Source: Lachnospiraceae bacterium (GTDB lineage: Bacteria; Bacillota; Clostridia; Lachnospirales; Lachnospiraceae). From it: 64,000 nt of DNA. Made by a program: the position numbers and the translations under genes. The notes under the pieces were generated by a model. It saw only the letters and a program-made list of their open reading frames with translations. It searched no databases and was not told where the DNA came from. The stretch spans positions 62,001 through 126,000 of the forward strand of contig JAFSIQ010000037.1 in the NCBI GenBank assembly GCA_017439675.1, written 5' to 3'. Positions 1 to 64,000 of this stretch are shown here, piece by piece (position 1 is the first letter of the stretch; every line of letters starts with the position of its first letter).

Positions 1-1436
1 TCCTGATATCCCTCCTCGTTATCGATACTGCCAGAAACCAACGGCATCATATATGGAATCCCGAAGCTTTCTAAAGATGCCAAATGAATCTGTACCACTA
101 AAACTCCAAGCATAATACCATAAAGTCCCCACACTGCACCAAGTGCAATCATGACAAACTTAAGCAACCGAAAGGTAGATGCGAAATCTTCATTTGGAAT
201 AGAAAAAGAAGCAATGGCAGATAGCGCTACTACAATCACTACAATGGTGCTGACCAAGGATGCCTCCACCGCAGACTGTCCAACGATGAGACCACCCACT
301 ACACCGATGGTGTTTCCCATTTGTCCGGGAAGCCGTATTCCCGCTTCCCGAAGCAATTCAAACAACAACTCCATCAATAGCACCTCCACCACAATAGGAA
401 AGGTAACATTACTCCTGGCGCCCGCAATAGCAAGAATAAAATCCGCAGGCAACACCTGGGGATAGTAACAGGTAATGGCAATATATAACCCCGGCAATAG
501 CACAGTAATAAATGCTGCCAAATACCGTAATATTCTCGCAAAGGTTCCCACCGCAAACCGGTTGTAATAATCATCTGCCGCTTGAAAAAAGGTATTCCAG
601 GTAGTTGGAAGAATCAACACCTCTGGAGAGTTATCTACCACCACCACCACTCGCCCTTCCATAATAGCAGATGCTGCCTTATCTGGCCGCTCTGTGGTTT
701 GTACCTGAGGAAATGGAGAGTACCATTTTTCTTCTATAAGATGAAGCAACATTCCACAATCTAAGATTCCGTCAATATCAAAGCTGTGTAGCTTCTTTTC
801 AATATTTTCAAGCAAGGACGGATACACCAAATCCTCCATATACATAAGACCGTAAAGGGTTCTGGTACGCTGTCCCACAAAACCCTGTTTCAGCTTCATT
901 TTAGGGTCCTTAATTCTCCTTCTAAGAAGGGCTGTGTTGATTCGAAAATTCTCTAAAAAACTGTCCCTTGGACCCTTTAGCCCCGCTTCCTTTTGAGGAA
1001 AATTCACCGCTCTTGTGGGAAGCTTTTTGGTGGACAAAAGCATGGCCTTTTTTGCGCCATCCACAAAAATTGCAGTATCTCCCTTTAACACTGCATCTAA
1101 CACATCCATTATGGTTTCCTTTTCCACCATATCCACCGCTTCCGTCTGTCTGTGAAACAGTGTGTCAAATACATCAGCAGAACCGGTAGCAGACCGTCCT
1201 CTCCACTCATACATCAGCGGACGAGTAATCGTTCGCTCCACCATTTCATTGTCTGTCAACCCATCAATGTAAATGATATAAATTCCGATGTTTTTTCCTT
1301 CCCGTTCGATGATAAACCTCTTTTTTACAATATCTCCCCATCCTGCAAAAATGGATTCCAATGCATCAATATTATCCTGTAACGACTCATACACTGGCAA
1401 ATCGATTTCATTTTTCTTGTTATATGTTATCTGCAT
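1..1436 (-). CDS. GerA-family spore germination protein (3' end outside window)
   Basis: Reverse-strand reading frame open from an ATG at 1436 to the window edge (478 codons seen, no stop). It begins MQITYNKKNEIDLPV and reaches a transmembrane part containing PYMMPLVSGS close to the edge. GerA-family A subunits have a soluble N-terminal half followed by about five membrane helices in an inner-membrane germinant receptor of the spore. Internal segments such as VFVDGAKKAMLLSTKSFPQ and FRINTALLRRRIKDPKMKLKQG fit the family. GTGAGG lies 7 nt before the ATG, inside the 3' arm of an inverted repeat. It lies downstream of ispE and a GntR gene, both read leftward. The germinant is unknown, and any B/C partners would lie to the left. 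Confidence 0.9.
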   Translation of the reverse strand, partial: MQITYNKKNEIDLPVYESLQDNIDALESIFAGWGDIVKKRFIIEREGKNIGIYIIYIDGLTDNEMVERTITRPLMYEWRGRSATGSADVFDTLFHRQTEAVDMVEKETIMDVLDAVLKGDTAIFVDGAKKAMLLSTKKLPTRAVNFPQKEAGLKGPRDSFLENFRINTALLRRRIKDPKMKLKQGFVGQRTRTLYGLMYMEDLVYPSLLENIEKKLHSFDIDGILDCGMLLHLIEEKWYSPFPQVQTTERPDKAASAIMEGRVVVVVDNSPEVLILPTTWNTFFQAADDYYNRFAVGTFARILRYLAAFITVLLPGLYIAITCYYPQVLPADFILAIAGARSNVTFPIVVEVLLMELLFELLREAGIRLPGQMGNTIGVVGGLIVGQSAVEASLVSTIVVIVVALSAIASFSIPNEDFASTFRLLKFVMIALGAVWGLYGIMLGVLVVQIHLASLESFGIPYMMPLVSGSIDNEEGYQ

Positions 1437-1437
1437 A

Positions 1438-1520
1438 AAAAAACCTCACTCATACCATCCTGGATTGACAGACCGCTTAACCGGACCATTTCATCCCTTT
1501 TAGTATGTGTGAGGTTTTTT
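1438..1520. terminator. 18-nt inverted repeat with T-runs between GntR gene and gerA
   Basis: The arms 1438-1455 and 1503-1520 (AAAAAACCTCACTCATAC against GTATGTGTGAGGTTTTTT) pair with one mismatch around a 47-nt loop. In leftward RNA this is a terminator-like stem ending in U7, placed after the GntR gene. Its 3' arm includes the gerA ribosome binding site and the U-run abuts the gerA ATG. It could stop read-through or hide the gerA start. Confidence 0.6.
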
Positions 1521-1580
1521 AATTTATTCTAATCGTTGCTAGTATTTTGATTTTCGTAATAGAATAGTGAATCTATCCTT

Positions 1581-2255
1581 TTATTTCAAAGTATCTTTCA
1601 AATTCTTAATCACAATTTGCTCTTGATTGTATAAATGCTTCCGCATGATTTCCTTTGCAGTCTTTACATCATTCATCAAAATTGCATTGGTGATATCATA
1701 ATGCTCTCTCACCAAAATATCATGGTATGAAAAGTCCTTCACATATTCCACGCGGTAACGATACACCTGTTCTCGCAAATTATGTGCAATACTGATGAGA
1801 CGTTCGTTCTTGGTAATTTCAAAGATTACATCATGGAACCGCACATCCTCATCCACAATATTTTGCACATGCTTTGTGTCAATGGCCGCCTTGAAATCCA
1901 TGCAAGCCTTCTTCAATCGTTCTTTCCCAATTTCATCGATTCTAGCACAGGCAAGTTCCACCGACAATTCCTCAATAGCAGTTCGAACCTCCAACGCATC
2001 CTTCAAATCCTTCTCTGTAATACGGGCAACTTCTGCACCACGCCTTGGAATCATCACAACAAGACCTTCCAGCTCTAACATACGAATCGCCTCTCGCACT
2101 GGTGTACGACTTACCCCTAGCATATTGGCAAGCTTTATCTCCATAAGTCTTTCACCCGGTGAAAATTCCCCTGTGACAATGGCTTGTCTCAACGCCTGAA
2201 ATACCACATCCCGAAGGGGAAGATATTCATTACTGCCATCATATTTTAATTCCAT
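1581..2255 (-). CDS. GntR-family transcriptional regulator with FCD ligand domain
   Basis: A protein of 224 residues. The N-terminal winged helix-turn-helix (about residues 10-75) contains LGVSRTPVREAIRMLELEG, the GntR recognition region, and is followed by an all-helical FCD domain (about 85-215) of the FadR type that binds small carboxylates, often through a metal. The start is the ATG at 2255, preceded by AAGGAGGG six bases upstream; a longer frame to 2303 lacks a ribosome binding site. It lies 16 bp after ispE, so the two are probably co-transcribed. A 19-bp palindrome upstream of ispE resembles an FCD-GntR operator, suggesting autoregulation. The effector is unknown. Confidence 0.9.
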   Translation of the reverse strand: MELKYDGSNEYLPLRDVVFQALRQAIVTGEFSPGERLMEIKLANMLGVSRTPVREAIRMLELEGLVVMIPRRGAEVARITEKDLKDALEVRTAIEELSVELACARIDEIGKERLKKACMDFKAAIDTKHVQNIVDEDVRFHDVIFEITKNERLISIAHNLREQVYRYRVEYVKDFSYHDILVREHYDITNAILMNDVKTAKEIMRKHLYNQEQIVIKNLKDTLK

Positions 2256-2271
2256 GCTATTCCCTCCTTGT

Positions 2272-3147
2272 CTATATACCCTGATTAAATGGACGCACCA
2301 CATAAACCTGTTGTGCCAGCCCCTTTTCCCTTATAAGTTCCTTTGTCCGCAAAGCTACTTCCTCATCCTCGTAAATTCCAAAAACTGTAGGTCCAGAACC
2401 GCTCATCAGGGCGTTAATCGCTCCATTTTCTCTCATACAATTCTTAATCTCTTCAATCACCGGATAAGCCGGAATAGTAACGGTTTCCAATACATTTTCC
2501 ATTCGGTCTGTAATTCCAAAAAGGCTTCCCATCTGAATTGCCTCCACCATACCATCAATGTCTGGATGTCGTTGCAATTCATTTGCCTTGAGATTCTGGT
2601 ATACAAATTTCGTGGACACTGAAATTGGCGGTTTTGCAATCAAAATATGACAATCCGGCATTGGAGGAAGAGGTGTCAACACCTCTCCAATTCCCTCTGA
2701 AAGGGCAGTTCCTCGAAGAATGCAATATGGAACATCTGCCCCTAATTTCACTCCAATTTCCATCAACTCCTGCTTGCTTAAATGAAGTTCAAACAGCTTA
2801 GCTGCTCCAACCAGTGCTGCCGCACAATCGGTACTGCCACCTGCCATTCCCGCTGCCACTGGGATACATTTAAACAAATCAATTTCTAATCCTTTATCAA
2901 TATTATAAATATCTTTTAGTTGCTTAACCGCTTTGTACACCAAATTGTCCTCATTTACAGGGAGAAATCCCAGATTGGTCTTGATTCGAATTTCATTCTC
3001 CTCTAACAAACGAAATGTAAGCTTATCGTATAACTTAATGGTCTGCATAATCATGCGAACCTCATGGTAGCCATCCTCTCGTTTGCGAACCACATCCAAT
3101 CCTAAATTAATCTTGGCATATGCTTTTAATTGTAGCGAGTTGTCCAT
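2272..3147 (-). CDS. ispE: 4-diphosphocytidyl-2-C-methyl-D-erythritol kinase
   Basis: A protein of 291 residues, normal for IspE. This GHMP kinase phosphorylates the 2-hydroxyl of CDP-methylerythritol in the cytosolic MEP pathway to isoprenoids. The sequence shows the N-terminal AYAKINLGL motif (about residues 9-17), the ATP-binding glycine-rich loop PVAAGMAGGSTDCAAAL (about 92-108) and the C-terminal GHMP motif LMSGSGPTVFGIY. AGGAGGTG precedes the ATG. It is the first gene of a leftward group with the GntR regulator and possibly gerA. Confidence 0.96.
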   Translation of the reverse strand: MDNSLQLKAYAKINLGLDVVRKREDGYHEVRMIMQTIKLYDKLTFRLLEENEIRIKTNLGFLPVNEDNLVYKAVKQLKDIYNIDKGLEIDLFKCIPVAAGMAGGSTDCAAALVGAAKLFELHLSKQELMEIGVKLGADVPYCILRGTALSEGIGEVLTPLPPMPDCHILIAKPPISVSTKFVYQNLKANELQRHPDIDGMVEAIQMGSLFGITDRMENVLETVTIPAYPVIEEIKNCMRENGAINALMSGSGPTVFGIYEDEEVALRTKELIREKGLAQQVYVVRPFNQGI

Positions 3148-3238
3148 TGTACACCTCCTGAATAAATATAAATGTTATTCATATTCTTAAAATTTATTGT
3201 GAAATGATATGTAATCCATATATGTATTGTCTTCACGC

Positions 3239-3257
3239 ATTGTATACTGTATACAAT
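3239..3257. promoter_or_regulatory. Perfect 19-bp palindrome, candidate GntR operator
   Basis: ATTGTATAC-T-GTATACAAT is a perfect inverted repeat centred on 3248, about 90 bp upstream of the ispE ATG. FCD-type GntR regulators commonly bind short TTGTATACAA-like palindromes. The GntR gene two positions downstream makes autoregulation the simplest reading. Binding is inferred. Confidence 0.55.
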
Positions 3258-3308
3258 ATTATACCATTGGAAGATTTTTTTATCCACATTTTTAGAATTA
3301 TTTTGTAT

Positions 3309-3337
3309 TTGAATTTACTTTTTTATAAATTTAGTAT
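3309..3337 (+). promoter_or_regulatory. Candidate sigma-A promoter for the 212-residue orphan gene
   Basis: TTGAAT (3309-3314), 17-bp spacer and TAGTAT (3332-3337) on the plus strand, in AT-rich DNA about 125 bp before the start codon at 3461. The rest of the 313-bp gap between ispE and this gene holds only the palindrome at 3239-3257. Confidence 0.4.
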
Positions 3338-3460
3338 AAACTTATGCTATATAAATACCGATATCATTAACAGAAGTGATGAAGTAGCACCATTTTCACT
3401 AATTCTGTTTCTAATACACATGAAGCAGAATACTAATATTTCACCAAGGAGGGTATTGAT

Positions 3461-4099
3461 ATGTCAGTAGGAAACATTGGTAGCAACAGCTACACCAACA
3501 ACTTAATCTCCCAGATTAAGGGCAACTCATCAAGCAAGGATGCGAATACAAGTGAAGTTGCAAACCAAACAGCAGAAGACACCGGTGTTGTGTATGAGCC
3601 TTCTAGCGAAGCCAAAAGCACAACCTCTACCACCAAGAACAATAAGGTAGATGCAGACACCATTGCTAAGTTGAAAGCAGACGCCGATGCAAGACTTTCA
3701 CAGTTAAAGGGAATTGTAGAGCAGTTAATCAGCAAGCAAAGCAAGGCTGCCAATACAGTTAGCATGTGGGATCAGTTTAGACAAGGTATCTTAGATGGAA
3801 GTATTGAAGTGGATGAAGCAACTGTGAAACAGGCTCAGGAAGATATTTCAGAAGATGGATACTGGGGTGTTAAGGAAACATCTACAAGAATCTTAGATTT
3901 TGCTAAAGCATTAGCAGGTAATGACCCTGAGAAAGCAGAACAGATGAGAGAAGCGATTACCAAGGGATTCGAATCTGCCGCTAAAGTTTGGGGCGATGAA
4001 TTGCCTGAGATTTCTCAGAAAACATATGATGCTGTTATGAAGGGCATTGACGATTGGAAAGCGGAAAGCGAAGCTGCTACAACTGAAGTAGAAGCATAA
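3461..4099 (+). CDS. Conserved protein of unknown function, about 110-residue C-terminal domain
   Basis: A soluble protein of 212 residues with no signal peptide or membrane helix. Residues 1-70 are Ser/Thr/Asn-rich and look disordered, with DTGVVYEPS near 40-50. A helical stretch follows (about 70-105), then a compact C-terminal region with GYWGVKETSTRILDFAKALA and GFESAAKVWGDELPEISQKT. I recall similar GYxGVxxTSxRIxDFA...KxWGxxLPxIS patterns in uncharacterised Firmicutes proteins and in some proteobacterial proteins loosely named hydrogenase-4 component G, but I cannot check this and assign no function. AAGGAGGG before the ATG and two strong hairpins after the stop suggest high, self-contained expression. 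Confidence 0.8.
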   Translation: MSVGNIGSNSYTNNLISQIKGNSSSKDANTSEVANQTAEDTGVVYEPSSEAKSTTSTTKNNKVDADTIAKLKADADARLSQLKGIVEQLISKQSKAANTVSMWDQFRQGILDGSIEVDEATVKQAQEDISEDGYWGVKETSTRILDFAKALAGNDPEKAEQMREAITKGFESAAKVWGDELPEISQKTYDAVMKGIDDWKAESEAATTEVEA

Positions 4100-4134
4100 G
4101 TTAAACATTATCATTTTCATATTTGATGTTCTGG

Positions 4135-4190
4135 GCCACCATGGGCGTATGAACTGCCTCCCCTGCAGTTCATCCCCATGGTGGCTTTCC
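4135..4190 (+). terminator. Long two-part hairpin terminator
   Basis: GCCACCATGGG (4135-4145) pairs with CCCATGGTGGC (4175-4185). Inside it ATGAACTGC (4149-4157) pairs with GCAGTTCAT (4165-4173). A pyrimidine-rich tail follows, about 35 bp after the upstream stop codon. Confidence 0.8.
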
Positions 4191-4227
4191 TCTTACGAAA
4201 ATGCGAAGCATGAAGTAAGAGGTTTTA
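4189..4227 (+). terminator. Second, tandem terminator
   Basis: CCTCTTAC (4189-4196) pairs with GTAAGAGG (4215-4222), with an inner ATGC/GCAT pairing, followed by TTTTAT. It directly follows the first hairpin. Confidence 0.7.
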
Positions 4228-4333
4228 TAACGATGTGTCACTTTCACAACCTAAACGACATGAGCATATACACCGATATATATAGTAAGAAGCTAACTGC
4301 ACATTCTAACGGTATTTCAAGGAGGAGATTACC

Positions 4334-4582
4334 ATGAATGCGCAAACATTTAACCAGGTTGTTAATCCGGTGTTTGCCGTATTAGCAACTCCAAAGCAAA
4401 ACACTCGTCACAGCAAACAGCAGTTTAAAGAAAGAAACCAGAAACAAAAGGATTTTGATTCACTTTTTACTACAACCTGCGAGACACTGGATGAAATGTT
4501 ACTTTTTAACGACACCGGATGTTACGGCAAGGATGCCAGACCAGTCGTTAGAATTGTCAGTAGCTTCAATCGAACAATGTAG
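4334..4582 (+). CDS. Small orphan protein, 82 residues
   Basis: I do not recognise this protein. It begins MNAQTFNQVVNPVFAVLAT, has a basic Gln/Lys-rich middle (about residues 25-42) and ends with an acidic then mixed part containing CETLDEMLLFNDTGCYGKD. No membrane segment or signal peptide is seen. AAGGAGGAGATTACC precedes the ATG, an optimal site, and two terminators follow the stop, so it is probably a real monocistronic gene. Confidence 0.65.
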   Translation: MNAQTFNQVVNPVFAVLATPKQNTRHSKQQFKERNQKQKDFDSLFTTTCETLDEMLLFNDTGCYGKDARPVVRIVSSFNRTM

Positions 4583-4589
4583 ACCTATG

Positions 4590-4627
4590 GCGGCGCACCT
4601 CTCCCTTGCGGTGTGCCGCGTTCCTTT
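4590..4627 (+). terminator. Terminator after the 82-residue gene
   Basis: CGGCGCACC (4591-4599) pairs with GGTGTGCCG (4610-4618) with one G-T pair, followed by TTCCTTT. Confidence 0.65.
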
Positions 4628-4632
4628 ACCTT

Positions 4633-4673
4633 GTGAAGAAAAGCACCTGCTTCAGGTTTTCTTCACTTTTTTT
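4633..4673 (+). terminator. Strong intrinsic terminator
   Basis: GTGAAGAAAA with ACCTG pairs with CAGGT and TTTTCTTCAC around a short loop, followed by seven T residues. It is the second of three hairpins between the 82-residue gene and the convergent response regulator. Confidence 0.8.
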
Positions 4674-4777
4674 ACAGATTTTGAACACATAATGTTCACA
4701 AATTCATTATATACTCTGTATTGTAAGAACTTTTCATAGAGTACATCTTAGATGTACTCAATTCTCCCCCTCATTAG

Positions 4778-4814
4778 AAGAAGCGAAGGATTCGTCCTTC
4801 GCTTCTTTGCTTTT
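4778..4814 (+). terminator. 13-bp perfect hairpin with TTCG loop
   Basis: AAGAAGCGAAGGA (4778-4790), TTCG loop, TCCTTCGCTTCTT (4795-4807), then GCTTTT on the plus strand. It insulates the convergent response regulator gene and may act in both directions. Confidence 0.75.
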
Positions 4815-5526
4815 ACCCTTTATGTCGGGTATCCCACTTCATGTACGCAATCTGAAATGCCTTCCATCGCCTTCGGGAAACTGGAATCTGCTCACCGTTA
4901 ATAAGAATTACCTTCTGTGCCTCCATTCTAGTAATACACATCAGGTTTACCAAATATTTGTGATGACAGCGAAAAAATACATCCTTTGGAAGGGTTTTCT
5001 CCCACTGCAACAAACTCTTTTCACAGTAATAGGTATCCGTTTTACTCCACAACTCACTTCCACCACTATGAGCTGCCAGATAGCAGATATCTTGAATATG
5101 CACCGTATGCGGAATTCCCCGGCGTATTAAAGAAATCGACTCCGTAAGTGATAATTCTTCCATTCCAAATTCCAGATTTTCAAACAACTCCCTTTCTGAA
5201 ATCGGCTTTGTCATAAAACGAAATGCTTTTACCTCATATCCTTCTTTATACCGTCTCTCATAAGCTGTCAAAATAATTAAAATTACGTTGGTCCATTTTC
5301 TCTTGATTTTCCTGCTCCATGCAATCCCATCCTCTTCTTTATCTTTAAACTCCAAATCCATAAACAGTATATCCACTGGATGACATTCCATATATTCATA
5401 CAATTTAGAAGGCTTGAAAAAAAACACAATATCATTATCCAATTCCTTCTCTCTATTAAATTTTTGGATAAGTACATTCATTTCCCTTGCTATCATTTCA
5501 TTGTCATCACATATTGCAATTCGCAT
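4813..5526 (-). CDS. LytTR-family response regulator (AgrA-like)
   Basis: A protein of 237 residues. The receiver domain (1-120) has the acidic pair in CDDN at 7-10, the phospho-acceptor Asp in ILFMDLEF near 56 and a conserved Lys in TKP near 107. The LytTR DNA-binding domain (about 135-232) includes FFRCHHKYLVNL and VILINGEQIPVSRRRW. Such regulators bind paired 9-bp direct repeats and control surface, quorum or virulence functions. The gene lies 18 bp downstream of its kinase gene and is probably co-translated with it. GAGGTGACGTAAC precedes the ATG. A candidate site lies at 6812-6841. Confidence 0.92.
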   Translation of the reverse strand: MRIAICDDNEMIAREMNVLIQKFNREKELDNDIVFFFKPSKLYEYMECHPVDILFMDLEFKDKEEDGIAWSRKIKRKWTNVILIILTAYERRYKEGYEVKAFRFMTKPISERELFENLEFGMEELSLTESISLIRRGIPHTVHIQDICYLAAHSGGSELWSKTDTYYCEKSLLQWEKTLPKDVFFRCHHKYLVNLMCITRMEAQKVILINGEQIPVSRRRWKAFQIAYMKWDTRHKG

Positions 5527-5544
5527 GTTACGTCACCTCACATC

Positions 5545-6747
5545 CTATATGGGCAAATAAACCTGAATCAAAACCCTACCGTCTTCCATGGTCTGCTCTA
5601 TATTTCCATTGTATTTTTCCACAATTTCAAGTACCTTTTGAATGCCAAACCCATGATTCCGGGCCATACGCCCACTCGGTAGCTGTCTCATATCAAAACC
5701 TTCCCTTGCAGTATTGATAACTGTAATAGAAACATATTGCTGTCCTGCCATAAACCGGATTACCAATTCTGCTTCCTTTATTTCTTTACAAGCGTTCGCT
5801 TCCTTTATCGCATTGGATAGCAAATTGGAAAACAAAGTACACAAATCAATGTCGGAAACGGTATGAAGCTTGGGTAATTCACCATACACTTCAATCTGAA
5901 CATCGTTTTCACAATCATGACACAAATGACAATTCAAGACAGCGTCCACGATTTCATTTCCTGAAAAATACATTTGCTCTTGAATGGAAAAATCCTGCTT
6001 TAATTCTTCAAAATAAGACCGTAGCTTCTCCTCCTGCCCTGACGCCATCAACGCTTCCATACAGATGAAATGTTCCCTTATATCATGACGAAATTTTCGC
6101 AGCTCTTTGTCAAGCAATTCCACATCTCTATAATATTTCACCTGCTTGTTCAACAAATGTATATTTTCCCGATTACGTTCCTGCGCTTGAACAAGAAATT
6201 TCTCCGCTAGATACACAATCAAATAAATGCAAAACCCCGTTAGGACAACCATCAAAATGCGATAAGACATAATTTCTGGTAACTTTGTATCTGTCAATGG
6301 CAAAAATTGCTCTGGCATTACGCAATGTGCAACAAACAGTGCAATCGCATAGGCAACCATATTCCAAAGCATCAGTTTGGAATCAAACAACAATGCAATC
6401 AATGCAAAGAAAATAAACGTACATTCCCACACAAAAAAAGATGGAAACAAATATATAATAAAGTGATACTGAATGAATAGAGTAATTATAACATATGCCT
6501 TTAGCTTTCCTAAATGTCGAAATAGATAGGTAACATTTTTTCTTATCTTATATATAAAATAAATAGCAATACTCAAATAAATAAACTGCGTAAAATCAAA
6601 CAACAAGATATAATGCCATTCCAAATCTGGGTATAAACCGAGCTTTTTATATAATGTCCAAATCAAACCTGCACACATACACATGCAAGGCGTAACCAAC
6701 AACACATATATGTAGGCAGAACTCCAATACTTCTTTATAACATCCAT
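5545..6747 (-). CDS. AgrC-like GHKL sensor histidine kinase
   Basis: A protein of 400 residues. About six membrane helices fill residues 10-195, with CMCAG in the first. A coiled linker follows, then a dimerisation helix with FRHDIREH (His near 219) and a GHKL ATPase with N-box SNLLSNAIKEAN (near 305) and G-box RNHGFGIQKV. It should phosphorylate the adjacent LytTR regulator. The membrane part clearly resembles that of the divergent MCP-like protein (both with CxCAG, FIYL and a FLV-A linker), so both probably sense the same signal. TAGGAGAAG precedes the ATG. No AgrD-like peptide or AgrB gene was seen nearby, and the ligand is unknown. Confidence 0.9.
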   Translation of the reverse strand: MDVIKKYWSSAYIYVLLVTPCMCMCAGLIWTLYKKLGLYPDLEWHYILLFDFTQFIYLSIAIYFIYKIRKNVTYLFRHLGKLKAYVIITLFIQYHFIIYLFPSFFVWECTFIFFALIALLFDSKLMLWNMVAYAIALFVAHCVMPEQFLPLTDTKLPEIMSYRILMVVLTGFCIYLIVYLAEKFLVQAQERNRENIHLLNKQVKYYRDVELLDKELRKFRHDIREHFICMEALMASGQEEKLRSYFEELKQDFSIQEQMYFSGNEIVDAVLNCHLCHDCENDVQIEVYGELPKLHTVSDIDLCTLFSNLLSNAIKEANACKEIKEAELVIRFMAGQQYVSITVINTAREGFDMRQLPSGRMARNHGFGIQKVLEIVEKYNGNIEQTMEDGRVLIQVYLPI

Positions 6748-6811
6748 ACACTTCTCCTAGACTATTTCTTTTTCAGTATCATTTTACATATTTCCCATAG
6801 AAAAACAAGAA

Positions 6812-6841
6812 CCACTTAGCCGGATTTTTTGACCAGTTAAT
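6812..6841 (+). promoter_or_regulatory. Candidate LytTR direct-repeat site
   Basis: CCACTTAGC (6812-6820) and CCAGTTAAT (6833-6841) are direct repeats 21 bp apart, the two-turn spacing used by LytTR regulators. The second fits the consensus [TA][AC][CA]GTTN[AG][TG] at 8 of 9 positions; the first is weaker. The pair ends 10 bp before the -35 of the MCP gene promoter, where an activator would sit. Confidence 0.4.
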
Positions 6842-6850
6842 AACATTCTT

Positions 6851-6879
6851 TTCCAACTAAAAATTTTATCTTTTATAAT
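6851..6879 (+). promoter_or_regulatory. Promoter of MCP-like gene
   Basis: TTCCAA (weak -35, 6851-6856), 17-bp spacer and perfect TATAAT (6874-6879), about 35 bp before the start codon at 6915. A weak -35 with a strong -10 fits an activator-dependent promoter. Confidence 0.6.
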
Positions 6880-6914
6880 AATAAGCAAAGATATCATACC
6901 TAGGAGGAAATCAT

Positions 6915-8480
6915 ATGAATAATAACGAAAACCTTGTTTTTACAAAACCATTATCTGCCCTTGATGAATATATCAATAATGTATACAAATTAGTACTTCT
7001 TCTTGTTCCCGGGGCGTGTCAATGTGCAGGACTACTCTACACCTTTTCAAAAATTATGGGCTGGCTTCCTAGCGTTTCTTGGGTTACGCTTATCATTTTT
7101 GATATCAGTTGCTTTATCTATCTGATGATTGGTGTCTTTTTTGTGCGCACCGGACTTCCAAATGGTATTGTGCTTCCTAGCAAACTAAAAGGCGGCAAGC
7201 TATTTCTTGTGGTTATTATGTTTATCCAATTTAATTTCATTCTTTATATGATTCCTGCCACAGACTTCTGGGGATTTGCTTTCTTTTTTGTAATTTTGAC
7301 CTCCTTTTTCCTAGACTTTAAAATGGTGGCTATTACATCCGCAGAAATAGCAGGCTCTGTTTTTGTTTCATGGTTTTTGTGGGGTGACATCCACCTTCCT
7401 GCAAAAGATGAATATTTTATGCCTAATATATTAGACCGTGCTGTGTGTATTTCCTTATCCCTACCAACTGTTGTTTTATTAACCTACCTAATACAACGTT
7501 TTCTTGTCAACGCCAAAAAGGATGAAATGGAGCGAAACAACGAACAGGTACAACGAGTTCTTTCCTCTGTTCAGGGATTATCTGAAAAACTGTACTCCGC
7601 CGGAACGAGTCTGTTTGAAATTTCAGAAAATGAGAGTCTATCTGTAGAAAAGCTTTCTGCTACCAGCGAGCAGCTTCTTGAAAACAGCAATCTCCTTGGG
7701 GATAAAACCGAGGAAAGTATGACCAACTTAAATGAGCTAAAAAACTGGGAAACAGTAGTTGCAAGCAATGTGGAAAAGGTAGAGGAGACCTCCAAGGATT
7801 TGTTAGAAAAATCACAGGACAACGAACGATTGTTGAATAATTTACAAAGCATTAACAACGAGGTTTCGGATTCTATGCAATCCACCATCCAAGTGGCAGA
7901 AAAATTGTCTGAAGCGGTACAGGAAATCGGTGTAACCTTAAAGCTCATCAACTCTATTTCCTCCTCCACAAATCTTTTGGCACTAAATGCTTCCATTGAG
8001 GCAGCTAGAGCGGGGGACGCCGGCAGGGGCTTTGCTGTGGTTGCAACAGAGGTTGGAAATCTTGCAAATAGCACCCACCAATCGCTAAAGGATGTGGAAA
8101 ATGTCATTGCGAGAGTACAGACAAATGTAAATGAAATCACACTACATATCGAGGATAATTCCAAGAAATTAGAAGAACAAAGCGAGTATTTCAGCCATGT
8201 ATTCCAAGGCATCCAAGAGATGACAGAATTACTACACATATCTGTAGATGCAGTAAACACCATGGGAGATGCCCACGGAAAGCAGGCTGAAGTAATTAAG
8301 AATACCGTAGCCATCAATAGAGATATCGCTCAAAGCATCCGCGCGGAAAATGAGCAGTTTATCTCCATCAATGGCATGGTAGAAAACAATGTAAATGATA
8401 TCACCGGCATGACAGAACAGGTGAACTCGCTAAACGAAATGGTAGAAGAAATCAGTACCCTTCTAAAAGCAAGTGAGTAA
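6915..8480 (+). CDS. MCP-like signalling protein with an AgrC-type membrane sensor
   Basis: A protein of 521 residues. Residues 15-195 hold about six membrane helices starting [19 protein letters not shown], closely similar to the N-terminus of the divergent histidine kinase. The cytosolic part (about 200-521) is a long coiled coil with the chemoreceptor signalling tip [20 protein letters not shown] and [13 protein letters not shown] near 345-385. Standard chemoreceptors bind CheA/CheW at this tip. There is no HAMP domain and no extracellular ligand domain. Methylation sites cannot be judged by eye. TAGGAGGAAATCAT precedes the ATG. No che or flagellar gene is in the window. Confidence 0.88.
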
Positions 8481-8496
8481 ATTAACGCGACAGGAA

Positions 8497-9651
8497 TTAC
8501 AAAAGTTCATCCACTAGTAGTGCCATTTTCTCTTCATCGCTCTTCTTCATGGTAGAGCGTATTGTAACCGTATTTTCCAAAACCTTTACATCCTTCATGG
8601 CTTCAAATTGTTCACGCATAAGCTTTCCTGCCATTGGCGCCCAGGAACCATTTTCAATGATACCCACGGTGCGCTTCTGGTAGGTTTTTACTTTCAGGTG
8701 GTAAATGAAATCCTGCATGACAGGTAATATTGCACCATCATAAGTAGGACAGGCTACTACAAGGCGGTCATAGCGGAATGCATCCTCGATGCATTCTGCC
8801 ATATCCTCTCTTGCCAAATCAGCCATAGCCACTTTTTCCACACCCTTTTCCTTTAGCATGTCTGCAAGCTTTTCTGCCGCCTGCTTCGTATTCCCGTGCA
8901 TGGATGCATAGGCGATAAATACACCCTTATCTTCTGGCTCATAGCTACTCCATGTCTGATATAACCCAATATAATAATCCAAGTTTTCTGAAAGAATCGG
9001 ACCGTGCAGTGGACAAATAATCTGAATATCCAACGCCGCTGCTTTCTTAAGCAGGGTTTGTACCGGCATACCGTATTTGCCAACAATATTGAAATAGTAA
9101 CGTCGCGCCTCACAAGCCCAGTCTTCCTCCACATCCAATGCTCCAAACTTGCCAAATCCATCAGCGGAAAACAAAATCTTATCTGTTGACTCATAGGTCA
9201 CCATCACCTCTGGCCAATGCACCATTGGTGCCATTACGAAATGTAACTCGTGGCTTCCAAGAGATAACGTATCTCCCTCTTTTACCGCCACCTTTCGGTC
9301 TGTAATATCCACATCAAAAAACTGTGGAAGCATGGCAAACAATTTCTCGTTGGAAACAATCTGAATATCCGGATATTTTTCCAGCACCTCAGAAAGATTC
9401 GCCGAATGGTCTGGCTCCAAATGAGAGATGATTAGATAGTCTGGTTGCTTATCTCCTAACACTTCCTGCAAGTTCAAAAACCACTGGGCTGACTCTCTTC
9501 TATCCACCATATCCATAATGGCAATCTTCTCATCCATAATCATATAGGAATTGTAAGAAACCCCATTAGGCAATATGTATTGTCCCTCAAATAAATCCAA
9601 AGTCTTGTCATTTACTCCCACATAATAAACCTGTTCTGTAATATTCTTCAT
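8497..9651 (-). CDS. A-type flavodiiron protein (oxygen/NO reductase)
   Basis: A protein of 384 residues, typical for class A flavodiiron proteins. The N-terminal metallo-beta-lactamase-like domain (1-245) has all diiron ligands: HLEPDH near 80, the His of MVHWPE near 147, the Asp of SADGFGKFG near 166 and the His of CPLHGP near 225. The C-terminal flavodoxin domain (about 250-384) has the FMN loop YASMHGNTKQAAE. It reduces O2 to water, or NO to N2O, in the cytosol of anaerobes, fed by rubredoxin or a similar carrier. AGGAGGTTATCGGCT precedes the ATG. It stands alone, convergent to the MCP-like gene 16 bp away. Confidence 0.95.
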   Translation of the reverse strand: MKNITEQVYYVGVNDKTLDLFEGQYILPNGVSYNSYMIMDEKIAIMDMVDRRESAQWFLNLQEVLGDKQPDYLIISHLEPDHSANLSEVLEKYPDIQIVSNEKLFAMLPQFFDVDITDRKVAVKEGDTLSLGSHELHFVMAPMVHWPEVMVTYESTDKILFSADGFGKFGALDVEEDWACEARRYYFNIVGKYGMPVQTLLKKAAALDIQIICPLHGPILSENLDYYIGLYQTWSSYEPEDKGVFIAYASMHGNTKQAAEKLADMLKEKGVEKVAMADLAREDMAECIEDAFRYDRLVVACPTYDGAILPVMQDFIYHLKVKTYQKRTVGIIENGSWAPMAGKLMREQFEAMKDVKVLENTVTIRSTMKKSDEEKMALLVDELL

Positions 9652-9776
9652 AGCCGATAACCTCCTATATCTTTTTTTAGATTAACATATTGACTTTCTA
9701 TTTTCTACGTTTATATTCTTCCAAAATGCACCACAATTATGCCAAACATACGAAAGAGCAAGCTGGTTTTCAACAT

Positions 9777-10337
9777 CTACTCCTTGCTCCACAAATAACA
9801 ATAAGTTTGGGTTCTGGCTGCAAAATACTCGTTTTGCAACAGCTCACGAACCTCTTCCTTCGTGTACCATCCTGCTTCAATTTCTTCCACCGTAGAATGG
9901 CTCGGTTTAAATGTTCCCTCTGCCACACCAACTACGCATACATTTTTCTCGTTGGAAAATCCGATGGCAGAAAAACTTTCTCCAATCACATCGTCCACGC
10001 GGATTAGTTCTAATCCTGTTTCTTCCATAAGTTCTCTTTTGGCCGCCTCCATGAATTCTTCTCCTGGGTCAATAAGTCCAGCCGGAAAATTAAATACAAA
10101 ATCCCCACAAGGCATTCGGTATTCCCTACTCAACAATACTTTATCTCCTTCTTCATTATGCATAATAAGTACCACTGAATCTGCCGGATGATTTGCAAGT
10201 TCCTCATGGGTGGTCAAGTTATGATTACGGCTAATCATTTCATAAATCTTTTCTTTGCCATCTATTGTTGTATATGTGATATCATAACGGGTTATGAATT
10301 TGCCATCCTTAATTTTCTCTATCTTTTCAAACTTCAT
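9777..10337 (-). CDS. NUDIX hydrolase, ADP-ribose pyrophosphatase type
   Basis: A protein of 186 residues. The NUDIX box GLIDPGEEFMEAAKRELMEE (about residues 90-112) is complete, with the metal-binding Glu residues in REL.EE. The FNFPAGLIDPGE context and a beta-rich N-terminus fit the NudF-like ADP-ribose pyrophosphatase family, which cleaves ADP-ribose to AMP and ribose-5-phosphate. The substrate is inferred. GAAGGAGATGCAAA precedes the ATG. It is monocistronic, with no gene in the flanking 125-bp gap toward 9652. Confidence 0.9.
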   Translation of the reverse strand: MKFEKIEKIKDGKFITRYDITYTTIDGKEKIYEMISRNHNLTTHEELANHPADSVVLIMHNEEGDKVLLSREYRMPCGDFVFNFPAGLIDPGEEFMEAAKRELMEETGLELIRVDDVIGESFSAIGFSNEKNVCVVGVAEGTFKPSHSTVEEIEAGWYTKEEVRELLQNEYFAARTQTYCYLWSKE

Positions 10338-10422
10338 TTTGCATCTCCTTCAAAACCACTTATTCCTATAATATGACCTTAATACTTTTTTCTATAAATT
10401 GCATATACTTTCTCCATTTCTA

Positions 10423-10539
10423 CTATTTCTTATATTTCACAAAATGATATATCGCTAGATATATAATAATACAAATAACAATTAACAATGGACGAACAAA
10501 CTCATCATCAATACTGCACACTGCTGTAACTGCTACCAT
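10423..10539 (-). other. Possible tiny membrane peptide or decayed gene
   Basis: In the 331-bp gap between aspS and the NUDIX gene, a reverse frame from an ATG at 10539 gives a 38-residue peptide with one strongly hydrophobic stretch (LLIVICIIIYLAIY) and a basic end (KYKK). The frame continues in protein-like fashion up to 10596 (RKSDRKDALFD...), but with no standard start there. A well-placed GGAG plus ATG lies one base out of frame. It may be a frameshifted remnant. The rest of the gap holds only the aspS terminator. Confidence 0.25.
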
Positions 10540-10621
10540 AAGTGATATCCCCGACACACAATCAAACAGAGCATCCTTTCTATCACTCTTCCTAACATTG
10601 CCTACTCCTCATTGCGAACAT

Positions 10622-10660
10622 TAAAAGGGCTGAAATCCGGACATTTCAACCCCTTTTATC
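10622..10660 (-). terminator. Terminator after aspS
   Basis: TAAAAGGG and TGAAAT pair with ATTTCA and CCCTTTTA around a CCGGAC loop. The leftward transcript ends in TTTTAAT, about 10 bp past the aspS stop. Confidence 0.75.
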
Positions 10661-10668
10661 ATCCACCA

Positions 10669-12471
10669 CTAATTATTTTCTTCCTTAGCTGGAATCTCTA
10701 CCTTTAGACAAAGCTCCTCTAACTGCTTCTCATCTACGCTACCTGGTGCCTCACTCATCAAGCAGCTTGCATCCTTAATCTTAGGGAATGCAATTACGTC
10801 ACGAATGGAATCTGCACCGGTCATCAACATAATAATACGATCCAAACCAAATGCAAGTCCCGCATGAGGTGGAACACCATACTTAAATGCAGTTAACAAG
10901 AAACCGAACATATCCTGTGCAACCTCATCACTGATTCCCAAAAGCTTGAACATTTTCTCCTGAATATCATCCTGATGGATACGAACAGAACCACCACCAA
11001 GCTCTACACCATTTAATACAATGTCATAAGCCTTGGCTCTTGCCTTACCCATGTCAGTGTCAAGAAGCTCTAAGTCCTCCTCCATTGGCATGGTAAATGG
11101 GTGATGCATCGCTTGGAAACGCTCTTCCTCGTCGGACCACTCAAACACTGGGAACTCGGTTACCCAAAGGAACTTATAATCGTCCTTACTTACCAAACCT
11201 AACTGGTCTGCCAACTCACAGCGAAGTGCTCCAAGTACAGAGAATACAATCTTATCTCTGTCTGCTGCGAACAATAACAAGTCGCCTGGCTGACCATCCA
11301 TCTTCTCGATAAGAGCTGACATTTCCTCATCCTTCATGAACTTCGCAAAGGATGACTTAAATGAACCATCTTCTGCGATAGCAATGTAGGCAAGGCCCTT
11401 TGCGCCATAGCCCTTTGCAAAATCTACTAATGCGTCAATCTTCTTACGAGGCATAGCACCCTGTCCCTTGGCGTTAATACCACGAACAGAACCACCGTTA
11501 TCGATGGCACCCTTGAACACTACAAACTCGCAATCCTTCACAACATCTGTTACATTAGTAAGCTCCATACCAAAACGGATATCTGGCTTATCCGAACCGA
11601 AACGGTCCATCGCCTCTCTCCATGTCATTCTCTGGATTGGAAGCTCTACATCTACATCGATTGCCTCTTTGAAAATCTTAGCAATCAATCTCTCATTGAC
11701 ATCTAATACATCCTCGATATCCACGAAGGATAACTCCATATCAATCTGGGTAAATTCTGGTTGTCTATCTGCACGCAAGTCCTCGTCGCGGAAGCATTTT
11801 GCCACCTGATAGTATCGGTCATAGCCAGCGGCCATAAGAAGCTGTTTGAAAATCTGTGGTGACTGTGGTAACGCATAAAAGGAACCCGGATGCACACGGC
11901 TAGGCACAAGATAATCTCTTGCTCCCTCCGGTGTTGACTTATTAAGAATCGGTGTCTCAATCTCCAAGAAACCTTCTTCATCCAAGAAGTTACGAATGGA
12001 GTTAACCACCTTACTTCTAAGAATCAAGTTGCGCTGAAGGTCTGGTCTTCTAAGGTCCAACGTACGATACTTAAGACGTAATTCTTCCTTTGTCTTAGAA
12101 TTCTCCTCAATTGGGAATGGTGGAGTCTCTGCCTCAGAAAGGATACGGATATCCTTTGCAATAATCTCAATATCACCAGTTGCAAGGTTTTTGTTGATAC
12201 CACCGGCGCGAAGTACCACCTCACCAGTAATTGCAACTACAAACTCACTACGAAGCTTCTCTGCCTTTGCAAAGCTTTCACTTCCACACTTATCCTCCTC
12301 GAAGATAATCTGTAACACACCACTTCTATCTCTCAAATCTACAAAAATGATACCGCCCTTGTTACGGCTTTTTTGTACCCAGCCCATAACGGTAACATTT
12401 TCACCAACATTCTTATTACTTACTTCTGTACATCTGTGGGTTCTCTTCAAACCCTTCATTGATTCTGCCAT
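10669..12471 (-). CDS. aspS: Aspartyl-tRNA synthetase
   Basis: A protein of 600 residues, a class II synthetase of the bacterial type that charges tRNA-Asp. It has an N-terminal OB-fold anticodon domain (1-110, VMGWVQKSRNKGGIIFVDLR), motif 2 (FRDEDLRADRQPEFTQIDME), the bacterial GAD insertion (about 310-420) and motif 3 (GLAFGLDRIIMLMTG). The start is the ATG at 12471, after GGAGGCAATC; an in-frame ATG at 12513 has no good site. Whether it discriminates tRNA-Asn cannot be told by eye. In many Firmicutes it is next to hisS, but here about 5 kb of accessory genes separates them. Confidence 0.96.
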   Translation of the reverse strand: MAESMKGLKRTHRCTEVSNKNVGENVTVMGWVQKSRNKGGIIFVDLRDRSGVLQIIFEEDKCGSESFAKAEKLRSEFVVAITGEVVLRAGGINKNLATGDIEIIAKDIRILSEAETPPFPIEENSKTKEELRLKYRTLDLRRPDLQRNLILRSKVVNSIRNFLDEEGFLEIETPILNKSTPEGARDYLVPSRVHPGSFYALPQSPQIFKQLLMAAGYDRYYQVAKCFRDEDLRADRQPEFTQIDMELSFVDIEDVLDVNERLIAKIFKEAIDVDVELPIQRMTWREAMDRFGSDKPDIRFGMELTNVTDVVKDCEFVVFKGAIDNGGSVRGINAKGQGAMPRKKIDALVDFAKGYGAKGLAYIAIAEDGSFKSSFAKFMKDEEMSALIEKMDGQPGDLLLFAADRDKIVFSVLGALRCELADQLGLVSKDDYKFLWVTEFPVFEWSDEEERFQAMHHPFTMPMEEDLELLDTDMGKARAKAYDIVLNGVELGGGSVRIHQDDIQEKMFKLLGISDEVAQDMFGFLLTAFKYGVPPHAGLAFGLDRIIMLMTGADSIRDVIAFPKIKDASCLMSEAPGSVDEKQLEELCLKVEIPAKEENN

Positions 12472-12530
12472 GATTGCCTCCTGTTTATTCTTATATATTA
12501 AATGCACTGACAACTCCTTTGTTATAATGT

Positions 12531-12566
12531 CGATTGATACATGCTACGCATTCCCTCAATCGACCC
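12531..12566. repeat. Hairpin in the aspS leader
   Basis: GTCGATTGA and TCAATCGAC pair perfectly around an 18-nt loop, about 60 nt before the aspS start. A second small GACC-GAAA-GGTC hairpin lies just upstream in the leftward RNA (near 12588). No T-box sequence is present. Confidence 0.55.
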
Positions 12567-12611
12567 ACATCATTCGCACTTCGACCTTTCGGTCTTCTTG
12601 CTCATGATGTT

Positions 12612-12676
12612 AATCTGTCAAATACTTGCACGACAATCAAGTTTCATTTGATTATCGTACAAGTGCTTGACAGATT
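12612..12676. repeat. 29-bp inverted repeat upstream of aspS
   Basis: Arms 12612-12640 and 12648-12676 are complementary except at four positions. In leftward RNA three of these become G-U pairs and one is a C-A mismatch, a pattern expected for a conserved RNA stem. A possible -10 (TATAAT, reverse strand, 12674-12679) overlaps the outer end, so whether the whole stem is transcribed is unclear. With the neighbouring hairpins it fills the 290-bp gap between aspS and the LRR gene. Confidence 0.6.
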
Positions 12677-12686
12677 ATATAACACA

Positions 12687-12714
12687 AATGCATGGGTGAA
12701 CACACCCATGCATT
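12687..12714. terminator. Bidirectional terminator-like hairpin
   Basis: AATGCATGGGTG pairs with CACCCATGCATT around AACA, with T/A-rich flanks on both sides. It lies about 50 bp past the stop of the leftward LRR gene. Confidence 0.7.
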
Positions 12715-12761
12715 ATTATAAATGGTTTTATTGAATTTGTACAGTGAGAAGATTATTATAT

Positions 12762-14303
12762 CTATCTTTCAACTAACTGTTTACGTGAGTCATCCCAAAT
12801 ATTATAATCATCCTCTTCATCGTCATATGCCTCTTCGATTGCTTTCTTATAAATGTCATATGTTCCCTTTGGCACCGCAATTGTCATCATCTCATAACCT
12901 GTATTCACAAGACTAAAGCTCTGACCAAATTCTGGCACCTCCATGGATTGATATACAATGGTTCCGTTTTTGACACATGCAACCCCGTTTTGCTTCTTCA
13001 AACTAGCTGGGAAGATAATTTCTTTACATTTTTTTCCACCCACAAATACTGCCACATTAGTAACACCCTCTGGAATGATTACTTTTTCCACATTCTGTGA
13101 TAGTTGTAACATCACTATCTTCTCTGTATCAGTTGTCTTAATTAGAAGACCATTTTCAATTCCACATGCTGGATTGTTAGCATCTACAGTCACATTTATT
13201 GCTGCTGCCGTTTGTCCGCCAGCAAAAGCATATTCGTCTACATTCACAGCACACGCCGGAAGATTCAAACTTAACTTTCCATCTCCCCAAAATGCTGCTC
13301 TTCCAATATCAGTCACCTTCGGAAGCTGTCCAATAGACTGTAACTTTCTACAATTAGCAAATGCTCCATAACCTATCTTTGTTACATTATTGGTATTTTT
13401 AACCTCAGTTAAATTCGCACATTTATAGAAGGTTCCATCCGGAATGTTTTTAATCTTTTGATTCAAGGTTACACTGGTCACTCCTGTTCCAGCAAATGCC
13501 AACTTTGTAATCTTTGTTGTCTTGCTAGAAATCTTTACCTTTTTGACAACCTTTGCAGACGCACCGATTAACGTTTTCTCATTATAAGTATATAGGATAC
13601 CCTTTTTCATCTTGAACTTCTTGTTCTTTTTATCAATGATAACCTTTTGCGTCTTGTAATTGACAACTCCTGCACCAATCTTTTTCACTGTTGCCGGAAT
13701 GTAGATTTGTGCAATTTCTCCGGCTGCACAATCCTTCAATTCATAGGTTCCCTTCGGAAAACGAATGCTGTCCAAAGCAGTTCCTCCAAATGCATTCTTC
13801 CCAATTGTTAACTTCTTATAGCTGTTTGCAAATACAACCGTTTCAAGTTTATCGCATCCACCAAAGGCACCTTCACCAATATAGGTTACGGTACTTGGTA
13901 AAACAACCTTTGTAATGCCTGATGTAGAAATCCAATCTATATCTGCCGGCATCATCTTCCCATCAATACGATTATAACGATAATACCTATGCCCCGGCAT
14001 ATTAAGGTCTATATAATAGCCATCCGTTGTATCTGTTGTATCCTGATAATAAAACTCATGGTCTGCAATCTGTGTCACTGTATATTTCTTACCCTTATAA
14101 TATACAGAGCTTGGTATTGTAAGGGTTCCATCATCTTTTTTTGTTCCGCATACTTCCACCTTATTCTTTGAAATCGTATGGTAATACAAATCACCGGACT
14201 TAAAATATTTCCCTTTTCCCGCTGCCTGGGCAGTAATGCCAGACATTACAAACATCACACAAAACAAAAATGTTATCGTTAATACCTTTGATAATTTCTT
14301 CAT
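12762..14303 (-). CDS. Secreted BspA-type leucine-rich-repeat protein
   Basis: A protein of 513 residues. A signal peptide (MKKLSKVLTITFLFCVMF..., cleavage after AQA near 27) is followed by a beta-rich N-terminal part and LRR_5 repeats (about 125-440), for example IGEGAFGGCDKLETVVF and IGYGAFANCRKLQSI. BspA-type repeats mediate binding to host or other cells in gut and oral bacteria. No sortase motif or C-terminal membrane anchor is seen, and the tail is acidic (EEAYDDEEDDYNIWD). TGAGGAGGAAGTAGC precedes the ATG. It is 93 bp downstream of the subtilisin gene and may be co-expressed with it. Confidence 0.85.
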   Translation of the reverse strand: MKKLSKVLTITFLFCVMFVMSGITAQAAGKGKYFKSGDLYYHTISKNKVEVCGTKKDDGTLTIPSSVYYKGKKYTVTQIADHEFYYQDTTDTTDGYYIDLNMPGHRYYRYNRIDGKMMPADIDWISTSGITKVVLPSTVTYIGEGAFGGCDKLETVVFANSYKKLTIGKNAFGGTALDSIRFPKGTYELKDCAAGEIAQIYIPATVKKIGAGVVNYKTQKVIIDKKNKKFKMKKGILYTYNEKTLIGASAKVVKKVKISSKTTKITKLAFAGTGVTSVTLNQKIKNIPDGTFYKCANLTEVKNTNNVTKIGYGAFANCRKLQSIGQLPKVTDIGRAAFWGDGKLSLNLPACAVNVDEYAFAGGQTAAAINVTVDANNPACGIENGLLIKTTDTEKIVMLQLSQNVEKVIIPEGVTNVAVFVGGKKCKEIIFPASLKKQNGVACVKNGTIVYQSMEVPEFGQSFSLVNTGYEMMTIAVPKGTYDIYKKAIEEAYDDEEDDYNIWDDSRKQLVER

Positions 14304-14396
14304 GCTACTTCCTCCTCACCCATTAAACTTATGGTTATTGTATCATATGTAACAAGCATTACAACTAACTTCATATCATTTAAGACATTTTTAAGA

Positions 14397-16430
14397 TTAT
14401 TTGTCTGCTGTACGTTTATCATAATATGTTTTTTCACATACATAGCTTTCGTTATCTGCACGTTCTACATATGTACTCAACGAAAACAATTTAAACTTCT
14501 TATAACCATGTTCCGGTTGATAAAACTCTATTGCATCTGGCGTTAATTTATATTTCCATACATTCATAATGTCATATGCAATATCCTTAGAGCAAGTCCA
14601 GCGAGACGGAACATAGGATGTATCATCTTGATTAGAATCGGAAATGTGAACCGACCACAATCCTGTACTGGAATCTTTTGTATATGCCTTATGCGCATAC
14701 ACATCCATTGCTATATGTATGGCAACACCAACAAGGATACGTGCCTTGTTATGATTATTAATCGTCTCTCCTGCCAACACTGTATTCCAATTTTTATTCA
14801 ATTCTACAATTCCGTTATAAATTTGTGACTTTCCCTTTCCACTGCAAGGATATTCTGCATCCCTTAGTGCCGCTGTCATACCACTATTCCAACATATTCT
14901 GGCCATTCGCATGACATACATATAATTTGCCACATAATTATAATGTCCATGAAAACTTCCGGTATTACCAGCCGAATATGTAAGATATGGTGCCTTGTCT
15001 GGCAATTTACTTCCTATTTTAACAATACCCAAAGCATACTCACTTGTATCATCATATAAACCTACTGCATAAGCATGATTACTACCACTCCAGCTTGCCT
15101 GTACCTCCTTGTCTGTATAGGTTCTAATATCTTTTGAATTTTCTTGTATTGCATCATTTGTCCTCGAACCTTCAACATAGTTACAAGCAAATTCTTCATA
15201 AACAGAAAGCGCATAACCTAAATCAACTAGTCCCTCACCTTCTGTTCCTTTTTCATCCATATCTTTTGCACTGGCACGAAGCAGTTCCTTAACAAAATCA
15301 CTACTTTTATCCTTATCTTTTGCCCACAACACAGATGCCACACCGGTTACATGTGCTGCCGCCATACTGGTTCCGTCAGTTTCAACAATTTCATCAAAAT
15401 AGCCAGTAGCTGGAACAGACTCGCCCGGTGCCATTAAATCAATTTCTTCTCCCAAAGAACTATCAGCACTTACATTTCCCTTTGGGGTTGTTGCTCCAAC
15501 TGCAAGAACTTCTTCATATGCAGCCGGATATTCCACTGTACTTTGTCCTTCTGCTTCTCCTCGGTTCCCCGCTGCTGCAATCATTAAAATTCCTCTTTCA
15601 TCTGCCTCTTTAATTACCTGCTTTAAAATTTTGGATTCAGACATTGTTCCGAAACTCATGTTAATGATATCTATATCATTATCAATACACCAGTAGATTC
15701 CTTTAATAACATTGCTCAATGATGCCCTCTTATCATCCTCAAGTACTTTAACGGAGTATAATTCTACATTTGGGTTTACTCCTGTAATACCCTTACCATT
15801 TTCCTTTGCTGCAATCACACTTGCAACACTAGTGCCATGTCCTGATATATCCTCATATAGTGGATTTACCTCTTCTTCTCCTTCAATAAAATTAACTCGT
15901 CCTGCTACATCTATATCTTCTGTGGCAGAAACACCAGTATCTAATATAGCAACCTTAATCTTATCTGCTCCCTGTTCATATTCTTTGTCATTTGCATTAA
16001 TCGCATCAATATTCCACTGCTCTTTTGCGTCAACAGCGCATTCTTCCTGTACTCTCTCTTCCTTCTGAACCATTTTTAATTCATATTCACTAGATATGTC
16101 TTTCTTCTTATTGGAATTCTTTTCATTCTTCCTTTTTCCACTTGCCTCAAAAGAAATGTTCTCTTCAACGAGAGCAATATTTCTGTTATCCTCTAATGCC
16201 TCTGCTTCCTTATGTGTCAATTCCAAAACTGCCACATCTTTTATTTCTGTCTCCTCCGAACATAAATTGTCTATTTTCTCATACTCGGATTCTATAATAT
16301 CCTGTCCTTTATCATTCTCAACCATAACAACATATTCCTGTGTCATCTCTTGTGCTTTTACTGGCACACCAATCGCACTTACTGATAATACAATTGCCAT
16401 TGTCATTGCAATAAACCTTTTGTTTTTCAT
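14397..16430 (-). CDS. Secreted subtilisin (S8) fused to a PLC/DUF6765-like helical domain
   Basis: A protein of 677 residues. A signal peptide (1-27) is followed by an I9-like propeptide (about 30-95), a charged linker, and an S8 protease with Asp in AILDTGVS (near 163), His in SGHGTSVASV (near 197) and Ser in DGTSMAAAHVTG (near 353). After about 430 comes a helical, His-rich domain with FHGHYNYVANYMY and GVAIHIAMDVYAHKAY (near 570). The HxxxD plus AH pattern resembles zinc-dependent phospholipase C or DUF6765 proteins. That call is by motif only. The start is the ATG after AAAGGAGAAATTGTA. Substrates are unknown. A possible LytTR site lies upstream at 16651-16679. Confidence 0.85.
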   Translation of the reverse strand: MKNKRFIAMTMAIVLSVSAIGVPVKAQEMTQEYVVMVENDKGQDIIESEYEKIDNLCSEETEIKDVAVLELTHKEAEALEDNRNIALVEENISFEASGKRKNEKNSNKKKDISSEYELKMVQKEERVQEECAVDAKEQWNIDAINANDKEYEQGADKIKVAILDTGVSATEDIDVAGRVNFIEGEEEVNPLYEDISGHGTSVASVIAAKENGKGITGVNPNVELYSVKVLEDDKRASLSNVIKGIYWCIDNDIDIINMSFGTMSESKILKQVIKEADERGILMIAAAGNRGEAEGQSTVEYPAAYEEVLAVGATTPKGNVSADSSLGEEIDLMAPGESVPATGYFDEIVETDGTSMAAAHVTGVASVLWAKDKDKSSDFVKELLRASAKDMDEKGTEGEGLVDLGYALSVYEEFACNYVEGSRTNDAIQENSKDIRTYTDKEVQASWSGSNHAYAVGLYDDTSEYALGIVKIGSKLPDKAPYLTYSAGNTGSFHGHYNYVANYMYVMRMARICWNSGMTAALRDAEYPCSGKGKSQIYNGIVELNKNWNTVLAGETINNHNKARILVGVAIHIAMDVYAHKAYTKDSSTGLWSVHISDSNQDDTSYVPSRWTCSKDIAYDIMNVWKYKLTPDAIEFYQPEHGYKKFKLFSLSTYVERADNESYVCEKTYYDKRTADK

Positions 16431-16650
16431 TACAATTTCTCCTTTCTTTTCCCCTAACACATCCGTATTGTGTCATGCCACTTGTTATTTTTATTTCCTT
16501 CTCGCTTCATTACTTTCCTTTATCTTCATCAACTGAAAGTACCCCCCTTCATAGCATATAGTTTTACTTCCTCCCCTCAACAAATAAAAGAATTTCATTA
16601 CCTTTCCTCGTATTCTACCTTCTTTTTTGTTTTTGACAATATTTCTTCTC

Positions 16651-16679
16651 ACGAACGGTCGTATAACCCCATCAACGGT
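16651..16679 (-). promoter_or_regulatory. Paired ACCGTT repeats, possible LytTR site
   Basis: On the reverse strand ACCGTTGAT and ACCGTTCGT both match the LytTR half-site consensus [TA][AC][CA]GTTN[AG][TG] at every position. They are 20 bp apart, one base shorter than usual, and about 220 bp upstream of the subtilisin start. The rest of the 445-bp gap (16431-16875) is AT-rich, with one terminator at 16809-16856 and no convincing gene. Confidence 0.35.
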
Positions 16680-16808
16680 CAATTTTTAATATATTTTGAG
16701 TAATTATTCTTTTGTGAATAATACTATCATTTGGGGGTTTCACGTTCAATTACCAGTTTTGCCAATACTATTGACATTTTCTGCAACTCATATAATCCCA
16801 TTAACAAC

Positions 16809-16856
16809 AAAAAACCGACAGAAATCCTTTTTCCTTAGAATTCCTATCGGTTTCTC
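16809..16856 (-). terminator. Terminator after the DUF3990 module
   Basis: AAACCGA pairs with TCGGTTT, and partly complementary GGAATT/GATTTC segments lie inside. The leftward RNA ends in TTTTTTG, about 20 bp past the stop of the last DUF3791-like gene. Confidence 0.75.
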
Positions 16857-16875
16857 TTTTGCTCCTACTATAATA

Positions 16876-17091
16876 CTATTGTCTTGCTTCCTGATACTCT
16901 ACACACAAATCCCCCACTAGATAATCATCACTCATGCAGTGCATATCAGAAACACCATCTCGCATCAATTGATAAACCATAGAGTTATAAAAAAAATCCA
17001 ACGCATCACTCAATGCAATTCCCTCTTTTTTTGCAAACAAGTCCACAACTCGAACATACTTTTTTTGAAGTAGGATTGGATTCGCAGTCAT
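16876..17091 (-). CDS. DUF3791-like small protein (third gene of the module)
   Basis: A protein of 71 residues containing FAKKEGIALSDALDFFYNS and MVYQLMRDGVSDMHCMSDDY. This resembles small DUF3791-type proteins that accompany DUF3990 genes. It overlaps the upstream DUF3990 gene by 4 bp (ATGA), so translation is coupled. It may be an antitoxin or accessory partner. The assignment is by pattern and the function is inferred. Confidence 0.7.
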   Translation of the reverse strand: MTANPILLQKKYVRVVDLFAKKEGIALSDALDFFYNSMVYQLMRDGVSDMHCMSDDYLVGDLCVEYQEARQ

Positions 17092-17561
17092 ACCTTTTCG
17101 CTCCCTTCAAATACTAGATACTGATTAAGTATTTCTTGCGTTCGCAAGCACACCTGCAAATTAGGTTTCTCATATTGCAATCTCTTCAAGGCTTCTTTCT
17201 TATCAATCAAACCAGCAAAATATAGTTCAACCGTATTAAAAACCTTATCATTTGCAACTCCACCTATAACAATATCATAATCTGTTTTATCATTTCCTCT
17301 ACGACAGCACAATATAAAATCTAACCATTCTTCAGAATAGGATTCAAAACGCAGTATCTTTTTTTCTTCAAAAACAGCTTCATCTAATTGATACTTTGAT
17401 ATAATTCCCTCTTTTCCACGCCTAGTATATCTGCCACACCATTTCAACGCTTGTTCATGCAATGGTGTTGTATAAAAACCACATCCAAAATCAACATTTA
17501 CGCGAGAATATGATAAATCCGGTTTATCTACTTCCACATACGAACCGTGATATAAAATCAT
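17088..17561 (-). CDS. DUF3990 protein, putative ADP-ribosyltransferase-fold toxin
   Basis: A protein of 157 residues. It starts MILYHGSYVEVDKPDLSYSR, followed by DFGCGFYTT and EQALKWCGRY. This is the DUF3990 pattern, placed in the ADP-ribosyltransferase-like fold clan. The HG near the N-terminus and FGxGFYTT are the usual NAD-site signatures; a later catalytic residue cannot be fixed by eye. It overlaps both neighbours by 4 bp, giving a tight three-gene module DUF3791-DUF3990-DUF3791-like. The compactness suggests toxin-antitoxin or a related conflict function, but that is inference. Confidence 0.78.
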   Translation of the reverse strand: MILYHGSYVEVDKPDLSYSRVNVDFGCGFYTTPLHEQALKWCGRYTRRGKEGIISKYQLDEAVFEEKKILRFESYSEEWLDFILCCRRGNDKTDYDIVIGGVANDKVFNTVELYFAGLIDKKEALKRLQYEKPNLQVCLRTQEILNQYLVFEGSEKV

Positions 17562-17803
17562 ACCTGAACCCCCACCTCTTTCATGGTTTCAATAATATCT
17601 GCAATAATATATTCCTTACTTTGTGTATGCAATATGTCATACTCTGGGATAATGTACTGATACAACAAATCGCTATTTATGGTAAATGCTTGATAAACCC
17701 TTTCGGCAGGAATCCCTAACTGAATCGCTACATTTTCTATGCAAAAGATAGCAAATTCTAATTCATTCGTATTATGGATTACTCTTTTACACCTCTTCTC
17801 CAT
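17558..17803 (-). CDS. DUF3791 small protein, putative antitoxin
   Basis: A protein of 81 residues with FAIFCIENVAIQLGIPAERV and DILHTQSKEYIIADI, the recognisable DUF3791 layout. The start is the ATG at 17803 after GAGAGG eight bases upstream; an upstream in-frame GTG at 17812 is less likely. It begins 20 bp after the hisS stop and overlaps DUF3990 by 4 bp, so the module is probably transcribed from the hisS operon. Confidence 0.78.
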   Translation of the reverse strand: MEKRCKRVIHNTNELEFAIFCIENVAIQLGIPAERVYQAFTINSDLLYQYIIPEYDILHTQSKEYIIADIIETMKEVGVQV

Positions 17804-17823
17804 CAAGCACACCTCTCTATCTT

Positions 17824-19092
17824 CTACATCCTATCCACAAAGAACTCTTCAAAAACGGTATAACCCTCTTTCTCCATCTGCTCCTTCTGGAACTTCTTAT
17901 TCTTCTTCATAATTGCGATGTTAATCTGCTCACCCTTGGCACGCTTTTCATTTGCTTGCTGTAAAATAGTAAGCATCTTGTCTGATGGCATATTCTTCTC
18001 TACAAGATACGCAATTTTTTCACCTTGCTTTGGAATCTGATAATCCTTCTCGAGCAACAACATAACGATACGCTCAAAACCGATAGAAAATCCACAAGCT
18101 GGAGTATTCTGTCCAGTGAACTTTCCAATCATCTCATCGTAACGTCCGCCGCCACCTACGGAACCACCAAACTCATCCATAGAAATCTCAAAAATTGGAC
18201 CAGTATAGTAACCCATACCGCGTACAAGGGTTGGATCAAAGACAATCCTGAAATCAGCAGACTTGGTCGCATCCACACTTGTCATGATGGTTTCTAAATC
18301 ATCTGCTACATCTGCCTCTAAGTAATCACCTAACGTTTCCTTTAAGTAACGTACACCTGTTACATCCTCGCTTACTTTATCGAATAATTCCAAGCACTTA
18401 TCCACGCTTTCCTTAGCAAAGCCCTGAGATACAAGATCCTCTGCCACACCGTCTAAGCCAATCTTATCCATCTTATCCAACGTAATGAATACGCTATCAT
18501 AATCCTTTTCTTCAAATCCACTATATGCTGCCATTGCCTTAAGCATCTTACGGTTGTTCAGACGAATGGTAAACTTCTCAAATCCAATCTTACCAAGCAA
18601 TGTGGTAGTTGCTGTAATCAATTCAATCTCAGCAAGGATTGTTGGCTCACCTAAAATATCAATATCACACTGCATAAACTGACGGTAACGACCTCTCTGT
18701 GGTCTGTCTGCACGCCATACATTTCCCATCTGCAATGCCTTAAATGGGCTTGGCAAGTCATTTGCATTGTTCGCATAATATCTAGAAAGTGGTAAGGTCA
18801 AATCATAACGAAGACCGCCATCTACTAAAACATCTGCATCCTCTACAGTTACTTTATCCACCGCAGAAGTAAGCTTATCACCACGCTTCAAAATCTTGAA
18901 GATTAATTTTTCATTTTCTCCACCCTGATTCGAGCTTAGATTTTCAATATGCTCTACACAAGGAGTTTCCATTCCCGAAAAACCAAAGGTCTTGTAAGTT
19001 TCCTTAATCTCACGAATTACATAATCGCGAATCTCCATCTCTCTTGGTAATATATCCTTCATGCCGGTAACCGGCTTTTTCTTCATTGCCAT
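17824..19092 (-). CDS. hisS: Histidyl-tRNA synthetase
   Basis: A protein of 422 residues, normal for bacterial HisRS. It has the N-terminal class II catalytic core (motif 1 near GFSGMETPCVEH, motif 2 FRADRP-type GNVWRADRPQRGRYRQFMQC), the histidine motifs LVRGMGYYTGPIFEI and GGGGRYDEM, motif 3 ACGFSIGFERIVMLL, and a C-terminal anticodon domain from about 325. It charges tRNA-His. GAGGAGAATAAGAAA precedes the ATG. It follows a structured 180-bp spacer after the HD-GYP gene, and is followed directly by the DUF3791/DUF3990 module in place of aspS. Confidence 0.96.
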   Translation of the reverse strand: MAMKKKPVTGMKDILPREMEIRDYVIREIKETYKTFGFSGMETPCVEHIENLSSNQGGENEKLIFKILKRGDKLTSAVDKVTVEDADVLVDGGLRYDLTLPLSRYYANNANDLPSPFKALQMGNVWRADRPQRGRYRQFMQCDIDILGEPTILAEIELITATTTLLGKIGFEKFTIRLNNRKMLKAMAAYSGFEEKDYDSVFITLDKMDKIGLDGVAEDLVSQGFAKESVDKCLELFDKVSEDVTGVRYLKETLGDYLEADVADDLETIMTSVDATKSADFRIVFDPTLVRGMGYYTGPIFEISMDEFGGSVGGGGRYDEMIGKFTGQNTPACGFSIGFERIVMLLLEKDYQIPKQGEKIAYLVEKNMPSDKMLTILQQANEKRAKGEQINIAIMKKNKKFQKEQMEKEGYTVFEEFFVDRM

Positions 19093-19120
19093 TTTCTTAT
19101 TCTCCTCTTTCTTATATATT

Positions 19121-19275
19121 AGTTGCGTTCGTGCCCTCTATGGTAAGCGCGAACTTACCACCATCTCCCTTTCGCTTCGCTTCAGGTCGATGTCGGATGG
19201 ACTCACATAACTTTCTAAGAATGTATTGTCCTGCAAGCAGTCCATACATTCTCTCGAAAGTTGCGTTCGTGCTTA
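19121..19275. repeat. Foldback element between HD-GYP gene and hisS
   Basis: A 14-bp direct repeat, AGTTGCGTTCGTGC (19121-19134 approximately, and again from 19260), brackets two hairpins. One is GGTAAG/CTTACC near 19140. The larger (19209-19262) pairs AACTTTC with GAAAGTT, GAATGTAT with ATACATTC and CTGC with GCAG. The second copy of the repeat runs up to the HD-GYP stop codon. No T-box motif is present. Confidence 0.55.
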
Positions 19276-19896
19276 CCATACCAGCTTATCAGGCACATCT
19301 CCACGTAATTCCCTCGCCTGTATCTCCTCATGGACAATACTCTGGAATGGTAGGAATATCTTCATGTCAAAATGTCGCACTTCCTCTATCAATAATTCCA
19401 CTGCTGTCTGGCTATCGAATGCTTTACGATATGGACGATCTGAAGTAAGTGCTACAAACACATCACATACTCGAAGGATTCTCGCCCCAAGCGGAATGTT
19501 ATCTCCAATCAAATTGTCTGGATAACCTGTTCCATCATAATTCTCATGATGATGTAGAATCATCTCACATACTCTGTCTGGATAGCCCTCATTTTTCACA
19601 ACCTCGTATCCTGCAGTTGCATGCATGCGGACATAACGCATTTTCTCTACATTCAAGGTATCCTCCTCGCCACCATACAGATATGTGCTGGCGCGAAGCT
19701 TACCAATATCATGTAACATCCCTGCCACTTCAATATCATGACACAAATCATTATCTAATTTTAATTCTCTGGCAAGTCTTCCTGCCAATCGGCTTACTTC
19801 AATTCCATGAGCGATTTCTGTTTTCAAATCCTCTGTGAGATACGCAGACATTTCATCTACTTCCAAATCCAAGTCATCTCTTCCAGCCTCTATCAT
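19273..19896 (-). CDS. HD-GYP domain phosphohydrolase
   Basis: A protein of 207 residues, almost all HD-GYP domain. Visible motifs are HGIEVSRLAGRLA, GMLHDIGKL, VRMHATAGYEV, HHENYDGTGYP and LRVCDVFVALTSDRPYR, covering the metal ligands and the GYP signature. The family hydrolyses cyclic di-GMP or related signals; with no sensor domain, control is unknown. The start is the ATG at 19896 with AAAGGAGAGATTTCT upstream; the in-frame ATG at 19914 lacks this. It lies 24 bp after hemZ. Confidence 0.85.
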   Translation of the reverse strand: MIEAGRDDLDLEVDEMSAYLTEDLKTEIAHGIEVSRLAGRLARELKLDNDLCHDIEVAGMLHDIGKLRASTYLYGGEEDTLNVEKMRYVRMHATAGYEVVKNEGYPDRVCEMILHHHENYDGTGYPDNLIGDNIPLGARILRVCDVFVALTSDRPYRKAFDSQTAVELLIEEVRHFDMKIFLPFQSIVHEEIQARELRGDVPDKLVW

Positions 19897-19920
19897 AGAA
19901 ATCTCTCCTTTCAATATCTA

Positions 19921-21396
19921 TTATATGGTTGCAAACATCTTTCTTTTTCTCTCTATCATCTCGTCAATACGATTAATATACTCATCTACGTTCTTCACGT
20001 TTTCCACACGTTCAATGCGATTTTCCTTGCGAAAAATGAATTTAGAAGAAGACCCTGCACCCATACCGAGAATGTCTAACTTCTCTTCCATAATCAATAT
20101 ATTATAGACACATTCCTTTCCTTCTACCGCGTAACCGACATTCTCAAGCTTTCCCGGAATATTCTTCTGGCGATACAGATAATACGGAACCATGGTTAGT
20201 TCCCTTGCACAGGAATCCACTGCCAGTAACATTTCATTCGTACTTCCCTTAATCAAACCTTGATATCGCTCCATCTCGATATTCAGATTCGCTGCACGCT
20301 TAATTGCCAAGGAATGTACCGTAAGGCTATCCGGTTTCATACTACGAATCTCTGAAAGAGTATGATGTACATCCTTTATATCTTCTCCCGGAAGTCCCAC
20401 AATCATATCCATATTGATATTGTCAAAACCGGCTTCCCTTGCCATTATAAATGCAATCCTAGTCTGTTCTACAGTATGGGCACGACCAATCAGATGCAAG
20501 GTCTCATCAGACATGGTCTGCGGATTGATACTAATCCTCTCCACACCCAACTCTTTTAATACACGAAGCTTATCCATTGTAATACTATCCGGTCTTCCAC
20601 ATTCCACGCAGAACTCTCTCACATACTGCATATCAAACACTGTCTGTAGCTGCGTAATCAATGCTCTCAGTTGTTCTGCTGTCAAAGCACTTGGTGTGCC
20701 TCCACCAATATAAATGGCAACCAGACGTTTATTCTTATAGACATCCGCCGCTGCCACAAATTCCATCTCTTTATATAATGCCCGTAGGTAATCCTCCACC
20801 TTATGTGCATATTGTGCTATCGGATATGAGGTAAAAGAGCAATACAAACATCTGCTTGGGCAAAACGGAATTCCGATATAGATACAATATTCTTCATCAT
20901 AGGAAAAGTCCTTAAACAATTCCTGCTCTCTCTTAGCTACTTCAATACAAATATCAGCTTTTTGAGGAATGGTCAAGTAGGTGTCAGTATACAAATGTCG
21001 AATCTCTTCTTCCTTTTTGCCATTCTCCAAGCATTCGGTAGCCACCTTGGTAGGTCGCACCCCTGTCATACTTCCCCAAGGAAGTTCCTTTCCAGTATAA
21101 TCAGATAACATTCGATATAAAGCGGCCTTCAAGGGATTTCTCGCAAGCTTCTTATTCTGGTAATCCACTACCACCGTCTTGCTTGCATAATAACCCTCTT
21201 CATCCTGCAAATGATAAGTTACATATCCTCCACCTTCCACCTGAGTCTCCACATCAGAATCAGAAGTATATTCTACTTTTAGGGAAAGACGAGTCCCTTC
21301 TTTCGTCAACATAACCTTTTCGTTATCAAAAAATGCCTGTAACATGGCACGTATATCGTTATTATAAATTTCAGCATTTTGTTCTAAATAAATCAT
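19921..21396 (-). CDS. hemZ: HemZ-type oxygen-independent coproporphyrinogen oxidase-like radical SAM protein
   Basis: A protein of 491 residues. After an N-terminal region of about 160 residues comes the radical SAM core with the iron-sulfur motif in IPFCPSRCLYCSF (near 175), the glycine-rich IYIGGGTPSAL and a HemN-like C-terminus. HemZ/HemN enzymes convert coproporphyrinogen III to protoporphyrinogen IX using two SAM without oxygen. In anaerobes lacking the rest of the pathway HemZ may do something else. It is 23 bp after the MBL gene in the relA-MBL-hemZ-HD order. Confidence 0.9.
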   Translation of the reverse strand: MIYLEQNAEIYNNDIRAMLQAFFDNEKVMLTKEGTRLSLKVEYTSDSDVETQVEGGGYVTYHLQDEEGYYASKTVVVDYQNKKLARNPLKAALYRMLSDYTGKELPWGSMTGVRPTKVATECLENGKKEEEIRHLYTDTYLTIPQKADICIEVAKREQELFKDFSYDEEYCIYIGIPFCPSRCLYCSFTSYPIAQYAHKVEDYLRALYKEMEFVAAADVYKNKRLVAIYIGGGTPSALTAEQLRALITQLQTVFDMQYVREFCVECGRPDSITMDKLRVLKELGVERISINPQTMSDETLHLIGRAHTVEQTRIAFIMAREAGFDNINMDMIVGLPGEDIKDVHHTLSEIRSMKPDSLTVHSLAIKRAANLNIEMERYQGLIKGSTNEMLLAVDSCARELTMVPYYLYRQKNIPGKLENVGYAVEGKECVYNILIMEEKLDILGMGAGSSSKFIFRKENRIERVENVKNVDEYINRIDEMIERKRKMFATI

Positions 21397-21419
21397 GCTT
21401 GTTCCTTCTTAAATTTCCA

Positions 21420-22052
21420 CTAGAAGTAAGGATTATTTTCCTTCTCCCACTTAATCGTAGTCATATTCATATGTCCCGGAAACACCTTTGTCTCATCCGG
21501 CAATGCAAATAATTTCTCCCTAACAGACCGTTCTAATTCACTACCACTTCCTGTTGGAAAATCGGTTCTTCCCACACTTTCACAAAATAAAGTGTCTCCA
21601 GAAATGACAGATTGTAACTCTTCGCAATAATAGCACATGCCACCTGCGGTATGTCCTGGTGTCAACAAACATTTTAACATAGTACCGATAATTTCCACCT
21701 GTTGTCCGTCTTTCAACTGTTCGTCCGCTTCCACTGTAATCGGATTCCCAAACATCACAGACAAATTGGCACCTGCCTTGCAAAGAAGCTTTTCACTTTC
21801 TTCTTTCGATGCATAAATTGGTACATGATAGGTATTCTTCAATTCATTAGCTGCGCCCATATGGTCATAATGGCCATGAGTTAAGAAAATTGCCTTTAAC
21901 TGAAACTCTGGGGTATCAAAAATTTCTTTTAGTACATGGGCTTCATCTGCTGGGTCAAACACAATACACTCATTGGTATCATGATTCACCATGATATAAC
22001 AATTCGTTCCAAGCTGCCCTAAAGTTTTCTGAAAAATTTCTAAATCTGCCAT
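21420..22052 (-). CDS. Metallo-beta-lactamase-fold hydrolase (glyoxalase II-like)
   Basis: A protein of 210 residues. The zinc motif THGHYDH (near 58-64), a later PGHTAGG (near 132) with its His, SGDTLF with Asp, and FPGHMNMTTI near the end complete the ligands of the hydroxyacylglutathione hydrolase-like subfamily. It probably cleaves a thioester in the cytosol; the natural substrate is not known. AGAAAGGAATAGATA precedes the ATG. It lies 13 bp after relA/spoT. Confidence 0.9.
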   Translation of the reverse strand: MADLEIFQKTLGQLGTNCYIMVNHDTNECIVFDPADEAHVLKEIFDTPEFQLKAIFLTHGHYDHMGAANELKNTYHVPIYASKEESEKLLCKAGANLSVMFGNPITVEADEQLKDGQQVEIIGTMLKCLLTPGHTAGGMCYYCEELQSVISGDTLFCESVGRTDFPTGSGSELERSVREKLFALPDETKVFPGHMNMTTIKWEKENNPYF

Positions 22053-22065
22053 TATCTATTCCTTT

Positions 22066-24336
22066 CTAACCCATGCTTCTTTCCACATCCATAACACCCG
22101 GAATCTGTCGAAGCTTATTGATTACACGATTCAACTGCTCTACCGTCTTAATATCGAAGGAAACTGTAAATGTTGCCTTGTCATTCTTACTTCCAGACCG
22201 GCTGTTAATCGCAGATACATTGATATTCTCCTCAGTAAACACCTTAGACACATCAAACAACATTCCGGTACGGTTTGCACAGAAGATTCGAAGCTCTGTA
22301 AAGTAAGTGGCTAACGGATTGTCTGCCGCACCCTCCTGCCAATCTGCCTCTATCAACCGCGCTCTATCATTTTCTCCCATACACACCACATTGATACAAT
22401 CCGTACGGTGAACGGAAATTCCTCTTCCGCGGGTTACAAAACCAACTATTTCATCTCCTGGTACTGGCGAACAGCATCTAGAAAAATGGACTGCCACATC
22501 GTCAATCCCTTTGACCGTAACTCCACCCTTACCATTGCTAATTCGACGGAGTTCGCCACTCTTATTCATCTGCTCTAGTAAATCGTCTTCCGTCATCTTG
22601 GTCTTTTCTTCCTTGCCATGAACCTCAATCAGCTTATTCATGACCTGTCCTTCTTTCAAGGCACCGTGACCAATTGCCGCTAATACAGACTCCCAATCTT
22701 TGAAATTGTACTTATCCATTACCGCTTTCTGATACTCTGTCTTAAAATATTCGGTATGGTTATATCCCTTGGTTTTACAGTATTGTAGCAACAATTCTTT
22801 TCCTCTGCTAATATTGTCTTCCTTAAATTGTTGCTTAAACCACTGGTTAATCTTGTTTCTAGCTTGTGCCGACTTCACAATAGAAAGCCAATCACGGCTT
22901 GGTCCCGTAGAGTTCTGGGAAGTAACAACTTCCACCTGGTCACCATTCTGCAAGGTATAGGTAACCGGAACCTGTCTTCCATTAACACGGGCTCCTACCA
23001 TTTTATTACCCACCGCAGAATGAATGCTATATGCAAAATCAATCGGCGTAGAACCTGCCGGGAGATTCTTTACATCACCGTTAGGTGTAAAGCAATACAC
23101 CTGTTCTGCAAACAAGTCTAAATCCGTCTTTACCGCACTCATGAATTCCTTGTTGTCTTCTGTATCTCTTTGCCATTCCAAAATCTGCTTTAACCAGCTA
23201 AGCTTCTCTTCCTCTTTATCTCTTGCTGTACCGGTCAAATTCTCTTTATATTTCCAATGGGCAGCAATACCATATTCCGCCGTCTTATGCATGTCATAGG
23301 TACGAATCTGTATTTCGAAAGGCTGACCACTCTTGCTAATCAAAGTGGTATGCAAGGACTGATACATGTTTGACTTTGGCATTGCAATATAGTCCTTGAA
23401 ACGTCCTGGTATTGGTTTGTATTTTTCATGGATAATACCAAGTGCTGCATAGCAATCTCTCACACTATCCACAATAATACGAACCGCAAAAATATCATAT
23501 ATTTGGTCTAAGGTCTTGTTCTGATTAATCATTTTCTTATATATACTAAAGAAATGCTTCACTCGACCATTGATTTCTGCCTTAATTCCTGCCTCATCGA
23601 TACACTCTGTCACATCGTGTACCATGTCAGCAATAAAGGTTTCCCTCTCTTCTAGACGCTCGTCAATCTCTGTCTTTAACTCCTTAAACTTCTCTGGCTC
23701 CAGATATTGCAATGATAGATCATCCAGCTCCACCTTAATCTTACTAATACCAAGACGATGTGCAATTGGAGAATAAATATCCATTGTCTCTCTTGCTTTT
23801 TCAATCTGCTTTGCAGGGGATTGATACTGCAACGTTCTTAAGTTGTGCAAACGATCTGCCAACTTAATCAAGATAACTCGAATGTCCTTTGCCATAGCAA
23901 GAAACATTTTACGAAGATTCTCCGCCTGAAGCTCCAACTTATCCTGAGAGAAATTCAACTGGGTCAATTTTGTAACACCATCCACCAATAACAAAATCTC
24001 TGCAGAAAATTCTTTTTCAATCTCCTCATCCGTCATAATAGTATCTTCTATAACATCGTGCAGGATTCCTGCCACAATAGTTTCTTTATCCAACTCTAAT
24101 TCTGCCAAAATGATAGCAACACAGAGTGGATGCATAATGTACGGTTCGCCAGATTTGCGCAACTGTCCCTCATGTGCTTTACTGGCTATGGCATATGCTT
24201 TCTCAATCATACTGATATCGGTATTTGGATGATACTCTAACACCTTTTCAATCAAAAGAGCATACAACTCCTCTGGAGGTGTAAAATCCTTTGGTGTACT
24301 GAGTGGTTTTTCTCTATTCTTCATCATACCTGGCAT
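22066..24336 (-). CDS. relA/spoT: Bifunctional (p)ppGpp synthetase/hydrolase
   Basis: A protein of 756 residues, full length for Rel. The N-terminal hydrolase HD domain has GILHDVIEDT (near 73-82), the synthetase domain has FKDYIAMPKSNMYQSLHTTL (near 315), TGS has VYCFTPNGDVKNLPAGSTPI (near 400) and a C-terminal ACT domain covers about 675-756. Both catalytic halves appear intact, so it should make and break the alarmone in the stringent response. The start is taken at 24336 after AAGAAGGTGATTAT; an ATG at 24372 in frame is possible. It heads the relA-MBL-hemZ-HD group. Confidence 0.95.
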   Translation of the reverse strand: MPGMMKNREKPLSTPKDFTPPEELYALLIEKVLEYHPNTDISMIEKAYAIASKAHEGQLRKSGEPYIMHPLCVAIILAELELDKETIVAGILHDVIEDTIMTDEEIEKEFSAEILLLVDGVTKLTQLNFSQDKLELQAENLRKMFLAMAKDIRVILIKLADRLHNLRTLQYQSPAKQIEKARETMDIYSPIAHRLGISKIKVELDDLSLQYLEPEKFKELKTEIDERLEERETFIADMVHDVTECIDEAGIKAEINGRVKHFFSIYKKMINQNKTLDQIYDIFAVRIIVDSVRDCYAALGIIHEKYKPIPGRFKDYIAMPKSNMYQSLHTTLISKSGQPFEIQIRTYDMHKTAEYGIAAHWKYKENLTGTARDKEEEKLSWLKQILEWQRDTEDNKEFMSAVKTDLDLFAEQVYCFTPNGDVKNLPAGSTPIDFAYSIHSAVGNKMVGARVNGRQVPVTYTLQNGDQVEVVTSQNSTGPSRDWLSIVKSAQARNKINQWFKQQFKEDNISRGKELLLQYCKTKGYNHTEYFKTEYQKAVMDKYNFKDWESVLAAIGHGALKEGQVMNKLIEVHGKEEKTKMTEDDLLEQMNKSGELRRISNGKGGVTVKGIDDVAVHFSRCCSPVPGDEIVGFVTRGRGISVHRTDCINVVCMGENDRARLIEADWQEGAADNPLATYFTELRIFCANRTGMLFDVSKVFTEENINVSAINSRSGSKNDKATFTVSFDIKTVEQLNRVINKLRQIPGVMDVERSMG

Positions 24337-24511
24337 ATAATCACCTTCTTTTCTGCTGTCATTTTGAACCAAATCTACATTACCATTATGTTTCTTTTAA
24401 TAAATTACCTTATAGTATATCTTATAAATCCCAAGATGTAACGTGAAAAATTACAACCATCTGTAATTTTGTAAAAAATGTAATAGAACTCCTTATCATC
24501 TTTGACAAAAT

Positions 24512-26296
24512 CTATAAAACTTCTCTCACCGCAGCCATGGCGTATCGCTTTATCTGAAGCTGGATACTTCTATTCCCATTAAATTCATTTACAACCGGAT
24601 AATACGCCACATTGAGGACCACGTTGTTAAGCCAACCATGCAACAGCTTGTCAAATTCCTCTTGCCCAAACCACTCTACAATATTATCTGTAAATTCTTG
24701 GGCATTAAAATATATGCCCTCCAAGGTAGCACCATCCTTACTCTCCAGCATCACCTTTACTACACTACGATCCTTACCTAAAATCTTAGCGGACAATACA
24801 TTTAATTCCCTCTGAGCAAACAATGGTTTTTCATTACCCTTTCCAAATGGTGCCAACGCATCCAACTGTCCAATCAAATCCTCAGATATATAATATAGTG
24901 GTAATTCCACATCTATCTTAACTTTGGAAGCAAACGCCTTTCCTTCCAACTCACAGTTTTCATTCAATCTGCTTGCAAAAGCATCTAGATTTTCTTTCTG
25001 TAAAGAAAATCCCGCTGCCATAGCGTGACCGCCATACTTTAACAACAAATCATTACACTCCTGCAACGCTTCATACATATGATAGCCCTCTATGGAACGT
25101 CCAGAACCTTTTAACACCCCTTCTTCCTCGCTATCCACTAGCACCAACATCGGGTGATTATACTGTTCTCTAAGCTTTCCCGCAATAATTCCTGCCAAGC
25201 TTTCATGGCAATCCGGAAGATAAATAACATAGACCTTTCTCTCTTCCTGCTGCTCCATCATTTCTTGTGCTTGGTCTACCCCATGAAAGGTGAGCCCCTT
25301 CCGCTCCTCATTGATATTGAATATATCCTGTGCCTTAGACAATGCTACATCAATATCATCCTCTAAGAACAGCTCCAAAGACGCAATTGCACTCTCTAAC
25401 CTACCAGAAGCATTGATGCACGGACCAAGTTTAAAGCCGACGTGATATGCATCTAATACCTGGTCAGCCAAACCATTGGCACTAATCAACGCTCGCATTC
25501 CCATATTGGCAGAATGCCGCATTCTTTTTAGTCCCTGAACGGCAAAAATGCGATTCTCATCCTGTAGCGTCACTACATCACAGATGGTTGCCACTGCTAC
25601 AAACTCCAAGAACTCAGCAAGCTCCTCCTGTGGAATCTCTCGTTTTGTATATATAGCTTCTATCAATTTGTACGCAACTCCCGCTCCACACAAATCATCA
25701 AATGGATAGGTACAACTCTCCTTTTTTGGATTCAATATTGCATCTGCCGGTGGAAGGATGTAACGTTTTCTGTCCTGTTCCATAATAAATGGTACCTGAT
25801 GATGGTCTGTGAGAAGCACAGTCATTCCCAACTCCTTCGCTTTAGATAGGGCGGCGTTTGCCGCAATGCCATTATCACAGGTAACAATAGTATGAACCCC
25901 ATCCTCATGTGCCTTTGTAATAATATCTTCACTGATTCCGTAACCTTCCTTCACCCGATGCGGAATCACATAATCCACATCTCCACCAATCCGACGAAAT
26001 CCCTTATACAAAATATAGTTTGACATCACTCCATCCACATCGTAATCTGATACAATACGAATCTTGTGACCCTCCTCTACATCATGACAGATAATGCGGA
26101 CGGCTCTGTTCATATCCTCCATCAAAAAAGGATCATGCATTCTCTCTAATTCAGGATGCAAAAACAAGTCAAACTGGGACGCATCTAAATCCCGGTTCAC
26201 CAAAACTCTTGCCACTACAGGGTCAATATGAAATTGTTCACCTAGCATTTGAAAATCTGCCTTTTTCATTTGGATAACCCAATTCTGCTCTGCCAT
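24512..26296 (-). CDS. recJ: Single-stranded-DNA-specific exonuclease RecJ
   Basis: A protein of 594 residues. The DHH domain has SDYDVDGVMSNYIL (near 80-93), VTCDNGIAA (near 130) and LLTDHHQVP (near 158). The DHHA1 region has LKGSGRSIEGYHMYEAL and KYGGHAMAAGFSL near 400-440, and an OB-like C-terminus follows. RecJ degrades single-stranded DNA 5' to 3' in repair and recombination. AAGGGGGTTCTT precedes the ATG. It lies between secDF and relA/spoT, with 175 bp of empty sequence before relA. Confidence 0.93.
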   Translation of the reverse strand: MAEQNWVIQMKKADFQMLGEQFHIDPVVARVLVNRDLDASQFDLFLHPELERMHDPFLMEDMNRAVRIICHDVEEGHKIRIVSDYDVDGVMSNYILYKGFRRIGGDVDYVIPHRVKEGYGISEDIITKAHEDGVHTIVTCDNGIAANAALSKAKELGMTVLLTDHHQVPFIMEQDRKRYILPPADAILNPKKESCTYPFDDLCGAGVAYKLIEAIYTKREIPQEELAEFLEFVAVATICDVVTLQDENRIFAVQGLKRMRHSANMGMRALISANGLADQVLDAYHVGFKLGPCINASGRLESAIASLELFLEDDIDVALSKAQDIFNINEERKGLTFHGVDQAQEMMEQQEERKVYVIYLPDCHESLAGIIAGKLREQYNHPMLVLVDSEEEGVLKGSGRSIEGYHMYEALQECNDLLLKYGGHAMAAGFSLQKENLDAFASRLNENCELEGKAFASKVKIDVELPLYYISEDLIGQLDALAPFGKGNEKPLFAQRELNVLSAKILGKDRSVVKVMLESKDGATLEGIYFNAQEFTDNIVEWFGQEEFDKLLHGWLNNVVLNVAYYPVVNEFNGNRSIQLQIKRYAMAAVREVL

Positions 26297-26320
26297 AAGA
26301 ACCCCCTTGTAAGTAGGAAA

Positions 26321-26350
26321 GGGACATGGTTTCTCGCCATGTCCCTATGC
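26321..26350. terminator. Hairpin between secDF and recJ
   Basis: GGGACATGG pairs with CCATGTCCC around TTTCTCG, with CTTTTT on the plus side and TTTCC on the reverse side. Confidence 0.6.
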
Positions 26351-26361
26351 TTTTTCAACAC

Positions 26362-28581
26362 TTACGCTTTCTTCGAAGCCTTCTTAGTTATTTTCTTCTT
26401 CCCCTGATCTTTCTTGCCAAATTTGTTCTTAAGCATAAGCCACAACGGACCTGTAATGCATACAGAAGAATACGCACCACACACAATACCTGCCATCAGA
26501 GTCAAAGCAAACTCCTTAATCGCCACAACTCCCATGATATAAAGAACAAATACCGTAACGAAGGTTGTAAGAGAAGAATAAATAGTTCTTGTAAATGTCT
26601 GAGATATAGAAGTATTTACAATATGCTCATAGTTCTCTCCCTTACTCTTCATAACTGTGATATTCTCACGAATACGATCAAATATAATAATCGTTGCATT
26701 AATAGAATAACCTACAATCGTAAGCATACATGCAATAAATGTGTTGCCTACAGATAATCTTCCAATAGAGTAGATAGCAAACACAACCAATACATCATGC
26801 AACAATGCAAAAACCGCTGCCGCACCAAACTTCACATCATCAAAACGTATCGCAATGTAAATCAACATGAGAATTGTAGCTATTGCTACAGAAAGAATTG
26901 CATTCTTCTGCATCTCACCACTAATCGTAGAACTAATATTCTCAATTCCAAACTCTGTTACCTTGAAATTAGTCCTTAACGCATTTTCCACTGCATCACG
27001 CTGTGAAACAGAAAGTTCTGAAGTCTTAAACACAATCTCATTGGTTCCCTGAACATTCTGAACCTGCACTCTCGCCTCTGATATATCTGCTGCTTCTGCG
27101 ATTACAGGAAGAATTTCTGCTTCTGCTGTCTCTAAATCGTAGTAATTCTCAAAATTAACAGTCATGGAAGTACCACCTGTAAACTCAAGATTAAAATTCA
27201 GTGCAGAACCTGTCTTCCCCTTGAAAATCGGCAATGCAATCAAACCTGCTGCAATTGCTATAAAGGAAATAATGTATGCAATACGACTAAACTTCACATA
27301 GTCCGTAGCCTTAACATCCTTTTTGTAACCATACAATTTCGGATTTCGAAGACCTAGATTGTACAATGCCTTTAACAAGTTCTTTGTAATGAATAGTGCA
27401 GTGAACATAGATAACGCAATACCGATTCCAAGCGTCAACGCAAATCCTTTAATTGTACCAGTACCCATAAAGTAAAGTACAAATGCTGCAATTAAGGTTG
27501 TAATGTTACTATCCAGAATAGCGGATAACGCCTTGTCAAATCCAGCATCAATTGCCGCCTTCACACCATTGCCTGCGCCAATCTCCTCCTTGATACGAGT
27601 AAAAATAACAACGTTAGCATCTACTGCCATACCAATAGAAAGTACGATACCTGCAAGACCTGGCAAGGTTAGACTAGCATTAAAGCCATTCAAACAAAGT
27701 AATGTAAGTACGACATACGCACAAAGTGCCAACACAGAAACCACACCAGGTAACAAATACACAACAACCATGATAACTGCCACTACAGCAATGCCAATTG
27801 CACCTGCCTTCAAGGTTGTACTGAGGGCGTCCTGTCCTAATGTAGCACCTACCACATTAGAGCGCAATTCTTGCAAGGTCAAAGGAAGTGCACCGATACG
27901 AATCGTCTGGGCAAGTCTCTCTGCCTCTTCCAAATCTTCCATACCGTCAATTTGCGCACTACCACTCGGAATCATTTCCTGTACAACGGGAGCAGAAACC
28001 ACCTCTCCGTCATAAATAATATAAATAGATTTACCAATATTGTCACCTGTTGCCTGTGCAAACTTTTCGGTACCTGCATCGTTAAAAACAAGCTCTACCA
28101 CATACTCTGTAATAGCACTCTGAGAGTTAATGCCTGCTGCTGCATTCTTAATATCGGAACCACTAAGCTCCACCTCATACTCTTCACCAGAAATCATCTT
28201 CTGATAATTCTCTTCATCCACAAACTCCAATGCACCAGGCTTTCCTAATTCCTCTAAAATCGCATTGGCGTCTGTCACACCCGGAATCTCAATACTGATA
28301 CGGTTTGCTCCCTCTTTATATACAACACCGTCTGTTGAATACTCATCTACACGTAATTGCAAACGTTTAACTGTATCATCAATCTCCTGCTGAGAAGGGT
28401 TGTCCTCCACTATTTCATAAGTAATGCTGACACCACCCGCAAGATCAAGACCTAAAATGATATTCTTTGCTGCACCAATTTCATTCTTACCCAATCCTTT
28501 AACTGCGGTAAATGCACCAACAGCTAAAGCAATAATGAATACGAGAACAATTAGCACACTATTTCTCTTTGTCTTCTTCAT
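26362..28581 (-). CDS. secDF: Fused SecD-SecF protein translocase subunit
   Basis: A protein of 739 residues joining SecD (1-430) and SecF (440-739), as in some Firmicutes. Twelve membrane helices are expected. SecD parts include ILGLDLAGGVSITYE and the periplasmic-side P1 domain; the SecF part starts near FNLEFTGGTSMTVNF and contains the helix motif VGYSINATIIIFDRIRENI. It assists Sec export using the proton gradient. The Lys-rich C-terminus is cytosolic. It starts 19 bp after scfB, with AAGGAGAGAAAAGGAA before the ATG. Confidence 0.95.
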   Translation of the reverse strand: MKKTKRNSVLIVLVFIIALAVGAFTAVKGLGKNEIGAAKNIILGLDLAGGVSITYEIVEDNPSQQEIDDTVKRLQLRVDEYSTDGVVYKEGANRISIEIPGVTDANAILEELGKPGALEFVDEENYQKMISGEEYEVELSGSDIKNAAAGINSQSAITEYVVELVFNDAGTEKFAQATGDNIGKSIYIIYDGEVVSAPVVQEMIPSGSAQIDGMEDLEEAERLAQTIRIGALPLTLQELRSNVVGATLGQDALSTTLKAGAIGIAVVAVIMVVVYLLPGVVSVLALCAYVVLTLLCLNGFNASLTLPGLAGIVLSIGMAVDANVVIFTRIKEEIGAGNGVKAAIDAGFDKALSAILDSNITTLIAAFVLYFMGTGTIKGFALTLGIGIALSMFTALFITKNLLKALYNLGLRNPKLYGYKKDVKATDYVKFSRIAYIISFIAIAAGLIALPIFKGKTGSALNFNLEFTGGTSMTVNFENYYDLETAEAEILPVIAEAADISEARVQVQNVQGTNEIVFKTSELSVSQRDAVENALRTNFKVTEFGIENISSTISGEMQKNAILSVAIATILMLIYIAIRFDDVKFGAAAVFALLHDVLVVFAIYSIGRLSVGNTFIACMLTIVGYSINATIIIFDRIRENITVMKSKGENYEHIVNTSISQTFTRTIYSSLTTFVTVFVLYIMGVVAIKEFALTLMAGIVCGAYSSVCITGPLWLMLKNKFGKKDQGKKKITKKASKKA

Positions 28582-28600
28582 TTCCTTTTCTCTCCTTTTT

Positions 28601-29947
28601 CTAAGACAATGCTGCCTTTATCATAATCGCACATTCCACGCGTTTACGCTCTAGTTCACATCCAATATCATAAGCATCTAGCAAATTACCATGAAAATTG
28701 TAGGAATTGGCAGCACAACCACCACTGCAATAAAATCTGGCAAAACAATCCTTGCATTTATCCTTTGCATATACGTTACAAAGCTTGAATTCATTCACCA
28801 TTTCTTCCTTCTCAATTCCTGTGTCTACATTGCCAAGCTTAAATTCTTCCATGCCTACAAACTGATGGCATGGATACAAGTCACCCCAAGGGGTCACTGC
28901 CAAATACTCCGTTCCAGAACCACATCCGGAAAGTCTTTTATAAAGACACGGACCACCAGTCAAATCTATCATAAAGTGAAAGAAGTTGAATCCTTTTCCA
29001 GATTTTTCTCTCTCCACCATCTCCTTTGCCAACAAATCGTATTCCTCAAATAACTTCGGCAAATCTGCTTCTGTAATAGCATATGACTCACTGTCCTGTG
29101 CAACTACGGGCTCTGCTGATATCTGCTTAAATCCTAAGTCTGCCAAATGCAAAACATCCTTCGAGAAATCCAGATTGTGATGGGTAAAGGTTCCTCTCAC
29201 ATAGTAATTCGTCTGATTACGCATCTCTGCCATAGTCTTGAACTTATCGATAATCAAATCATAACTACCTTTACCATTTCGGGTCGGTCGCATATAGTCA
29301 TGTATTTCCTTACGACCATCTATACTAAGTACTACATTTGCCATTTCCTTGTTGGCAAATTCCATCACCTCATCATTTAACAACATACCATTGGTTGTAA
29401 GGGTAAAACGGAATTTCTTATTGTACTCTTCTTCTTTGCTTCTTCCGTAGGCAACCAAATCTTTTACTACTTGGAAATTCATCAGTGGTTCTCCACCAAA
29501 AAAATCCACCTCAAGATTCACACGATTACCAGAATTTGCAATCAAAAAGTCCAATGCCTTCTTACCAACCTCATAGCTCATGAGAGAACGATCCCCATGG
29601 TATTCCCCTTCCTCTGCAAAACAATACTTGCAGGCGAGATTACAGTCATGAGCAATATGTAGGCAAAGTGCTTTTACCACTGTCTTTCTCTGCTTAAAAT
29701 CAATAATGGCATCCTTATATACATCCTCTGTAAAAAGCTGCCCGGCTTCCTTTAGCGCGTCTATCTCTTCACAAGCCTCTAAAATATCTTCTTTTGCATA
29801 CTGCGGAAGCTTGCTGACAATTTCTTCTCGATTCAGTTGTTCATACAGGGCAATCACATCATATACCAAATCATCGACCACATGGACTGATCCACTACAC
29901 ACATCTAACACAATGTTATACCCATTATTTTTATATTGATGTATCAC
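28601..29947 (-). CDS. scfB: SCIFF peptide radical SAM maturase
   Basis: A protein of 448 residues. An N-terminal peptide-recognition region (about 1-85) precedes the radical SAM core with HIAHDCNLACKYCFAEEGEY (near 98-117). The C-terminal SPASM region with CKDCFARFYCSGGCAAN holds auxiliary iron-sulfur ligands. The family forms Cys sulfur to alpha-carbon thioether links in the SCIFF precursor, whose gene lies 150 bp upstream. The scfA-scfB-secDF order is typical of Clostridia. The mature product is probably processed further; its role is not known. Confidence 0.95.
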   Translation of the reverse strand: MIHQYKNNGYNIVLDVCSGSVHVVDDLVYDVIALYEQLNREEIVSKLPQYAKEDILEACEEIDALKEAGQLFTEDVYKDAIIDFKQRKTVVKALCLHIAHDCNLACKYCFAEEGEYHGDRSLMSYEVGKKALDFLIANSGNRVNLEVDFFGGEPLMNFQVVKDLVAYGRSKEEEYNKKFRFTLTTNGMLLNDEVMEFANKEMANVVLSIDGRKEIHDYMRPTRNGKGSYDLIIDKFKTMAEMRNQTNYYVRGTFTHHNLDFSKDVLHLADLGFKQISAEPVVAQDSESYAITEADLPKLFEEYDLLAKEMVEREKSGKGFNFFHFMIDLTGGPCLYKRLSGCGSGTEYLAVTPWGDLYPCHQFVGMEEFKLGNVDTGIEKEEMVNEFKLCNVYAKDKCKDCFARFYCSGGCAANSYNFHGNLLDAYDIGCELERKRVECAIMIKAALS

Positions 29948-30026
29948 GTTAACTCCTTCTAAGTTGCGACAAATTCATGTAACAGGTACAATTATCTGAC
30001 AATTTACCCGTTGTTAAAAACGCAAC

Positions 30027-30068
30027 GAGAGAGGACGGCTAATTTAGCTGTCCTCTCGATTCTGTTCT
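30027..30068. terminator. Hairpin between scfA and scfB
   Basis: GAGAGGACGGCT pairs with AGCTGTCCTCTC around AATTT. Leftward, GTTGCGTTTTT follows. It may partly stop transcription after scfA, leaving a higher dose of peptide than enzyme. Confidence 0.7.
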
Positions 30069-30097
30069 TTGGGAATCCAAGATTGTCTTGTATTCAA

Positions 30098-30238
30098 CTA
30101 CTTATTCTCACAAGTTTGGTTACCAACTGTACAAGATGTCTTGCACGCTGATTGGCAAGAAGTCTGGCACTCGCCACAACCACCTTTTTCCATTGTGTTC
30201 TTCAATGTCTTGTCTGTTAAAGTCTTAATATGTTTCAT
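30098..30238 (-). CDS. scfA: SCIFF ribosomal peptide precursor (six cysteines in forty-five)
   Basis: A protein of 46 residues starting MKHIKTLTDKTLKNTMEKGG, followed by six Cys in the spacing C-x2-C-x3-C-x3-C-x3-C-x6-C. The leader MKHIKTL and the cysteine pattern are diagnostic of SCIFF, present in nearly all Clostridia. The partner maturase follows. GAGGTAGAAGAT precedes the ATG. The downstream hairpin and consensus promoter suggest strong expression of the short transcript. Confidence 0.97.
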   Translation of the reverse strand: MKHIKTLTDKTLKNTMEKGGCGECQTSCQSACKTSCTVGNQTCENK

Positions 30239-30337
30239 ATCTTCTACCTCACATTCGTAAAATATATTATTGCGGTTCTGCTTCTTCGCAAACCGTTATG
30301 TGTTCAACGAAAGTCACAACCTTCGCATTTGAAGTAT

Positions 30338-30366
30338 AGTATATCATAAGGTTTTTCTTAGGTCAA
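30338..30366 (-). promoter_or_regulatory. scfA promoter
   Basis: Reverse-strand TTGACC (30361-30366), 17-bp spacer and TATACT (30338-30343), about 100 nt upstream of scfA. The leader contains two small hairpins (CGAA..TTCG near 30310 and CGGTT..AACCG near 30280). Confidence 0.75.
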
Positions 30367-30449
30367 CGAATAAGTTGCTGTCTCCTTAACACAGAAAACC
30401 ACATCACACGACACCTCTCCTCTATTTTGTTATCGTCTATATGATTATC

Positions 30450-30812
30450 TCAACTCAACATTCCGCCGAGCAATCCTCCGCCCACGCAGAGAATTGCCGT
30501 TGTCAAACTGGCAGTACTCGCCACCTGAAACATCTGTCCTAACAAAACGGCAACTACAGAAATAATTACAATGTACAATAGTCCCAGAATAAATCCCCAA
30601 AGAAATTTCCTCTCCTGTACTCTCTTCCCCACAATAAATGCTCCTAAAAATGTTACAATCACATAAATTGCAACAATGCTGATATCCGCCACAGTTTCCG
30701 GCAATTCAAACCGAAACACCAAAAATGCTAATATTGCCAATAAAATTCCTGTTACCGCATAGGAGAATATTAATCCTTTGATAACAACTCCAAACTTCGC
30801 TCCTGCACTCAT
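30450..30812 (-). CDS. TIGR04086-family membrane protein
   Basis: A protein of 120 residues with four membrane helices (about 8-30, 42-62, 70-90, 96-118). Small membrane proteins of the TIGR04086 family are regularly found beside scfA in Clostridia, and both length and helix layout fit. Its role is not known; a link to export or sensing of the SCIFF product is speculation. AAGGAGAGTGTGATAT precedes the ATG. It is 54 bp after the HAD gene. Confidence 0.8.
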   Translation of the reverse strand: MSAGAKFGVVIKGLIFSYAVTGILLAILAFLVFRFELPETVADISIVAIYVIVTFLGAFIVGKRVQERKFLWGFILGLLYIVIISVVAVLLGQMFQVASTASLTTAILCVGGGLLGGMLS

Positions 30813-30866
30813 ATATCACACTCTCCTTCTTATCTGTTAGTCCAATATATGATGCAATCTAATATT

Positions 30867-31526
30867 TTATACCCCTTTTTGCAATAACTCTATCACTTCA
30901 AACAAAGAATCGTATATTTGATTCGTCAAAGGACGAATCTCATCCGTAGGTTCGATTAAATCTACCACCATAACAGTGTACAACCCCGCAGTTGCGGAGG
31001 ATTTTACACCATTAAGAGAATCCTCAATTCCCATCGCCTCTTCCGGCCGTACCCCCAAGTCCTCACAGGCCTTTAGGTAAATGTCTGGTGCCGGCTTACC
31101 ATTTGCAACCACACCACCATATACAATATGGTCAAAGTACTCTATAATCCCTGCGTTAGTCAAATTACGCTGAGCTCTTTCTTGCTGGGTAGAGGTGGCT
31201 AAACCAATCTTATAACCGTTGTCCTTCAAATAACAGAACAGTTCTACTACTCCCGGCTTTAACTCCACTCCATTTTTCAAGATATCCTGATCCATACGGC
31301 TCATAGTCTTTCCCCGAAACGTATCATAGTCAAAATCCTCACCAAATCGGGACTTTAACAGTTTCTCATTTCGTTCCTTTGTAGACCCGGCAATGAGATT
31401 GCAGAGTTCTCTCATGGTTTCCTCTGAAATCCCATACTCTGCACCGGTAATCATCCAATGCTTTCGATATAGCTTTTCGGAGTCGAAAATCACCCCATCC
31501 ATATCAAATACTACTGCCTTTATCAT
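30867..31526 (-). CDS. HAD-family hydrolase (beta-phosphoglucomutase-like)
   Basis: A protein of 219 residues. Motif I is VFDMDGVIFDSE (near 6-17), motif II the Ser/Thr in LATSTQQER (near 114), motif III the Lys in VVANGKPAPDIYL (near 150) and motif IV AMGIEDSLNGVKSS (near 168). The cap is the alpha-helical C1 type. It is likely a sugar-phosphate phosphatase or phosphoglucomutase. Its ATG overlaps the end of the giant Ig-like gene by 4 bp, so the two are probably co-translated. Confidence 0.9.
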   Translation of the reverse strand: MIKAVVFDMDGVIFDSEKLYRKHWMITGAEYGISEETMRELCNLIAGSTKERNEKLLKSRFGEDFDYDTFRGKTMSRMDQDILKNGVELKPGVVELFCYLKDNGYKIGLATSTQQERAQRNLTNAGIIEYFDHIVYGGVVANGKPAPDIYLKACEDLGVRPEEAMGIEDSLNGVKSSATAGLYTVMVVDLIEPTDEIRPLTNQIYDSLFEVIELLQKGV

Positions 31527-34500
31527 AATTTACTCTCTTCCTTTTCTTTTTTCCGGATGCGCAACCACGCAATAACCGTAACGCCAACCATGATTACCGC
31601 AACACCTGCACCCACCACAAACAGAATTGTTGGATTTGTATAGACAAAATGCAAATCTCTTGTGACAGCATTACCTGCCCGGTCTTCACAATCCACTTCA
31701 ATCCAATACGCTCCGTATTCCGTGTAAGTAAAGCTTCTCATATCAGCACTCTGTTCCTTACCATTTATACGAACTGCCTTGATGGTATCGTCTGTATTGG
31801 TAAGGGCTAACGTAACCACTCCACTTTCCGTCACTACTTCCGTATCCTGTACTCCGCCGAAAATCACCTTTGGTGGCGTATGGTCAATAATGAATTCTAC
31901 CATCTGATTAACAGTATGCCCCAGTTCATCCTCAACTTCAATATATAGATTATATTTGCCCTCCTCTTCAACCACGTCGGTTCCGTTATATTCCACACCA
32001 TTCAGCAAAATCCGATAAGAAATCACCGTTAAATCTTTAAAGACATCTCCAATGGACTCTGCTATTTGGAAGGATTGATAATAACCTCCATCCAACTCTA
32101 ATACGTTTTGAATAATAGGAGCTGTCTTATCTATAGTAAAATGTATAGCTTTGCTATCCGTGTTACCCGCTTCATCCTGTGACATAACTTGAAACTCATA
32201 GATTCCGTCCTCCGTGAACATGTAAGCCAACTGACTTACCTTTCCACTATTAGACATTGCGGGAACTTCCACATTCTCCACGTTACCATTCATGTCTGTC
32301 CGAGTTCCGGTAATTGTCACCTTATTACCAGAATAATAGGATTCCTCCACCACAAACCGAATCTCCCGATTTTCCGACCACATCTGATAATCGTCCGTTC
32401 CTTCAATCCTAATAACAGGTTTTGTGTTATCAATCACAAAAGTCAAGGTCTGTGGCTGTGCGCTGTTACCCGCTTTATCTTTCGCAGATATAGTCACCTC
32501 ATAGGTTCCATCCTCTGTAAAAGACTTGGATGTGTTGGATTTCTTTGCCGTACTCACAAAATCATTAATCGTCGTACCACTAACCTCTCCATCCAATGTT
32601 CTCTCTATCTGAATGGTCACCTCGTTGGTTGCAAAAAATGATTCCACACAGGTGAAATCCAATGTGACAGAACCTACATGCACTGACCCATTTGCAACGC
32701 CAGACACCTGTACTACTGGTGCTGTCTTGTCAATTACAAATGACAAGGTGTTGGAGCGTTTCTTATTACCTGCCCCGTCCGTTGCAATGGCATAGATTTT
32801 GTAACTACCTTCCTTTAATACCTTCCGATTGCAATTATCCTCATACTGAGATGACTTAAATGTCGCCAACGACATAGTGCTAGTCTTACCGTCCAACGTT
32901 CTTGATACATAATACATCGTTCTTGTCTTATCGTAAGACACATCAGAAACCGTTGTCTGAAAAGATTGTGCCGCAGGATAATGCAAGTTTTTCGTTACCC
33001 CAGATAGTGTAATCACCGGTTTTTCTTTATCAATATAAACCTGACGTTTTGCAGTCTGTACTGTATTACAATTATTGGTAACCTCCACAGAAACTGCGTA
33101 ACCCGTCACTTTGTCCGCACTTTCTGAAGCCACTACTTCATATTCATAGCTATAAGTAAGTTCCTTAAAGGTTACTGTCTTTACTTCCTTGCCATTCACT
33201 TTATAGACGATTTTCTTCAGACCTGCCACATCATCTGTCACCTTAGTGTTAAAGGCAATATCTTGATTCGTCCACTTGCTGTAATCTTTATCACACTCCA
33301 TCGAAATCGTTGCTTTGCTCGTCTTATATATAATATCTTCTGTCCCTAAATTCGTTTCATTCCCCAACAAATCACTTGCCCAAATTGTAATGCTGTCACT
33401 GAATTCGCTGACCTTCAAGTCTGTGGGAATATACACATAATAATTGTTTCCAAGAGATTGATTAGCAACATAAAACGGCGTTTCACTAGTACGCTCGGAC
33501 GCTGTTCCCACCGTAACATATACCTTATCCTTATCTACACCCACCATGCTGTCAGTCACTGAGAACTCCACCAGAATCGCATGCTTACTATATATCTTAT
33601 TATGCCTTGCACTAAGCTTTCCTTCCTCATCGGAATAGGTGACTCCGTATATAGCCGGTGCAGTTCTATCGATGGTAAAGGAAACTGTCTTTTTCACCGC
33701 TTTATTGGTTGCCAAATCCTTACCCGTAACCGTCAGCTTGTAAATACCTTCCTTGTCAAATTTTAAGGTTCGGATAGAACCGTAAACATTTTGCAAAGAA
33801 GGAGCATAGCCATCTGTACTCCAGCCATTGCCAACATCATAAGCAGTCGTCACACTGCCAATATCAAATGCTTCTAACTCACCACTTATATCACTTCTAC
33901 TGACATGAATCTGATATTGTGTAAAATCATGATTGCGATCCTGTGCCTGCACATTGAGGGTTACTGCATCTTTTGTCATATATCCATTGGCAATTCCGTT
34001 GACAGACAATTCTGGCGATGTCTTATCCACCGTAAAGGATATGGTATATGCCTTTTGAGATGTTCCATATACAACACCCTCATTTCCTGCATAATCCTTA
34101 GCAGTTACCGTTATGGTATAGATACCCTCTTCGTTACAAGCATATTCGTAAGTACCGTCCGCCGACTTTAAATTCATCGTATCTGTTGTCTGATAAGTCT
34201 GTCCGTCTAACATCCGGGACACCGTGATGTTGGCAGTTGCACCTTCATAATTGTACTCATAAACATTATACCGAAACCGTACATTGTGATCGTAATACGC
34301 ACCGTTCTCCAAGTCCGATTTCTGCGAAATAATTGGTGCAGTGGAATCCATGTAAAAGGATACCTGCTTACTGTTTTCATTACCTGCCAAATCTACTGCT
34401 GTAAGCGTCACAGTATATCGTCCCTCTTCTCCAAACAAGGAGGTGTTCTCATAATAAACCTCATTGGTTCCTGCAATTGTATTCCATGTGATTGCATCAC

Positions 34501-36535
34501 CGGACAAAGTAGTATTCTGCGGCCAGAAAGAACCATCCTTCCAAAGATTGACTGTAATTGTATACTGACTGAGGTCGTGATAATCCTCTTTCACTACAAA
34601 TCGCAACAAGTTATCACTTCCTGCAAACAACTGATTCTCTGCTATATCGATAGTAGTTCCGTTTTTCACCTGTAAAATTGAAGGCACTGGTAACGTTTTA
34701 TCAACAACATAGCAAATCTCTTTCTTCTCTCCTTCGTTTCCTACGTTGTCCTTTCCATAAACCGAAGTCACATAGCTTCCCTCATCAGAATAGGTAACTG
34801 TTTCCTTTTGTCCATCTGCCGTTATCTCAATCGTCTTATTATCTACAGATACTCCGTCTCTCTTTGTATCCACATATGCAGTTGCTTTACCATTTTCCTC
34901 TGCAATCTTAAAGGACACCTTGGCTGTATCTTTCAGATAATACGTTGTCACAGAATTCTCCGTCACTGTATTCGGGCTACCAAATATTTTATCTTCATAG
35001 GTAACCTTTAATTCTTCAATTGACACTGCCGTATTATCTACTGTAATGCGAACCGATTTCCCCACATCGTTATCACTGACATCTGTCACATAAAATGCAA
35101 GGTAGTAAACGCCATCCTCCATTGCGTAATCTGCAAAGTTAACTGTTGTCTTCCACGTATCCTCTTCTCCTTCTTCGGAAGACTCCACCCAATTAGCATT
35201 GATCGTTTTCCAATCACCATTCATTTTTTGATATGTAATAGCACAGTCATTACTATCATCACAAACCAACTCGAAATTTCTCTCTACCACAGAGAAAATT
35301 AAGTTCATTCCCGTCTTGGTAGAATACACACCCGGAACAAGTTCATTTCCTTCATCATCCATAATTGATAACACCGGTTCCGTTCTGTCAATATAAAATG
35401 TTATCTCATCCGTAGTGACACTGTTGCCTGCCTCGTCTGTGGCAGTGGCAGAAATAGTATACTTTCCCTCTTCTGTAAAAGTAAGGGTTGCCGTAGAATT
35501 GTCAAACCCAATCTCATCTCCATTTTCATCCTTTGTAAACGTCTGATTGGTTGTAGTAGTCACTCCCTCGCACTTCACATTAACAACTACATCACAATTA
35601 TCAAAATCATCATCCACCACCGTCAAAGTGCAGGATATCTTTTCTTTATCTGCCTTATCATTATCCGTACAAACTAAAGTTACTTCTGGCTCCTCAGAAT
35701 CAATGGTAAAAGTCTTTGTTTGCAAACTTCCAACAATCTGACCATTGCTATCCTCCAACCAAAAAGTCACCTCATAGTCCCCATCTTCAATCGCAAACCT
35801 GTTATCTTCATTCGTAGAAATTGTATTTGTAAAGTCCTCCGACGACTCGCAAGATGCAAAATCTGCACCATTCCCCAACGCAATTTCGCCATCTGCAATT
35901 ATCTGATCAGAAGACAAATCCTCATCTGCCTTTTGAACCACTTTGCGATATGCAGTATAGGTCTCACCATCAAATGGCCTGTCTGCCTGATAGGTAACCG
36001 TTACTGTATTTTGCACAATACTGCCACTGACAGATAACTCCGTACTCGGCGACACCGTTCCCAACACAAAAGAGAAACTCACCTCACTATCAGACACCAT
36101 CTCGCCAGCAGAATTCTCTGCCCAACAATCCAACGTATACCGACAGTTAACCGCATCCTCCCCTGCATTCTGTACAGGATTTTCAATAGTAATGGTTCCA
36201 CTCGGAGAAGACAAACTTTGTACTTCTGATGGATTTCCGTCATTTTTAGTAAGCGTATACTTACAACTATATGTTCCATCCGTATATGTTGTATCATAGG
36301 CATATGCAAGTTCTACTTTCGAACCGTTAATTATTTTCTTATCTACATTGTCACCGCTGGCACTGACTCCATCTACAGAACTAAGAGTCACCGCTACCGC
36401 CGATGCAACTGTACTTGCACTCTCCTCAGCAGATACCACAGCCCCATGCTTCACACCGGAAAGCAAATTGAATGCTAGCAAAATAGTCATAATATATGCA
36501 ATTATTATTTGTATTTTTTCACGTCCGTAATGCAT
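31523..36535 (-). CDS. Giant membrane-anchored surface protein with about a dozen Ig-like repeats
   Basis: A protein of 1670 residues. A signal peptide (about 1-37, ending AVVSAEE) is followed by a series of roughly 100-residue Ig-like domains. Each ends with a strand like F(T/V)(I/V)D(K/R/N)TAP, as in FTIDRTAPAIYGV, FVIDKTAPVVQVS and FVIDNTKPVIRIE; I count about 12 such junctions. One C-terminal membrane helix (FVVGAGVAVIMVGVTVIAW) and a short basic tail (RIRKKEKEESKL) anchor it. It stands as a long arm outside the cell. It is 52 bp after the ETTLL-repeat gene, placing it in the kinase cluster. Ligand unknown; AAAGGAGCCGGAA precedes the ATG. Confidence 0.85.
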   Translation of the reverse strand: MHYGREKIQIIIAYIMTILLAFNLLSGVKHGAVVSAEESASTVASAVAVTLSSVDGVSASGDNVDKKIINGSKVELAYAYDTTYTDGTYSCKYTLTKNDGNPSEVQSLSSPSGTITIENPVQNAGEDAVNCRYTLDCWAENSAGEMVSDSEVSFSFVLGTVSPSTELSVSGSIVQNTVTVTYQADRPFDGETYTAYRKVVQKADEDLSSDQIIADGEIALGNGADFASCESSEDFTNTISTNEDNRFAIEDGDYEVTFWLEDSNGQIVGSLQTKTFTIDSEEPEVTLVCTDNDKADKEKISCTLTVVDDDFDNCDVVVNVKCEGVTTTTNQTFTKDENGDEIGFDNSTATLTFTEEGKYTISATATDEAGNSVTTDEITFYIDRTEPVLSIMDDEGNELVPGVYSTKTGMNLIFSVVERNFELVCDDSNDCAITYQKMNGDWKTINANWVESSEEGEEDTWKTTVNFADYAMEDGVYYLAFYVTDVSDNDVGKSVRITVDNTAVSIEELKVTYEDKIFGSPNTVTENSVTTYYLKDTAKVSFKIAEENGKATAYVDTKRDGVSVDNKTIEITADGQKETVTYSDEGSYVTSVYGKDNVGNEGEKKEICYVVDKTLPVPSILQVKNGTTIDIAENQLFAGSDNLLRFVVKEDYHDLSQYTITVNLWKDGSFWPQNTTLSGDAITWNTIAGTNEVYYENTSLFGEEGRYTVTLTAVDLAGNENSKQVSFYMDSTAPIISQKSDLENGAYYDHNVRFRYNVYEYNYEGATANITVSRMLDGQTYQTTDTMNLKSADGTYEYACNEEGIYTITVTAKDYAGNEGVVYGTSQKAYTISFTVDKTSPELSVNGIANGYMTKDAVTLNVQAQDRNHDFTQYQIHVSRSDISGELEAFDIGSVTTAYDVGNGWSTDGYAPSLQNVYGSIRTLKFDKEGIYKLTVTGKDLATNKAVKKTVSFTIDRTAPAIYGVTYSDEEGKLSARHNKIYSKHAILVEFSVTDSMVGVDKDKVYVTVGTASERTSETPFYVANQSLGNNYYVYIPTDLKVSEFSDSITIWASDLLGNETNLGTEDIIYKTSKATISMECDKDYSKWTNQDIAFNTKVTDDVAGLKKIVYKVNGKEVKTVTFKELTYSYEYEVVASESADKVTGYAVSVEVTNNCNTVQTAKRQVYIDKEKPVITLSGVTKNLHYPAAQSFQTTVSDVSYDKTRTMYYVSRTLDGKTSTMSLATFKSSQYEDNCNRKVLKEGSYKIYAIATDGAGNKKRSNTLSFVIDKTAPVVQVSGVANGSVHVGSVTLDFTCVESFFATNEVTIQIERTLDGEVSGTTINDFVSTAKKSNTSKSFTEDGTYEVTISAKDKAGNSAQPQTLTFVIDNTKPVIRIEGTDDYQMWSENREIRFVVEESYYSGNKVTITGTRTDMNGNVENVEVPAMSNSGKVSQLAYMFTEDGIYEFQVMSQDEAGNTDSKAIHFTIDKTAPIIQNVLELDGGYYQSFQIAESIGDVFKDLTVISYRILLNGVEYNGTDVVEEEGKYNLYIEVEDELGHTVNQMVEFIIDHTPPKVIFGGVQDTEVVTESGVVTLALTNTDDTIKAVRINGKEQSADMRSFTYTEYGAYWIEVDCEDRAGNAVTRDLHFVYTNPTILFVVGAGVAVIMVGVTVIAWLRIRKKEKEESKL

Positions 36536-36587
36536 TTCCGGCTCCTTTCTTCTATGTCTGCTATTTAGACAATTGCAAAACTCTAAT

Positions 36588-37313
36588 TTAAGTGATAGCC
36601 GTTGTCAACAATGTGGTTTCTTCTTCACCCATCAACAAAGTAGTCTCTTCGTCTACCAACAGCGTAGTTTCTTCTTCACCCATCAACAAAGTAGTCTCTT
36701 CGTCTACCAACAGCGTAGTTTCTTCTTCACCCATCAGCAGAGTAGTCTCTTCGTCTGCCAACAGCGTAGTTTCTTCTTCGCCCATCAACAAAGTAGTCTC
36801 TTCATCTACCAAAACAGAGGTTTCATCTCCCTCTAACGGATTGGTCACTCCCTGTTCCACTAACAATGTAGTCGCCTCATCTCCAGTTTCTGTGTTGTCC
36901 ACCCCTGAATCTGTAGCCAATACCATCATTTCTTCCTCTACCTCAAATATATTTGCTGCAGAATAATCCGAACTTTCCTGTATTGCCTCTAATATACTCT
37001 GATTCGGTGCTACTTCAACCTTAGGTACTTTAGGTACAACGGCAATACTCTTACCTTCACCCTTTTCCCTTGATGCACTTCTAGCAGATGTGGAACCTCT
37101 CTTATGAACTGTCTCTTGTTTCTTTGCAGAAAAATCCCTTTGGGACTTTCCATCTTCTTCCTTTTCATAAATCTTCTTGATAGCTCTTTTTGCATTCCAA
37201 CCAGTTACATCACCAATCAGTTTTGCAACATGATTACGAACAAATAAAACAATGCTAATCACCAAAAAAATCAGTGCAAGCGTCAATCCTACATAAAACA
37301 TTATTTGGTACAT
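36588..37313 (-). CDS. Membrane protein with ten ETTLL-type phospho-acceptor-like repeats
   Basis: A protein of 241 residues. One N-terminal membrane helix (about residues 4-24) precedes a basic cytosolic stretch (KRAIKKIYEK, SARSASREKG) and an acidic tail. From about residue 146 the tail carries EATTLL, ETSVL and eight EETTLL motifs, alternating LLMGE and LLVDE spacers; it ends TTLLTTAIT. The motif resembles ETTSVF of GarA/OdhI, where kinases of the PknB/PknG type phosphorylate Thr for FHA binding. The gene is 4 bp after the Ser/Thr kinase gene, with GGAGG inside that gene's last codons. The start is the ATG at 37313. A phospho-scaffold role is inferred. Confidence 0.8.
   Translation of the reverse strand: MYQIMFYVGLTLALIFLVISIVLFVRNHVAKLIGDVTGWNAKRAIKKIYEKEEDGKSQRDFSAKKQETVHKRGSTSARSASREKGEGKSIAVVPKVPKVEVAPNQSILEAIQESSDYSAANIFEVEEEMMVLATDSGVDNTETGDEATTLLVEQGVTNPLEGDETSVLVDEETTLLMGEEETTLLADEETTLLMGEEETTLLVDEETTLLMGEEETTLLVDEETTLLMGEEETTLLTTAIT
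36605..36800. repeat. 51-bp tandem coding repeat (ETTLL units)
   Basis: About four units of 51 bp, each coding MGEEETTLLVDEETTLL with small changes, lie in frame in the membrane protein gene. The copies are nearly identical at DNA level, so copy number may vary between strains. Confidence 0.85.
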
Positions 37314-37317
37314 GTCA

Positions 37318-39369
37318 TCATCCTCCATTTCTCTCAAATAATGGAGAAAGCTTCTGTGTCAGCTGCTTCCACCGATAGTCATCTTCTATGCCTGGAACCT
37401 TACTTCCCTGCTCATACAAACCATACAACTTATCGTAATCCCATAATTCCACATTGGTTGTCTTTTGCTCCTCCATCTCGCAGAGAAGAGAAAGATGACC
37501 TGTATATAAAGAGATACTCGCATCCTTATAGGATGCTCCCTTTGCGGTTTTATAATATGCTTCCTCTGCGGTCTCATATACCTCACAGGCATCTTCGTAC
37601 TGTCCCAACGCCTCATAGATATCCGCCTTTTGACAATACTTTGCCTCACGAAGCTGGTAGTCTGCCACACTGTCAATGGTCTCCTCCGTATCCCACGACA
37701 ACATGCTTAAAATAAAGTCACAGCATTCCAATGCTTTATTATAGTTCTCCTTTGAAGCTTCCGGATTCGTCTCTGCCAGACTTTCCCCTAAATGCTCATA
37801 CGCCAATGCAAGATACTGGTTATAAACTGCATAATACTCCGCTTTGATACTGTCGTCCTCATAATCCTCCAAAAGCTGCAAACCTTTGTTCGCCACCTGT
37901 ACAAGACTCTCTGCTGCCGTATCCATTTGATTCAGATTTCTAGCGTATACAATACAGAGCAAGCGATAATTCATCAATTTGTTAATGGATATGGTGGTTC
38001 CGTCATTAGTGGCTTCAAATTGCTGTAAATTCTCTAAGAGCTCATTATAGTCCACATGCAATTCGCCCATAGCCATCGCAATGGTGCTATAGTACTCTGC
38101 CTCCGGATGCTCATTCAAATCCAACATGCTAAAGTAGTACGCACTAGATTTATAATCCTTTAGTACTTCAAAATAGTTCAATGCCACATTGAGTAACACA
38201 TCTTGATTCTGGTGTATATTGTCATACTTCTGATCCACGTAATAGGTTACACGGCTAAGCCCTGTTTCCGCATCATCCATATAGTTAATATACAAATTCA
38301 TAAGTTCGATATATGCAGTGTCACGACTTCCATCCACCTCTGTGATTGCATCTACATATACACCGGCAGCCTCATCATACCTCCCCTGTACAGTATAATT
38401 AAACCCTTCTCGGATCATGTTTTCATAGTTACTACTCTGCTCTTTTTGGTTACCGATATATCCCACAACTGCCATAATTCCAAAACAGACAGATAGCCCT
38501 GCAGTTATCAAGAAGCTACGCATCTTTTGAAAACATTCCTTGCGAAATGCATCATCCAATTCTTCGTAATGCTCCAAATCATACATCAACTCTGCACAGC
38601 TTTGATAACGATCCTCTGGATTCGGCATAGTACATTTGCTGATAATCTTCTCCAACCCACTAGAAAGCGTAGTATCCCAATGGCGAATCGGTTTTATTAC
38701 ATATGGTGGCTCACAAGGATTCTTGCCTGTCACAATATGATATAATGTAGCACCCAAACTATAGATATCTGTTCTTGCATCCGTCTTGTGAATACCTCTC
38801 CCCTTAGAATCACCAAACTGTTCTGGTGCTGCGTAGCCTCTAGTTCCTAACGCTGTAGTATCTGCCAAGCTTTCCACATCTAGCTCTTTCGCTGTTCCGA
38901 AATCAATTAGTTTCACTTTACCATCTGGTTTCAACATGATATTAGAGGGTTTCATATCGCGATAAATAATTGGTGGATTCATGGAATGTAAATAATCCAG
39001 TGCACTACAAAGTTCCTTTGCCCATCCAATTACCTTGTCCTGCGATTGTGCTCCGTCCATACTCAGCACCTCATTCAACGGACGACCTTCTATGTAATCC
39101 ATAACCACAAACACATTACCACTGTAGTCAATAATATCCACTATTCTCGGAAGCACTGGATGATCTACCATTTTCAGAACATTCGCCTCCATTTGAAGAC
39201 CCTTTAGCAAGGTTTTCTTATCCTGCTTATTACTCGTCTTAATCTCCTTAACAGCCCACTGCTTGTTTAGGCGAGTGTCCATAGCCAGATATACAATAGA
39301 CATTCCGCCTTGTCCGATTTTTTTCAATATTTCATATTTGCCGCCTAATACAGTGCCAACTCTTGTCAT
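37318..39369 (-). CDS. Membrane Ser/Thr protein kinase with extracellular TPR-like region
   Basis: A protein of 683 residues. The Hanks-type kinase domain (about 12-275) has the glycine loop IGQGGMSIVYLA, Lys in WAVKEI, catalytic YRDMKPSN, DFG in LIDFGTAKE, a Thr-rich activation loop ADTTALGTRGYAAPEQF and DIYSLG. One membrane helix (about 291-311) is followed by about 370 residues of helical repeats with TPR-like patterns (YDEAAGVYVDAI, YEDACEVYETAEEAYYKTA), which should lie outside the cell in place of PASTA domains. It sits between the PP2C gene and the ETTLL-repeat gene. Probable targets are that tail and the FHA protein. GAGGTGAGTAC precedes the ATG. Confidence 0.92.
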   Translation of the reverse strand: MTRVGTVLGGKYEILKKIGQGGMSIVYLAMDTRLNKQWAVKEIKTSNKQDKKTLLKGLQMEANVLKMVDHPVLPRIVDIIDYSGNVFVVMDYIEGRPLNEVLSMDGAQSQDKVIGWAKELCSALDYLHSMNPPIIYRDMKPSNIMLKPDGKVKLIDFGTAKELDVESLADTTALGTRGYAAPEQFGDSKGRGIHKTDARTDIYSLGATLYHIVTGKNPCEPPYVIKPIRHWDTTLSSGLEKIISKCTMPNPEDRYQSCAELMYDLEHYEELDDAFRKECFQKMRSFLITAGLSVCFGIMAVVGYIGNQKEQSSNYENMIREGFNYTVQGRYDEAAGVYVDAITEVDGSRDTAYIELMNLYINYMDDAETGLSRVTYYVDQKYDNIHQNQDVLLNVALNYFEVLKDYKSSAYYFSMLDLNEHPEAEYYSTIAMAMGELHVDYNELLENLQQFEATNDGTTISINKLMNYRLLCIVYARNLNQMDTAAESLVQVANKGLQLLEDYEDDSIKAEYYAVYNQYLALAYEHLGESLAETNPEASKENYNKALECCDFILSMLSWDTEETIDSVADYQLREAKYCQKADIYEALGQYEDACEVYETAEEAYYKTAKGASYKDASISLYTGHLSLLCEMEEQKTTNVELWDYDKLYGLYEQGSKVPGIEDDYRWKQLTQKLSPLFERNGG

Positions 39370-39473
39370 GTACTCACCTCTTTATTAAAGACTCGTCCGC
39401 GAATCCTGGTGTCAAATTCGCGTCAGCCCAACTGACATAGTATATCTGCAAATCTGCGTACATCCTCACGCGT

Positions 39474-40247
39474 TTACGGTCTCACTACAATTCCTACTAC
39501 GGTTATGTTATCCCGCTCTCCTCTATTCATCACTAACCTAATCATTTCTCGACAGGTGCTTGTAATCGTATCCTTATCTGATAAAATACCAGGATTAAAT
39601 TTTTGTTGCAATTCTTCCTCTGTTACCAAGTGTACAAATCCATCTGAGCAAAGAATAAATGTTACCGCATCCTTCAGTTCCCCACAATCAAATTGCGGTT
39701 CTACGACAGTTGATGCACCTACGCACTGCAACAATATGCTTCTTCGCGGATCCACTTTTGCTTGCTCTTCTGTAATGATTCCCATTCGAACCTCTTGTGC
39801 TACCAAAGTATGATCAACCGTAATTCTCTGCAAGACATTGCCCACCTGATATAGCCGACTATCACCCACATGACAGACATAGTATTGATTCTGATAAGTC
39901 AATAAAGCCGTAACTGTTGTCCCTAGAGTAAGTCCCTGCTTTCTGGCATAATCCGCCAACCTATCATTCACCGCATCAATTTCACTTCTCCACTGAGTAT
40001 ATATCAATTCCTCAGACACAGTATTTGTGGCTACCATCTTAGCAAACCTAGTGTCAAACCATCGATTCATTGCTACCACAACCTCTTTACTTGCCAATTC
40101 TCCTTGTTCTAAACCACCCATTCCATCACACACAATCGCAAACACAATCTTACCCTTTGGAGAGTTCACCACTTTAACCGACAATGAATCCTGATTAATT
40201 TGTTTTGTTCTTCCCACATCTGTATAATACGATGCTATAATTTCCAT
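39474..40247 (-). CDS. PP2C-family Ser/Thr phosphatase
   Basis: A protein of 257 residues, a single PP2C domain. Metal-binding motifs visible are NQDSL (near 18), VCDGMGGLEQGE (near 39-50), HVGDSRLYQV and CSDGFVHLV, plus the terminal GERDNITVVGIVV. It should remove phosphate from proteins modified by the neighbouring kinase. It has no membrane helix. It lies between the FHA and kinase genes, all read leftward. A 104-bp spacer without a clear terminator separates it from the kinase gene. Confidence 0.93.
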   Translation of the reverse strand: MEIIASYYTDVGRTKQINQDSLSVKVVNSPKGKIVFAIVCDGMGGLEQGELASKEVVVAMNRWFDTRFAKMVATNTVSEELIYTQWRSEIDAVNDRLADYARKQGLTLGTTVTALLTYQNQYYVCHVGDSRLYQVGNVLQRITVDHTLVAQEVRMGIITEEQAKVDPRRSILLQCVGASTVVEPQFDCGELKDAVTFILCSDGFVHLVTEEELQQKFNPGILSDKDTITSTCREMIRLVMNRGERDNITVVGIVVRP

Positions 40248-40377
40248 AAATAATATCCACCCACATTAAACAATACACTCTATAACAGCATCGGGTTCCC
40301 TGTAAACAGGAAACCCGACTCTTCTACACACCAAAACTATTATAACTAGTCATTCAATCCTTATGTACAAAGAGCAT

Positions 40378-42219
40378 TTATCTTAATTTGAAAACAAACT
40401 CCTCATCACCTAATACAATCTTACAATCATGTGTAAGCAATTCGTTATCCCCTTCATCTAATATCTTACCATTAACAAATGTATGATTTGTAGACTTATT
40501 ATCCTTCACATAATATACATCATCCTTACTGGTAATAATGGCATGCACTCGGCTAACTGCACTGTTTCCCTTAACAGTATAGTCCACTCCCATACTTGCT
40601 TTACCAATTTTGAAGGTTTGCTTTGTAATCATCACTCGCTCTTCTGTATTCACACGCACCAAGTAAGGCATTGCCTTTGGAATATCTGCACCTTTCAAGA
40701 TGCCGGTAGCACCAATCGTCTGACTCAAAATAGAGTTACTTACTACCTCTTCCTCTGCATCATCCTCATCCAAAACAACTTCTTTCGTCATCTCAAGCTG
40801 TCTTGACTCCTCCTGCGTGTTCATCATAACGCTAGCACGATTCACCTTAATATTTTTCTTTATCTTCAAGCCGGTTTCCTCGCGCTTTGCTCTTCTTTCT
40901 TCCAACTCTTGTTCTGCCAAAAATTCTTCAAAATCATCTTGAATCACACCAGAAGCTGATGTGGTTCTTGTCTTAAAGGTTGGCTTCTTAGGCGAAACCT
41001 TCTCTTCTGTTTTAACAGATGTTGCTTTCGCCTCCTGCACCTGTTTCTTCAAGCTCTCAATTATGCTTTCTGCTTCTTCGTCAGTTGTCATGGTTTCCGT
41101 CTCTGGTGCAAAGATGGCACCTGTCTGCGCTTGAGTCGTATCTTCTATCTCCTCCGCTTCCGACTGAACCACTTCCTCAATTTCTTCTGCCTCTGCCTGA
41201 GGCACCTCCTCAATTTCTTCTGCCTCTGCCTGAGGTACCTCCTCAATTTCTTCTGCCTCTGCCTGAGGTACTTCCTCAGCTTCTTCTACCTCTGCCTGAG
41301 GTACCTCCTCAATTTCTTCTGCCTCTGCCTGAGGTACTTCCTCAGCTTCTTCTACCTCTGCCTGAGGTACTTCCTCAAGTTCTTCTGCCTCTGCCTGAGG
41401 TACTTCCTCAGCTTCTTCTACCTCTGCCTGAGGTACTTCCTCAAGTTCTTCTACCTCTGCCTGAGGTACTTCCTCAAGTTCTTCTGCCTCTGCCTGAGGT
41501 ACTTCCTCAGCTTCTTCTACCTCTGCCCGAGGTACTTCCTCAGCTTCTTTTTCCTCTGCCTGAGACACTTCCTCAGTTTCTTCCGCTTCTTCAGCAACCT
41601 CTAACACTTCCTCATAATCTACATATATATCCGCAGAGGAATCTTCCGGAATAGCAATTCCCATGGTATCCATCAATTCTTCAATCAATGTAACCAAATT
41701 ACGCATATTAAAAAGCCCTGGCGTATTGATATAAGTCAAAAGCCTTGCCACATAATCTCCACTTTCACAGGCATCAAAACGCAAACTAGCAATAAAATTT
41801 CTAAGGAAGACATTCAAATCTGTCTCTTCCTTCATCTCCTCTAACGGAATACAAATAAATTCCACCTCATACTCAGAATTAATATAAATATAGTTACGAT
41901 GAAGCACTAAATAGGACAATGGAATACGGTACTCTGCCATATCAATCAACGCCAACACAAGTCCACGCATAACCATCAGAACCATCTCTGCATTAATTTC
42001 CTGATTGGACAACTCACACAATCGAATCTTATCAGTCACGTTATAAGAAAAGGTATCTTCTTCTTCTCCCTCTTCAAAAATAATAGGAACAAGTCCTTTC
42101 GGTTCCTCATCCTCTAAGAAATCTAATACCTCCTCATCCAAAACTGCATCATTCTCAATGTTGTAAGTTAAAAATTGTTCTTTATCAAAATTTCTGACTC
42201 TAAAACTTACCTTTTTCAT
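40378..42219 (-). CDS. DUF6382-FHA protein with long acidic repeat
   Basis: A protein of 613 residues. The N-terminal DUF6382-like domain (1-190; FRVRNFDKEQFLTY, PLSYLVLHRNYIYI) is followed by a repeat region (about 210-360) of some 14 ten-residue units, EEVPQAEAEE with A/L/I changes. A charged linker leads to a C-terminal FHA domain (about 515-613) with IGKASMGVDYTV, SRVHAII, STNHTFVNGK; the phospho-threonine-binding Ser, Arg, His and Asn are present. FHA domains bind phospho-Thr peptides, so it is the likely reader of kinase output. The start is the ATG at 42219 after AAGGGGATATTAGT. It is the first gene of the cluster, with its own promoter. Confidence 0.88.
   Translation of the reverse strand: MKKVSFRVRNFDKEQFLTYNIENDAVLDEEVLDFLEDEEPKGLVPIIFEEGEEEDTFSYNVTDKIRLCELSNQEINAEMVLMVMRGLVLALIDMAEYRIPLSYLVLHRNYIYINSEYEVEFICIPLEEMKEETDLNVFLRNFIASLRFDACESGDYVARLLTYINTPGLFNMRNLVTLIEELMDTMGIAIPEDSSADIYVDYEEVLEVAEEAEETEEVSQAEEKEAEEVPRAEVEEAEEVPQAEAEELEEVPQAEVEELEEVPQAEVEEAEEVPQAEAEELEEVPQAEVEEAEEVPQAEAEEIEEVPQAEVEEAEEVPQAEAEEIEEVPQAEAEEIEEVPQAEAEEIEEVVQSEAEEIEDTTQAQTGAIFAPETETMTTDEEAESIIESLKKQVQEAKATSVKTEEKVSPKKPTFKTRTTSASGVIQDDFEEFLAEQELEERRAKREETGLKIKKNIKVNRASVMMNTQEESRQLEMTKEVVLDEDDAEEEVVSNSILSQTIGATGILKGADIPKAMPYLVRVNTEERVMITKQTFKIGKASMGVDYTVKGNSAVSRVHAIITSKDDVYYVKDNKSTNHTFVNGKILDEGDNELLTHDCKIVLGDEEFVFKLR
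41140..41590. repeat. 30-bp tandem coding repeat in the FHA gene
   Basis: About 14 near-identical 30-bp units coding (E)EVPQAE(A/V)EE(A/L/I) in frame, with the outer units more diverged. The opposite strand has long open frames rich in Leu only because of this repeat. Confidence 0.9.
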
Positions 42220-42351
42220 ACTAATATCCCCTTCCAATATCAGAATTGTATTCTAAAATATCTCTTCTCAATAACTTTCGTTCTTATTGTGAAACCCTTT
42301 TCAATCACATAGGAAAATCAGACTATCCCACAATACTCATAGTTATTTTAT

Positions 42352-42380
42352 ATTATAGTTGATTCCGACTTGTTACGCAA
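42352..42380 (-). promoter_or_regulatory. Promoter of the FHA-kinase cluster
   Basis: Reverse-strand TTGCGT (42375-42380), 17-bp spacer and perfect TATAAT (42352-42357), about 130 bp upstream of the FHA start. The 492-bp gap up to the cyclophilin gene holds this, the divergent promoter at 42612 and otherwise T-rich DNA without a gene. Confidence 0.65.
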
Positions 42381-42611
42381 GTATATTATTCCATGAAAAC
42401 CATTATACAACCATTGATTTTGATAGATTTATCATAACCCCAAAAAACAAAAAAGCAATTCTTTTTCTATACTTTATTCTTCTTTTTTTGTGATGATTTT
42501 GAAAAATGTTTGATTCTCATAAATAATTTGTGAAAGCTCATATCTCTACATTCAAACTTTGGATGTTTTCCCTTCAAACTTTTTCACAATTACACTTTTC
42601 AAGATTTCCAA

Positions 42612-42640
42612 TTGTCAACAATAACTAGAAGTGTTAAAAT
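42612..42640 (+). promoter_or_regulatory. Cyclophilin promoter
   Basis: TTGTCA (42612-42617), 17-bp spacer and TAAAAT (42635-42640), about 70 bp before the start at 42712. Confidence 0.65.
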
Positions 42641-42711
42641 GACAACATCATTTTGTGGTACAATCACAATGAATTACCGCAATATTTTATCAAAGAAAGG
42701 AACGAACAATT

Positions 42712-43230
42712 ATGGCAAATCCAATTGTTACAATCACAATGGAAAATGGCGACATAATGAAGGCAGAGCTTTATCCTGACATTGCGCCTAACACAGTAAA
42801 CAACTTTATTTCATTAGTTAAGAAGGGCTATTACGATGGGCTAATTTTCCATCGCGTCATCAAAGGTTTTATGATCCAAGGCGGGTGTCCAGATGGTATC
42901 GGAACCGGTGGTCCTGGCTATAGCATTAAAGGCGAATTTAATATGAATGGTTTTGAGAACAACCTAAAGCACACCCCTGGTGTACTTTCCATGGCACGTT
43001 CCATGATGCCAGATTCTGCAGGCTCACAGATTTTCATTATGCACAAGACATCTCCACATTTAGATGGACAATATGCTGCATTCGGAAAGGTAACCGAAGG
43101 ATTAGATATTGTAGATAAGATTGCGTGCGTAGAAACCAATTATAACGACAAGCCATTGGTGGAGCAAAAGATTCAATCTATGACAGTAGATACTTTCGGA
43201 GTAGAGTACCCAGAACCGGAGAAATGCTAG
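42712..43230 (+). CDS. Cyclophilin-type peptidyl-prolyl cis-trans isomerase
   Basis: A protein of 172 residues, one cyclophilin domain. It has NTVNNFISLVKKGYYDGLIF, FHRVIKGFMIQGG with the catalytic Arg, and AGSQIFIM; the usual Trp in the final motif is replaced by LDGQYAAFGKV. There is no signal peptide, so it acts in the cytosol in protein folding. AAAGGAACGAACAATT precedes the ATG. Monocistronic, followed by a terminator. Confidence 0.95.
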   Translation: MANPIVTITMENGDIMKAELYPDIAPNTVNNFISLVKKGYYDGLIFHRVIKGFMIQGGCPDGIGTGGPGYSIKGEFNMNGFENNLKHTPGVLSMARSMMPDSAGSQIFIMHKTSPHLDGQYAAFGKVTEGLDIVDKIACVETNYNDKPLVEQKIQSMTVDTFGVEYPEPEKC

Positions 43231-43267
43231 AATTCCTTCTCTGGATTTCAAACAATAATAAAACAAA

Positions 43268-43301
43268 AGGGATAACCATTTCTAAAGAAATCGTTATCCC
43301 T
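43268..43301. terminator. Shared terminator of convergent genes
   Basis: AGGGATAAC and ATTTC pair with GAAAT and GTTATCCCT around TAAA, between the cyclophilin gene and the leftward CorA gene. Confidence 0.8.
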
Positions 43302-43355
43302 AAGCTTCTACTCTTTTAACACGTTGTGTACAAAACACACAATTATTCATTCTAT

Positions 43356-44297
43356 CTATAACATCTTCTTTTTCTTCAACACCTTCAATACAACCATACA
43401 TATCAGTATAGTGCTCACACAAATAATTGCAAAGCCATATGGAACACTTTGCAATGGTACCCATTCCGCTGCCACATTCATTCCGTAAAAACCGGATATA
43501 ATATTAGGAATTGCCATAACAATTGTAATTGCTGCAAGATACTTCATCACATTATTCAATCGGATGTCAATAATGTTGGAAAGCAGTTCTCTAGTACCAT
43601 GGATAATATCGCGGTAGATAATGGTCATCTCAATCGCCTGTCCATTTTCCACCTTCACATCATCTAACAAATCCTTATCTTCCGGAAATTGTCTCACTCT
43701 ACTGTATCGGGAAAGACGGTCAATCACTGCTCCATTTGCACGCAAGGATGTGGCAAAGTAAACCAAGTTGGACTCTAACTCGTGTAAAGTTACCAAATCC
43801 GCTTCCTTCATGTCATCCTGTGCACGCTCCTCTATCTCAGTTCGCTTATTGTCAATGGTTCGTAGGTACAACTGGTATCCCATACAAGTACGATACAGAA
43901 TCTGGTATACAAAACGCATCTGCTTTTTTGTGCTAAAATCTCTCACAGTAGAATTCACAAAATACTGTAGCACTGGTGTCTCCTCCGCACAAATAGTGAT
44001 GATATAGTCATCCAACAATAAAATACCAAGCGGAATTGCAGTATACGCTTTCTGGTCATTACGAATTTCAATAATCGGAATATCCACAAGAATAAGAGTG
44101 TAATCATCCTCAATATCCACACGGGAACTCTCATCCGCATCCATCGCTGCACGCACATCGGCGATATCAATATCGAATCGATTGGAAATCAATTCCATCT
44201 CGTCCAAACTCGGGTCGGTAAGCTGAATCCAGGAACCGGGTTCGAATGCATGCTCTTCTCCAATTTTGCTATTTTCTGTTCGATAAATTTTAATCAT
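43356..44297 (-). CDS. corA: CorA-family magnesium/divalent cation transporter
   Basis: A protein of 313 residues. A large cytosolic alpha/beta domain and long helix (1-245) end in two membrane helices (about 250-270 and 285-305), with the signature YGMN in SGFYGMNVAAEW at the pore mouth. CorA proteins are pentameric channels for Mg2+ and sometimes Co2+ or Ni2+. The C-terminus is Lys-rich (KVLKKKKML), as in the family. GGAGGTATGCAAT precedes the ATG. It lies 122 bp after the small-multidrug-export gene. Confidence 0.92.
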   Translation of the reverse strand: MIKIYRTENSKIGEEHAFEPGSWIQLTDPSLDEMELISNRFDIDIADVRAAMDADESSRVDIEDDYTLILVDIPIIEIRNDQKAYTAIPLGILLLDDYIITICAEETPVLQYFVNSTVRDFSTKKQMRFVYQILYRTCMGYQLYLRTIDNKRTEIEERAQDDMKEADLVTLHELESNLVYFATSLRANGAVIDRLSRYSRVRQFPEDKDLLDDVKVENGQAIEMTIIYRDIIHGTRELLSNIIDIRLNNVMKYLAAITIVMAIPNIISGFYGMNVAAEWVPLQSVPYGFAIICVSTILICMVVLKVLKKKKML

Positions 44298-44419
44298 ATT
44301 GCATACCTCCGTTTCCTCTTATTCCGTGTATTCACCACACTAATCTAGTCTAATCGATTTACATAACATTGTCACAACTCTCCAAAATGAACGATCACTC
44401 TGTCTTGTAATACATTACC

Positions 44420-44899
44420 TTAACCGAATAGCATTCCTAAGCCGCCTAGCAAACCTGCACTGGCCAAACCCATAATAATACCTGCAAGCACAACACCTAA
44501 TAGCACTGCTAAAACACTAGACTTAAAATCCATATCTAAGATGCTGGCAGCCAAGGTTCCAGTCCATGCACCCGTTCCAGGCAGTGGAATTCCTACAAAA
44601 ATAAGTAATGCCCAGAACAATCCTTTTCCAGCTTTTTCCTGTAGCTTTTCTCCACCTTTATGACCTTTTTCTAAACAAAATGTAAAAAACTTGCCAATAA
44701 ACTTCTTATCCTTACCCCACTCTAATACTTTTCTGGCAAACAAAAAGATAATTGGAACGGGAATCATATTGCCTAAAATACAAACAATATATGCCGGAAG
44801 CACGGGAAGACCCATTGCTATGGAATATGGCACCGCGGCTCTCAACTCAATCAATGGGACCATAGAAATAAAAAATGCAATCAAATATTCCTTTATCAT
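44420..44899 (-). CDS. Small multidrug export family membrane protein (COG2426/PF06695)
   Basis: A protein of 159 residues with about four to five membrane helices. The N-terminal MVPLIELRAAVPYSIAMG and the later VGIPLPGTGAWTGTLAA are hallmarks of this family, which is related to the DedA-like SNARE-associated group. The family name is historical and drug export is not established; the true substrate is unknown. AGGAGATAAATATG gives the start. It is separated from the upstream LRR gene by a 258-bp gap that holds only the LRR terminator. Confidence 0.88.
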   Translation of the reverse strand: MIKEYLIAFFISMVPLIELRAAVPYSIAMGLPVLPAYIVCILGNMIPVPIIFLFARKVLEWGKDKKFIGKFFTFCLEKGHKGGEKLQEKAGKGLFWALLIFVGIPLPGTGAWTGTLAASILDMDFKSSVLAVLLGVVLAGIIMGLASAGLLGGLGMLFG

Positions 44900-45086
44900 A
44901 TTTATCTCCTCTTTTGCTATATCTTACTCTTAAACCATTGCCAAACTGTAATTCACACTATAAAAATTGTACACGTCAAACAGACACACTATTCGTTCGA
45001 TTCGCATGCCTTTAATATTCTACCTTTAATTGATGGAAACTGTCAACTATTTTAAAGAGAAGAATATACATACGATTTTATAATCG

Positions 45087-45139
45087 AAAAAGCCCGATTC
45101 TCCATGCAGTGATTACTCTGCATCGAAAACCGGACTTTT
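45087..45139 (-). terminator. Terminator after the LRR/InlB-repeat gene
   Basis: A long stem in which GTCCGGTT..CGATGCAG pairs with CTGCATGG..AATCGGGC in leftward RNA, followed by TTTTTCG. Confidence 0.8.
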
Positions 45140-45157
45140 CCACTTTCGTCATGTCAT

Positions 45158-47194
45158 TTATTTTGTCTTAACCTTTACTATCTTACTATAAGTACCATAT
45201 ACTTTCTTTCCTGCTGAATCTACTTTGTATGCACGCACCTTCACGTAATACGTCTTCTTCTTGCTCAGCTTCGTAATCGTTGTATTGGTCTTGGTTGCTG
45301 TAATTTTCTTAACCTTTTTAAACTTCTTGCTGGTCGAATATGTAATCTCATATCCTTCAGCACCACTTACCTTTTTGTATTTCACAGTCATCTGCTTTGT
45401 CTTCTTGCTCTTCACAGATAATCCGGATACTTTCTTTGGCTTAGATACCTTCTCCCACTGTGCATATAAAGTCTGATTCTGTGTGACTTTTGTAGAAGCA
45501 GTTACCTTCGTACCACCACTTTTCTTTGTATACCATCCCTTAAATGTGTAACCCTTTTTCTGAACAGTTGGCAATGCTCCGATTTCCGCATTGGCATCTA
45601 CCACCATGCTGGACATGCTTAATTTGCTACCACCATTCTCATCGAACGTAACCGTGTATTTTACCACAGGTGCCGGTTGTGGTGTTTCTTCTGTTCCTTC
45701 GGAGTTCGACTGCCAATGTGCGTATAATGTCATATCCGCTGTAATGACCGTCTCTTCTGTTACCTCTAATCCGCCTGTCGGATGTGTAAACCATCCCAAA
45801 AATGTGTATCCATCTCTCTCTACAGTCGGCAATTCACCGATTTCAAAATTCTTTACGATTTGACGACTTGGTTCACTCAGTTTTGTTCCACCATTTGCAT
45901 CAAAGGTTACCGTACAACGTGGCAACGGCGTATATCGACAATTAATCTCCTTGTCCTCAGCATAATAATATGCTGCAGAAAATTCTTCACATACAAAGGT
46001 AATATTTTCTTTGTCACAATCATCAAATGCCCAAAAATCTATCTCTGTCACAGATGCCGGAATCTCGATATCCCCTGTCTTTGCAGCTAGACAATAGATT
46101 AATCTGCTCATATCCTTTGTGTATAAGATATCATCCACCACTACAAAGCTATCACTATCTTCGGATACATTGATATTTCCCAATTTCAAAGACCTATTAA
46201 ACACCATTGTACCTATAGAAGTAACACTTGCCGGAATGGTAATAGATTCCAACTTCGAGCAAAAATAGAAAGCCACATTGCCTATGGAAGTAACACCTTC
46301 CGGAATGGTAATAGTGGTTAATTCAGTGCACGCAGAAAAAGCGTCTTCGGCAATCGTAGTAATTCCTTCTTCTAATGTAATGCTCTCCAAATTGTGACAC
46401 TCACTAAATGCACTCTCACCGATAGTCTTTACATTCTCCGGAATCGTAATACTTGTTAATCCAGTGGCGTAAAACGCATTCCGCTTTATCTCTACCACAG
46501 TGTCCGGAATCGTAACAGATTTCAGTTCATCTCTGCAACCATAAAAGGCAGACTCGCCAATAAATGTAACACTATTCGGGATTGCAAAGGATGATTCTGT
46601 CTTACCGGGTGCATATGTAACCAATTCACTTTTCGTCTTATTGTATAAGTTCCCATCGTCAGATGAGTAGTTCGCATTATTGGCATCCACCGTTATGTTC
46701 GTCAATACTGAACAGTGCAAAAAGGCACTTTCTCCAATGCTTGTCACACTGCTTGGAATCGTAATCGATGGTAATGCCTCACATCCATCAAAAGCCTGAC
46801 TTTCTATCGTCGTAACACTATCCGGAATGGTGATACTCGTAAGAGCGCCACAATCTCGGAATGCATAATGTCCGATACTGATTACCGTATTCGGAATTGT
46901 AATAGATGTCACATCTCTCGTGTCGTTATGATAACTGTAAAACGCATTGTCGTCTATTCGTATAACAGTCTTACTGTCTATTGTACTAGGGATATCAATT
47001 TCCGTATCATCACCAGTATATCCTGTAATCTCTATTTTCCCGCTCTCAACCTCTCGATACCAGTAGGTCTCTGTGGAATCCCATGTGTCACCTTCGTTTT
47101 CTGCCTGTACCTGCATCTGCGTATTCGGACATATCATAATTCCCGATACTACCAAACAGAATGACAGAAACAGTGCTAAAATTCTTTTCTTCAT
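45158..47194 (-). CDS. Secreted LRR protein with two InlB-type B repeats and an Fn3 domain
   Basis: A protein of 678 residues. A signal peptide (MKKRILALFLSFCLVVSGIM, cleavage near 30) precedes LRR_5 repeats (about 60-410; TSIGESAFLHCSVLTNITV, SIGNVAFYFCSKLESITIP). Two B repeats (Flg_new type) follow, with TVTFDANGGTKLSEPSR and TVTFDENGGSKLSMSSM, each ending LYAHW or LYAQW (about 430-585). A C-terminal Fn3-like domain is rich in Lys (YEITYSTSKKFKKVKKITA). This is a typical gut adhesin layout. No sortase signal is present; the basic end may hold it to the wall. GGAGAAAC precedes the ATG. Confidence 0.9.
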   Translation of the reverse strand: MKKRILALFLSFCLVVSGIMICPNTQMQVQAENEGDTWDSTETYWYREVESGKIEITGYTGDDTEIDIPSTIDSKTVIRIDDNAFYSYHNDTRDVTSITIPNTVISIGHYAFRDCGALTSITIPDSVTTIESQAFDGCEALPSITIPSSVTSIGESAFLHCSVLTNITVDANNANYSSDDGNLYNKTKSELVTYAPGKTESSFAIPNSVTFIGESAFYGCRDELKSVTIPDTVVEIKRNAFYATGLTSITIPENVKTIGESAFSECHNLESITLEEGITTIAEDAFSACTELTTITIPEGVTSIGNVAFYFCSKLESITIPASVTSIGTMVFNRSLKLGNINVSEDSDSFVVVDDILYTKDMSRLIYCLAAKTGDIEIPASVTEIDFWAFDDCDKENITFVCEEFSAAYYYAEDKEINCRYTPLPRCTVTFDANGGTKLSEPSRQIVKNFEIGELPTVERDGYTFLGWFTHPTGGLEVTEETVITADMTLYAHWQSNSEGTEETPQPAPVVKYTVTFDENGGSKLSMSSMVVDANAEIGALPTVQKKGYTFKGWYTKKSGGTKVTASTKVTQNQTLYAQWEKVSKPKKVSGLSVKSKKTKQMTVKYKKVSGAEGYEITYSTSKKFKKVKKITATKTNTTITKLSKKKTYYVKVRAYKVDSAGKKVYGTYSKIVKVKTK

Positions 47195-47278
47195 GTTTCT
47201 CCTTCTCCCAAAATATCTCGTTCATAGTAACATCATTATTTTAACATACTCAACCTGTCTATACAAGTGTAGCAAAAG

Positions 47279-47388
47279 GGCACATCGCAAGCAAAGCTTG
47301 CAGCTGTGCATACCTTCAAACTAAGCTCACCCTGTTCGCTGAGGTTTCAGGCATCAATGATAAGCCGCCGCCATATGGCTCGTTGCCT
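47279..47388. repeat. GC-rich foldback spacer downstream of the XRE gene
   Basis: GCACA..GCAAGC pairs with GCTTGC..TGTGC (47280-47309). The rest, up to the XRE stop, is richer in GC than its surroundings and has no gene. It may contain the XRE terminator; no clear T-run is seen. Confidence 0.4.
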
Positions 47389-47796
47389 TCACAGGCTCAT
47401 CTTTTGTTTAATCTCATTGATAATAACCGTAATCTCATCTAACGTATCCACAATCTCATCCATACGGCGTTTCTCTTGATCATCAATAGTTCCATCTTTC
47501 ATGATATCCACTAATTCCTTAGATATCATATCCATATCCTGAGCAGAGCCCAAAAATTTCATTACGATTCTATCTAAACTCTCTCCCTTATTCGCCTTGA
47601 AATTATCTTTTAGCAGGTAATCGATAGACACATCAAAAAAGTCACTGATTACTACCATCTTGTCTGTTTCTGGCAGGGTAATACCTAATTCCCACTTTGA
47701 TATGGCTTGTCGGCTCACCCCTAATTTCTCTGCTAATACCTCCTGCGAGTATCCACATTGTGTTCTTAAATCATATAACTTCTCTGAAAAAGTCAT
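47389..47796 (-). CDS. XRE-family helix-turn-helix regulator
   Basis: A protein of 135 residues. The N-terminal HTH_3 domain (about 5-60) contains YSQEVLAEKLGVSRQAISKW, a classic recognition helix. The C-terminal 70 residues are acidic and helical (KDGTIDDQEKRRMDEIVDTL). The start is the ATG at 47796 preceded by GGAGGTAGAGAA; the open frame continues 51 codons upstream without a ribosome binding site and through the promoter. It is divergent from the paaK-ACT pair. The target is unknown and could include its own promoter. Confidence 0.88.
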   Translation of the reverse strand: MTFSEKLYDLRTQCGYSQEVLAEKLGVSRQAISKWELGITLPETDKMVVISDFFDVSIDYLLKDNFKANKGESLDRIVMKFLGSAQDMDMISKELVDIMKDGTIDDQEKRRMDEIVDTLDEITVIINEIKQKMSL

Positions 47797-47895
47797 TTCT
47801 CTACCTCCGTATATCTGTAGCAAATGTTTCTTCCACAAAATCGTACAAAACATCATCTGCTTCGTTATTGTAATCATCTTTTTTCGCCATTTTTC

Positions 47896-47952
47896 ATTAT
47901 ATTTTAACCCAAACAGGAAATCAACCATTTCTAACAAGCAACTTAGCAACTT
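47896..47952 (-). promoter_or_regulatory. XRE promoter with tandem 8-bp repeat
   Basis: Reverse-strand TTGATT (47919-47924), 17-bp spacer and TATAAT (47896-47901). Just upstream is a perfect tandem AAGTTGCT repeat (47937-47952), a possible operator. The 351-bp gap between the XRE and paaK starts holds no other recognised element. Confidence 0.6.
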
Positions 47953-48147
47953 TAGGTTGCGAAAATGATGTTTTTCTTTTCTCCAAAAAAGGATTATGGT
48001 AAAATGTTACTATCTGCATGAGTGTAGCAATAATCACCAATATCACCAACACGAGATATCTCTGACAATTACAGTTAATCTCACCATAACAAAGTGACGT
48101 GATATCTAAATACACCGTGCCCTACAACTTTATAAAGGAGAAGGAAC

Positions 48148-49446
48148 ATGATTTGGAATGAAGCAAGAGAATGTATGAGCAGAGACGAGATGACAAACTT
48201 ACAGAGTTCTCGCCTGAAAAAAGTAGTAAACCGTGTATACCACAATGTTGAACCTTACCGCAAGAAAATGCAGGAGGCAGGATTAGAGTTGGCAGACATC
48301 AATAGTATTGAAGATATCACCAAGCTTCCATTTACTACAAAGGATGATTTACGCGATAATTATCCATTTGGATTGTTTGCTGTTCCTTTAAGTGAAATTG
48401 TGCGTGTTCACGCTTCCTCTGGAACAACCGGAAAAGCAACCGTAGTTGGTTATACCCGTAAAGATATCGATGTTTGGGCTGAATGTGTAGCTCGTTGCTG
48501 CGCCATGGCAGGACTCGGCAGGGATGATATTATTCAGGTTGCTTACGGCTATGGTTTATTCACCGGTGGGCTCGGCGGACATTACGGCGCAGAACATCTT
48601 GGTGCCACAGTTGTACCAATGTCTGTCGGCAACACTCAGAAATTAATTGACATGATGATTGACTTTGGCGCAACTGGTCTTATGTGTACACCATCCTATC
48701 TGATGCATATCGCAGAAGTAATTGAAGAGATGGGTGTAAAAGACAAGATTAAGTTAAAAGCTACCTTGAACGGTGCAGAGCCTTGGACAGAAAATATGCG
48801 CACTCAGATTGAACAACGCCTTGGTATTAAGGCACACGACATATACGGTCTTTCTGAAATCATGGGACCTGGTGTTGCAAATGACTGTGAATACCACGAA
48901 GGACTCCATGTGTACGAAGATCACTTCTTTGCAGAGGTAATCGACCCTAATACATTGAAGCCTGTGGCAGATGGCGAAACTGGTGAGCTTGTTATCACCA
49001 CTCTCACCAAGGAGGGTATTCCTCTCATTCGATATCGTACCAAGGATTTAACCAGTATCACCCATGAGAAGTGTAGATGCGGTCGTACCACAGCACGTAT
49101 CAGTCGTTTCAAGGGACGTTCTGATGATATGCTTATTATCCGTGGTGTCAACGTATTCCCTAGCCAGGTGGAAGCAGCCCTTCTTACAGTCGATGGAATT
49201 ACACCAAACTACCAGATTATTGTTGATCGTGTAAACCACCAGGATACATTGGCTATTTTAGTTGAAATAGAAGAGCGATTCTTCTCTGATGAAATCAAAG
49301 AACTTGAAAACCTTCAGAAGAAGATTGAACATGCTGTCCATCAGGGAATTGGTTTGAACGCTAAGATTAAGTTAGTAGAACCTAAGACCATTGAGAGAAG
49401 TATGGGTAAGGCAGTTCGTGTAATCGATAAGCGTAAGCTTGTATAG
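48148..49446 (+). CDS. paaK: Phenylacetate-CoA ligase family enzyme
   Basis: A protein of 432 residues. The adenylate-forming P-loop [17 protein letters not shown] is at about 88-104, with [13 protein letters not shown] (near 232) and the C-terminal [20 protein letters not shown] (near 330) carrying the hinge. It activates phenylacetate or a similar aryl acid with ATP and CoA in the cytosol. In anaerobes such ligases often accompany indolepyruvate oxidoreductase and an ACT protein; the oxidoreductase is not in this window. AAAGGAGAAGGAAC precedes the ATG. The ACT gene follows at 14 bp. Confidence 0.93.
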
Positions 49447-49460
49447 AAGGAGGGGTATAT

Positions 49461-49871
49461 ATGTTTATTAAACAGTTAACTGTGTTTATTGAAAACCGTG
49501 CCGGTCGTTTAGAAGAGGTTGCTCAGGTTTTAAAGGACAACGATATCAATATTAAATCCATGTCTTTGGCAGATACTAGTGATTACGGATTGTTACGCTT
49601 TATTCTTTCCGATTCCGAAAAGGCCGTTAAAGTATTGAAGGATGCAGGATTTTCTGCTATGGCTGCGGATGTTATTGCAGTGAAGTTGACACAACAGGTG
49701 GGACAGTTAAGCGAGTTACTGAATGTCCTTTCTAGTGCAAGCGTAAATGTAGAATATATGTATGGTTTAACTTCCGATGACCAATCAGCTTTCATTGTAT
49801 TAAAAACCAATGACCAGAACAAAGCGTTAGAAGCTATCAAGGCTTCTTCCTTTGAATTATTCACAGCATAA
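49461..49871 (+). CDS. Tandem ACT-domain protein
   Basis: A protein of 136 residues made of two ACT domains (about 1-68 and 70-136): FIKQLTVFIENRAGRLEEVA and KLTQQVGQLSELLNVLSSAS. ACT domains bind amino acids. Paired with paaK it probably senses an aromatic amino acid and tunes the ligase or its pathway. AGGAGGGGTATAT precedes the ATG. A strong terminator follows. Confidence 0.92.
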   Translation: MFIKQLTVFIENRAGRLEEVAQVLKDNDINIKSMSLADTSDYGLLRFILSDSEKAVKVLKDAGFSAMAADVIAVKLTQQVGQLSELLNVLSSASVNVEYMYGLTSDDQSAFIVLKTNDQNKALEAIKASSFELFTA

Positions 49872-49903
49872 TCACATCGAAAGTATAATAGAATATAAAG
49901 ACC

Positions 49904-49936
49904 AACAGCGCAGGTTATAAAACCTGCGCTGTTTTA
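49904..49936 (+). terminator. Terminator of the paaK-ACT operon
   Basis: AACAGCGCAGGTT pairs perfectly with AACCTGCGCTGTT around ATAA, followed by TTTATATA. Confidence 0.88.
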
Positions 49937-49983
49937 TATATGCATATAAGCTTTACTATTGTGGTTTCTATTGAGTAAGTATA

Positions 49984-52900
49984 TTACTTCTTAACCTTAA
50001 CCGAAGATTTCTGTCCCTTTTTTGCAAATAAGGACTTATACTGTGCTAATTTCTTCTTTGGTACTTTAATCACACATTTCTTGTGAATGCCCTTAAGTGC
50101 ATTTGTTCCAACAGAAGAAAGTACGGTAGACTTAACTGTAATCTTCTTCAAAGCCTTACAATTAAGGAATGCCTGTGTTCCAAGTGAAGTAAACTTCTTT
50201 GGAAGCGTAATTGCTGTCAGTTTCACACATTTTGCAAAGGACTGGTTTCCTATGTTGGTCAGCTTCGCACTAGAAGAAATTGTTACAGTCTTAAGCACCT
50301 TACAGTTATAAAATGCTTTGTTTTCGATTCTTGTTACAGAATTAGGAATCTTAACCTTCGTTAACTTGTAACAATTCTGGAAAGCACTCTCACCAATCGT
50401 ATTCAGCTTGCCTTTTGATGCAAGTGTCAATGTCTTCAACTTCTTACAATTGTAGAAGGCTTTCTTTCCAATTGTTGTCACTTCACTACCAATCTTAACT
50501 GTTGTAAGATTACTACATCCAGAGAATGCATTCTCCTCAATGTTCTTCACGTAGTTACCGATAGAAATGGTTTTAATCTTCTTGTTGTTCTTAAACATAC
50601 CAGCCTTAATGGTAGTAACCTTGTAACGCAATCCATTGATGGTTACCGTATCTGGAATCACAACATTCGTTGTAGAAGAATCGCTTGATCCTTCGTAAAC
50701 CACTTCACCTTGAAGGTCAGTAGTACTTACTCTTGTAACCTTTACCTTGGCTCCTGTTGCAGGGTCCACTGCTTCCTGATTCGCCTTAACAGTTGGGTAC
50801 TTCACATTGATGGAAACCGTTGCGGTTTTCTTATAACCACCCTGTGAGTTGTTAGCTGTTGCTGTAATCTTGACATACTTGCTAACACCATCTGCCTTTA
50901 ATACCTGTACATTACCATATTGGTCTACAGATACATAATCTGGTGCATCAGATGTAAATGTAATCGCCGTATTAGTCAGATTATGGAAATCTGCCATATT
51001 TGCTGAAGAACATACCTGATTAAAATAATTCTTGTATTCCTTGAATACAGAAAATGCACTTCCTGGGGCTGCTCCACTGTTGTATTCTGATGGAACCTGC
51101 AATGTAATCGTATTAACATCAGAACCGACAGTCACTGTATAGGTTTTCTTATACTTTGCTTTCTGTTCCTCTGTACATCCCTCTGGATAAACGCTAATGG
51201 TTGCCGTACCAAGACCTGCAGGAATCAAACAAAACTTCATATTAGATGCATTTGTTGTAACCGTTCCATTAGAGGCTGTTGTTGTAGCCTTAGTGGTATA
51301 TGTCGTAGGTGGCGTAGCCAATGGAGAGGTACTAGAGCTTGGATAAATAACCGCTGGATTACTAGTCTCTACCACAACATTACTACTTGGTATTGTAGAA
51401 GCCGTCTCATAACGGTCAACCATTGAATAATAATATGTAGCTGAACCCTTAGAAGCATTAATTGCCTGTATCTGAGGTGCACTTGGCCACTGGTTTGTCA
51501 GCTTATTATCTGTGTAAACAACCGCCATTGGTGATGGGTCAACCACACGAATATTATAAGTTGCATTAAAGGAATCGGAGTTAATGGTATAGCCATCCTT
51601 ACAGGTAAAGCTAATTCCCGCAATAATCTCTAATTGTATACGCTCATTCGGTGTTGTTTCCCTCAAACCAGACACCTTGATTACATCTACATCACCGGTA
51701 GTATTTCCGTACTTAACCTTCTCTGTATCTGCCGTCTCTAATCGCGTGAAGTATTCCTCGCTCACTATATATGCAGGATCGTTTACATTGGTACACTTAT
51801 AATAACCATCACTTACCTTTGCTCTTACCTGCAACAACTGTTCTACATCTGTATTAGTCTGATCATTCCTATCCACAATACGAATTGCCGCAATACTAGA
51901 GGTGCCCTTTTCATTCACATAATATGGGAAGGACATCTGCCTTCCATAGGATACAACGGTTTCCTCCGGTGTATCTACAGTCACAGATATCTGAATCCCG
52001 TTCTCACTCGTCTTCGTACCATTATTCATACCGGTTACCTGTGGCGTACTAACACCATCCACCATTTGACTGGTAGCCGATTCAAACACCTGCTTGCTTA
52101 CCGTAGTGGATGCATAAAATCTAAAATTCTTGAACTTAGCACAACTCTGCAACGCATCCTTTTTAATAATCTGCACTTCTTCACCAAAGGTCGCATCTGT
52201 CAATTGGCTACATAGTTTAAATGTATTCATTTCAATTACAGCCACCTTGGTTCCCTCTAACACAAACTTTGTCAGCTTCGTCCCCTCAAAGGCACTCTGA
52301 CCAATTGTTGTAAGCATGCCCGCGTTGGTAAAGTCAATATTCGTCAAACCGGAATTCACAAATGCACTAGCGCCAATCTCCTTGATTCCGGCACCAAGAA
52401 CAACCTCACCGATACTACTTGCATCCTTAAACGCATAGCTGTCAATCTTTAAGAGAGTATCTGGCAACGCCGTACCAGTTAGCACCAATTTCTCACAGCT
52501 AAGGAATGCGTTCTGACCAATTGTCTCTACAACGCCGAAATCCACAGTGGTGAGATTATCACAATCACTAAACGCATACGTGTCTAACTTCTTAACATTT
52601 GCTAAATCTATATTCTCCAAACCCTTGCAGCCAGTAAAGCAATACTGTCCGAGGGTAGAAGCACTTCCAAGTTCTACCGTTGTAAGAACGGCACATCCTG
52701 AACCCAAAGCACTCTTTGCAAAGGTCTTTCTATCAAGAATAATGCCACCATTTACATTATTCGTCGGCAATTTCACTGTGGTAAGATATTTACAATCCAT
52801 AAAAGTACCATAATCACTTCCAGAATCTACACTGCCATACCCGATTTCACTAAGATTCACAAAGCTTGTCAAGTCTGCCGATTCAATATAACTACCAGCA

Positions 52901-55656
52901 AAGGCTCTTTCACCAATCTTCTCTACATACATCGGCAATACGCTAGCCGCTTCCTCAATCTCTTGACAGCCTTCAAAGGTATACTCCGGAATAATCTTCC
53001 AACGCATAGCCACATTGCCATTGGTATCTGCTTCCCATACAACCTTTTTCACACCGGTATATGCAAACACTGCCTTAGCTGGTACTGGCATATAATCTGG
53101 AATGGTAATCACGCCCTCGCTTCCTGAGCCTGCATACATGGTATCAAAGAGTTCCTGTCCATCAAACACACCTGTATTCAGATACAAGGACTCCAAAGAA
53201 ACTGGCAAAACAACTGTCTTCAGTACTGGATACACATCATCCGCAACCCCAAGATAATTCTGCTCTTTGTCCATATAAGAGTTCTTCTTAAGACTATCTT
53301 GATGCGCAAATGCTTCCCCTGATATCTGTGCCAGACTTCCACAGGCTGACAAATCAATTGTAGTAAATTGATGTCCAAAGAATGCCAATTCGCCAACAAA
53401 AGAAAGACTTGTCAGTTGGTTAAAGTTAAAGCTAGTCAGTGGACACAATGCATAAAAGTGATATGGTATAGCCGTTGTAGCTGCTGGCAAGGAACTTCTT
53501 GTCATGCTTGTACAACCCTCAAACACCTGTGGCTGTAGTACAGGGGCTGCACCATTCACGTCCCGTACATGAAGCTCGGTAATACTTTTACATTTCATAA
53601 AAGCACCATGTTCGAGAGCGGTTAACGTATTCGGCAAAGATGTTGTCGTTGTTTCATTACACTGAATGGTATCTAATTTCTCATTCTTATAAAATGCACA
53701 AGCACCAATCTGCAAGCACTCTCCACTATTCTGTGGCAAGGACAAGCTAGTTACTGACACATTGTTACGGAATGCCTCTGCATAAATTTTTCTAATAGTA
53801 CCAGATACGCCCGTTGTGCCTTTCCACACTATCTCCGTAACCTTAGCCTTTTCATTAGCCGCATCATCTGCCTTGACATAAAATGCTCTAGCAGCAATAA
53901 TTTTGACAGATGCTGGTATCTTGATTTCTCTAAGGTCGTCACAACCGGTAAACACCTCACTACCACATTCTTTGTTATCATACTTTTTATGTGCAACATC
54001 CTTCTCAACTAGCTTATTGGCACTGTCAATTCCACCTGCTGGGATAGACGCTATCTTCTCCTCTTCATTAGAGTCTGTTCCCTTTCCCAAACAATAATCA
54101 TTTACCAACTGACGACCAATCTGTGTCAAGTTGTTCATATTCAATAAGAAATTTGTATTGGTAATCGCAGTGTTACGGAACGCACAGTCACCAATTAAAG
54201 CGACATTACAGGAGCCATTATTATCTTTTCTTTGCTCAACTGTAGAAAGATTTATACAATCGTCAAACAAATGGTCTGCAATCTCTGGAATTGCATATGG
54301 CAATGATACACTTTCAAAATCATCAACCGCATAAAAAGCAGCTTTTCCAATGCTAGTTACATAATCAGGAAGATAAATATGATAAGTTCCATCTGCCGTA
54401 TCGCCTGCATACAATCTAGAAAGATTGGTCTGTGCAAAAGCATATTCACCAATTTCCACAGCGGTGGCATTTTCAGGCAACTGCAACTCACCAAGTCCGC
54501 TAGATCCCTGGAACACACTCGGTCCAATACCTGTCAAGTGTGTACAATTACTCAAATCAAATACAGATGCTGAAAATTTCGCACCATAAAATGCTCTACT
54601 GTGAATCTTCTTTAATTTTGAAGTAGAATCAAACTGAACACTAACGCCATCACCTGCTGTTCCTGCATTAGAGAATATATCAGAAGGCAAAATCGTTATT
54701 GCCTTACTCACTTTAATCGTTTGTAATGCCGTACAACCGCTAAACAAGCTGGCTGCATTCTGCAATACCGAGCCATCCGAAAATGCTGGCAAATTAATTG
54801 TTGTAAGCGCTATATTATCTAAAAACGCCTTCTGTCCCACATAAGTCAAACCTGAAGGCAAAGTATTGTCCTCACTGGTTGTGTTGATACTTGCCAGCTT
54901 TGAACACTTATCAAATGCCTCATCACCAATAGACTTTAACCCGTTTGGCAACTTAATAGTAGTCAATTTGGAACAGCTGTCAAATGCTGTACTGCCAATA
55001 GATGTAATAGTGGTTGGCATGACAAAACTATTAAACTGGCATCCAGCAAACTCTCCATCTGGAATGCTTGTCACACCAGTAAGTGCTCTAATGTCAATGG
55101 CAGTCGCACCACTTGCAACACCAAGACCCTCTATGGATGTGACTGATGCAACACCGCTCATGCCTGTAAAATTAAGACTGCCATCATAGTTCTGCAAATC
55201 ACCTGCTGTAATATTATTCACTGTCAATGCCGAACCTTTCTTATCATTATAAATGTCTACCACTAATGAAAGCAATGTGGCATCCTTAAATACAGCAGAT
55301 AATCTAGTTCCACTGGAAACACTAGCGTATTTGCTTTCCGGCACATCCACCTTTCCTTCTAACTTTTTTGTCTCTTTCTTGGCAGCTTCTGTCGTTGTTT
55401 CCTCGGTGGAAACCTCCGTCACTGCCTCTGTTGCTACTTCCGTAGCAGCTTCTGTGGTCACTGCTTCTGAAGCTTCTGTAACCACTTCTGTCGTTGCTTC
55501 TGTAACAACCTCCGTGGTAGTTTCTTCTGAAACAGCTTCCTGCTCAATCACACTGTCCACTTCCGTTGCTGATGCAGTGATTCCTGGATTTGCCACGGAA
55601 AGCACCATTACAGCAGTAAGTACGAGACTCAGTGTTCTCAAACTTCTTCGTTTCAT
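49984..55656 (-). CDS. Giant secreted BspA-type LRR protein
   Basis: A protein of 1890 residues. A signal peptide (about 1-30, ending ASA) is followed by a Thr/Glu-rich stalk (TTEVVTEATTEVVTEA...), then LRR_5 repeats over about 145-1230 (TTIGQSAFEGTKLTKFVL). A middle region of Ig-like or bacterial-Ig-type domains (about 1240-1620) follows, then a final LRR block (about 1670-1850; TIGKKAFYNCKKLKTLTL). The basic C-terminal module IKVPKKKLAQYKSLF also appears in the LRR protein at the window end. No LPXTG motif. AAGGAGGTAATAAG precedes the ATG and it has its own promoter. Probable role: adhesion. Confidence 0.9.
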   Translation of the reverse strand: MKRRSLRTLSLVLTAVMVLSVANPGITASATEVDSVIEQEAVSEETTTEVVTEATTEVVTEASEAVTTEAATEVATEAVTEVSTEETTTEAAKKETKKLEGKVDVPESKYASVSSGTRLSAVFKDATLLSLVVDIYNDKKGSALTVNNITAGDLQNYDGSLNFTGMSGVASVTSIEGLGVASGATAIDIRALTGVTSIPDGEFAGCQFNSFVMPTTITSIGSTAFDSCSKLTTIKLPNGLKSIGDEAFDKCSKLASINTTSEDNTLPSGLTYVGQKAFLDNIALTTINLPAFSDGSVLQNAASLFSGCTALQTIKVSKAITILPSDIFSNAGTAGDGVSVQFDSTSKLKKIHSRAFYGAKFSASVFDLSNCTHLTGIGPSVFQGSSGLGELQLPENATAVEIGEYAFAQTNLSRLYAGDTADGTYHIYLPDYVTSIGKAAFYAVDDFESVSLPYAIPEIADHLFDDCINLSTVEQRKDNNGSCNVALIGDCAFRNTAITNTNFLLNMNNLTQIGRQLVNDYCLGKGTDSNEEEKIASIPAGGIDSANKLVEKDVAHKKYDNKECGSEVFTGCDDLREIKIPASVKIIAARAFYVKADDAANEKAKVTEIVWKGTTGVSGTIRKIYAEAFRNNVSVTSLSLPQNSGECLQIGACAFYKNEKLDTIQCNETTTTSLPNTLTALEHGAFMKCKSITELHVRDVNGAAPVLQPQVFEGCTSMTRSSLPAATTAIPYHFYALCPLTSFNFNQLTSLSFVGELAFFGHQFTTIDLSACGSLAQISGEAFAHQDSLKKNSYMDKEQNYLGVADDVYPVLKTVVLPVSLESLYLNTGVFDGQELFDTMYAGSGSEGVITIPDYMPVPAKAVFAYTGVKKVVWEADTNGNVAMRWKIIPEYTFEGCQEIEEAASVLPMYVEKIGERAFAGSYIESADLTSFVNLSEIGYGSVDSGSDYGTFMDCKYLTTVKLPTNNVNGGIILDRKTFAKSALGSGCAVLTTVELGSASTLGQYCFTGCKGLENIDLANVKKLDTYAFSDCDNLTTVDFGVVETIGQNAFLSCEKLVLTGTALPDTLLKIDSYAFKDASSIGEVVLGAGIKEIGASAFVNSGLTNIDFTNAGMLTTIGQSAFEGTKLTKFVLEGTKVAVIEMNTFKLCSQLTDATFGEEVQIIKKDALQSCAKFKNFRFYASTTVSKQVFESATSQMVDGVSTPQVTGMNNGTKTSENGIQISVTVDTPEETVVSYGRQMSFPYYVNEKGTSSIAAIRIVDRNDQTNTDVEQLLQVRAKVSDGYYKCTNVNDPAYIVSEEYFTRLETADTEKVKYGNTTGDVDVIKVSGLRETTPNERIQLEIIAGISFTCKDGYTINSDSFNATYNIRVVDPSPMAVVYTDNKLTNQWPSAPQIQAINASKGSATYYYSMVDRYETASTIPSSNVVVETSNPAVIYPSSSTSPLATPPTTYTTKATTTASNGTVTTNASNMKFCLIPAGLGTATISVYPEGCTEEQKAKYKKTYTVTVGSDVNTITLQVPSEYNSGAAPGSAFSVFKEYKNYFNQVCSSANMADFHNLTNTAITFTSDAPDYVSVDQYGNVQVLKADGVSKYVKITATANNSQGGYKKTATVSINVKYPTVKANQEAVDPATGAKVKVTRVSTTDLQGEVVYEGSSDSSTTNVVIPDTVTINGLRYKVTTIKAGMFKNNKKIKTISIGNYVKNIEENAFSGCSNLTTVKIGSEVTTIGKKAFYNCKKLKTLTLASKGKLNTIGESAFQNCYKLTKVKIPNSVTRIENKAFYNCKVLKTVTISSSAKLTNIGNQSFAKCVKLTAITLPKKFTSLGTQAFLNCKALKKITVKSTVLSSVGTNALKGIHKKCVIKVPKKKLAQYKSLFAKKGQKSSVKVKK

Positions 55657-55754
55657 CCTCTTATTACCTCCTTCGTTCTTAAACCTATACTTCCATATTA
55701 GTACATGGGTTACACCCTTTTGACATAAGCCAAAAAATACCTATATATCTCATA

Positions 55755-55783
55755 ATTATAGAACATATACCCCCAAAAAGCAA
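55755..55783 (-). promoter_or_regulatory. Promoter of giant LRR gene
   Basis: Reverse-strand TTGCTT (55778-55783), 17-bp spacer and TATAAT (55755-55760), about 100 bp before the start. Confidence 0.65.
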
Positions 55784-55788
55784 TGAAA

Positions 55789-55810
55789 ACTGGGTGAAAA
55801 ATCACCCAGT
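55789..55810 (-). terminator. Terminator after the symporter gene
   Basis: ACTGGGTGA pairs with TCACCCAGT around AAAA; leftward RNA continues TTTCATTGC. It sits about 100 bp past the symporter stop and just before the LRR promoter. Confidence 0.6.
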
Positions 55811-55911
55811 TTCCGTCACTACATAATGTTGCCTTTTGAAGAAGTCTTCACCACAACATCTACGCTTTATCTGATTTATCTATATCACCATAATCGGTGT
55901 TATGAAACCAT

Positions 55912-57444
55912 TTAATCCTCCAAGGAACGGGTCTTTTTAACCGTTACCTTTTCCTCGTAACACTCAAAGATACCATCCACATATTCCTTCTTCAACTTAG
56001 GAGTAATCACGCTCACAACGGGAACCACTATCAAGCCTGCAATCATAGCAATCGCACCTGCGTTGATTGGAGAAGCAATAAACTTTAAGAACAAGTTTGA
56101 AACTGTAATTCCCACACCGACGATATAGCTTGTCCAAACAGCTGCTTTTGTAATTTTCTTAGAATACAAACCGTACATAAATGGTGCTAGGAATGCCCCG
56201 GCAAGTGCACCCCATGAAACGCCCATCAGCTGTGCAATAAAGGTAGGTGGATTAAGTGCAAGTACCACTGACAAGATAATGAATACTGCAATCAGCACAC
56301 GCATCACAATAAGCTGTGTCTTCTCATTCATATCCTTAATGACAACATCCTTTAAGAAATCCAAAGTTAACGTTGAGCTTGATGTCATAACCAGAGAGGA
56401 TAAGGTTGACATAGAAGCAGACAACACTAACACAATCACAATACCAATCAGTAAGTCAGGTAAAGTAGATAACATCTGTGGAACAATTGCATCATACGCA
56501 ATGGTTCCATCTGCCTTGTAAATTGCGGGTACATCAAACAAACGTCCAAAACCACCTAAGAAATAACATCCACCAGCTACAATAATTGCAAAAAATGTAG
56601 ACACAATTGTACCTGTCTTAACTGCCTTCTCATCCTTGATTGCATAGAATTTATGTACCATCTGAGGAAGTCCCCATGTACCAAGGGAAGTCAAAACAAT
56701 AACACCTACAAGATTCACTGGGTCCGGACCAAAGAAGCTCGCATATAACCCCTGTGCACCCTCCAAAGCCGGAACTGCATTATCAGCAGGAATTACAGAT
56801 AATTGCTTAACTGCATTTAAAAAACCACCTTGACCATTTAACACTGCAACGATAACCGCACAAATACCAATCAACATGATAATTCCCTGAATAAAATCAT
56901 TCCAAGCAGTAGCCATATATCCACCAACGATTACATAAACGCCTGTCAGCAATGCCATTACTACAATACAAACTTTGTAGTCAATGTTAAATGCCATTCC
57001 AAATAAATTCGAAAGACCGTTGTAAATAGATGCGGTGTATGGCACTAAAAAAACAAATGCGATTGCAGAGCCCGCAATACGAAGCGCCTTCGAGTCAAAA
57101 CGCTTTCCAAAAAACTCTGGCATTGTCTTAGCATCTAACTTCTGTGTCATAACACGAGTTCTTCGACCAAGTACCAACCAAGCCAATAAGCTTCCGATAA
57201 CAGCATTTCCAATACCAATCCATGTAGATGCAAGTCCATATTTCCATCCGAACTGTCCTGCATAACCTACAAACACTACCGACGAAAAGTAGGAAGTACC
57301 ATAAGCAAACGCTGTAAGCCATGGACCAACTCCTCTTCCTCCTAACACGAAATCATTGACATTAGTGGTTGATTTTCTAGCATAGATACCAACGCCAATC
57401 ATTACTGCGAAAAATACAACTAATAATACAACTTTGATTGCCAT
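55912..57444 (-). CDS. Sodium:solute symporter (SSS family)
   Basis: A protein of 510 residues with about 13 membrane helices. The start MAIKVVLLVVFFAVMIGVGIYA, then VLGGRGVGPWLTAFAYGTSYFSSV, and the central VVGGYMATAWNDFIQGIIML are typical of the SSS family closest to proline/pantothenate-type carriers. It takes up a solute with Na+; the substrate cannot be read from sequence. The start is the ATG at 57444 after AGGGAG; a frame to 57498 is less likely. It has a perfect-consensus promoter upstream. Confidence 0.92.
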   Translation of the reverse strand: MAIKVVLLVVFFAVMIGVGIYARKSTTNVNDFVLGGRGVGPWLTAFAYGTSYFSSVVFVGYAGQFGWKYGLASTWIGIGNAVIGSLLAWLVLGRRTRVMTQKLDAKTMPEFFGKRFDSKALRIAGSAIAFVFLVPYTASIYNGLSNLFGMAFNIDYKVCIVVMALLTGVYVIVGGYMATAWNDFIQGIIMLIGICAVIVAVLNGQGGFLNAVKQLSVIPADNAVPALEGAQGLYASFFGPDPVNLVGVIVLTSLGTWGLPQMVHKFYAIKDEKAVKTGTIVSTFFAIIVAGGCYFLGGFGRLFDVPAIYKADGTIAYDAIVPQMLSTLPDLLIGIVIVLVLSASMSTLSSLVMTSSSTLTLDFLKDVVIKDMNEKTQLIVMRVLIAVFIILSVVLALNPPTFIAQLMGVSWGALAGAFLAPFMYGLYSKKITKAAVWTSYIVGVGITVSNLFLKFIASPINAGAIAMIAGLIVVPVVSVITPKLKKEYVDGIFECYEEKVTVKKTRSLED

Positions 57445-57543
57445 TTTTCCATTCTCCCTCTTCCTTTTATTAATAATTCTGCTTTTGCATTTTTGCACAA
57501 CTTTAAAGCGTCTATGTTTTAAAGCTTTAACGCCCTAAAGTGC

Positions 57544-57582
57544 ATTATAATAAAGAGAGGGGACTCTGTCAAGCAGAATCCC
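57544..57582 (-). promoter_or_regulatory. Consensus promoter in the loop of a terminator
   Basis: Reverse-strand TTGACA (57567-57572), 17-bp spacer and TATAAT (57544-57549) match the sigma-A consensus exactly. The -35 lies in the loop of GGGGATTCT/AGAGTCCCC (57557-57582), which looks like the terminator of the upstream membrane gene. Strong symporter transcription is expected. Confidence 0.8.
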
Positions 57583-57650
57583 CATTTTAAATATACAAGC
57601 CGCTTTCTAAACACAAGCAGTGGTCATTTACACGCTATTATTTACAAATT

Positions 57651-58577
57651 CTATTTTTCAATTATGGTATTCCAATACATCTTGGCACCGTACTCGCTTA
57701 ACAGAGTCTCACCTAACTGCACACCTGCAATCTTATAGGTTCCATCATCACCCTTGACAAAAGCCAACTGTGTAATGACACTAGAACCAATATTATTTAT
57801 AAAAGCATCGTTTTCAAAAGTGATTGTACCACTACCTTCTATCACAATCGCATCCAATCCATTGACCTGCTCATATTCCACTATATTAATCATAATATCT
57901 TCTGTAATCATATCTCCGTAGCGATTTCCACTTTCATCCACCTGATCCATCAATCCCGCCACTTCTTTACGAGTTTCATCATCTGCTGCTATAGCTGTAC
58001 CATATTGCTTTACACCGCTAAAGATGCAAACCACAAGTGCTACTGCTGCTATTATACTACCAAGTGTACACAACACACCTAAACCTTCACATTTTTGTGC
58101 GTGTTTACTTCGTCTCCACGGATAAAAGTTTGGCGCAAACAGAGCAAGCAAAATTAACGAAATCTTCTTTCCATCAAATACATTTAATATAATCACATCT
58201 ACTATCATAACCAATTCGCACAATCCGTAAAACAACTGCCATTTCATCAGATTGGTGTAAAGGTCAATTGCAGGCTGACTTGCAATAAAAATCATTGACG
58301 CAATCTGTATTGCAAAACAAGCAAGACATACATATAAGCTAATCGTTGGTGCAGAGGAATTTGGACTACTGCTACTAACCGTCAATACATCATGCTCTAT
58401 CGGTCTGCTGATAGATGGTGACTCCATCACTTTTCCTTCCTTTTTGAAATCCCATGGATCATCATTTGAACCCTCCGAAGGGTTATTCTCTCCATTACCA
58501 CCAGCTAATTTCAATCCACCGGTTGACATTGCTGTACTACTTTCCTTATTTTCATCTTCTGCTAATCTAAGTTCCAT
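57651..58577 (-). CDS. Four-helix membrane protein, paralogue 1
   Basis: I do not recognise a named family. The protein is 308 residues. A disordered N-terminus holds short repeats ELRLAEDEN and GLKLAGGNG, then DDPWDF and SISRPIEH. Four membrane helices (about 90-205; KKISLILLALFAPNFYPWRR in a loop) precede a 100-residue extracellular-side domain. It is a clear paralogue of the next gene upstream (58705-59850), from which it is separated by 127 bp. The start is the ATG at 58577, with GGGGAGG seven bases upstream; an ATG two codons earlier is too close to it. Confidence 0.7.
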   Translation of the reverse strand: MELRLAEDENKESSTAMSTGGLKLAGGNGENNPSEGSNDDPWDFKKEGKVMESPSISRPIEHDVLTVSSSSPNSSAPTISLYVCLACFAIQIASMIFIASQPAIDLYTNLMKWQLFYGLCELVMIVDVIILNVFDGKKISLILLALFAPNFYPWRRSKHAQKCEGLGVLCTLGSIIAAVALVVCIFSGVKQYGTAIAADDETRKEVAGLMDQVDESGNRYGDMITEDIMINIVEYEQVNGLDAIVIEGSGTITFENDAFINNIGSSVITQLAFVKGDDGTYKIAGVQLGETLLSEYGAKMYWNTIIEK

Positions 58578-58704
58578 TTTCATCCTCCCCATAATATTAT
58601 AAATTATTATTCTCACACATATAATGTTACACTTGCAAAGAAATGCCAACTATATTTGCCTTTTCACAAAGATTTCTTGCAAGCCGTTTTGACTTATTGT
58701 ACAC

Positions 58705-59850
58705 TTACAAGCCCAACACCTCGTCCCAATAGGTTTGAATAAAAGCCTTATTGAGTACTTGTTCAGCAAACGATACAAATATAAGTTCATATTGGCCTGC
58801 ATCATTTTTAGCGAATCCCAAAACTGTATCTATATTGTTTTCGCCAGTATCCACAAATGCATATCCTTCCACATACAAAGAATCTTTACCTATTAGATAT
58901 ACGACTTCTTCTCCGTCTACCTGTTCGCAAATCGCTGTCTCAAGATTCATGTTTGGCATAATACGACTACTTGCCTTGATTCCTCTTATGTCCTGATCTA
59001 ATACCGCCGCTGCCTTATGCCTTATTTCGGCATCCGACATTTGCACTATAACACCATAATTGCTGACAGCTTCACTTATCATTAGTATCACACTGATATA
59101 AGCAACCAAGCTTCCCCAACAAACGATATGTCCAGTCACACTATGTCCATTGGTAAAATTTCCCCTTTTGAGTGGATACACAAAAGGCAAAAGCCACCCT
59201 AGCAATATCAACGAAATTTTCTTTTTGTACAAAGCATTTACCAATATTGCATCAAGGAACACCACTATTGGCACCACACCGAAAACCCATACAAATTTCA
59301 TCAAATTGTATTGCACATCTACGTCATTTTGAGCGGATATCCACGCTAAAACCGCTATCTCACAGACAAATACCGCCGTCATCAGTATAAATGATATCAA
59401 AAGCACTGGATGTTGCTCCCTTTCTTCCTTCTTCTTATAGGTTCGATGGTCGATAGGTTTGCTGATACTACGAGGTCCTCCTTTATATTCATCATAGGGG
59501 TTATCCCATGGATTTGCATTCTTGTCTCCAACGGATTTTGTAGCATTTGCCTGACCCGATAGTTTAAGACCCTTTGGCTCCTCTTGCATCTGCTCTCCTA
59601 GACGAAATACATCGTTAGGGTCTTCCTGACTATTCAGTTTTAGCTCTATCGGTTCCTTACTTTCCCACTTTGCTCGTTCCTGTTCGCCATTCTCATCAAA
59701 TAAGCCAAGTCCTAAGTCTCCTCTATTCACACCATAAGAATTGACTGTACGACCGTCTTTTTTCACGCCCTCATATTCCTTATTTCTTGCAGGAATAACA
59801 GAATCCTCTCTTGTATCCTTATTGTTTCCTCTATTTAATGTTAATCCCAT
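58705..59850 (-). CDS. Four-helix membrane protein, paralogue 2
   Basis: The protein is 381 residues. The long N-terminal cytosolic part (1-145) carries repeated short motifs GLTLNRGN, GLGLFDEN, IELKLNSQ and GLKLSGQAN, then NPWDNPYDEY and SISKPIDH. Four membrane helices (about 148-285) include KKISLILLGWLLPFVYPLKR. An extracellular-side C-terminal domain of about 95 residues ends WDEVLGL. The layout matches paralogue 1 throughout, so the pair arose by duplication. GAGAGGGTTTC precedes the ATG. Function unknown; the linear motifs suggest docking of a partner. Confidence 0.7.
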   Translation of the reverse strand: MGLTLNRGNNKDTREDSVIPARNKEYEGVKKDGRTVNSYGVNRGDLGLGLFDENGEQERAKWESKEPIELKLNSQEDPNDVFRLGEQMQEEPKGLKLSGQANATKSVGDKNANPWDNPYDEYKGGPRSISKPIDHRTYKKKEEREQHPVLLISFILMTAVFVCEIAVLAWISAQNDVDVQYNLMKFVWVFGVVPIVVFLDAILVNALYKKKISLILLGWLLPFVYPLKRGNFTNGHSVTGHIVCWGSLVAYISVILMISEAVSNYGVIVQMSDAEIRHKAAAVLDQDIRGIKASSRIMPNMNLETAICEQVDGEEVVYLIGKDSLYVEGYAFVDTGENNIDTVLGFAKNDAGQYELIFVSFAEQVLNKAFIQTYWDEVLGL

Positions 59851-59919
59851 GAAACCCTCTCATTTTATCCTGTTGCAACATAACTTCTATCATATGACGT
59901 CTTATATCATAACAGTGCA

Positions 59920-59951
59920 ACAATGCAGTCCTATTTCCCGAACTGCATTGT
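59920..59951. terminator. Hairpin downstream of valS
   Basis: ACAATGCAGT pairs perfectly with ACTGCATTGT around CCTATTTCCCGA, about 40 bp past the valS stop. The T-run is weak. Confidence 0.5.
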
Positions 59952-59989
59952 GTGTCACTTTCAAATCACATTTTAATTGTATCGCTGTA

Positions 59990-62635
59990 TTACTTTCCAA
60001 GCTGTGCAAGTCTTTCTTCCACTGTTGCAAGCATACCTTTATATTTCTCTAATTTTGCCTTTTCTTCCTCAATCTTAGCAGCTGGTGCTTTACCCACGAA
60101 GTTTGGATTGTTAAGCATACCTTCACAACGCTTAATCTCACCCTGTAACTTCTTCTGCTCCTTAGTAAGACGCTCCACTTCCTTGTCAATATCCACAAGT
60201 TCAGCAAACGGCATATAAACCACTGCATCCTGAATTACAGTAGAAACAGCATCGTCTGCAATGCCAGACTTATCGCTCTGCACCAATACCTCAGATGCAA
60301 AACCTAAAGTTGCAAAGAACACCTTTGCATCTTCAAAGATGGTACGAACTTCTTCCTTTTCTGATACAACATAAACTGTTGCTTTCTTGCTATTTGGAAC
60401 GTTCATTTCTGCACGTAGGTTACGGATACCGCGAACCGCATCCTTAATGGTATCTACTGCATTTTCATCCGCAGTGAAATTCCACTCTTCTGTAAATACA
60501 GGCCACTCAGAAACCATAATGGACTCTTCTTCATCTTGAAGATTTGTGAAAATCTCCTCGGTTACAAAAGGCATATATGGGTGAAGAAGTTTAAGCGCAT
60601 TTATTAATACAGTCTTCAAAGTCCAAAGGGCTGCTGCCTTTGTCTCATCCTCATCATTGTAAAGACGAGGTTTTACCATTTCAATGTACCAGTCACAGAA
60701 CTCTTCCCAAATGAAATCATACACCTTAGCTGCCGCAATACCTAACTCATACTTGTCTAGATTCTCTGTCATATCCTTTGCCAAAGTATTAACCTTGGAT
60801 AAAATCCATCTATCAGCCAAGGTAAGCTTGGAAAGGTCAACATCCTTCACATCTGCCTTTTCAATATTCATCATAATGAAACGAGAAGCATTCCATACTT
60901 TATTAGCAAAGTTACGGCTTGCCTCAACACGCTCCCAGTAAAAACGCATGTCGTTACCAGGTGCATTACCAGTAATCAATGTGAAACGAAGTGCATCTGC
61001 ACCATATTTATCAATTACCTCTAATGGGTCAATACCATTTCCCAATGACTTAGACATCTTGCGACCCTGGTCATCACGAACCAAACCGTGGAATAATACG
61101 GTGTGGAATGGTAGCTTTCCTGTCTGCTCAATAGAAGAGAATACCATACGGATTACCCAGAAGAAAATGATATCATATCCCGTTACCAACACATCTGTTG
61201 GGAAGAAATAATCCATCTCCTCTGTGTTCTTTGGCCAGCCAAGAGTTGAGAATGGCCAAAGTGCAGATGAGAACCATGTATCCAAAGTATCCTCATCCTG
61301 CTTCACATTAGAAGAACTACATTTTGGACAGGTACAAACCGCATCCTTTGAAACTGTAATCTCTCCACAATCCTGACAGTAATATGCAGGAATTCTATGT
61401 CCCCACCAAAGCTGTCTAGATACACACCAATCACGGATGTTCTCTAACCAGTTATAGTAGTTCTTATTCATACGCTCTGGGATTAACTTAAGTTCACCCT
61501 TCTTAACAGCCTCTAATGCTGGCTTTGCCATTTCCTCCATTTTAACAAACCACTGCGGCTTGATTAATGGCTCAACAGTAGTCTTACATCTGTCATGAGT
61601 ACCTACGTTGTGGCTGTGTGGAACAACCTTTACAAGAAGTCCCATTTCCTCTAAGTCAGCAACCATTTGCTTACGAGCTGCGTAGCGGTCCATACCTGCA
61701 TACTTACCGCCCAATGCATTGATGGTAGCATCATCATTCATAATATTAATCTCTTCCAAGTTATGACGCTTTCCAACCTCAAAGTCGTTAGGGTCATGAG
61801 CAGGTGTAATCTTAACACAGCCTGTTCCAAACTCTTTATCAACGTAAGGGTCAGCGATAACCGGAATCTGTCTATCTGTCAAAGGCAACTGTAACATCTT
61901 ACCGATGATATCCTGATATCTCTCATCCTCTGGATTCACTGCAACTGCAGTATCGCCAAGTAACGTTTCCGGACGGGTGGTAGCGATTTCTACATATCTT
62001 CCCTCTTCACCGATAATTGGATAGTTGATATGCCAGAAGTTACCATCCTGGTCTACGTGCTCTACCTCCGCGTCAGAAATGGTTGTCTGACAAACCGGAC
62101 ACCAGTTAACAATTCGGGAACCTTTATAAATCCATCCCTTTTCGTATAACTTGCAAAATACTTCATTTACAGCATCATTGTTGCCATCATCCATGGTAAA
62201 GCGCTCTCTATCCCAATCAGCAGAAGAACCTAACTTCTTTAACTGATTGATGATACGTCCACCATACTCAGCCTTCCATTCCCATGCCTTCTCAAGGAAA
62301 CCATCACGACCCAAATCGTCCTTGTCAATTCCCTTTTCCTTCAACGCTTCAATAATTTTAACCTCTGTAGCAATTGCCGCATGGTCTGTACCTGGTTGCC
62401 ACAAAGCGTTATAGCCCTGCATTCTCTTGTAACGGATTAAAATATCCTGCATGGTGTTATCCAATGCATGTCCCATGTGAAGCTGACCAGTAATATTTGG
62501 TGGTGGCATCACAATTGTAAATGGTTTCTTACTGCGGTCCACTTCCGCGTGGAAGTATTTCTTGTCTAACCAGTTGCTATAGATTCTGTCTTCGATTTCC
62601 GAAGGGTTGTAGTTTTTTTCTAACTCTTTTGCCAT
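59990..62635 (-). CDS. valS: Valyl-tRNA synthetase
   Basis: A protein of 881 residues, class I, the usual length. It has the HIGH-type motif [15 protein letters not shown] (near 42-56), the KMSKS motif [14 protein letters not shown] (near 525), an editing domain (about 190-340), a zinc-like CPKC cluster, and a C-terminal coiled arm ([20 protein letters not shown]). It charges tRNA-Val. The ATG at 62635 is nine bases after GAGGAG; the ATG two codons earlier is only three bases away. Expression is controlled by a T-box upstream, with an extra structured 270-nt stretch between the two. Confidence 0.96.
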
Positions 62636-62664
62636 TGTCATTCTCTCCTCTTTCTTTCATTTGC

Positions 62665-62932
62665 GAACGCTCCAAACAATTTTTAACACATAACGGTACT
62701 AAACTCACTTCGTTCGCTAAGTGCCGACGTATCAAACAAGAGTTCGTAAACGAACTCTTTGCGCGCGAGCGGTGTTCATGGAACAATCCTCTTCTCCGCG
62801 AGCTGCGCATCCTGCGGAGCATTTTCACATTATCGGAAAACGTTTTTGTTTCCGATAATGCGAAAGAGTCCTTCGCTTAGAACCTTTTTCATCTTTGTCA
62901 CTTATCTTTTGAAGTAAAGTTTGGAGCTGTTC
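62665..62932. repeat. 268-bp foldback element between T-box and valS
   Basis: Outer arms GAACGCTCCAAAC (62665-62677) and GTTTGGAGCTGTTC (62919-62932) enclose four internal hairpins: CACTT/AAGTG (62706-62723), AAGAGTTCG/CGAACTCTT (62738-62759), CTCCGC/GCGGAG (62794-62819) and a 16-bp stem with one mismatch (62824-62864, ATTATCGGAAA side). No gene is seen. It may be a transcribed structured RNA or a small mobile inverted-repeat element. Confidence 0.65.
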
Positions 62933-62944
62933 TTTGATAAAAAT

Positions 62945-63196
62945 ACATAAAGAAAGCCCCCTATCAGGACTTCCTGATAAAGGGCGATTATACGCGGTAC
63001 CACCTTAATTTCTCACTTCTCTTATCCTATAACGTGGACGACTCCGTCATGACCTAATTGAATCACTCATTTCTCAGCCATGCAGTTCAAAAGCTACCTT
63101 CAAAGTCTTCTTCTTGAAATGACCTTTCAGCCCATGGGTCATTATCTCTGACAAGGAACAACTTCTACTCCTCTTTCTCATAACCTTTACAAAACT
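62945..63196 (-). ncRNA. T-box riboswitch controlling valS
   Basis: The reverse strand shows the invariant T-box GGTGGTACCGCG (62993-63004) followed by the competing terminator GCCCTTTATCAGG/CCTGATAGGGGGC with a TTTCTTT tail (62951-62987). Stem I includes the AGAGGAGTAG start region, GGGCTGAAAGG apical part and GAAGGTAGC, where GTA (63095-63097) is the likely valine specifier codon. Uncharged tRNA-Val should stabilise the antiterminator and permit valS transcription. Confidence 0.93.
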
Positions 63197-63202
63197 AGAA
63201 TT

Positions 63203-63231
63203 AATATAGAATACAAGCGAGGAAAAGTCAA
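63203..63231 (-). promoter_or_regulatory. valS T-box promoter
   Basis: Reverse-strand TTGACT (63226-63231), 17-bp spacer and TATATT (63203-63208), placing the transcript start near 63196, just before stem I. It begins only 8 bp after the stop codon of the upstream LRR gene. Confidence 0.8.
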
Positions 63232-63238
63232 GGGGAGA

Positions 63239-64000
63239 TTATATTTTCTTAAATCTAGCCTTTTTGCTAACACCCTTCTTGCAAAGCATAGACTTGTACG
63301 TCTTATACTTCTTCTTTGGCACCTTAATGGTAGCTGTGGACTTAATACCCTTAAACGCCTTCGCTCCCACTTTCTTGGCTGTAAGCTTCTTACTCTTAAT
63401 GGTAACGGTCTTTAGCTTCTTGCACTTTTCAAAAGCACTCTTTCCAATCTTAGAAACCTTCGACGGAATGGTAATGCTTGTAAGCTTCACGCAATTGTAA
63501 AATACCTTATCACCAATCGTTGTCACATTGCTTCCTATCTTCACGGTCTTTAACTTGTTACAACCGCTAAATGCTTTCTTACCGATGGTCTTTACATTGT
63601 TACCAACGGTAACCTTGCTCAGCTTCTTGTAACCCTTGAAGGCCTTCGTTGCAATGCTTGTGACTTTAAATGTGAGCCCATCCATGGTAATGGTCTTTGG
63701 AATAGTAACATTCTTTACGGCTTTGCTCTTGTGTTTTACATACTCTACAGTACCACCTATAGCAGTTACACTTGTCACCTTGTAGATTGCTTTTGTTTTA
63801 GCATCCTCAATCTGTACGCCCATTAATTCATTCTTTGGGATTACAACTTCCTTACTATCTGTATAATCCTTGCCGTTAAAAGTCACCTCCGCCTCATATA
63901 CAACCTTTCCTTCTGCGGTATAGGTTGCTTCTGTTGTAGTGGCTGTCACCTTAGCATCCACCGTCTGTGTATCTTCACCACCCTGGCAAACAAAAATTGC
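63239..64000 (-). CDS. BspA-type LRR protein, C-terminal part (5' end outside window)
   Basis: The frame is open to the window edge (253 codons seen); an internal GTG at 63961 is not a convincing start. LRR_5 repeats include TIGKKAFSGCNKLKTVKI and KIGKSAFEKCKKLKTVTI, followed by the basic ending IKVPKKKYKTYKSMLCKKG. The same ending module is found in the 1890-residue LRR protein (about 83% of aligned Lys positions are not verified; similarity is by eye). The upstream segment (EVTFNGKDYTDSKEV) is beta-rich. It is probably a secreted surface protein. Confidence 0.85.
   Translation of the reverse strand, partial: AIFVCQGGEDTQTVDAKVTATTTEATYTAEGKVVYEAEVTFNGKDYTDSKEVVIPKNELMGVQIEDAKTKAIYKVTSVTAIGGTVEYVKHKSKAVKNVTIPKTITMDGLTFKVTSIATKAFKGYKKLSKVTVGNNVKTIGKKAFSGCNKLKTVKIGSNVTTIGDKVFYNCVKLTSITIPSKVSKIGKSAFEKCKKLKTVTIKSKKLTAKKVGAKAFKGIKSTATIKVPKKKYKTYKSMLCKKGVSKKARFKKI

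Follow-up and report, generated by a model that had tools for sequence, protein, structure and literature searches.

The 64,000-nucleotide stretch of Lachnospiraceae DNA analysed here (hereafter the window) carries, on the minus strand at 31523-42219, five genes coding for a DUF6382-FHA protein, a PP2C phosphatase, a membrane Ser/Thr kinase, a single-pass protein with a repetitive cytosolic tail and an Ig-like surface protein. This arrangement raises the question of whether these genes constitute a phosphothreonine circuit of their own or the accessory part of a larger machine, and whether the repetitive tail is the substrate of the kinase.

A Conserved Set Matching the Accessory Components of T7SSe/T7SSj

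All five reading frames are open at the places listed below, and their Pfam matches agree with the domains proposed in the initial annotation.

31523..36535, minus: giant Ig-like surface protein (P0005), 1670 aa, fits the TseI/TsjI description (Big_13, 3.3e-36)
36588..37313, minus: single-pass tail protein (P0001), putative multisite phospho-acceptor, TseK/TsjK-like by architecture (sequence; TM and GxxTG region common to relatives)
36606..36877, minus: ten-motif array of the tail protein, eight ETTLL, one ATTLL and one ETSVL (sequence, repeat search, shuffles)
37239..37307, minus: TM helix of the tail protein, approximate (sequence and alignment)
37318..39369, minus: membrane Ser/Thr kinase (P0002, "writer"), 683 aa, fits the TseD/TsjD description (Pkinase, 3.1e-50)
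37321..38448, minus: extracytoplasmic all-helical TPR-like domain of the kinase (AlphaFold2 and Foldseek)
38452..38514, minus: TM helix of the kinase, approximate (hydrophobic stretch; one TM counted by script, L111)
39474..40247, minus: PP2C/PPM phosphatase (P0003, "eraser"), 257 aa, fits the TseF/TsjF description (PP2C_2, 9.4e-13)
40378..42219, minus: DUF6382-FHA protein (P0004, "reader"), 613 aa, fits the TseJ/TsjJ description (Pfam FHA 6.8e-13, DUF6382 3.1e-11)
40408..40611, minus: FHA domain, residues 537-604 (Pfam; SRxH and STNHT..NG present, GK replacing GR)
40696..40710, minus: A-T-G-I-L (T-x-I-L) in the linker that precedes the FHA domain, perhaps an internal ligand as in GarA (sequence)
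41171..41590, minus: acidic 11-aa repeat spacer, lying between DUF6382 and FHA (33 bp, 12.7 copies)
41650..42219, minus: DUF6382 domain, with a predicted protein-kinase fold and interpreted as a degenerate pseudokinase (AlphaFold2, Foldseek)

The tail gene is present and leftward as annotated, but its start is most likely the ATG at 37313 (GGAGG ahead, overlap with the kinase stop) and not the TTG at 37337; no Pfam family matches its product. The Ig-like protein is single-pass, with an N-terminal signal-like helix (judged by eye) and a C-terminal TM. The FHA-PP2C-kinase-tail-Ig order holds, with few exceptions, across 80 relatives, that is kinase loci with flanks, as far as these flanks extend (many are ended by contig ends): the DUF6382-FHA gene precedes the kinase in 65/65 relatives with at least 1600 bases upstream, the PP2C gene is kept in 64/65, and an Ig-protein homologue lies downstream in 63/66 relatives with at least 3000 bases on that side. 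A tail match was found in all 80, although the tails of L002 and L003 end early at contig ends and that of L008 is fused to the Ig protein. A near search of a phage collection gave no match.

The claim that no described system has this exact set is wrong, because its members correspond to components D, F, J, K and I of T7SSe/T7SSj, which in the parts of the source available to us comprise a TM kinase, a PPM phosphatase, a DUF6382-FHA protein, a protein with one TM helix and an unstructured part in the cytosol, and an envelope protein of Ig-like type (PMC11217815). The correspondence extends to the TM and helical outer domain of the kinase (TPR in T7SSj) for D, to the phosphatase and the DUF6382-FHA protein for F and J, to the single-TM tail for K, matched by architecture and position with disorder judged from composition, and to the giant protein with its signal peptide (by eye) and C-terminal TM for I. 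Two differences stand out: neither a TsxC ATPase nor a WXG100 gene was found in the 70%-complete assembly of the window genome, and the window tail carries a ten-motif array, whereas the single-TM component is described, in the same parts of the source, as short and unstructured with no motif named (PMC11217815).

The Tail Protein Travels with the Kinase

Among 299 family genomes, 54 encode the tail protein, and in 52 of these it lies within 2.5 kb of the kinase, so that the tail is not a widespread protein independent of the kinase, and the proposal that writer, eraser, reader and putative acceptor form one set is supported. Six of the 64 tail-profile matches are away from any kinase. Two of them, G175:C40 (E 4.9e-9) and G206:C17 (0.001), match outside the TM part and represent different proteins with comparable motif repeats, a protein of unknown family and a proline-rich TM protein, respectively, for which a Pfam search gave no match; the motif is thus not exclusive to the tail protein. 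G060:C62 (2.5e-5) resembles a pilus-assembly membrane protein, and the other three (G113:C6, G176:C32 and G204:C20) have E-values from 3e-4 to 0.006.

Genomic Contexts of the Set

Related sets are found in several surroundings. In a kinase tree, homologues switch among T7SS-linked, prepilin-peptidase-linked and unlinked contexts, the tree being rooted on the PASTA kinase, an unsafe rooting (end branch 7.8), with 28/64 inner branches left open. "Stand-alone" here means that the available flanks, which often end with the contig, showed no machine of this kind; L118, which bears this label in the tree, is mislabelled, being a shortened version of the EssC-linked L077/L140 locus.

One reading of these contexts is that the target of control is a surface structure resembling a pilus or an adhesin, the Ig protein then being the output of the set and not its sensor. 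Prepilin-peptidase genes do adjoin related sets in 8/8 loci chosen by eye as Tad-like, a label that rests on the prepilin peptidase (8 loci) and on DUF5702 (L133), because Pfam returned nothing for four TadE-like proteins, and that was given by eye for L155. The giant Ig-like gene following the tail gene, and two genes for BspA-type LRR surface proteins at most 14 kb upstream in the window, would suit this reading too. However, a Pfam scan of 19 window proteins turned up no recognisable pilus genes, and sequence does not reveal the direction of signalling; we regard this reading as unlikely.

It appears more unlikely still that the set belongs to a T7SSe/T7SSj whose ATPase, WXG100 and YukD proteins are encoded elsewhere, and that it serves to gate type VII secretion. 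Beyond the match in components, homologous sets or at least kinases adjoin EssC in L011/L096, L012, L077/L140, L139, L121 (EssC 11 kb off, in the same-genus genome G234), L127 and L141-L149, and strong EssC matches are commoner in kinase-bearing genomes (33/62) than in the others (35/237), a comparison based on the 68 genomes with listed strong matches, the over-cut-off tally being 64. Against this, 29 of the 62 kinase genomes, including that of the window, have no strong EssC match, and EssC lies in the flanks of 3/80 loci and within 40 kb of 13/65 kinases, counts of presence and proximity that are lower bounds because the assemblies are fragmented. EssC exceeds the cut-off in 19 of the 46 searched genomes of fetched loci, and those without it include named isolates (in fragmented assemblies) such as Eubacterium ruminantium ATCC 17233 (L067). 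In the window genome assembly (70% complete, window included), no protein exceeds the EssC cut-off, the best match being FtsK-like (positions 469-661 of 1296, 119.6 bits vs a cut-off of 778.4), and no WXG100 (PF06013) was found at E <= 0.1; given this completeness, the missing part may contain a T7SS core.

A Kinase and Phosphatase Distinct from the PASTA Kinase/Stp Pair

The kinase and phosphatase are not the housekeeping PASTA kinase/Stp pair: P0002 scores 211.7 bits against the PASTA kinase model NF033483 (cut-off 450) and P0003 178.3 bits against the Stp1 model (cut-off 230), and the PASTA kinase of this genome sits elsewhere in the assembly, at G000:C44 (593.2 bits). Across 24 aligned kinases (that of the window and 23 relatives), YRDMKPxN and DFG are invariant. 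The outer domain of the kinase is modelled by AlphaFold2 as 18 helices (pLDDT 90.8) and retrieves mostly TPR solenoids in Foldseek (best E 3.4e-4), and the TPR matches of P0002 fall under the Pfam cut-offs.

A Predicted Pseudokinase Fused to an FHA Domain

The DUF6382 domain is predicted to adopt a protein-kinase fold. Its AlphaFold2 model (pLDDT 93.0) has as top Foldseek match the pseudokinase domain of Rv3910/MviN, with YukC/EssB also retrieved; VIA-align places eukaryotic kinases in the top rows with tied Z and singles out neither MviN nor EssB, and profile comparison with the kinase is not significant (hhalign probability 3.5). The near-invariant columns (D28, L81, P125 and Y156) include neither the catalytic Asp nor DFG, which in the nonsignificant profile alignment read Val and C-I-P, respectively.

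Many FHA domains have GR where that of P0004 has GK. Among 76 relatives GK occurs in 72, SRxH in 68 and SKxH in 6, and STNxT..NG in 58, the other 18 having no such pattern. The linker T-x-[VIL]-[LF] occurs in 26 of these 76 relatives.

The Tail Array Bears the Signature of an FHA Ligand

The cytosolic tail of P0001 contains ten (E/A)T(T/S)(L/V)L motifs, in agreement with the number first proposed. Most rest on a 51-bp tandem repeat (36616-36812, 3.9 copies), and the eight ETTLL copies differ solely by synonymous changes within their five motif codons. Composition-preserving shuffles of the tail gave a mean of 0.42 motifs, with 0/500 reaching ten. Across the assembly of the window genome, a DNA pattern for E-T-T-[VLF]-[LF] matches 17 times (the reversed control 27 times); eight of the 17 matches are the array, and the remaining nine are scattered with no cluster like it.

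We extended this analysis to 80 tails, using a motif in which an anchor residue preceded by an acidic residue is followed by any residue, [VILM] and Leu. The anchor is Thr in 557 cases and Ser in 5 (background 1801 and 1360), in 439 vs 3 distinct 10-mer contexts, and the motif count exceeds all 500 shuffles in 71/80 tails. Flanking control ORFs (n=249; mechanical, at least 150 aa, possibly including false genes) have no Thr bias (Thr 34/5056, Ser 37/4668). A further set of 20 rows gave 31 Thr and 0 Ser motifs, a count that takes in two non-tails (L121 19345-19938 and L092 7675-8268) and repeats two loci counted before (L096 = L011, L140 = L077). Chance or plain acidic low-complexity sequence was rejected as the origin of the array on the basis of the shuffles, the flanking ORFs and the genome pattern count.

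Across the family, the residue that does not vary is the first of the two Thr, and Leu occupies the +3 position. Since pTxx[I/L/V] is the FHA ligand consensus, with a strict requirement for pThr in the available parts of the source (PMC8786283), these data support the view that the tail motif, with its preference for Thr over Ser and its Leu at +3, carries the marks of an FHA ligand and give strong, if indirect, support to the array as a putative phospho-acceptor. The resemblance of ETTLL to the GarA site pointed out at the outset is likewise reasonable as a motif resemblance, the first Thr of ETTS being the target of PknG in the portion of the source at hand (PMC5448819).

Copy number varies from 0 to 15. 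Within the clade of the window itself, strict motifs are absent from L005, L007 and L010, L009 has one and the fused tail-Ig protein of L008 none, which indicates that the array is dispensable in some relatives; when the acidic requirement is removed, L007 alone among the 80 tails has no motif. EssC-linked sets carry tail arrays as well (nine motifs in L142, six in L143, five plus one with Ser in L144, five in L147), and in L154 seven motifs sit in the FHA protein instead of the tail. That the array goes unphosphorylated and is a spacer or a low-complexity repeat, the kinase having other substrates such as the FHA protein as in GarA, would accord with these losses and with the T-x-[VIL]-[LF] of the FHA protein's own linker, but it is very improbable, as it leaves the Thr excess, the +3 Leu and the many contexts unexplained next to unbiased flanking ORFs, and even the different repeat of L132, TTKLDL, puts Leu at +3 of a Thr.

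A Model for the Circuit and Comparison with Known Systems

Our preferred reading, which we consider probable, is that the five genes encode a self-contained phosphothreonine circuit in the cell envelope, in which the accessory half of T7SSe/T7SSj is used without the secretion ATPase. It draws on the gene set, its conservation, the motif statistics, the predicted folds and the ATPase not being found in the assembly. The membrane kinase would sense the outside via its TPR-like domain, perhaps through the giant Ig-like partner, and phosphorylate the acidic T-x-[VIL]-L motifs of the tail protein at their first Thr; the phosphorylated tail would then be a multivalent ligand pulling the cytosolic pseudokinase-FHA protein to the membrane, and PP2C would reset it. 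The output would probably be control of the envelope or of a surface protein. A broader proposal, which we put forward tentatively and with some doubt, is that J-F-D-K-I serves not as a secretion accessory but as an independent, exchangeable module for envelope control, which type VII secretion and Tad-like pili have each adopted on repeated occasions and which can also work alone. The kinase would write a variable number of pThr marks on the membrane tail, this copy number would set how many pseudokinase-FHA proteins cluster there (a valency-coded switch), and DUF6382-FHA, as a pseudokinase and reader in one protein, would couple the mark to each machine.

What looks new is a set for which the search found no secretion ATPase, either here or next to the majority of relatives examined, the switching of contexts by kinase homologues, a defined acceptor motif and the predicted kinase fold of DUF6382. 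T7SSe/T7SSj are described with kinases, phosphatases and FHA proteins, and the available parts of that account describe no phospho-acceptor; the motif array offers a specific, testable candidate. Sets without an adjoining secretion ATPase also suggest that the signalling half exists without the secretion half, which shifts the function to be sought, and the predicted DUF6382 fold leads to a mechanistic hypothesis joining EssB, MviN and FhaA biology.

PppA is the phosphatase of the T6SS threonine phosphorylation pathway, and GarA and OdhI are bound intramolecularly by their FHA domains. As far as the sections of the sources at hand go, in the T6SS PpkA-Fha-TssL pathway the kinase phosphorylates a Thr of a membrane protein, to which the FHA protein then binds, but this concerns one site (Thr 14) of a secretion core protein in a Gram-negative machine (PMC3953482). 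GarA/OdhI with PknG shares the ETT motif and an FHA domain with the window system, except that GarA has both on one small metabolic regulator whereas the window has an array on a separate membrane protein (PMC5448819). In mycobacteria, PknB phosphorylates the tail of the MviN pseudokinase and FhaA is then recruited, which likewise brings together a kinase, a pseudokinase domain and an FHA reader at the envelope; there the pseudokinase and FHA domain are on separate proteins and the pThr is in the pseudokinase tail (PMC12599244), whereas in the window the pseudokinase-like domain is fused to FHA and a distinct membrane protein is the putative acceptor. Finally, YukC/EssB-EssC of T7SSb also combines a pseudokinase fold and FHA domains in one machine, through a contact described in the consulted part of the source as phosphorylation-independent, with pThr-binding residues not conserved (PMC9600267); unlike the EssC FHA domains, those of the window type largely keep SRxH and related signatures.

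Gene Content and Conservation of the Five-Gene Set

The initial annotation had described five leftward genes, among them one for a tail protein with ten motifs, and these are indeed present, spanning 31523 to 42219:

40378-42219, leftward, DUF6382-FHA protein
39474-40247, leftward, PP2C phosphatase
37318-39369, leftward, Ser/Thr kinase (single TM helix, helical outer domain)
36588-37313, leftward, single-pass tail protein (likely start ATG 37313)
31523-36535, leftward, Ig-like protein of 1670 aa with a C-terminal TM

The kinase and tail genes adjoin: the probable tail ATG sits 5 bases past the kinase stop, and the GGAGG of this start falls within the kinase gene. Three BspA-type LRR proteins are also encoded in the window (49984-55656, 45158-47194, and 12762-14303).

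A kinase scan gave 490 confirmed stretches, the best 80 of which were kept as loci for neighbor counts. Among these, a tail-protein match follows the kinase in 80/80, an FHA gene precedes it in 65/65 and PP2C in 64/65 loci with sufficient upstream sequence, and an Ig-like protein lies downstream in 63/66 loci with sufficient downstream sequence. Where upstream flanks are long (42 loci), two or more FHA-protein ORFs were found upstream in 26 and a YceG/MltG-like gene in 32 (Pfam YceG confirmed in two), the latter hinting at a link to peptidoglycan; examples are L034 1219-2373 and L017 1101-2150. In a survey of 299 genomes of the family, the kinase was detected in 62 and the tail in 54. The co-occurrence that the initial annotation proposed to look for was recovered for tail and kinase, the tail match lying within 2.5 kb of the kinase match in 52 of the 54 tail-bearing genomes; ten kinase-bearing genomes among the 299 gave no tail match within that distance. 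At the class level (341 genomes), the kinase was found at E <= 1e-90 in 15, five of which belong to the window's family. One locus, L008 (1637-8678), has lost PP2C together with the putative acceptor array, the only such instance; its tail is fused to the Ig-like protein, and its kinase looks intact, with the kinase motifs kept.

A Threonine-Anchored Motif in the Tail Proteins

The ten motifs of the window tail comprise eight ETTLL, one ATTLL, and one ETSVL. A 51-bp repeat underlies most of them, and among the eight ETTLL copies only synonymous codon differences occur within the motif. The DNA pattern for E-T-T-[VLF]-[LF] has 17 matches in the assembly holding the window, the 8 in the tail array being the sole cluster.

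We scored x-any-[VILM]-L with D/E at -3 to -1, comparing the anchor residue x, in 80 tails (79 relatives and the window; the fused L008 was left out). The anchor was Thr 557 times, Ser 5 times, and each of eight other counted residues 1 to 4 times, on a background of 1801 Thr and 1360 Ser, the tails being related to one another and the counts thus non-independent events. Distinct 10-mers numbered 439 for Thr and 3 for Ser. Tails carried a median of 7 motifs (0-15) versus 0.14 in shuffles, and 71/80 scored above all 500 shuffles; in flanking ORFs used as a control (n=249), 34/5056 Thr and 37/4668 Ser were anchored. When the acidic requirement was dropped, the counts became Thr 573 and Ser 9, and L007 alone was without any motif. 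The strict motif was absent from four of the 80 tails (L005, L007, L010, and L077), occurred once each in L009 and L059, and twice in L002, L003 (both cut), and L018; L005, L007, and L010 retain PP2C although their strict motifs are missing.

Position +1 is loose, with Asp most frequent and Thr in the window; of the two Thr, the leading one is thus the likely acceptor site. Known FHA ligands are described as pTxx[I/L/V] or pTxx[E/D], with pThr strictly required (PMC8786283). The tails that have few or no strict motifs count against this reading.

Other arrays were observed. The tail protein of L132 (11339-12067) carries a different repeat, TTKLDL, which also sets Leu at +3 of Thr and is possibly a convergent acceptor array. 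In L154, the FHA protein (11253-12500) has seven T-x-[VIL]-L motifs and the tail protein is short, as if the array had shifted between partners. Tail C-termini of relatives (e.g., L011 9947-10528) show a recurring F-x-[VI]-x-E-[DE]-[VI]-x-[VI]-x-H-T-[DE]-E-like stretch; in the window's clade a similar stretch, NIFEVEEEMMVLA, precedes the array rather than ending the tail. Two genomes that hold the five-gene set, G175 and G206, also encode motif-like repeats in proteins remote from the kinase: Pfam-unassigned proteins with ETTTVL and EGTTVL repeats (L174 1044-2297 on G175:C40; L175 375-1493 on G206:C17), which may be further clients of the circuit or reflect use of the motif by other FHA proteins.

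Relation to Type VII Secretion and Other Machines

The initial annotation knew of no described system with this exact set, a view that must be revised: T7SSe/T7SSj sets match by description. Their signaling and envelope parts are given as a TM kinase (the outer domain of TsjD being TPR), a PPM phosphatase, DUF6382-FHA, an Ig-like envelope protein, and a protein with a single TM whose cytosolic stretch is unstructured; an ATPase, WXG100, and YukD-like proteins accompany them (PMC11217815). The window's five genes fit the signaling and envelope parts. The window's genome differs in that neither EssC over the cut-off nor WXG100 was found in its assembly (1.99 Mb, 70% complete).

In L096, on the contig of L011, EssC with an FHA match and WXG100 (75.9 bits) adjoin tail, kinase, PP2C, and FHA genes, and a YukD-like protein scores 25.7 bits, slightly below the cut-off of 27; EssC and most of the set also occur together in L140, L142, L143, L144, and L147. 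EssC exceeded the cut-off in 19 of 46 searched genomes drawn from those of the 80 loci. Across the 299 family genomes, kinase and EssC co-occur in 33, the kinase stands without EssC in 29, and EssC without the kinase in 35; 13/65 kinase loci have EssC within 40 kb. Besides the stand-alone and T7SS-linked settings, the set also occurs in Tad-like clusters with a prepilin peptidase, Peptidase_A24 being found in 8/8 such loci, picked by eye.

The kinase tree has 70 rows (44 labeled stand-alone, 16 T7SS, 9 Tad-like, and 1 outgroup), with labels that depend on flank length, some therefore being wrong (L118). The window's clade (27 rows, support 100) contains 25 stand-alone and 2 T7SS-linked rows. 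Starred branches force at least seven T7SS and at least three Tad label changes, which implies that the set either switches from one machine to another or has lost and gained such machines.

Proposed Circuit

The analysis establishes gene content, conservation, motif statistics, and models, whereas phosphorylation, binding, sensing, and output are inferred: the set most likely forms a circuit in which the kinase would sense the envelope and mark T-x-[VIL]-L sites of the tail protein, the DUF6382-FHA protein would be recruited in a number set by the marks, and PP2C would remove them. The T6SS PpkA-TssL-Fha pathway (PMC3953482) and PknB-MviN-FhaA (PMC12599244), as described there, follow a similar logic.

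The individual parts are already known; within the literature searched, three things are new: use of the set with no secretion ATPase nearby, the putative acceptor motif, and the predicted kinase-like fold of DUF6382. In that accessible literature, mostly outside subscription journals, an ETTLL/ETTVL-type motif was nowhere paired with an FHA domain; judged by title and abstract, only PMC11217815 treated T7SSe relevantly, and no stand-alone set of this kind appeared among the matches listed.

The window's genome also has two triads distinct from the five-gene set, at G000:C27:44714-47979 (L109 8714-11979) and G000:C14:61979-65227 (L110 9979-13227), each made of a response-regulator/LytTR/FHA protein, a short protein with the motif CxNxHYYxxDKxxxCPHC (zinc-ribbon-like by eye), and a TM kinase. 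By its domains, the FHA protein is predicted to join a phosphorelay regulator and a phospho-Thr reader in one chain. Short proteins of this kind also lie next to kinases in L107, a T7SS locus, and next to PP2C in L105.
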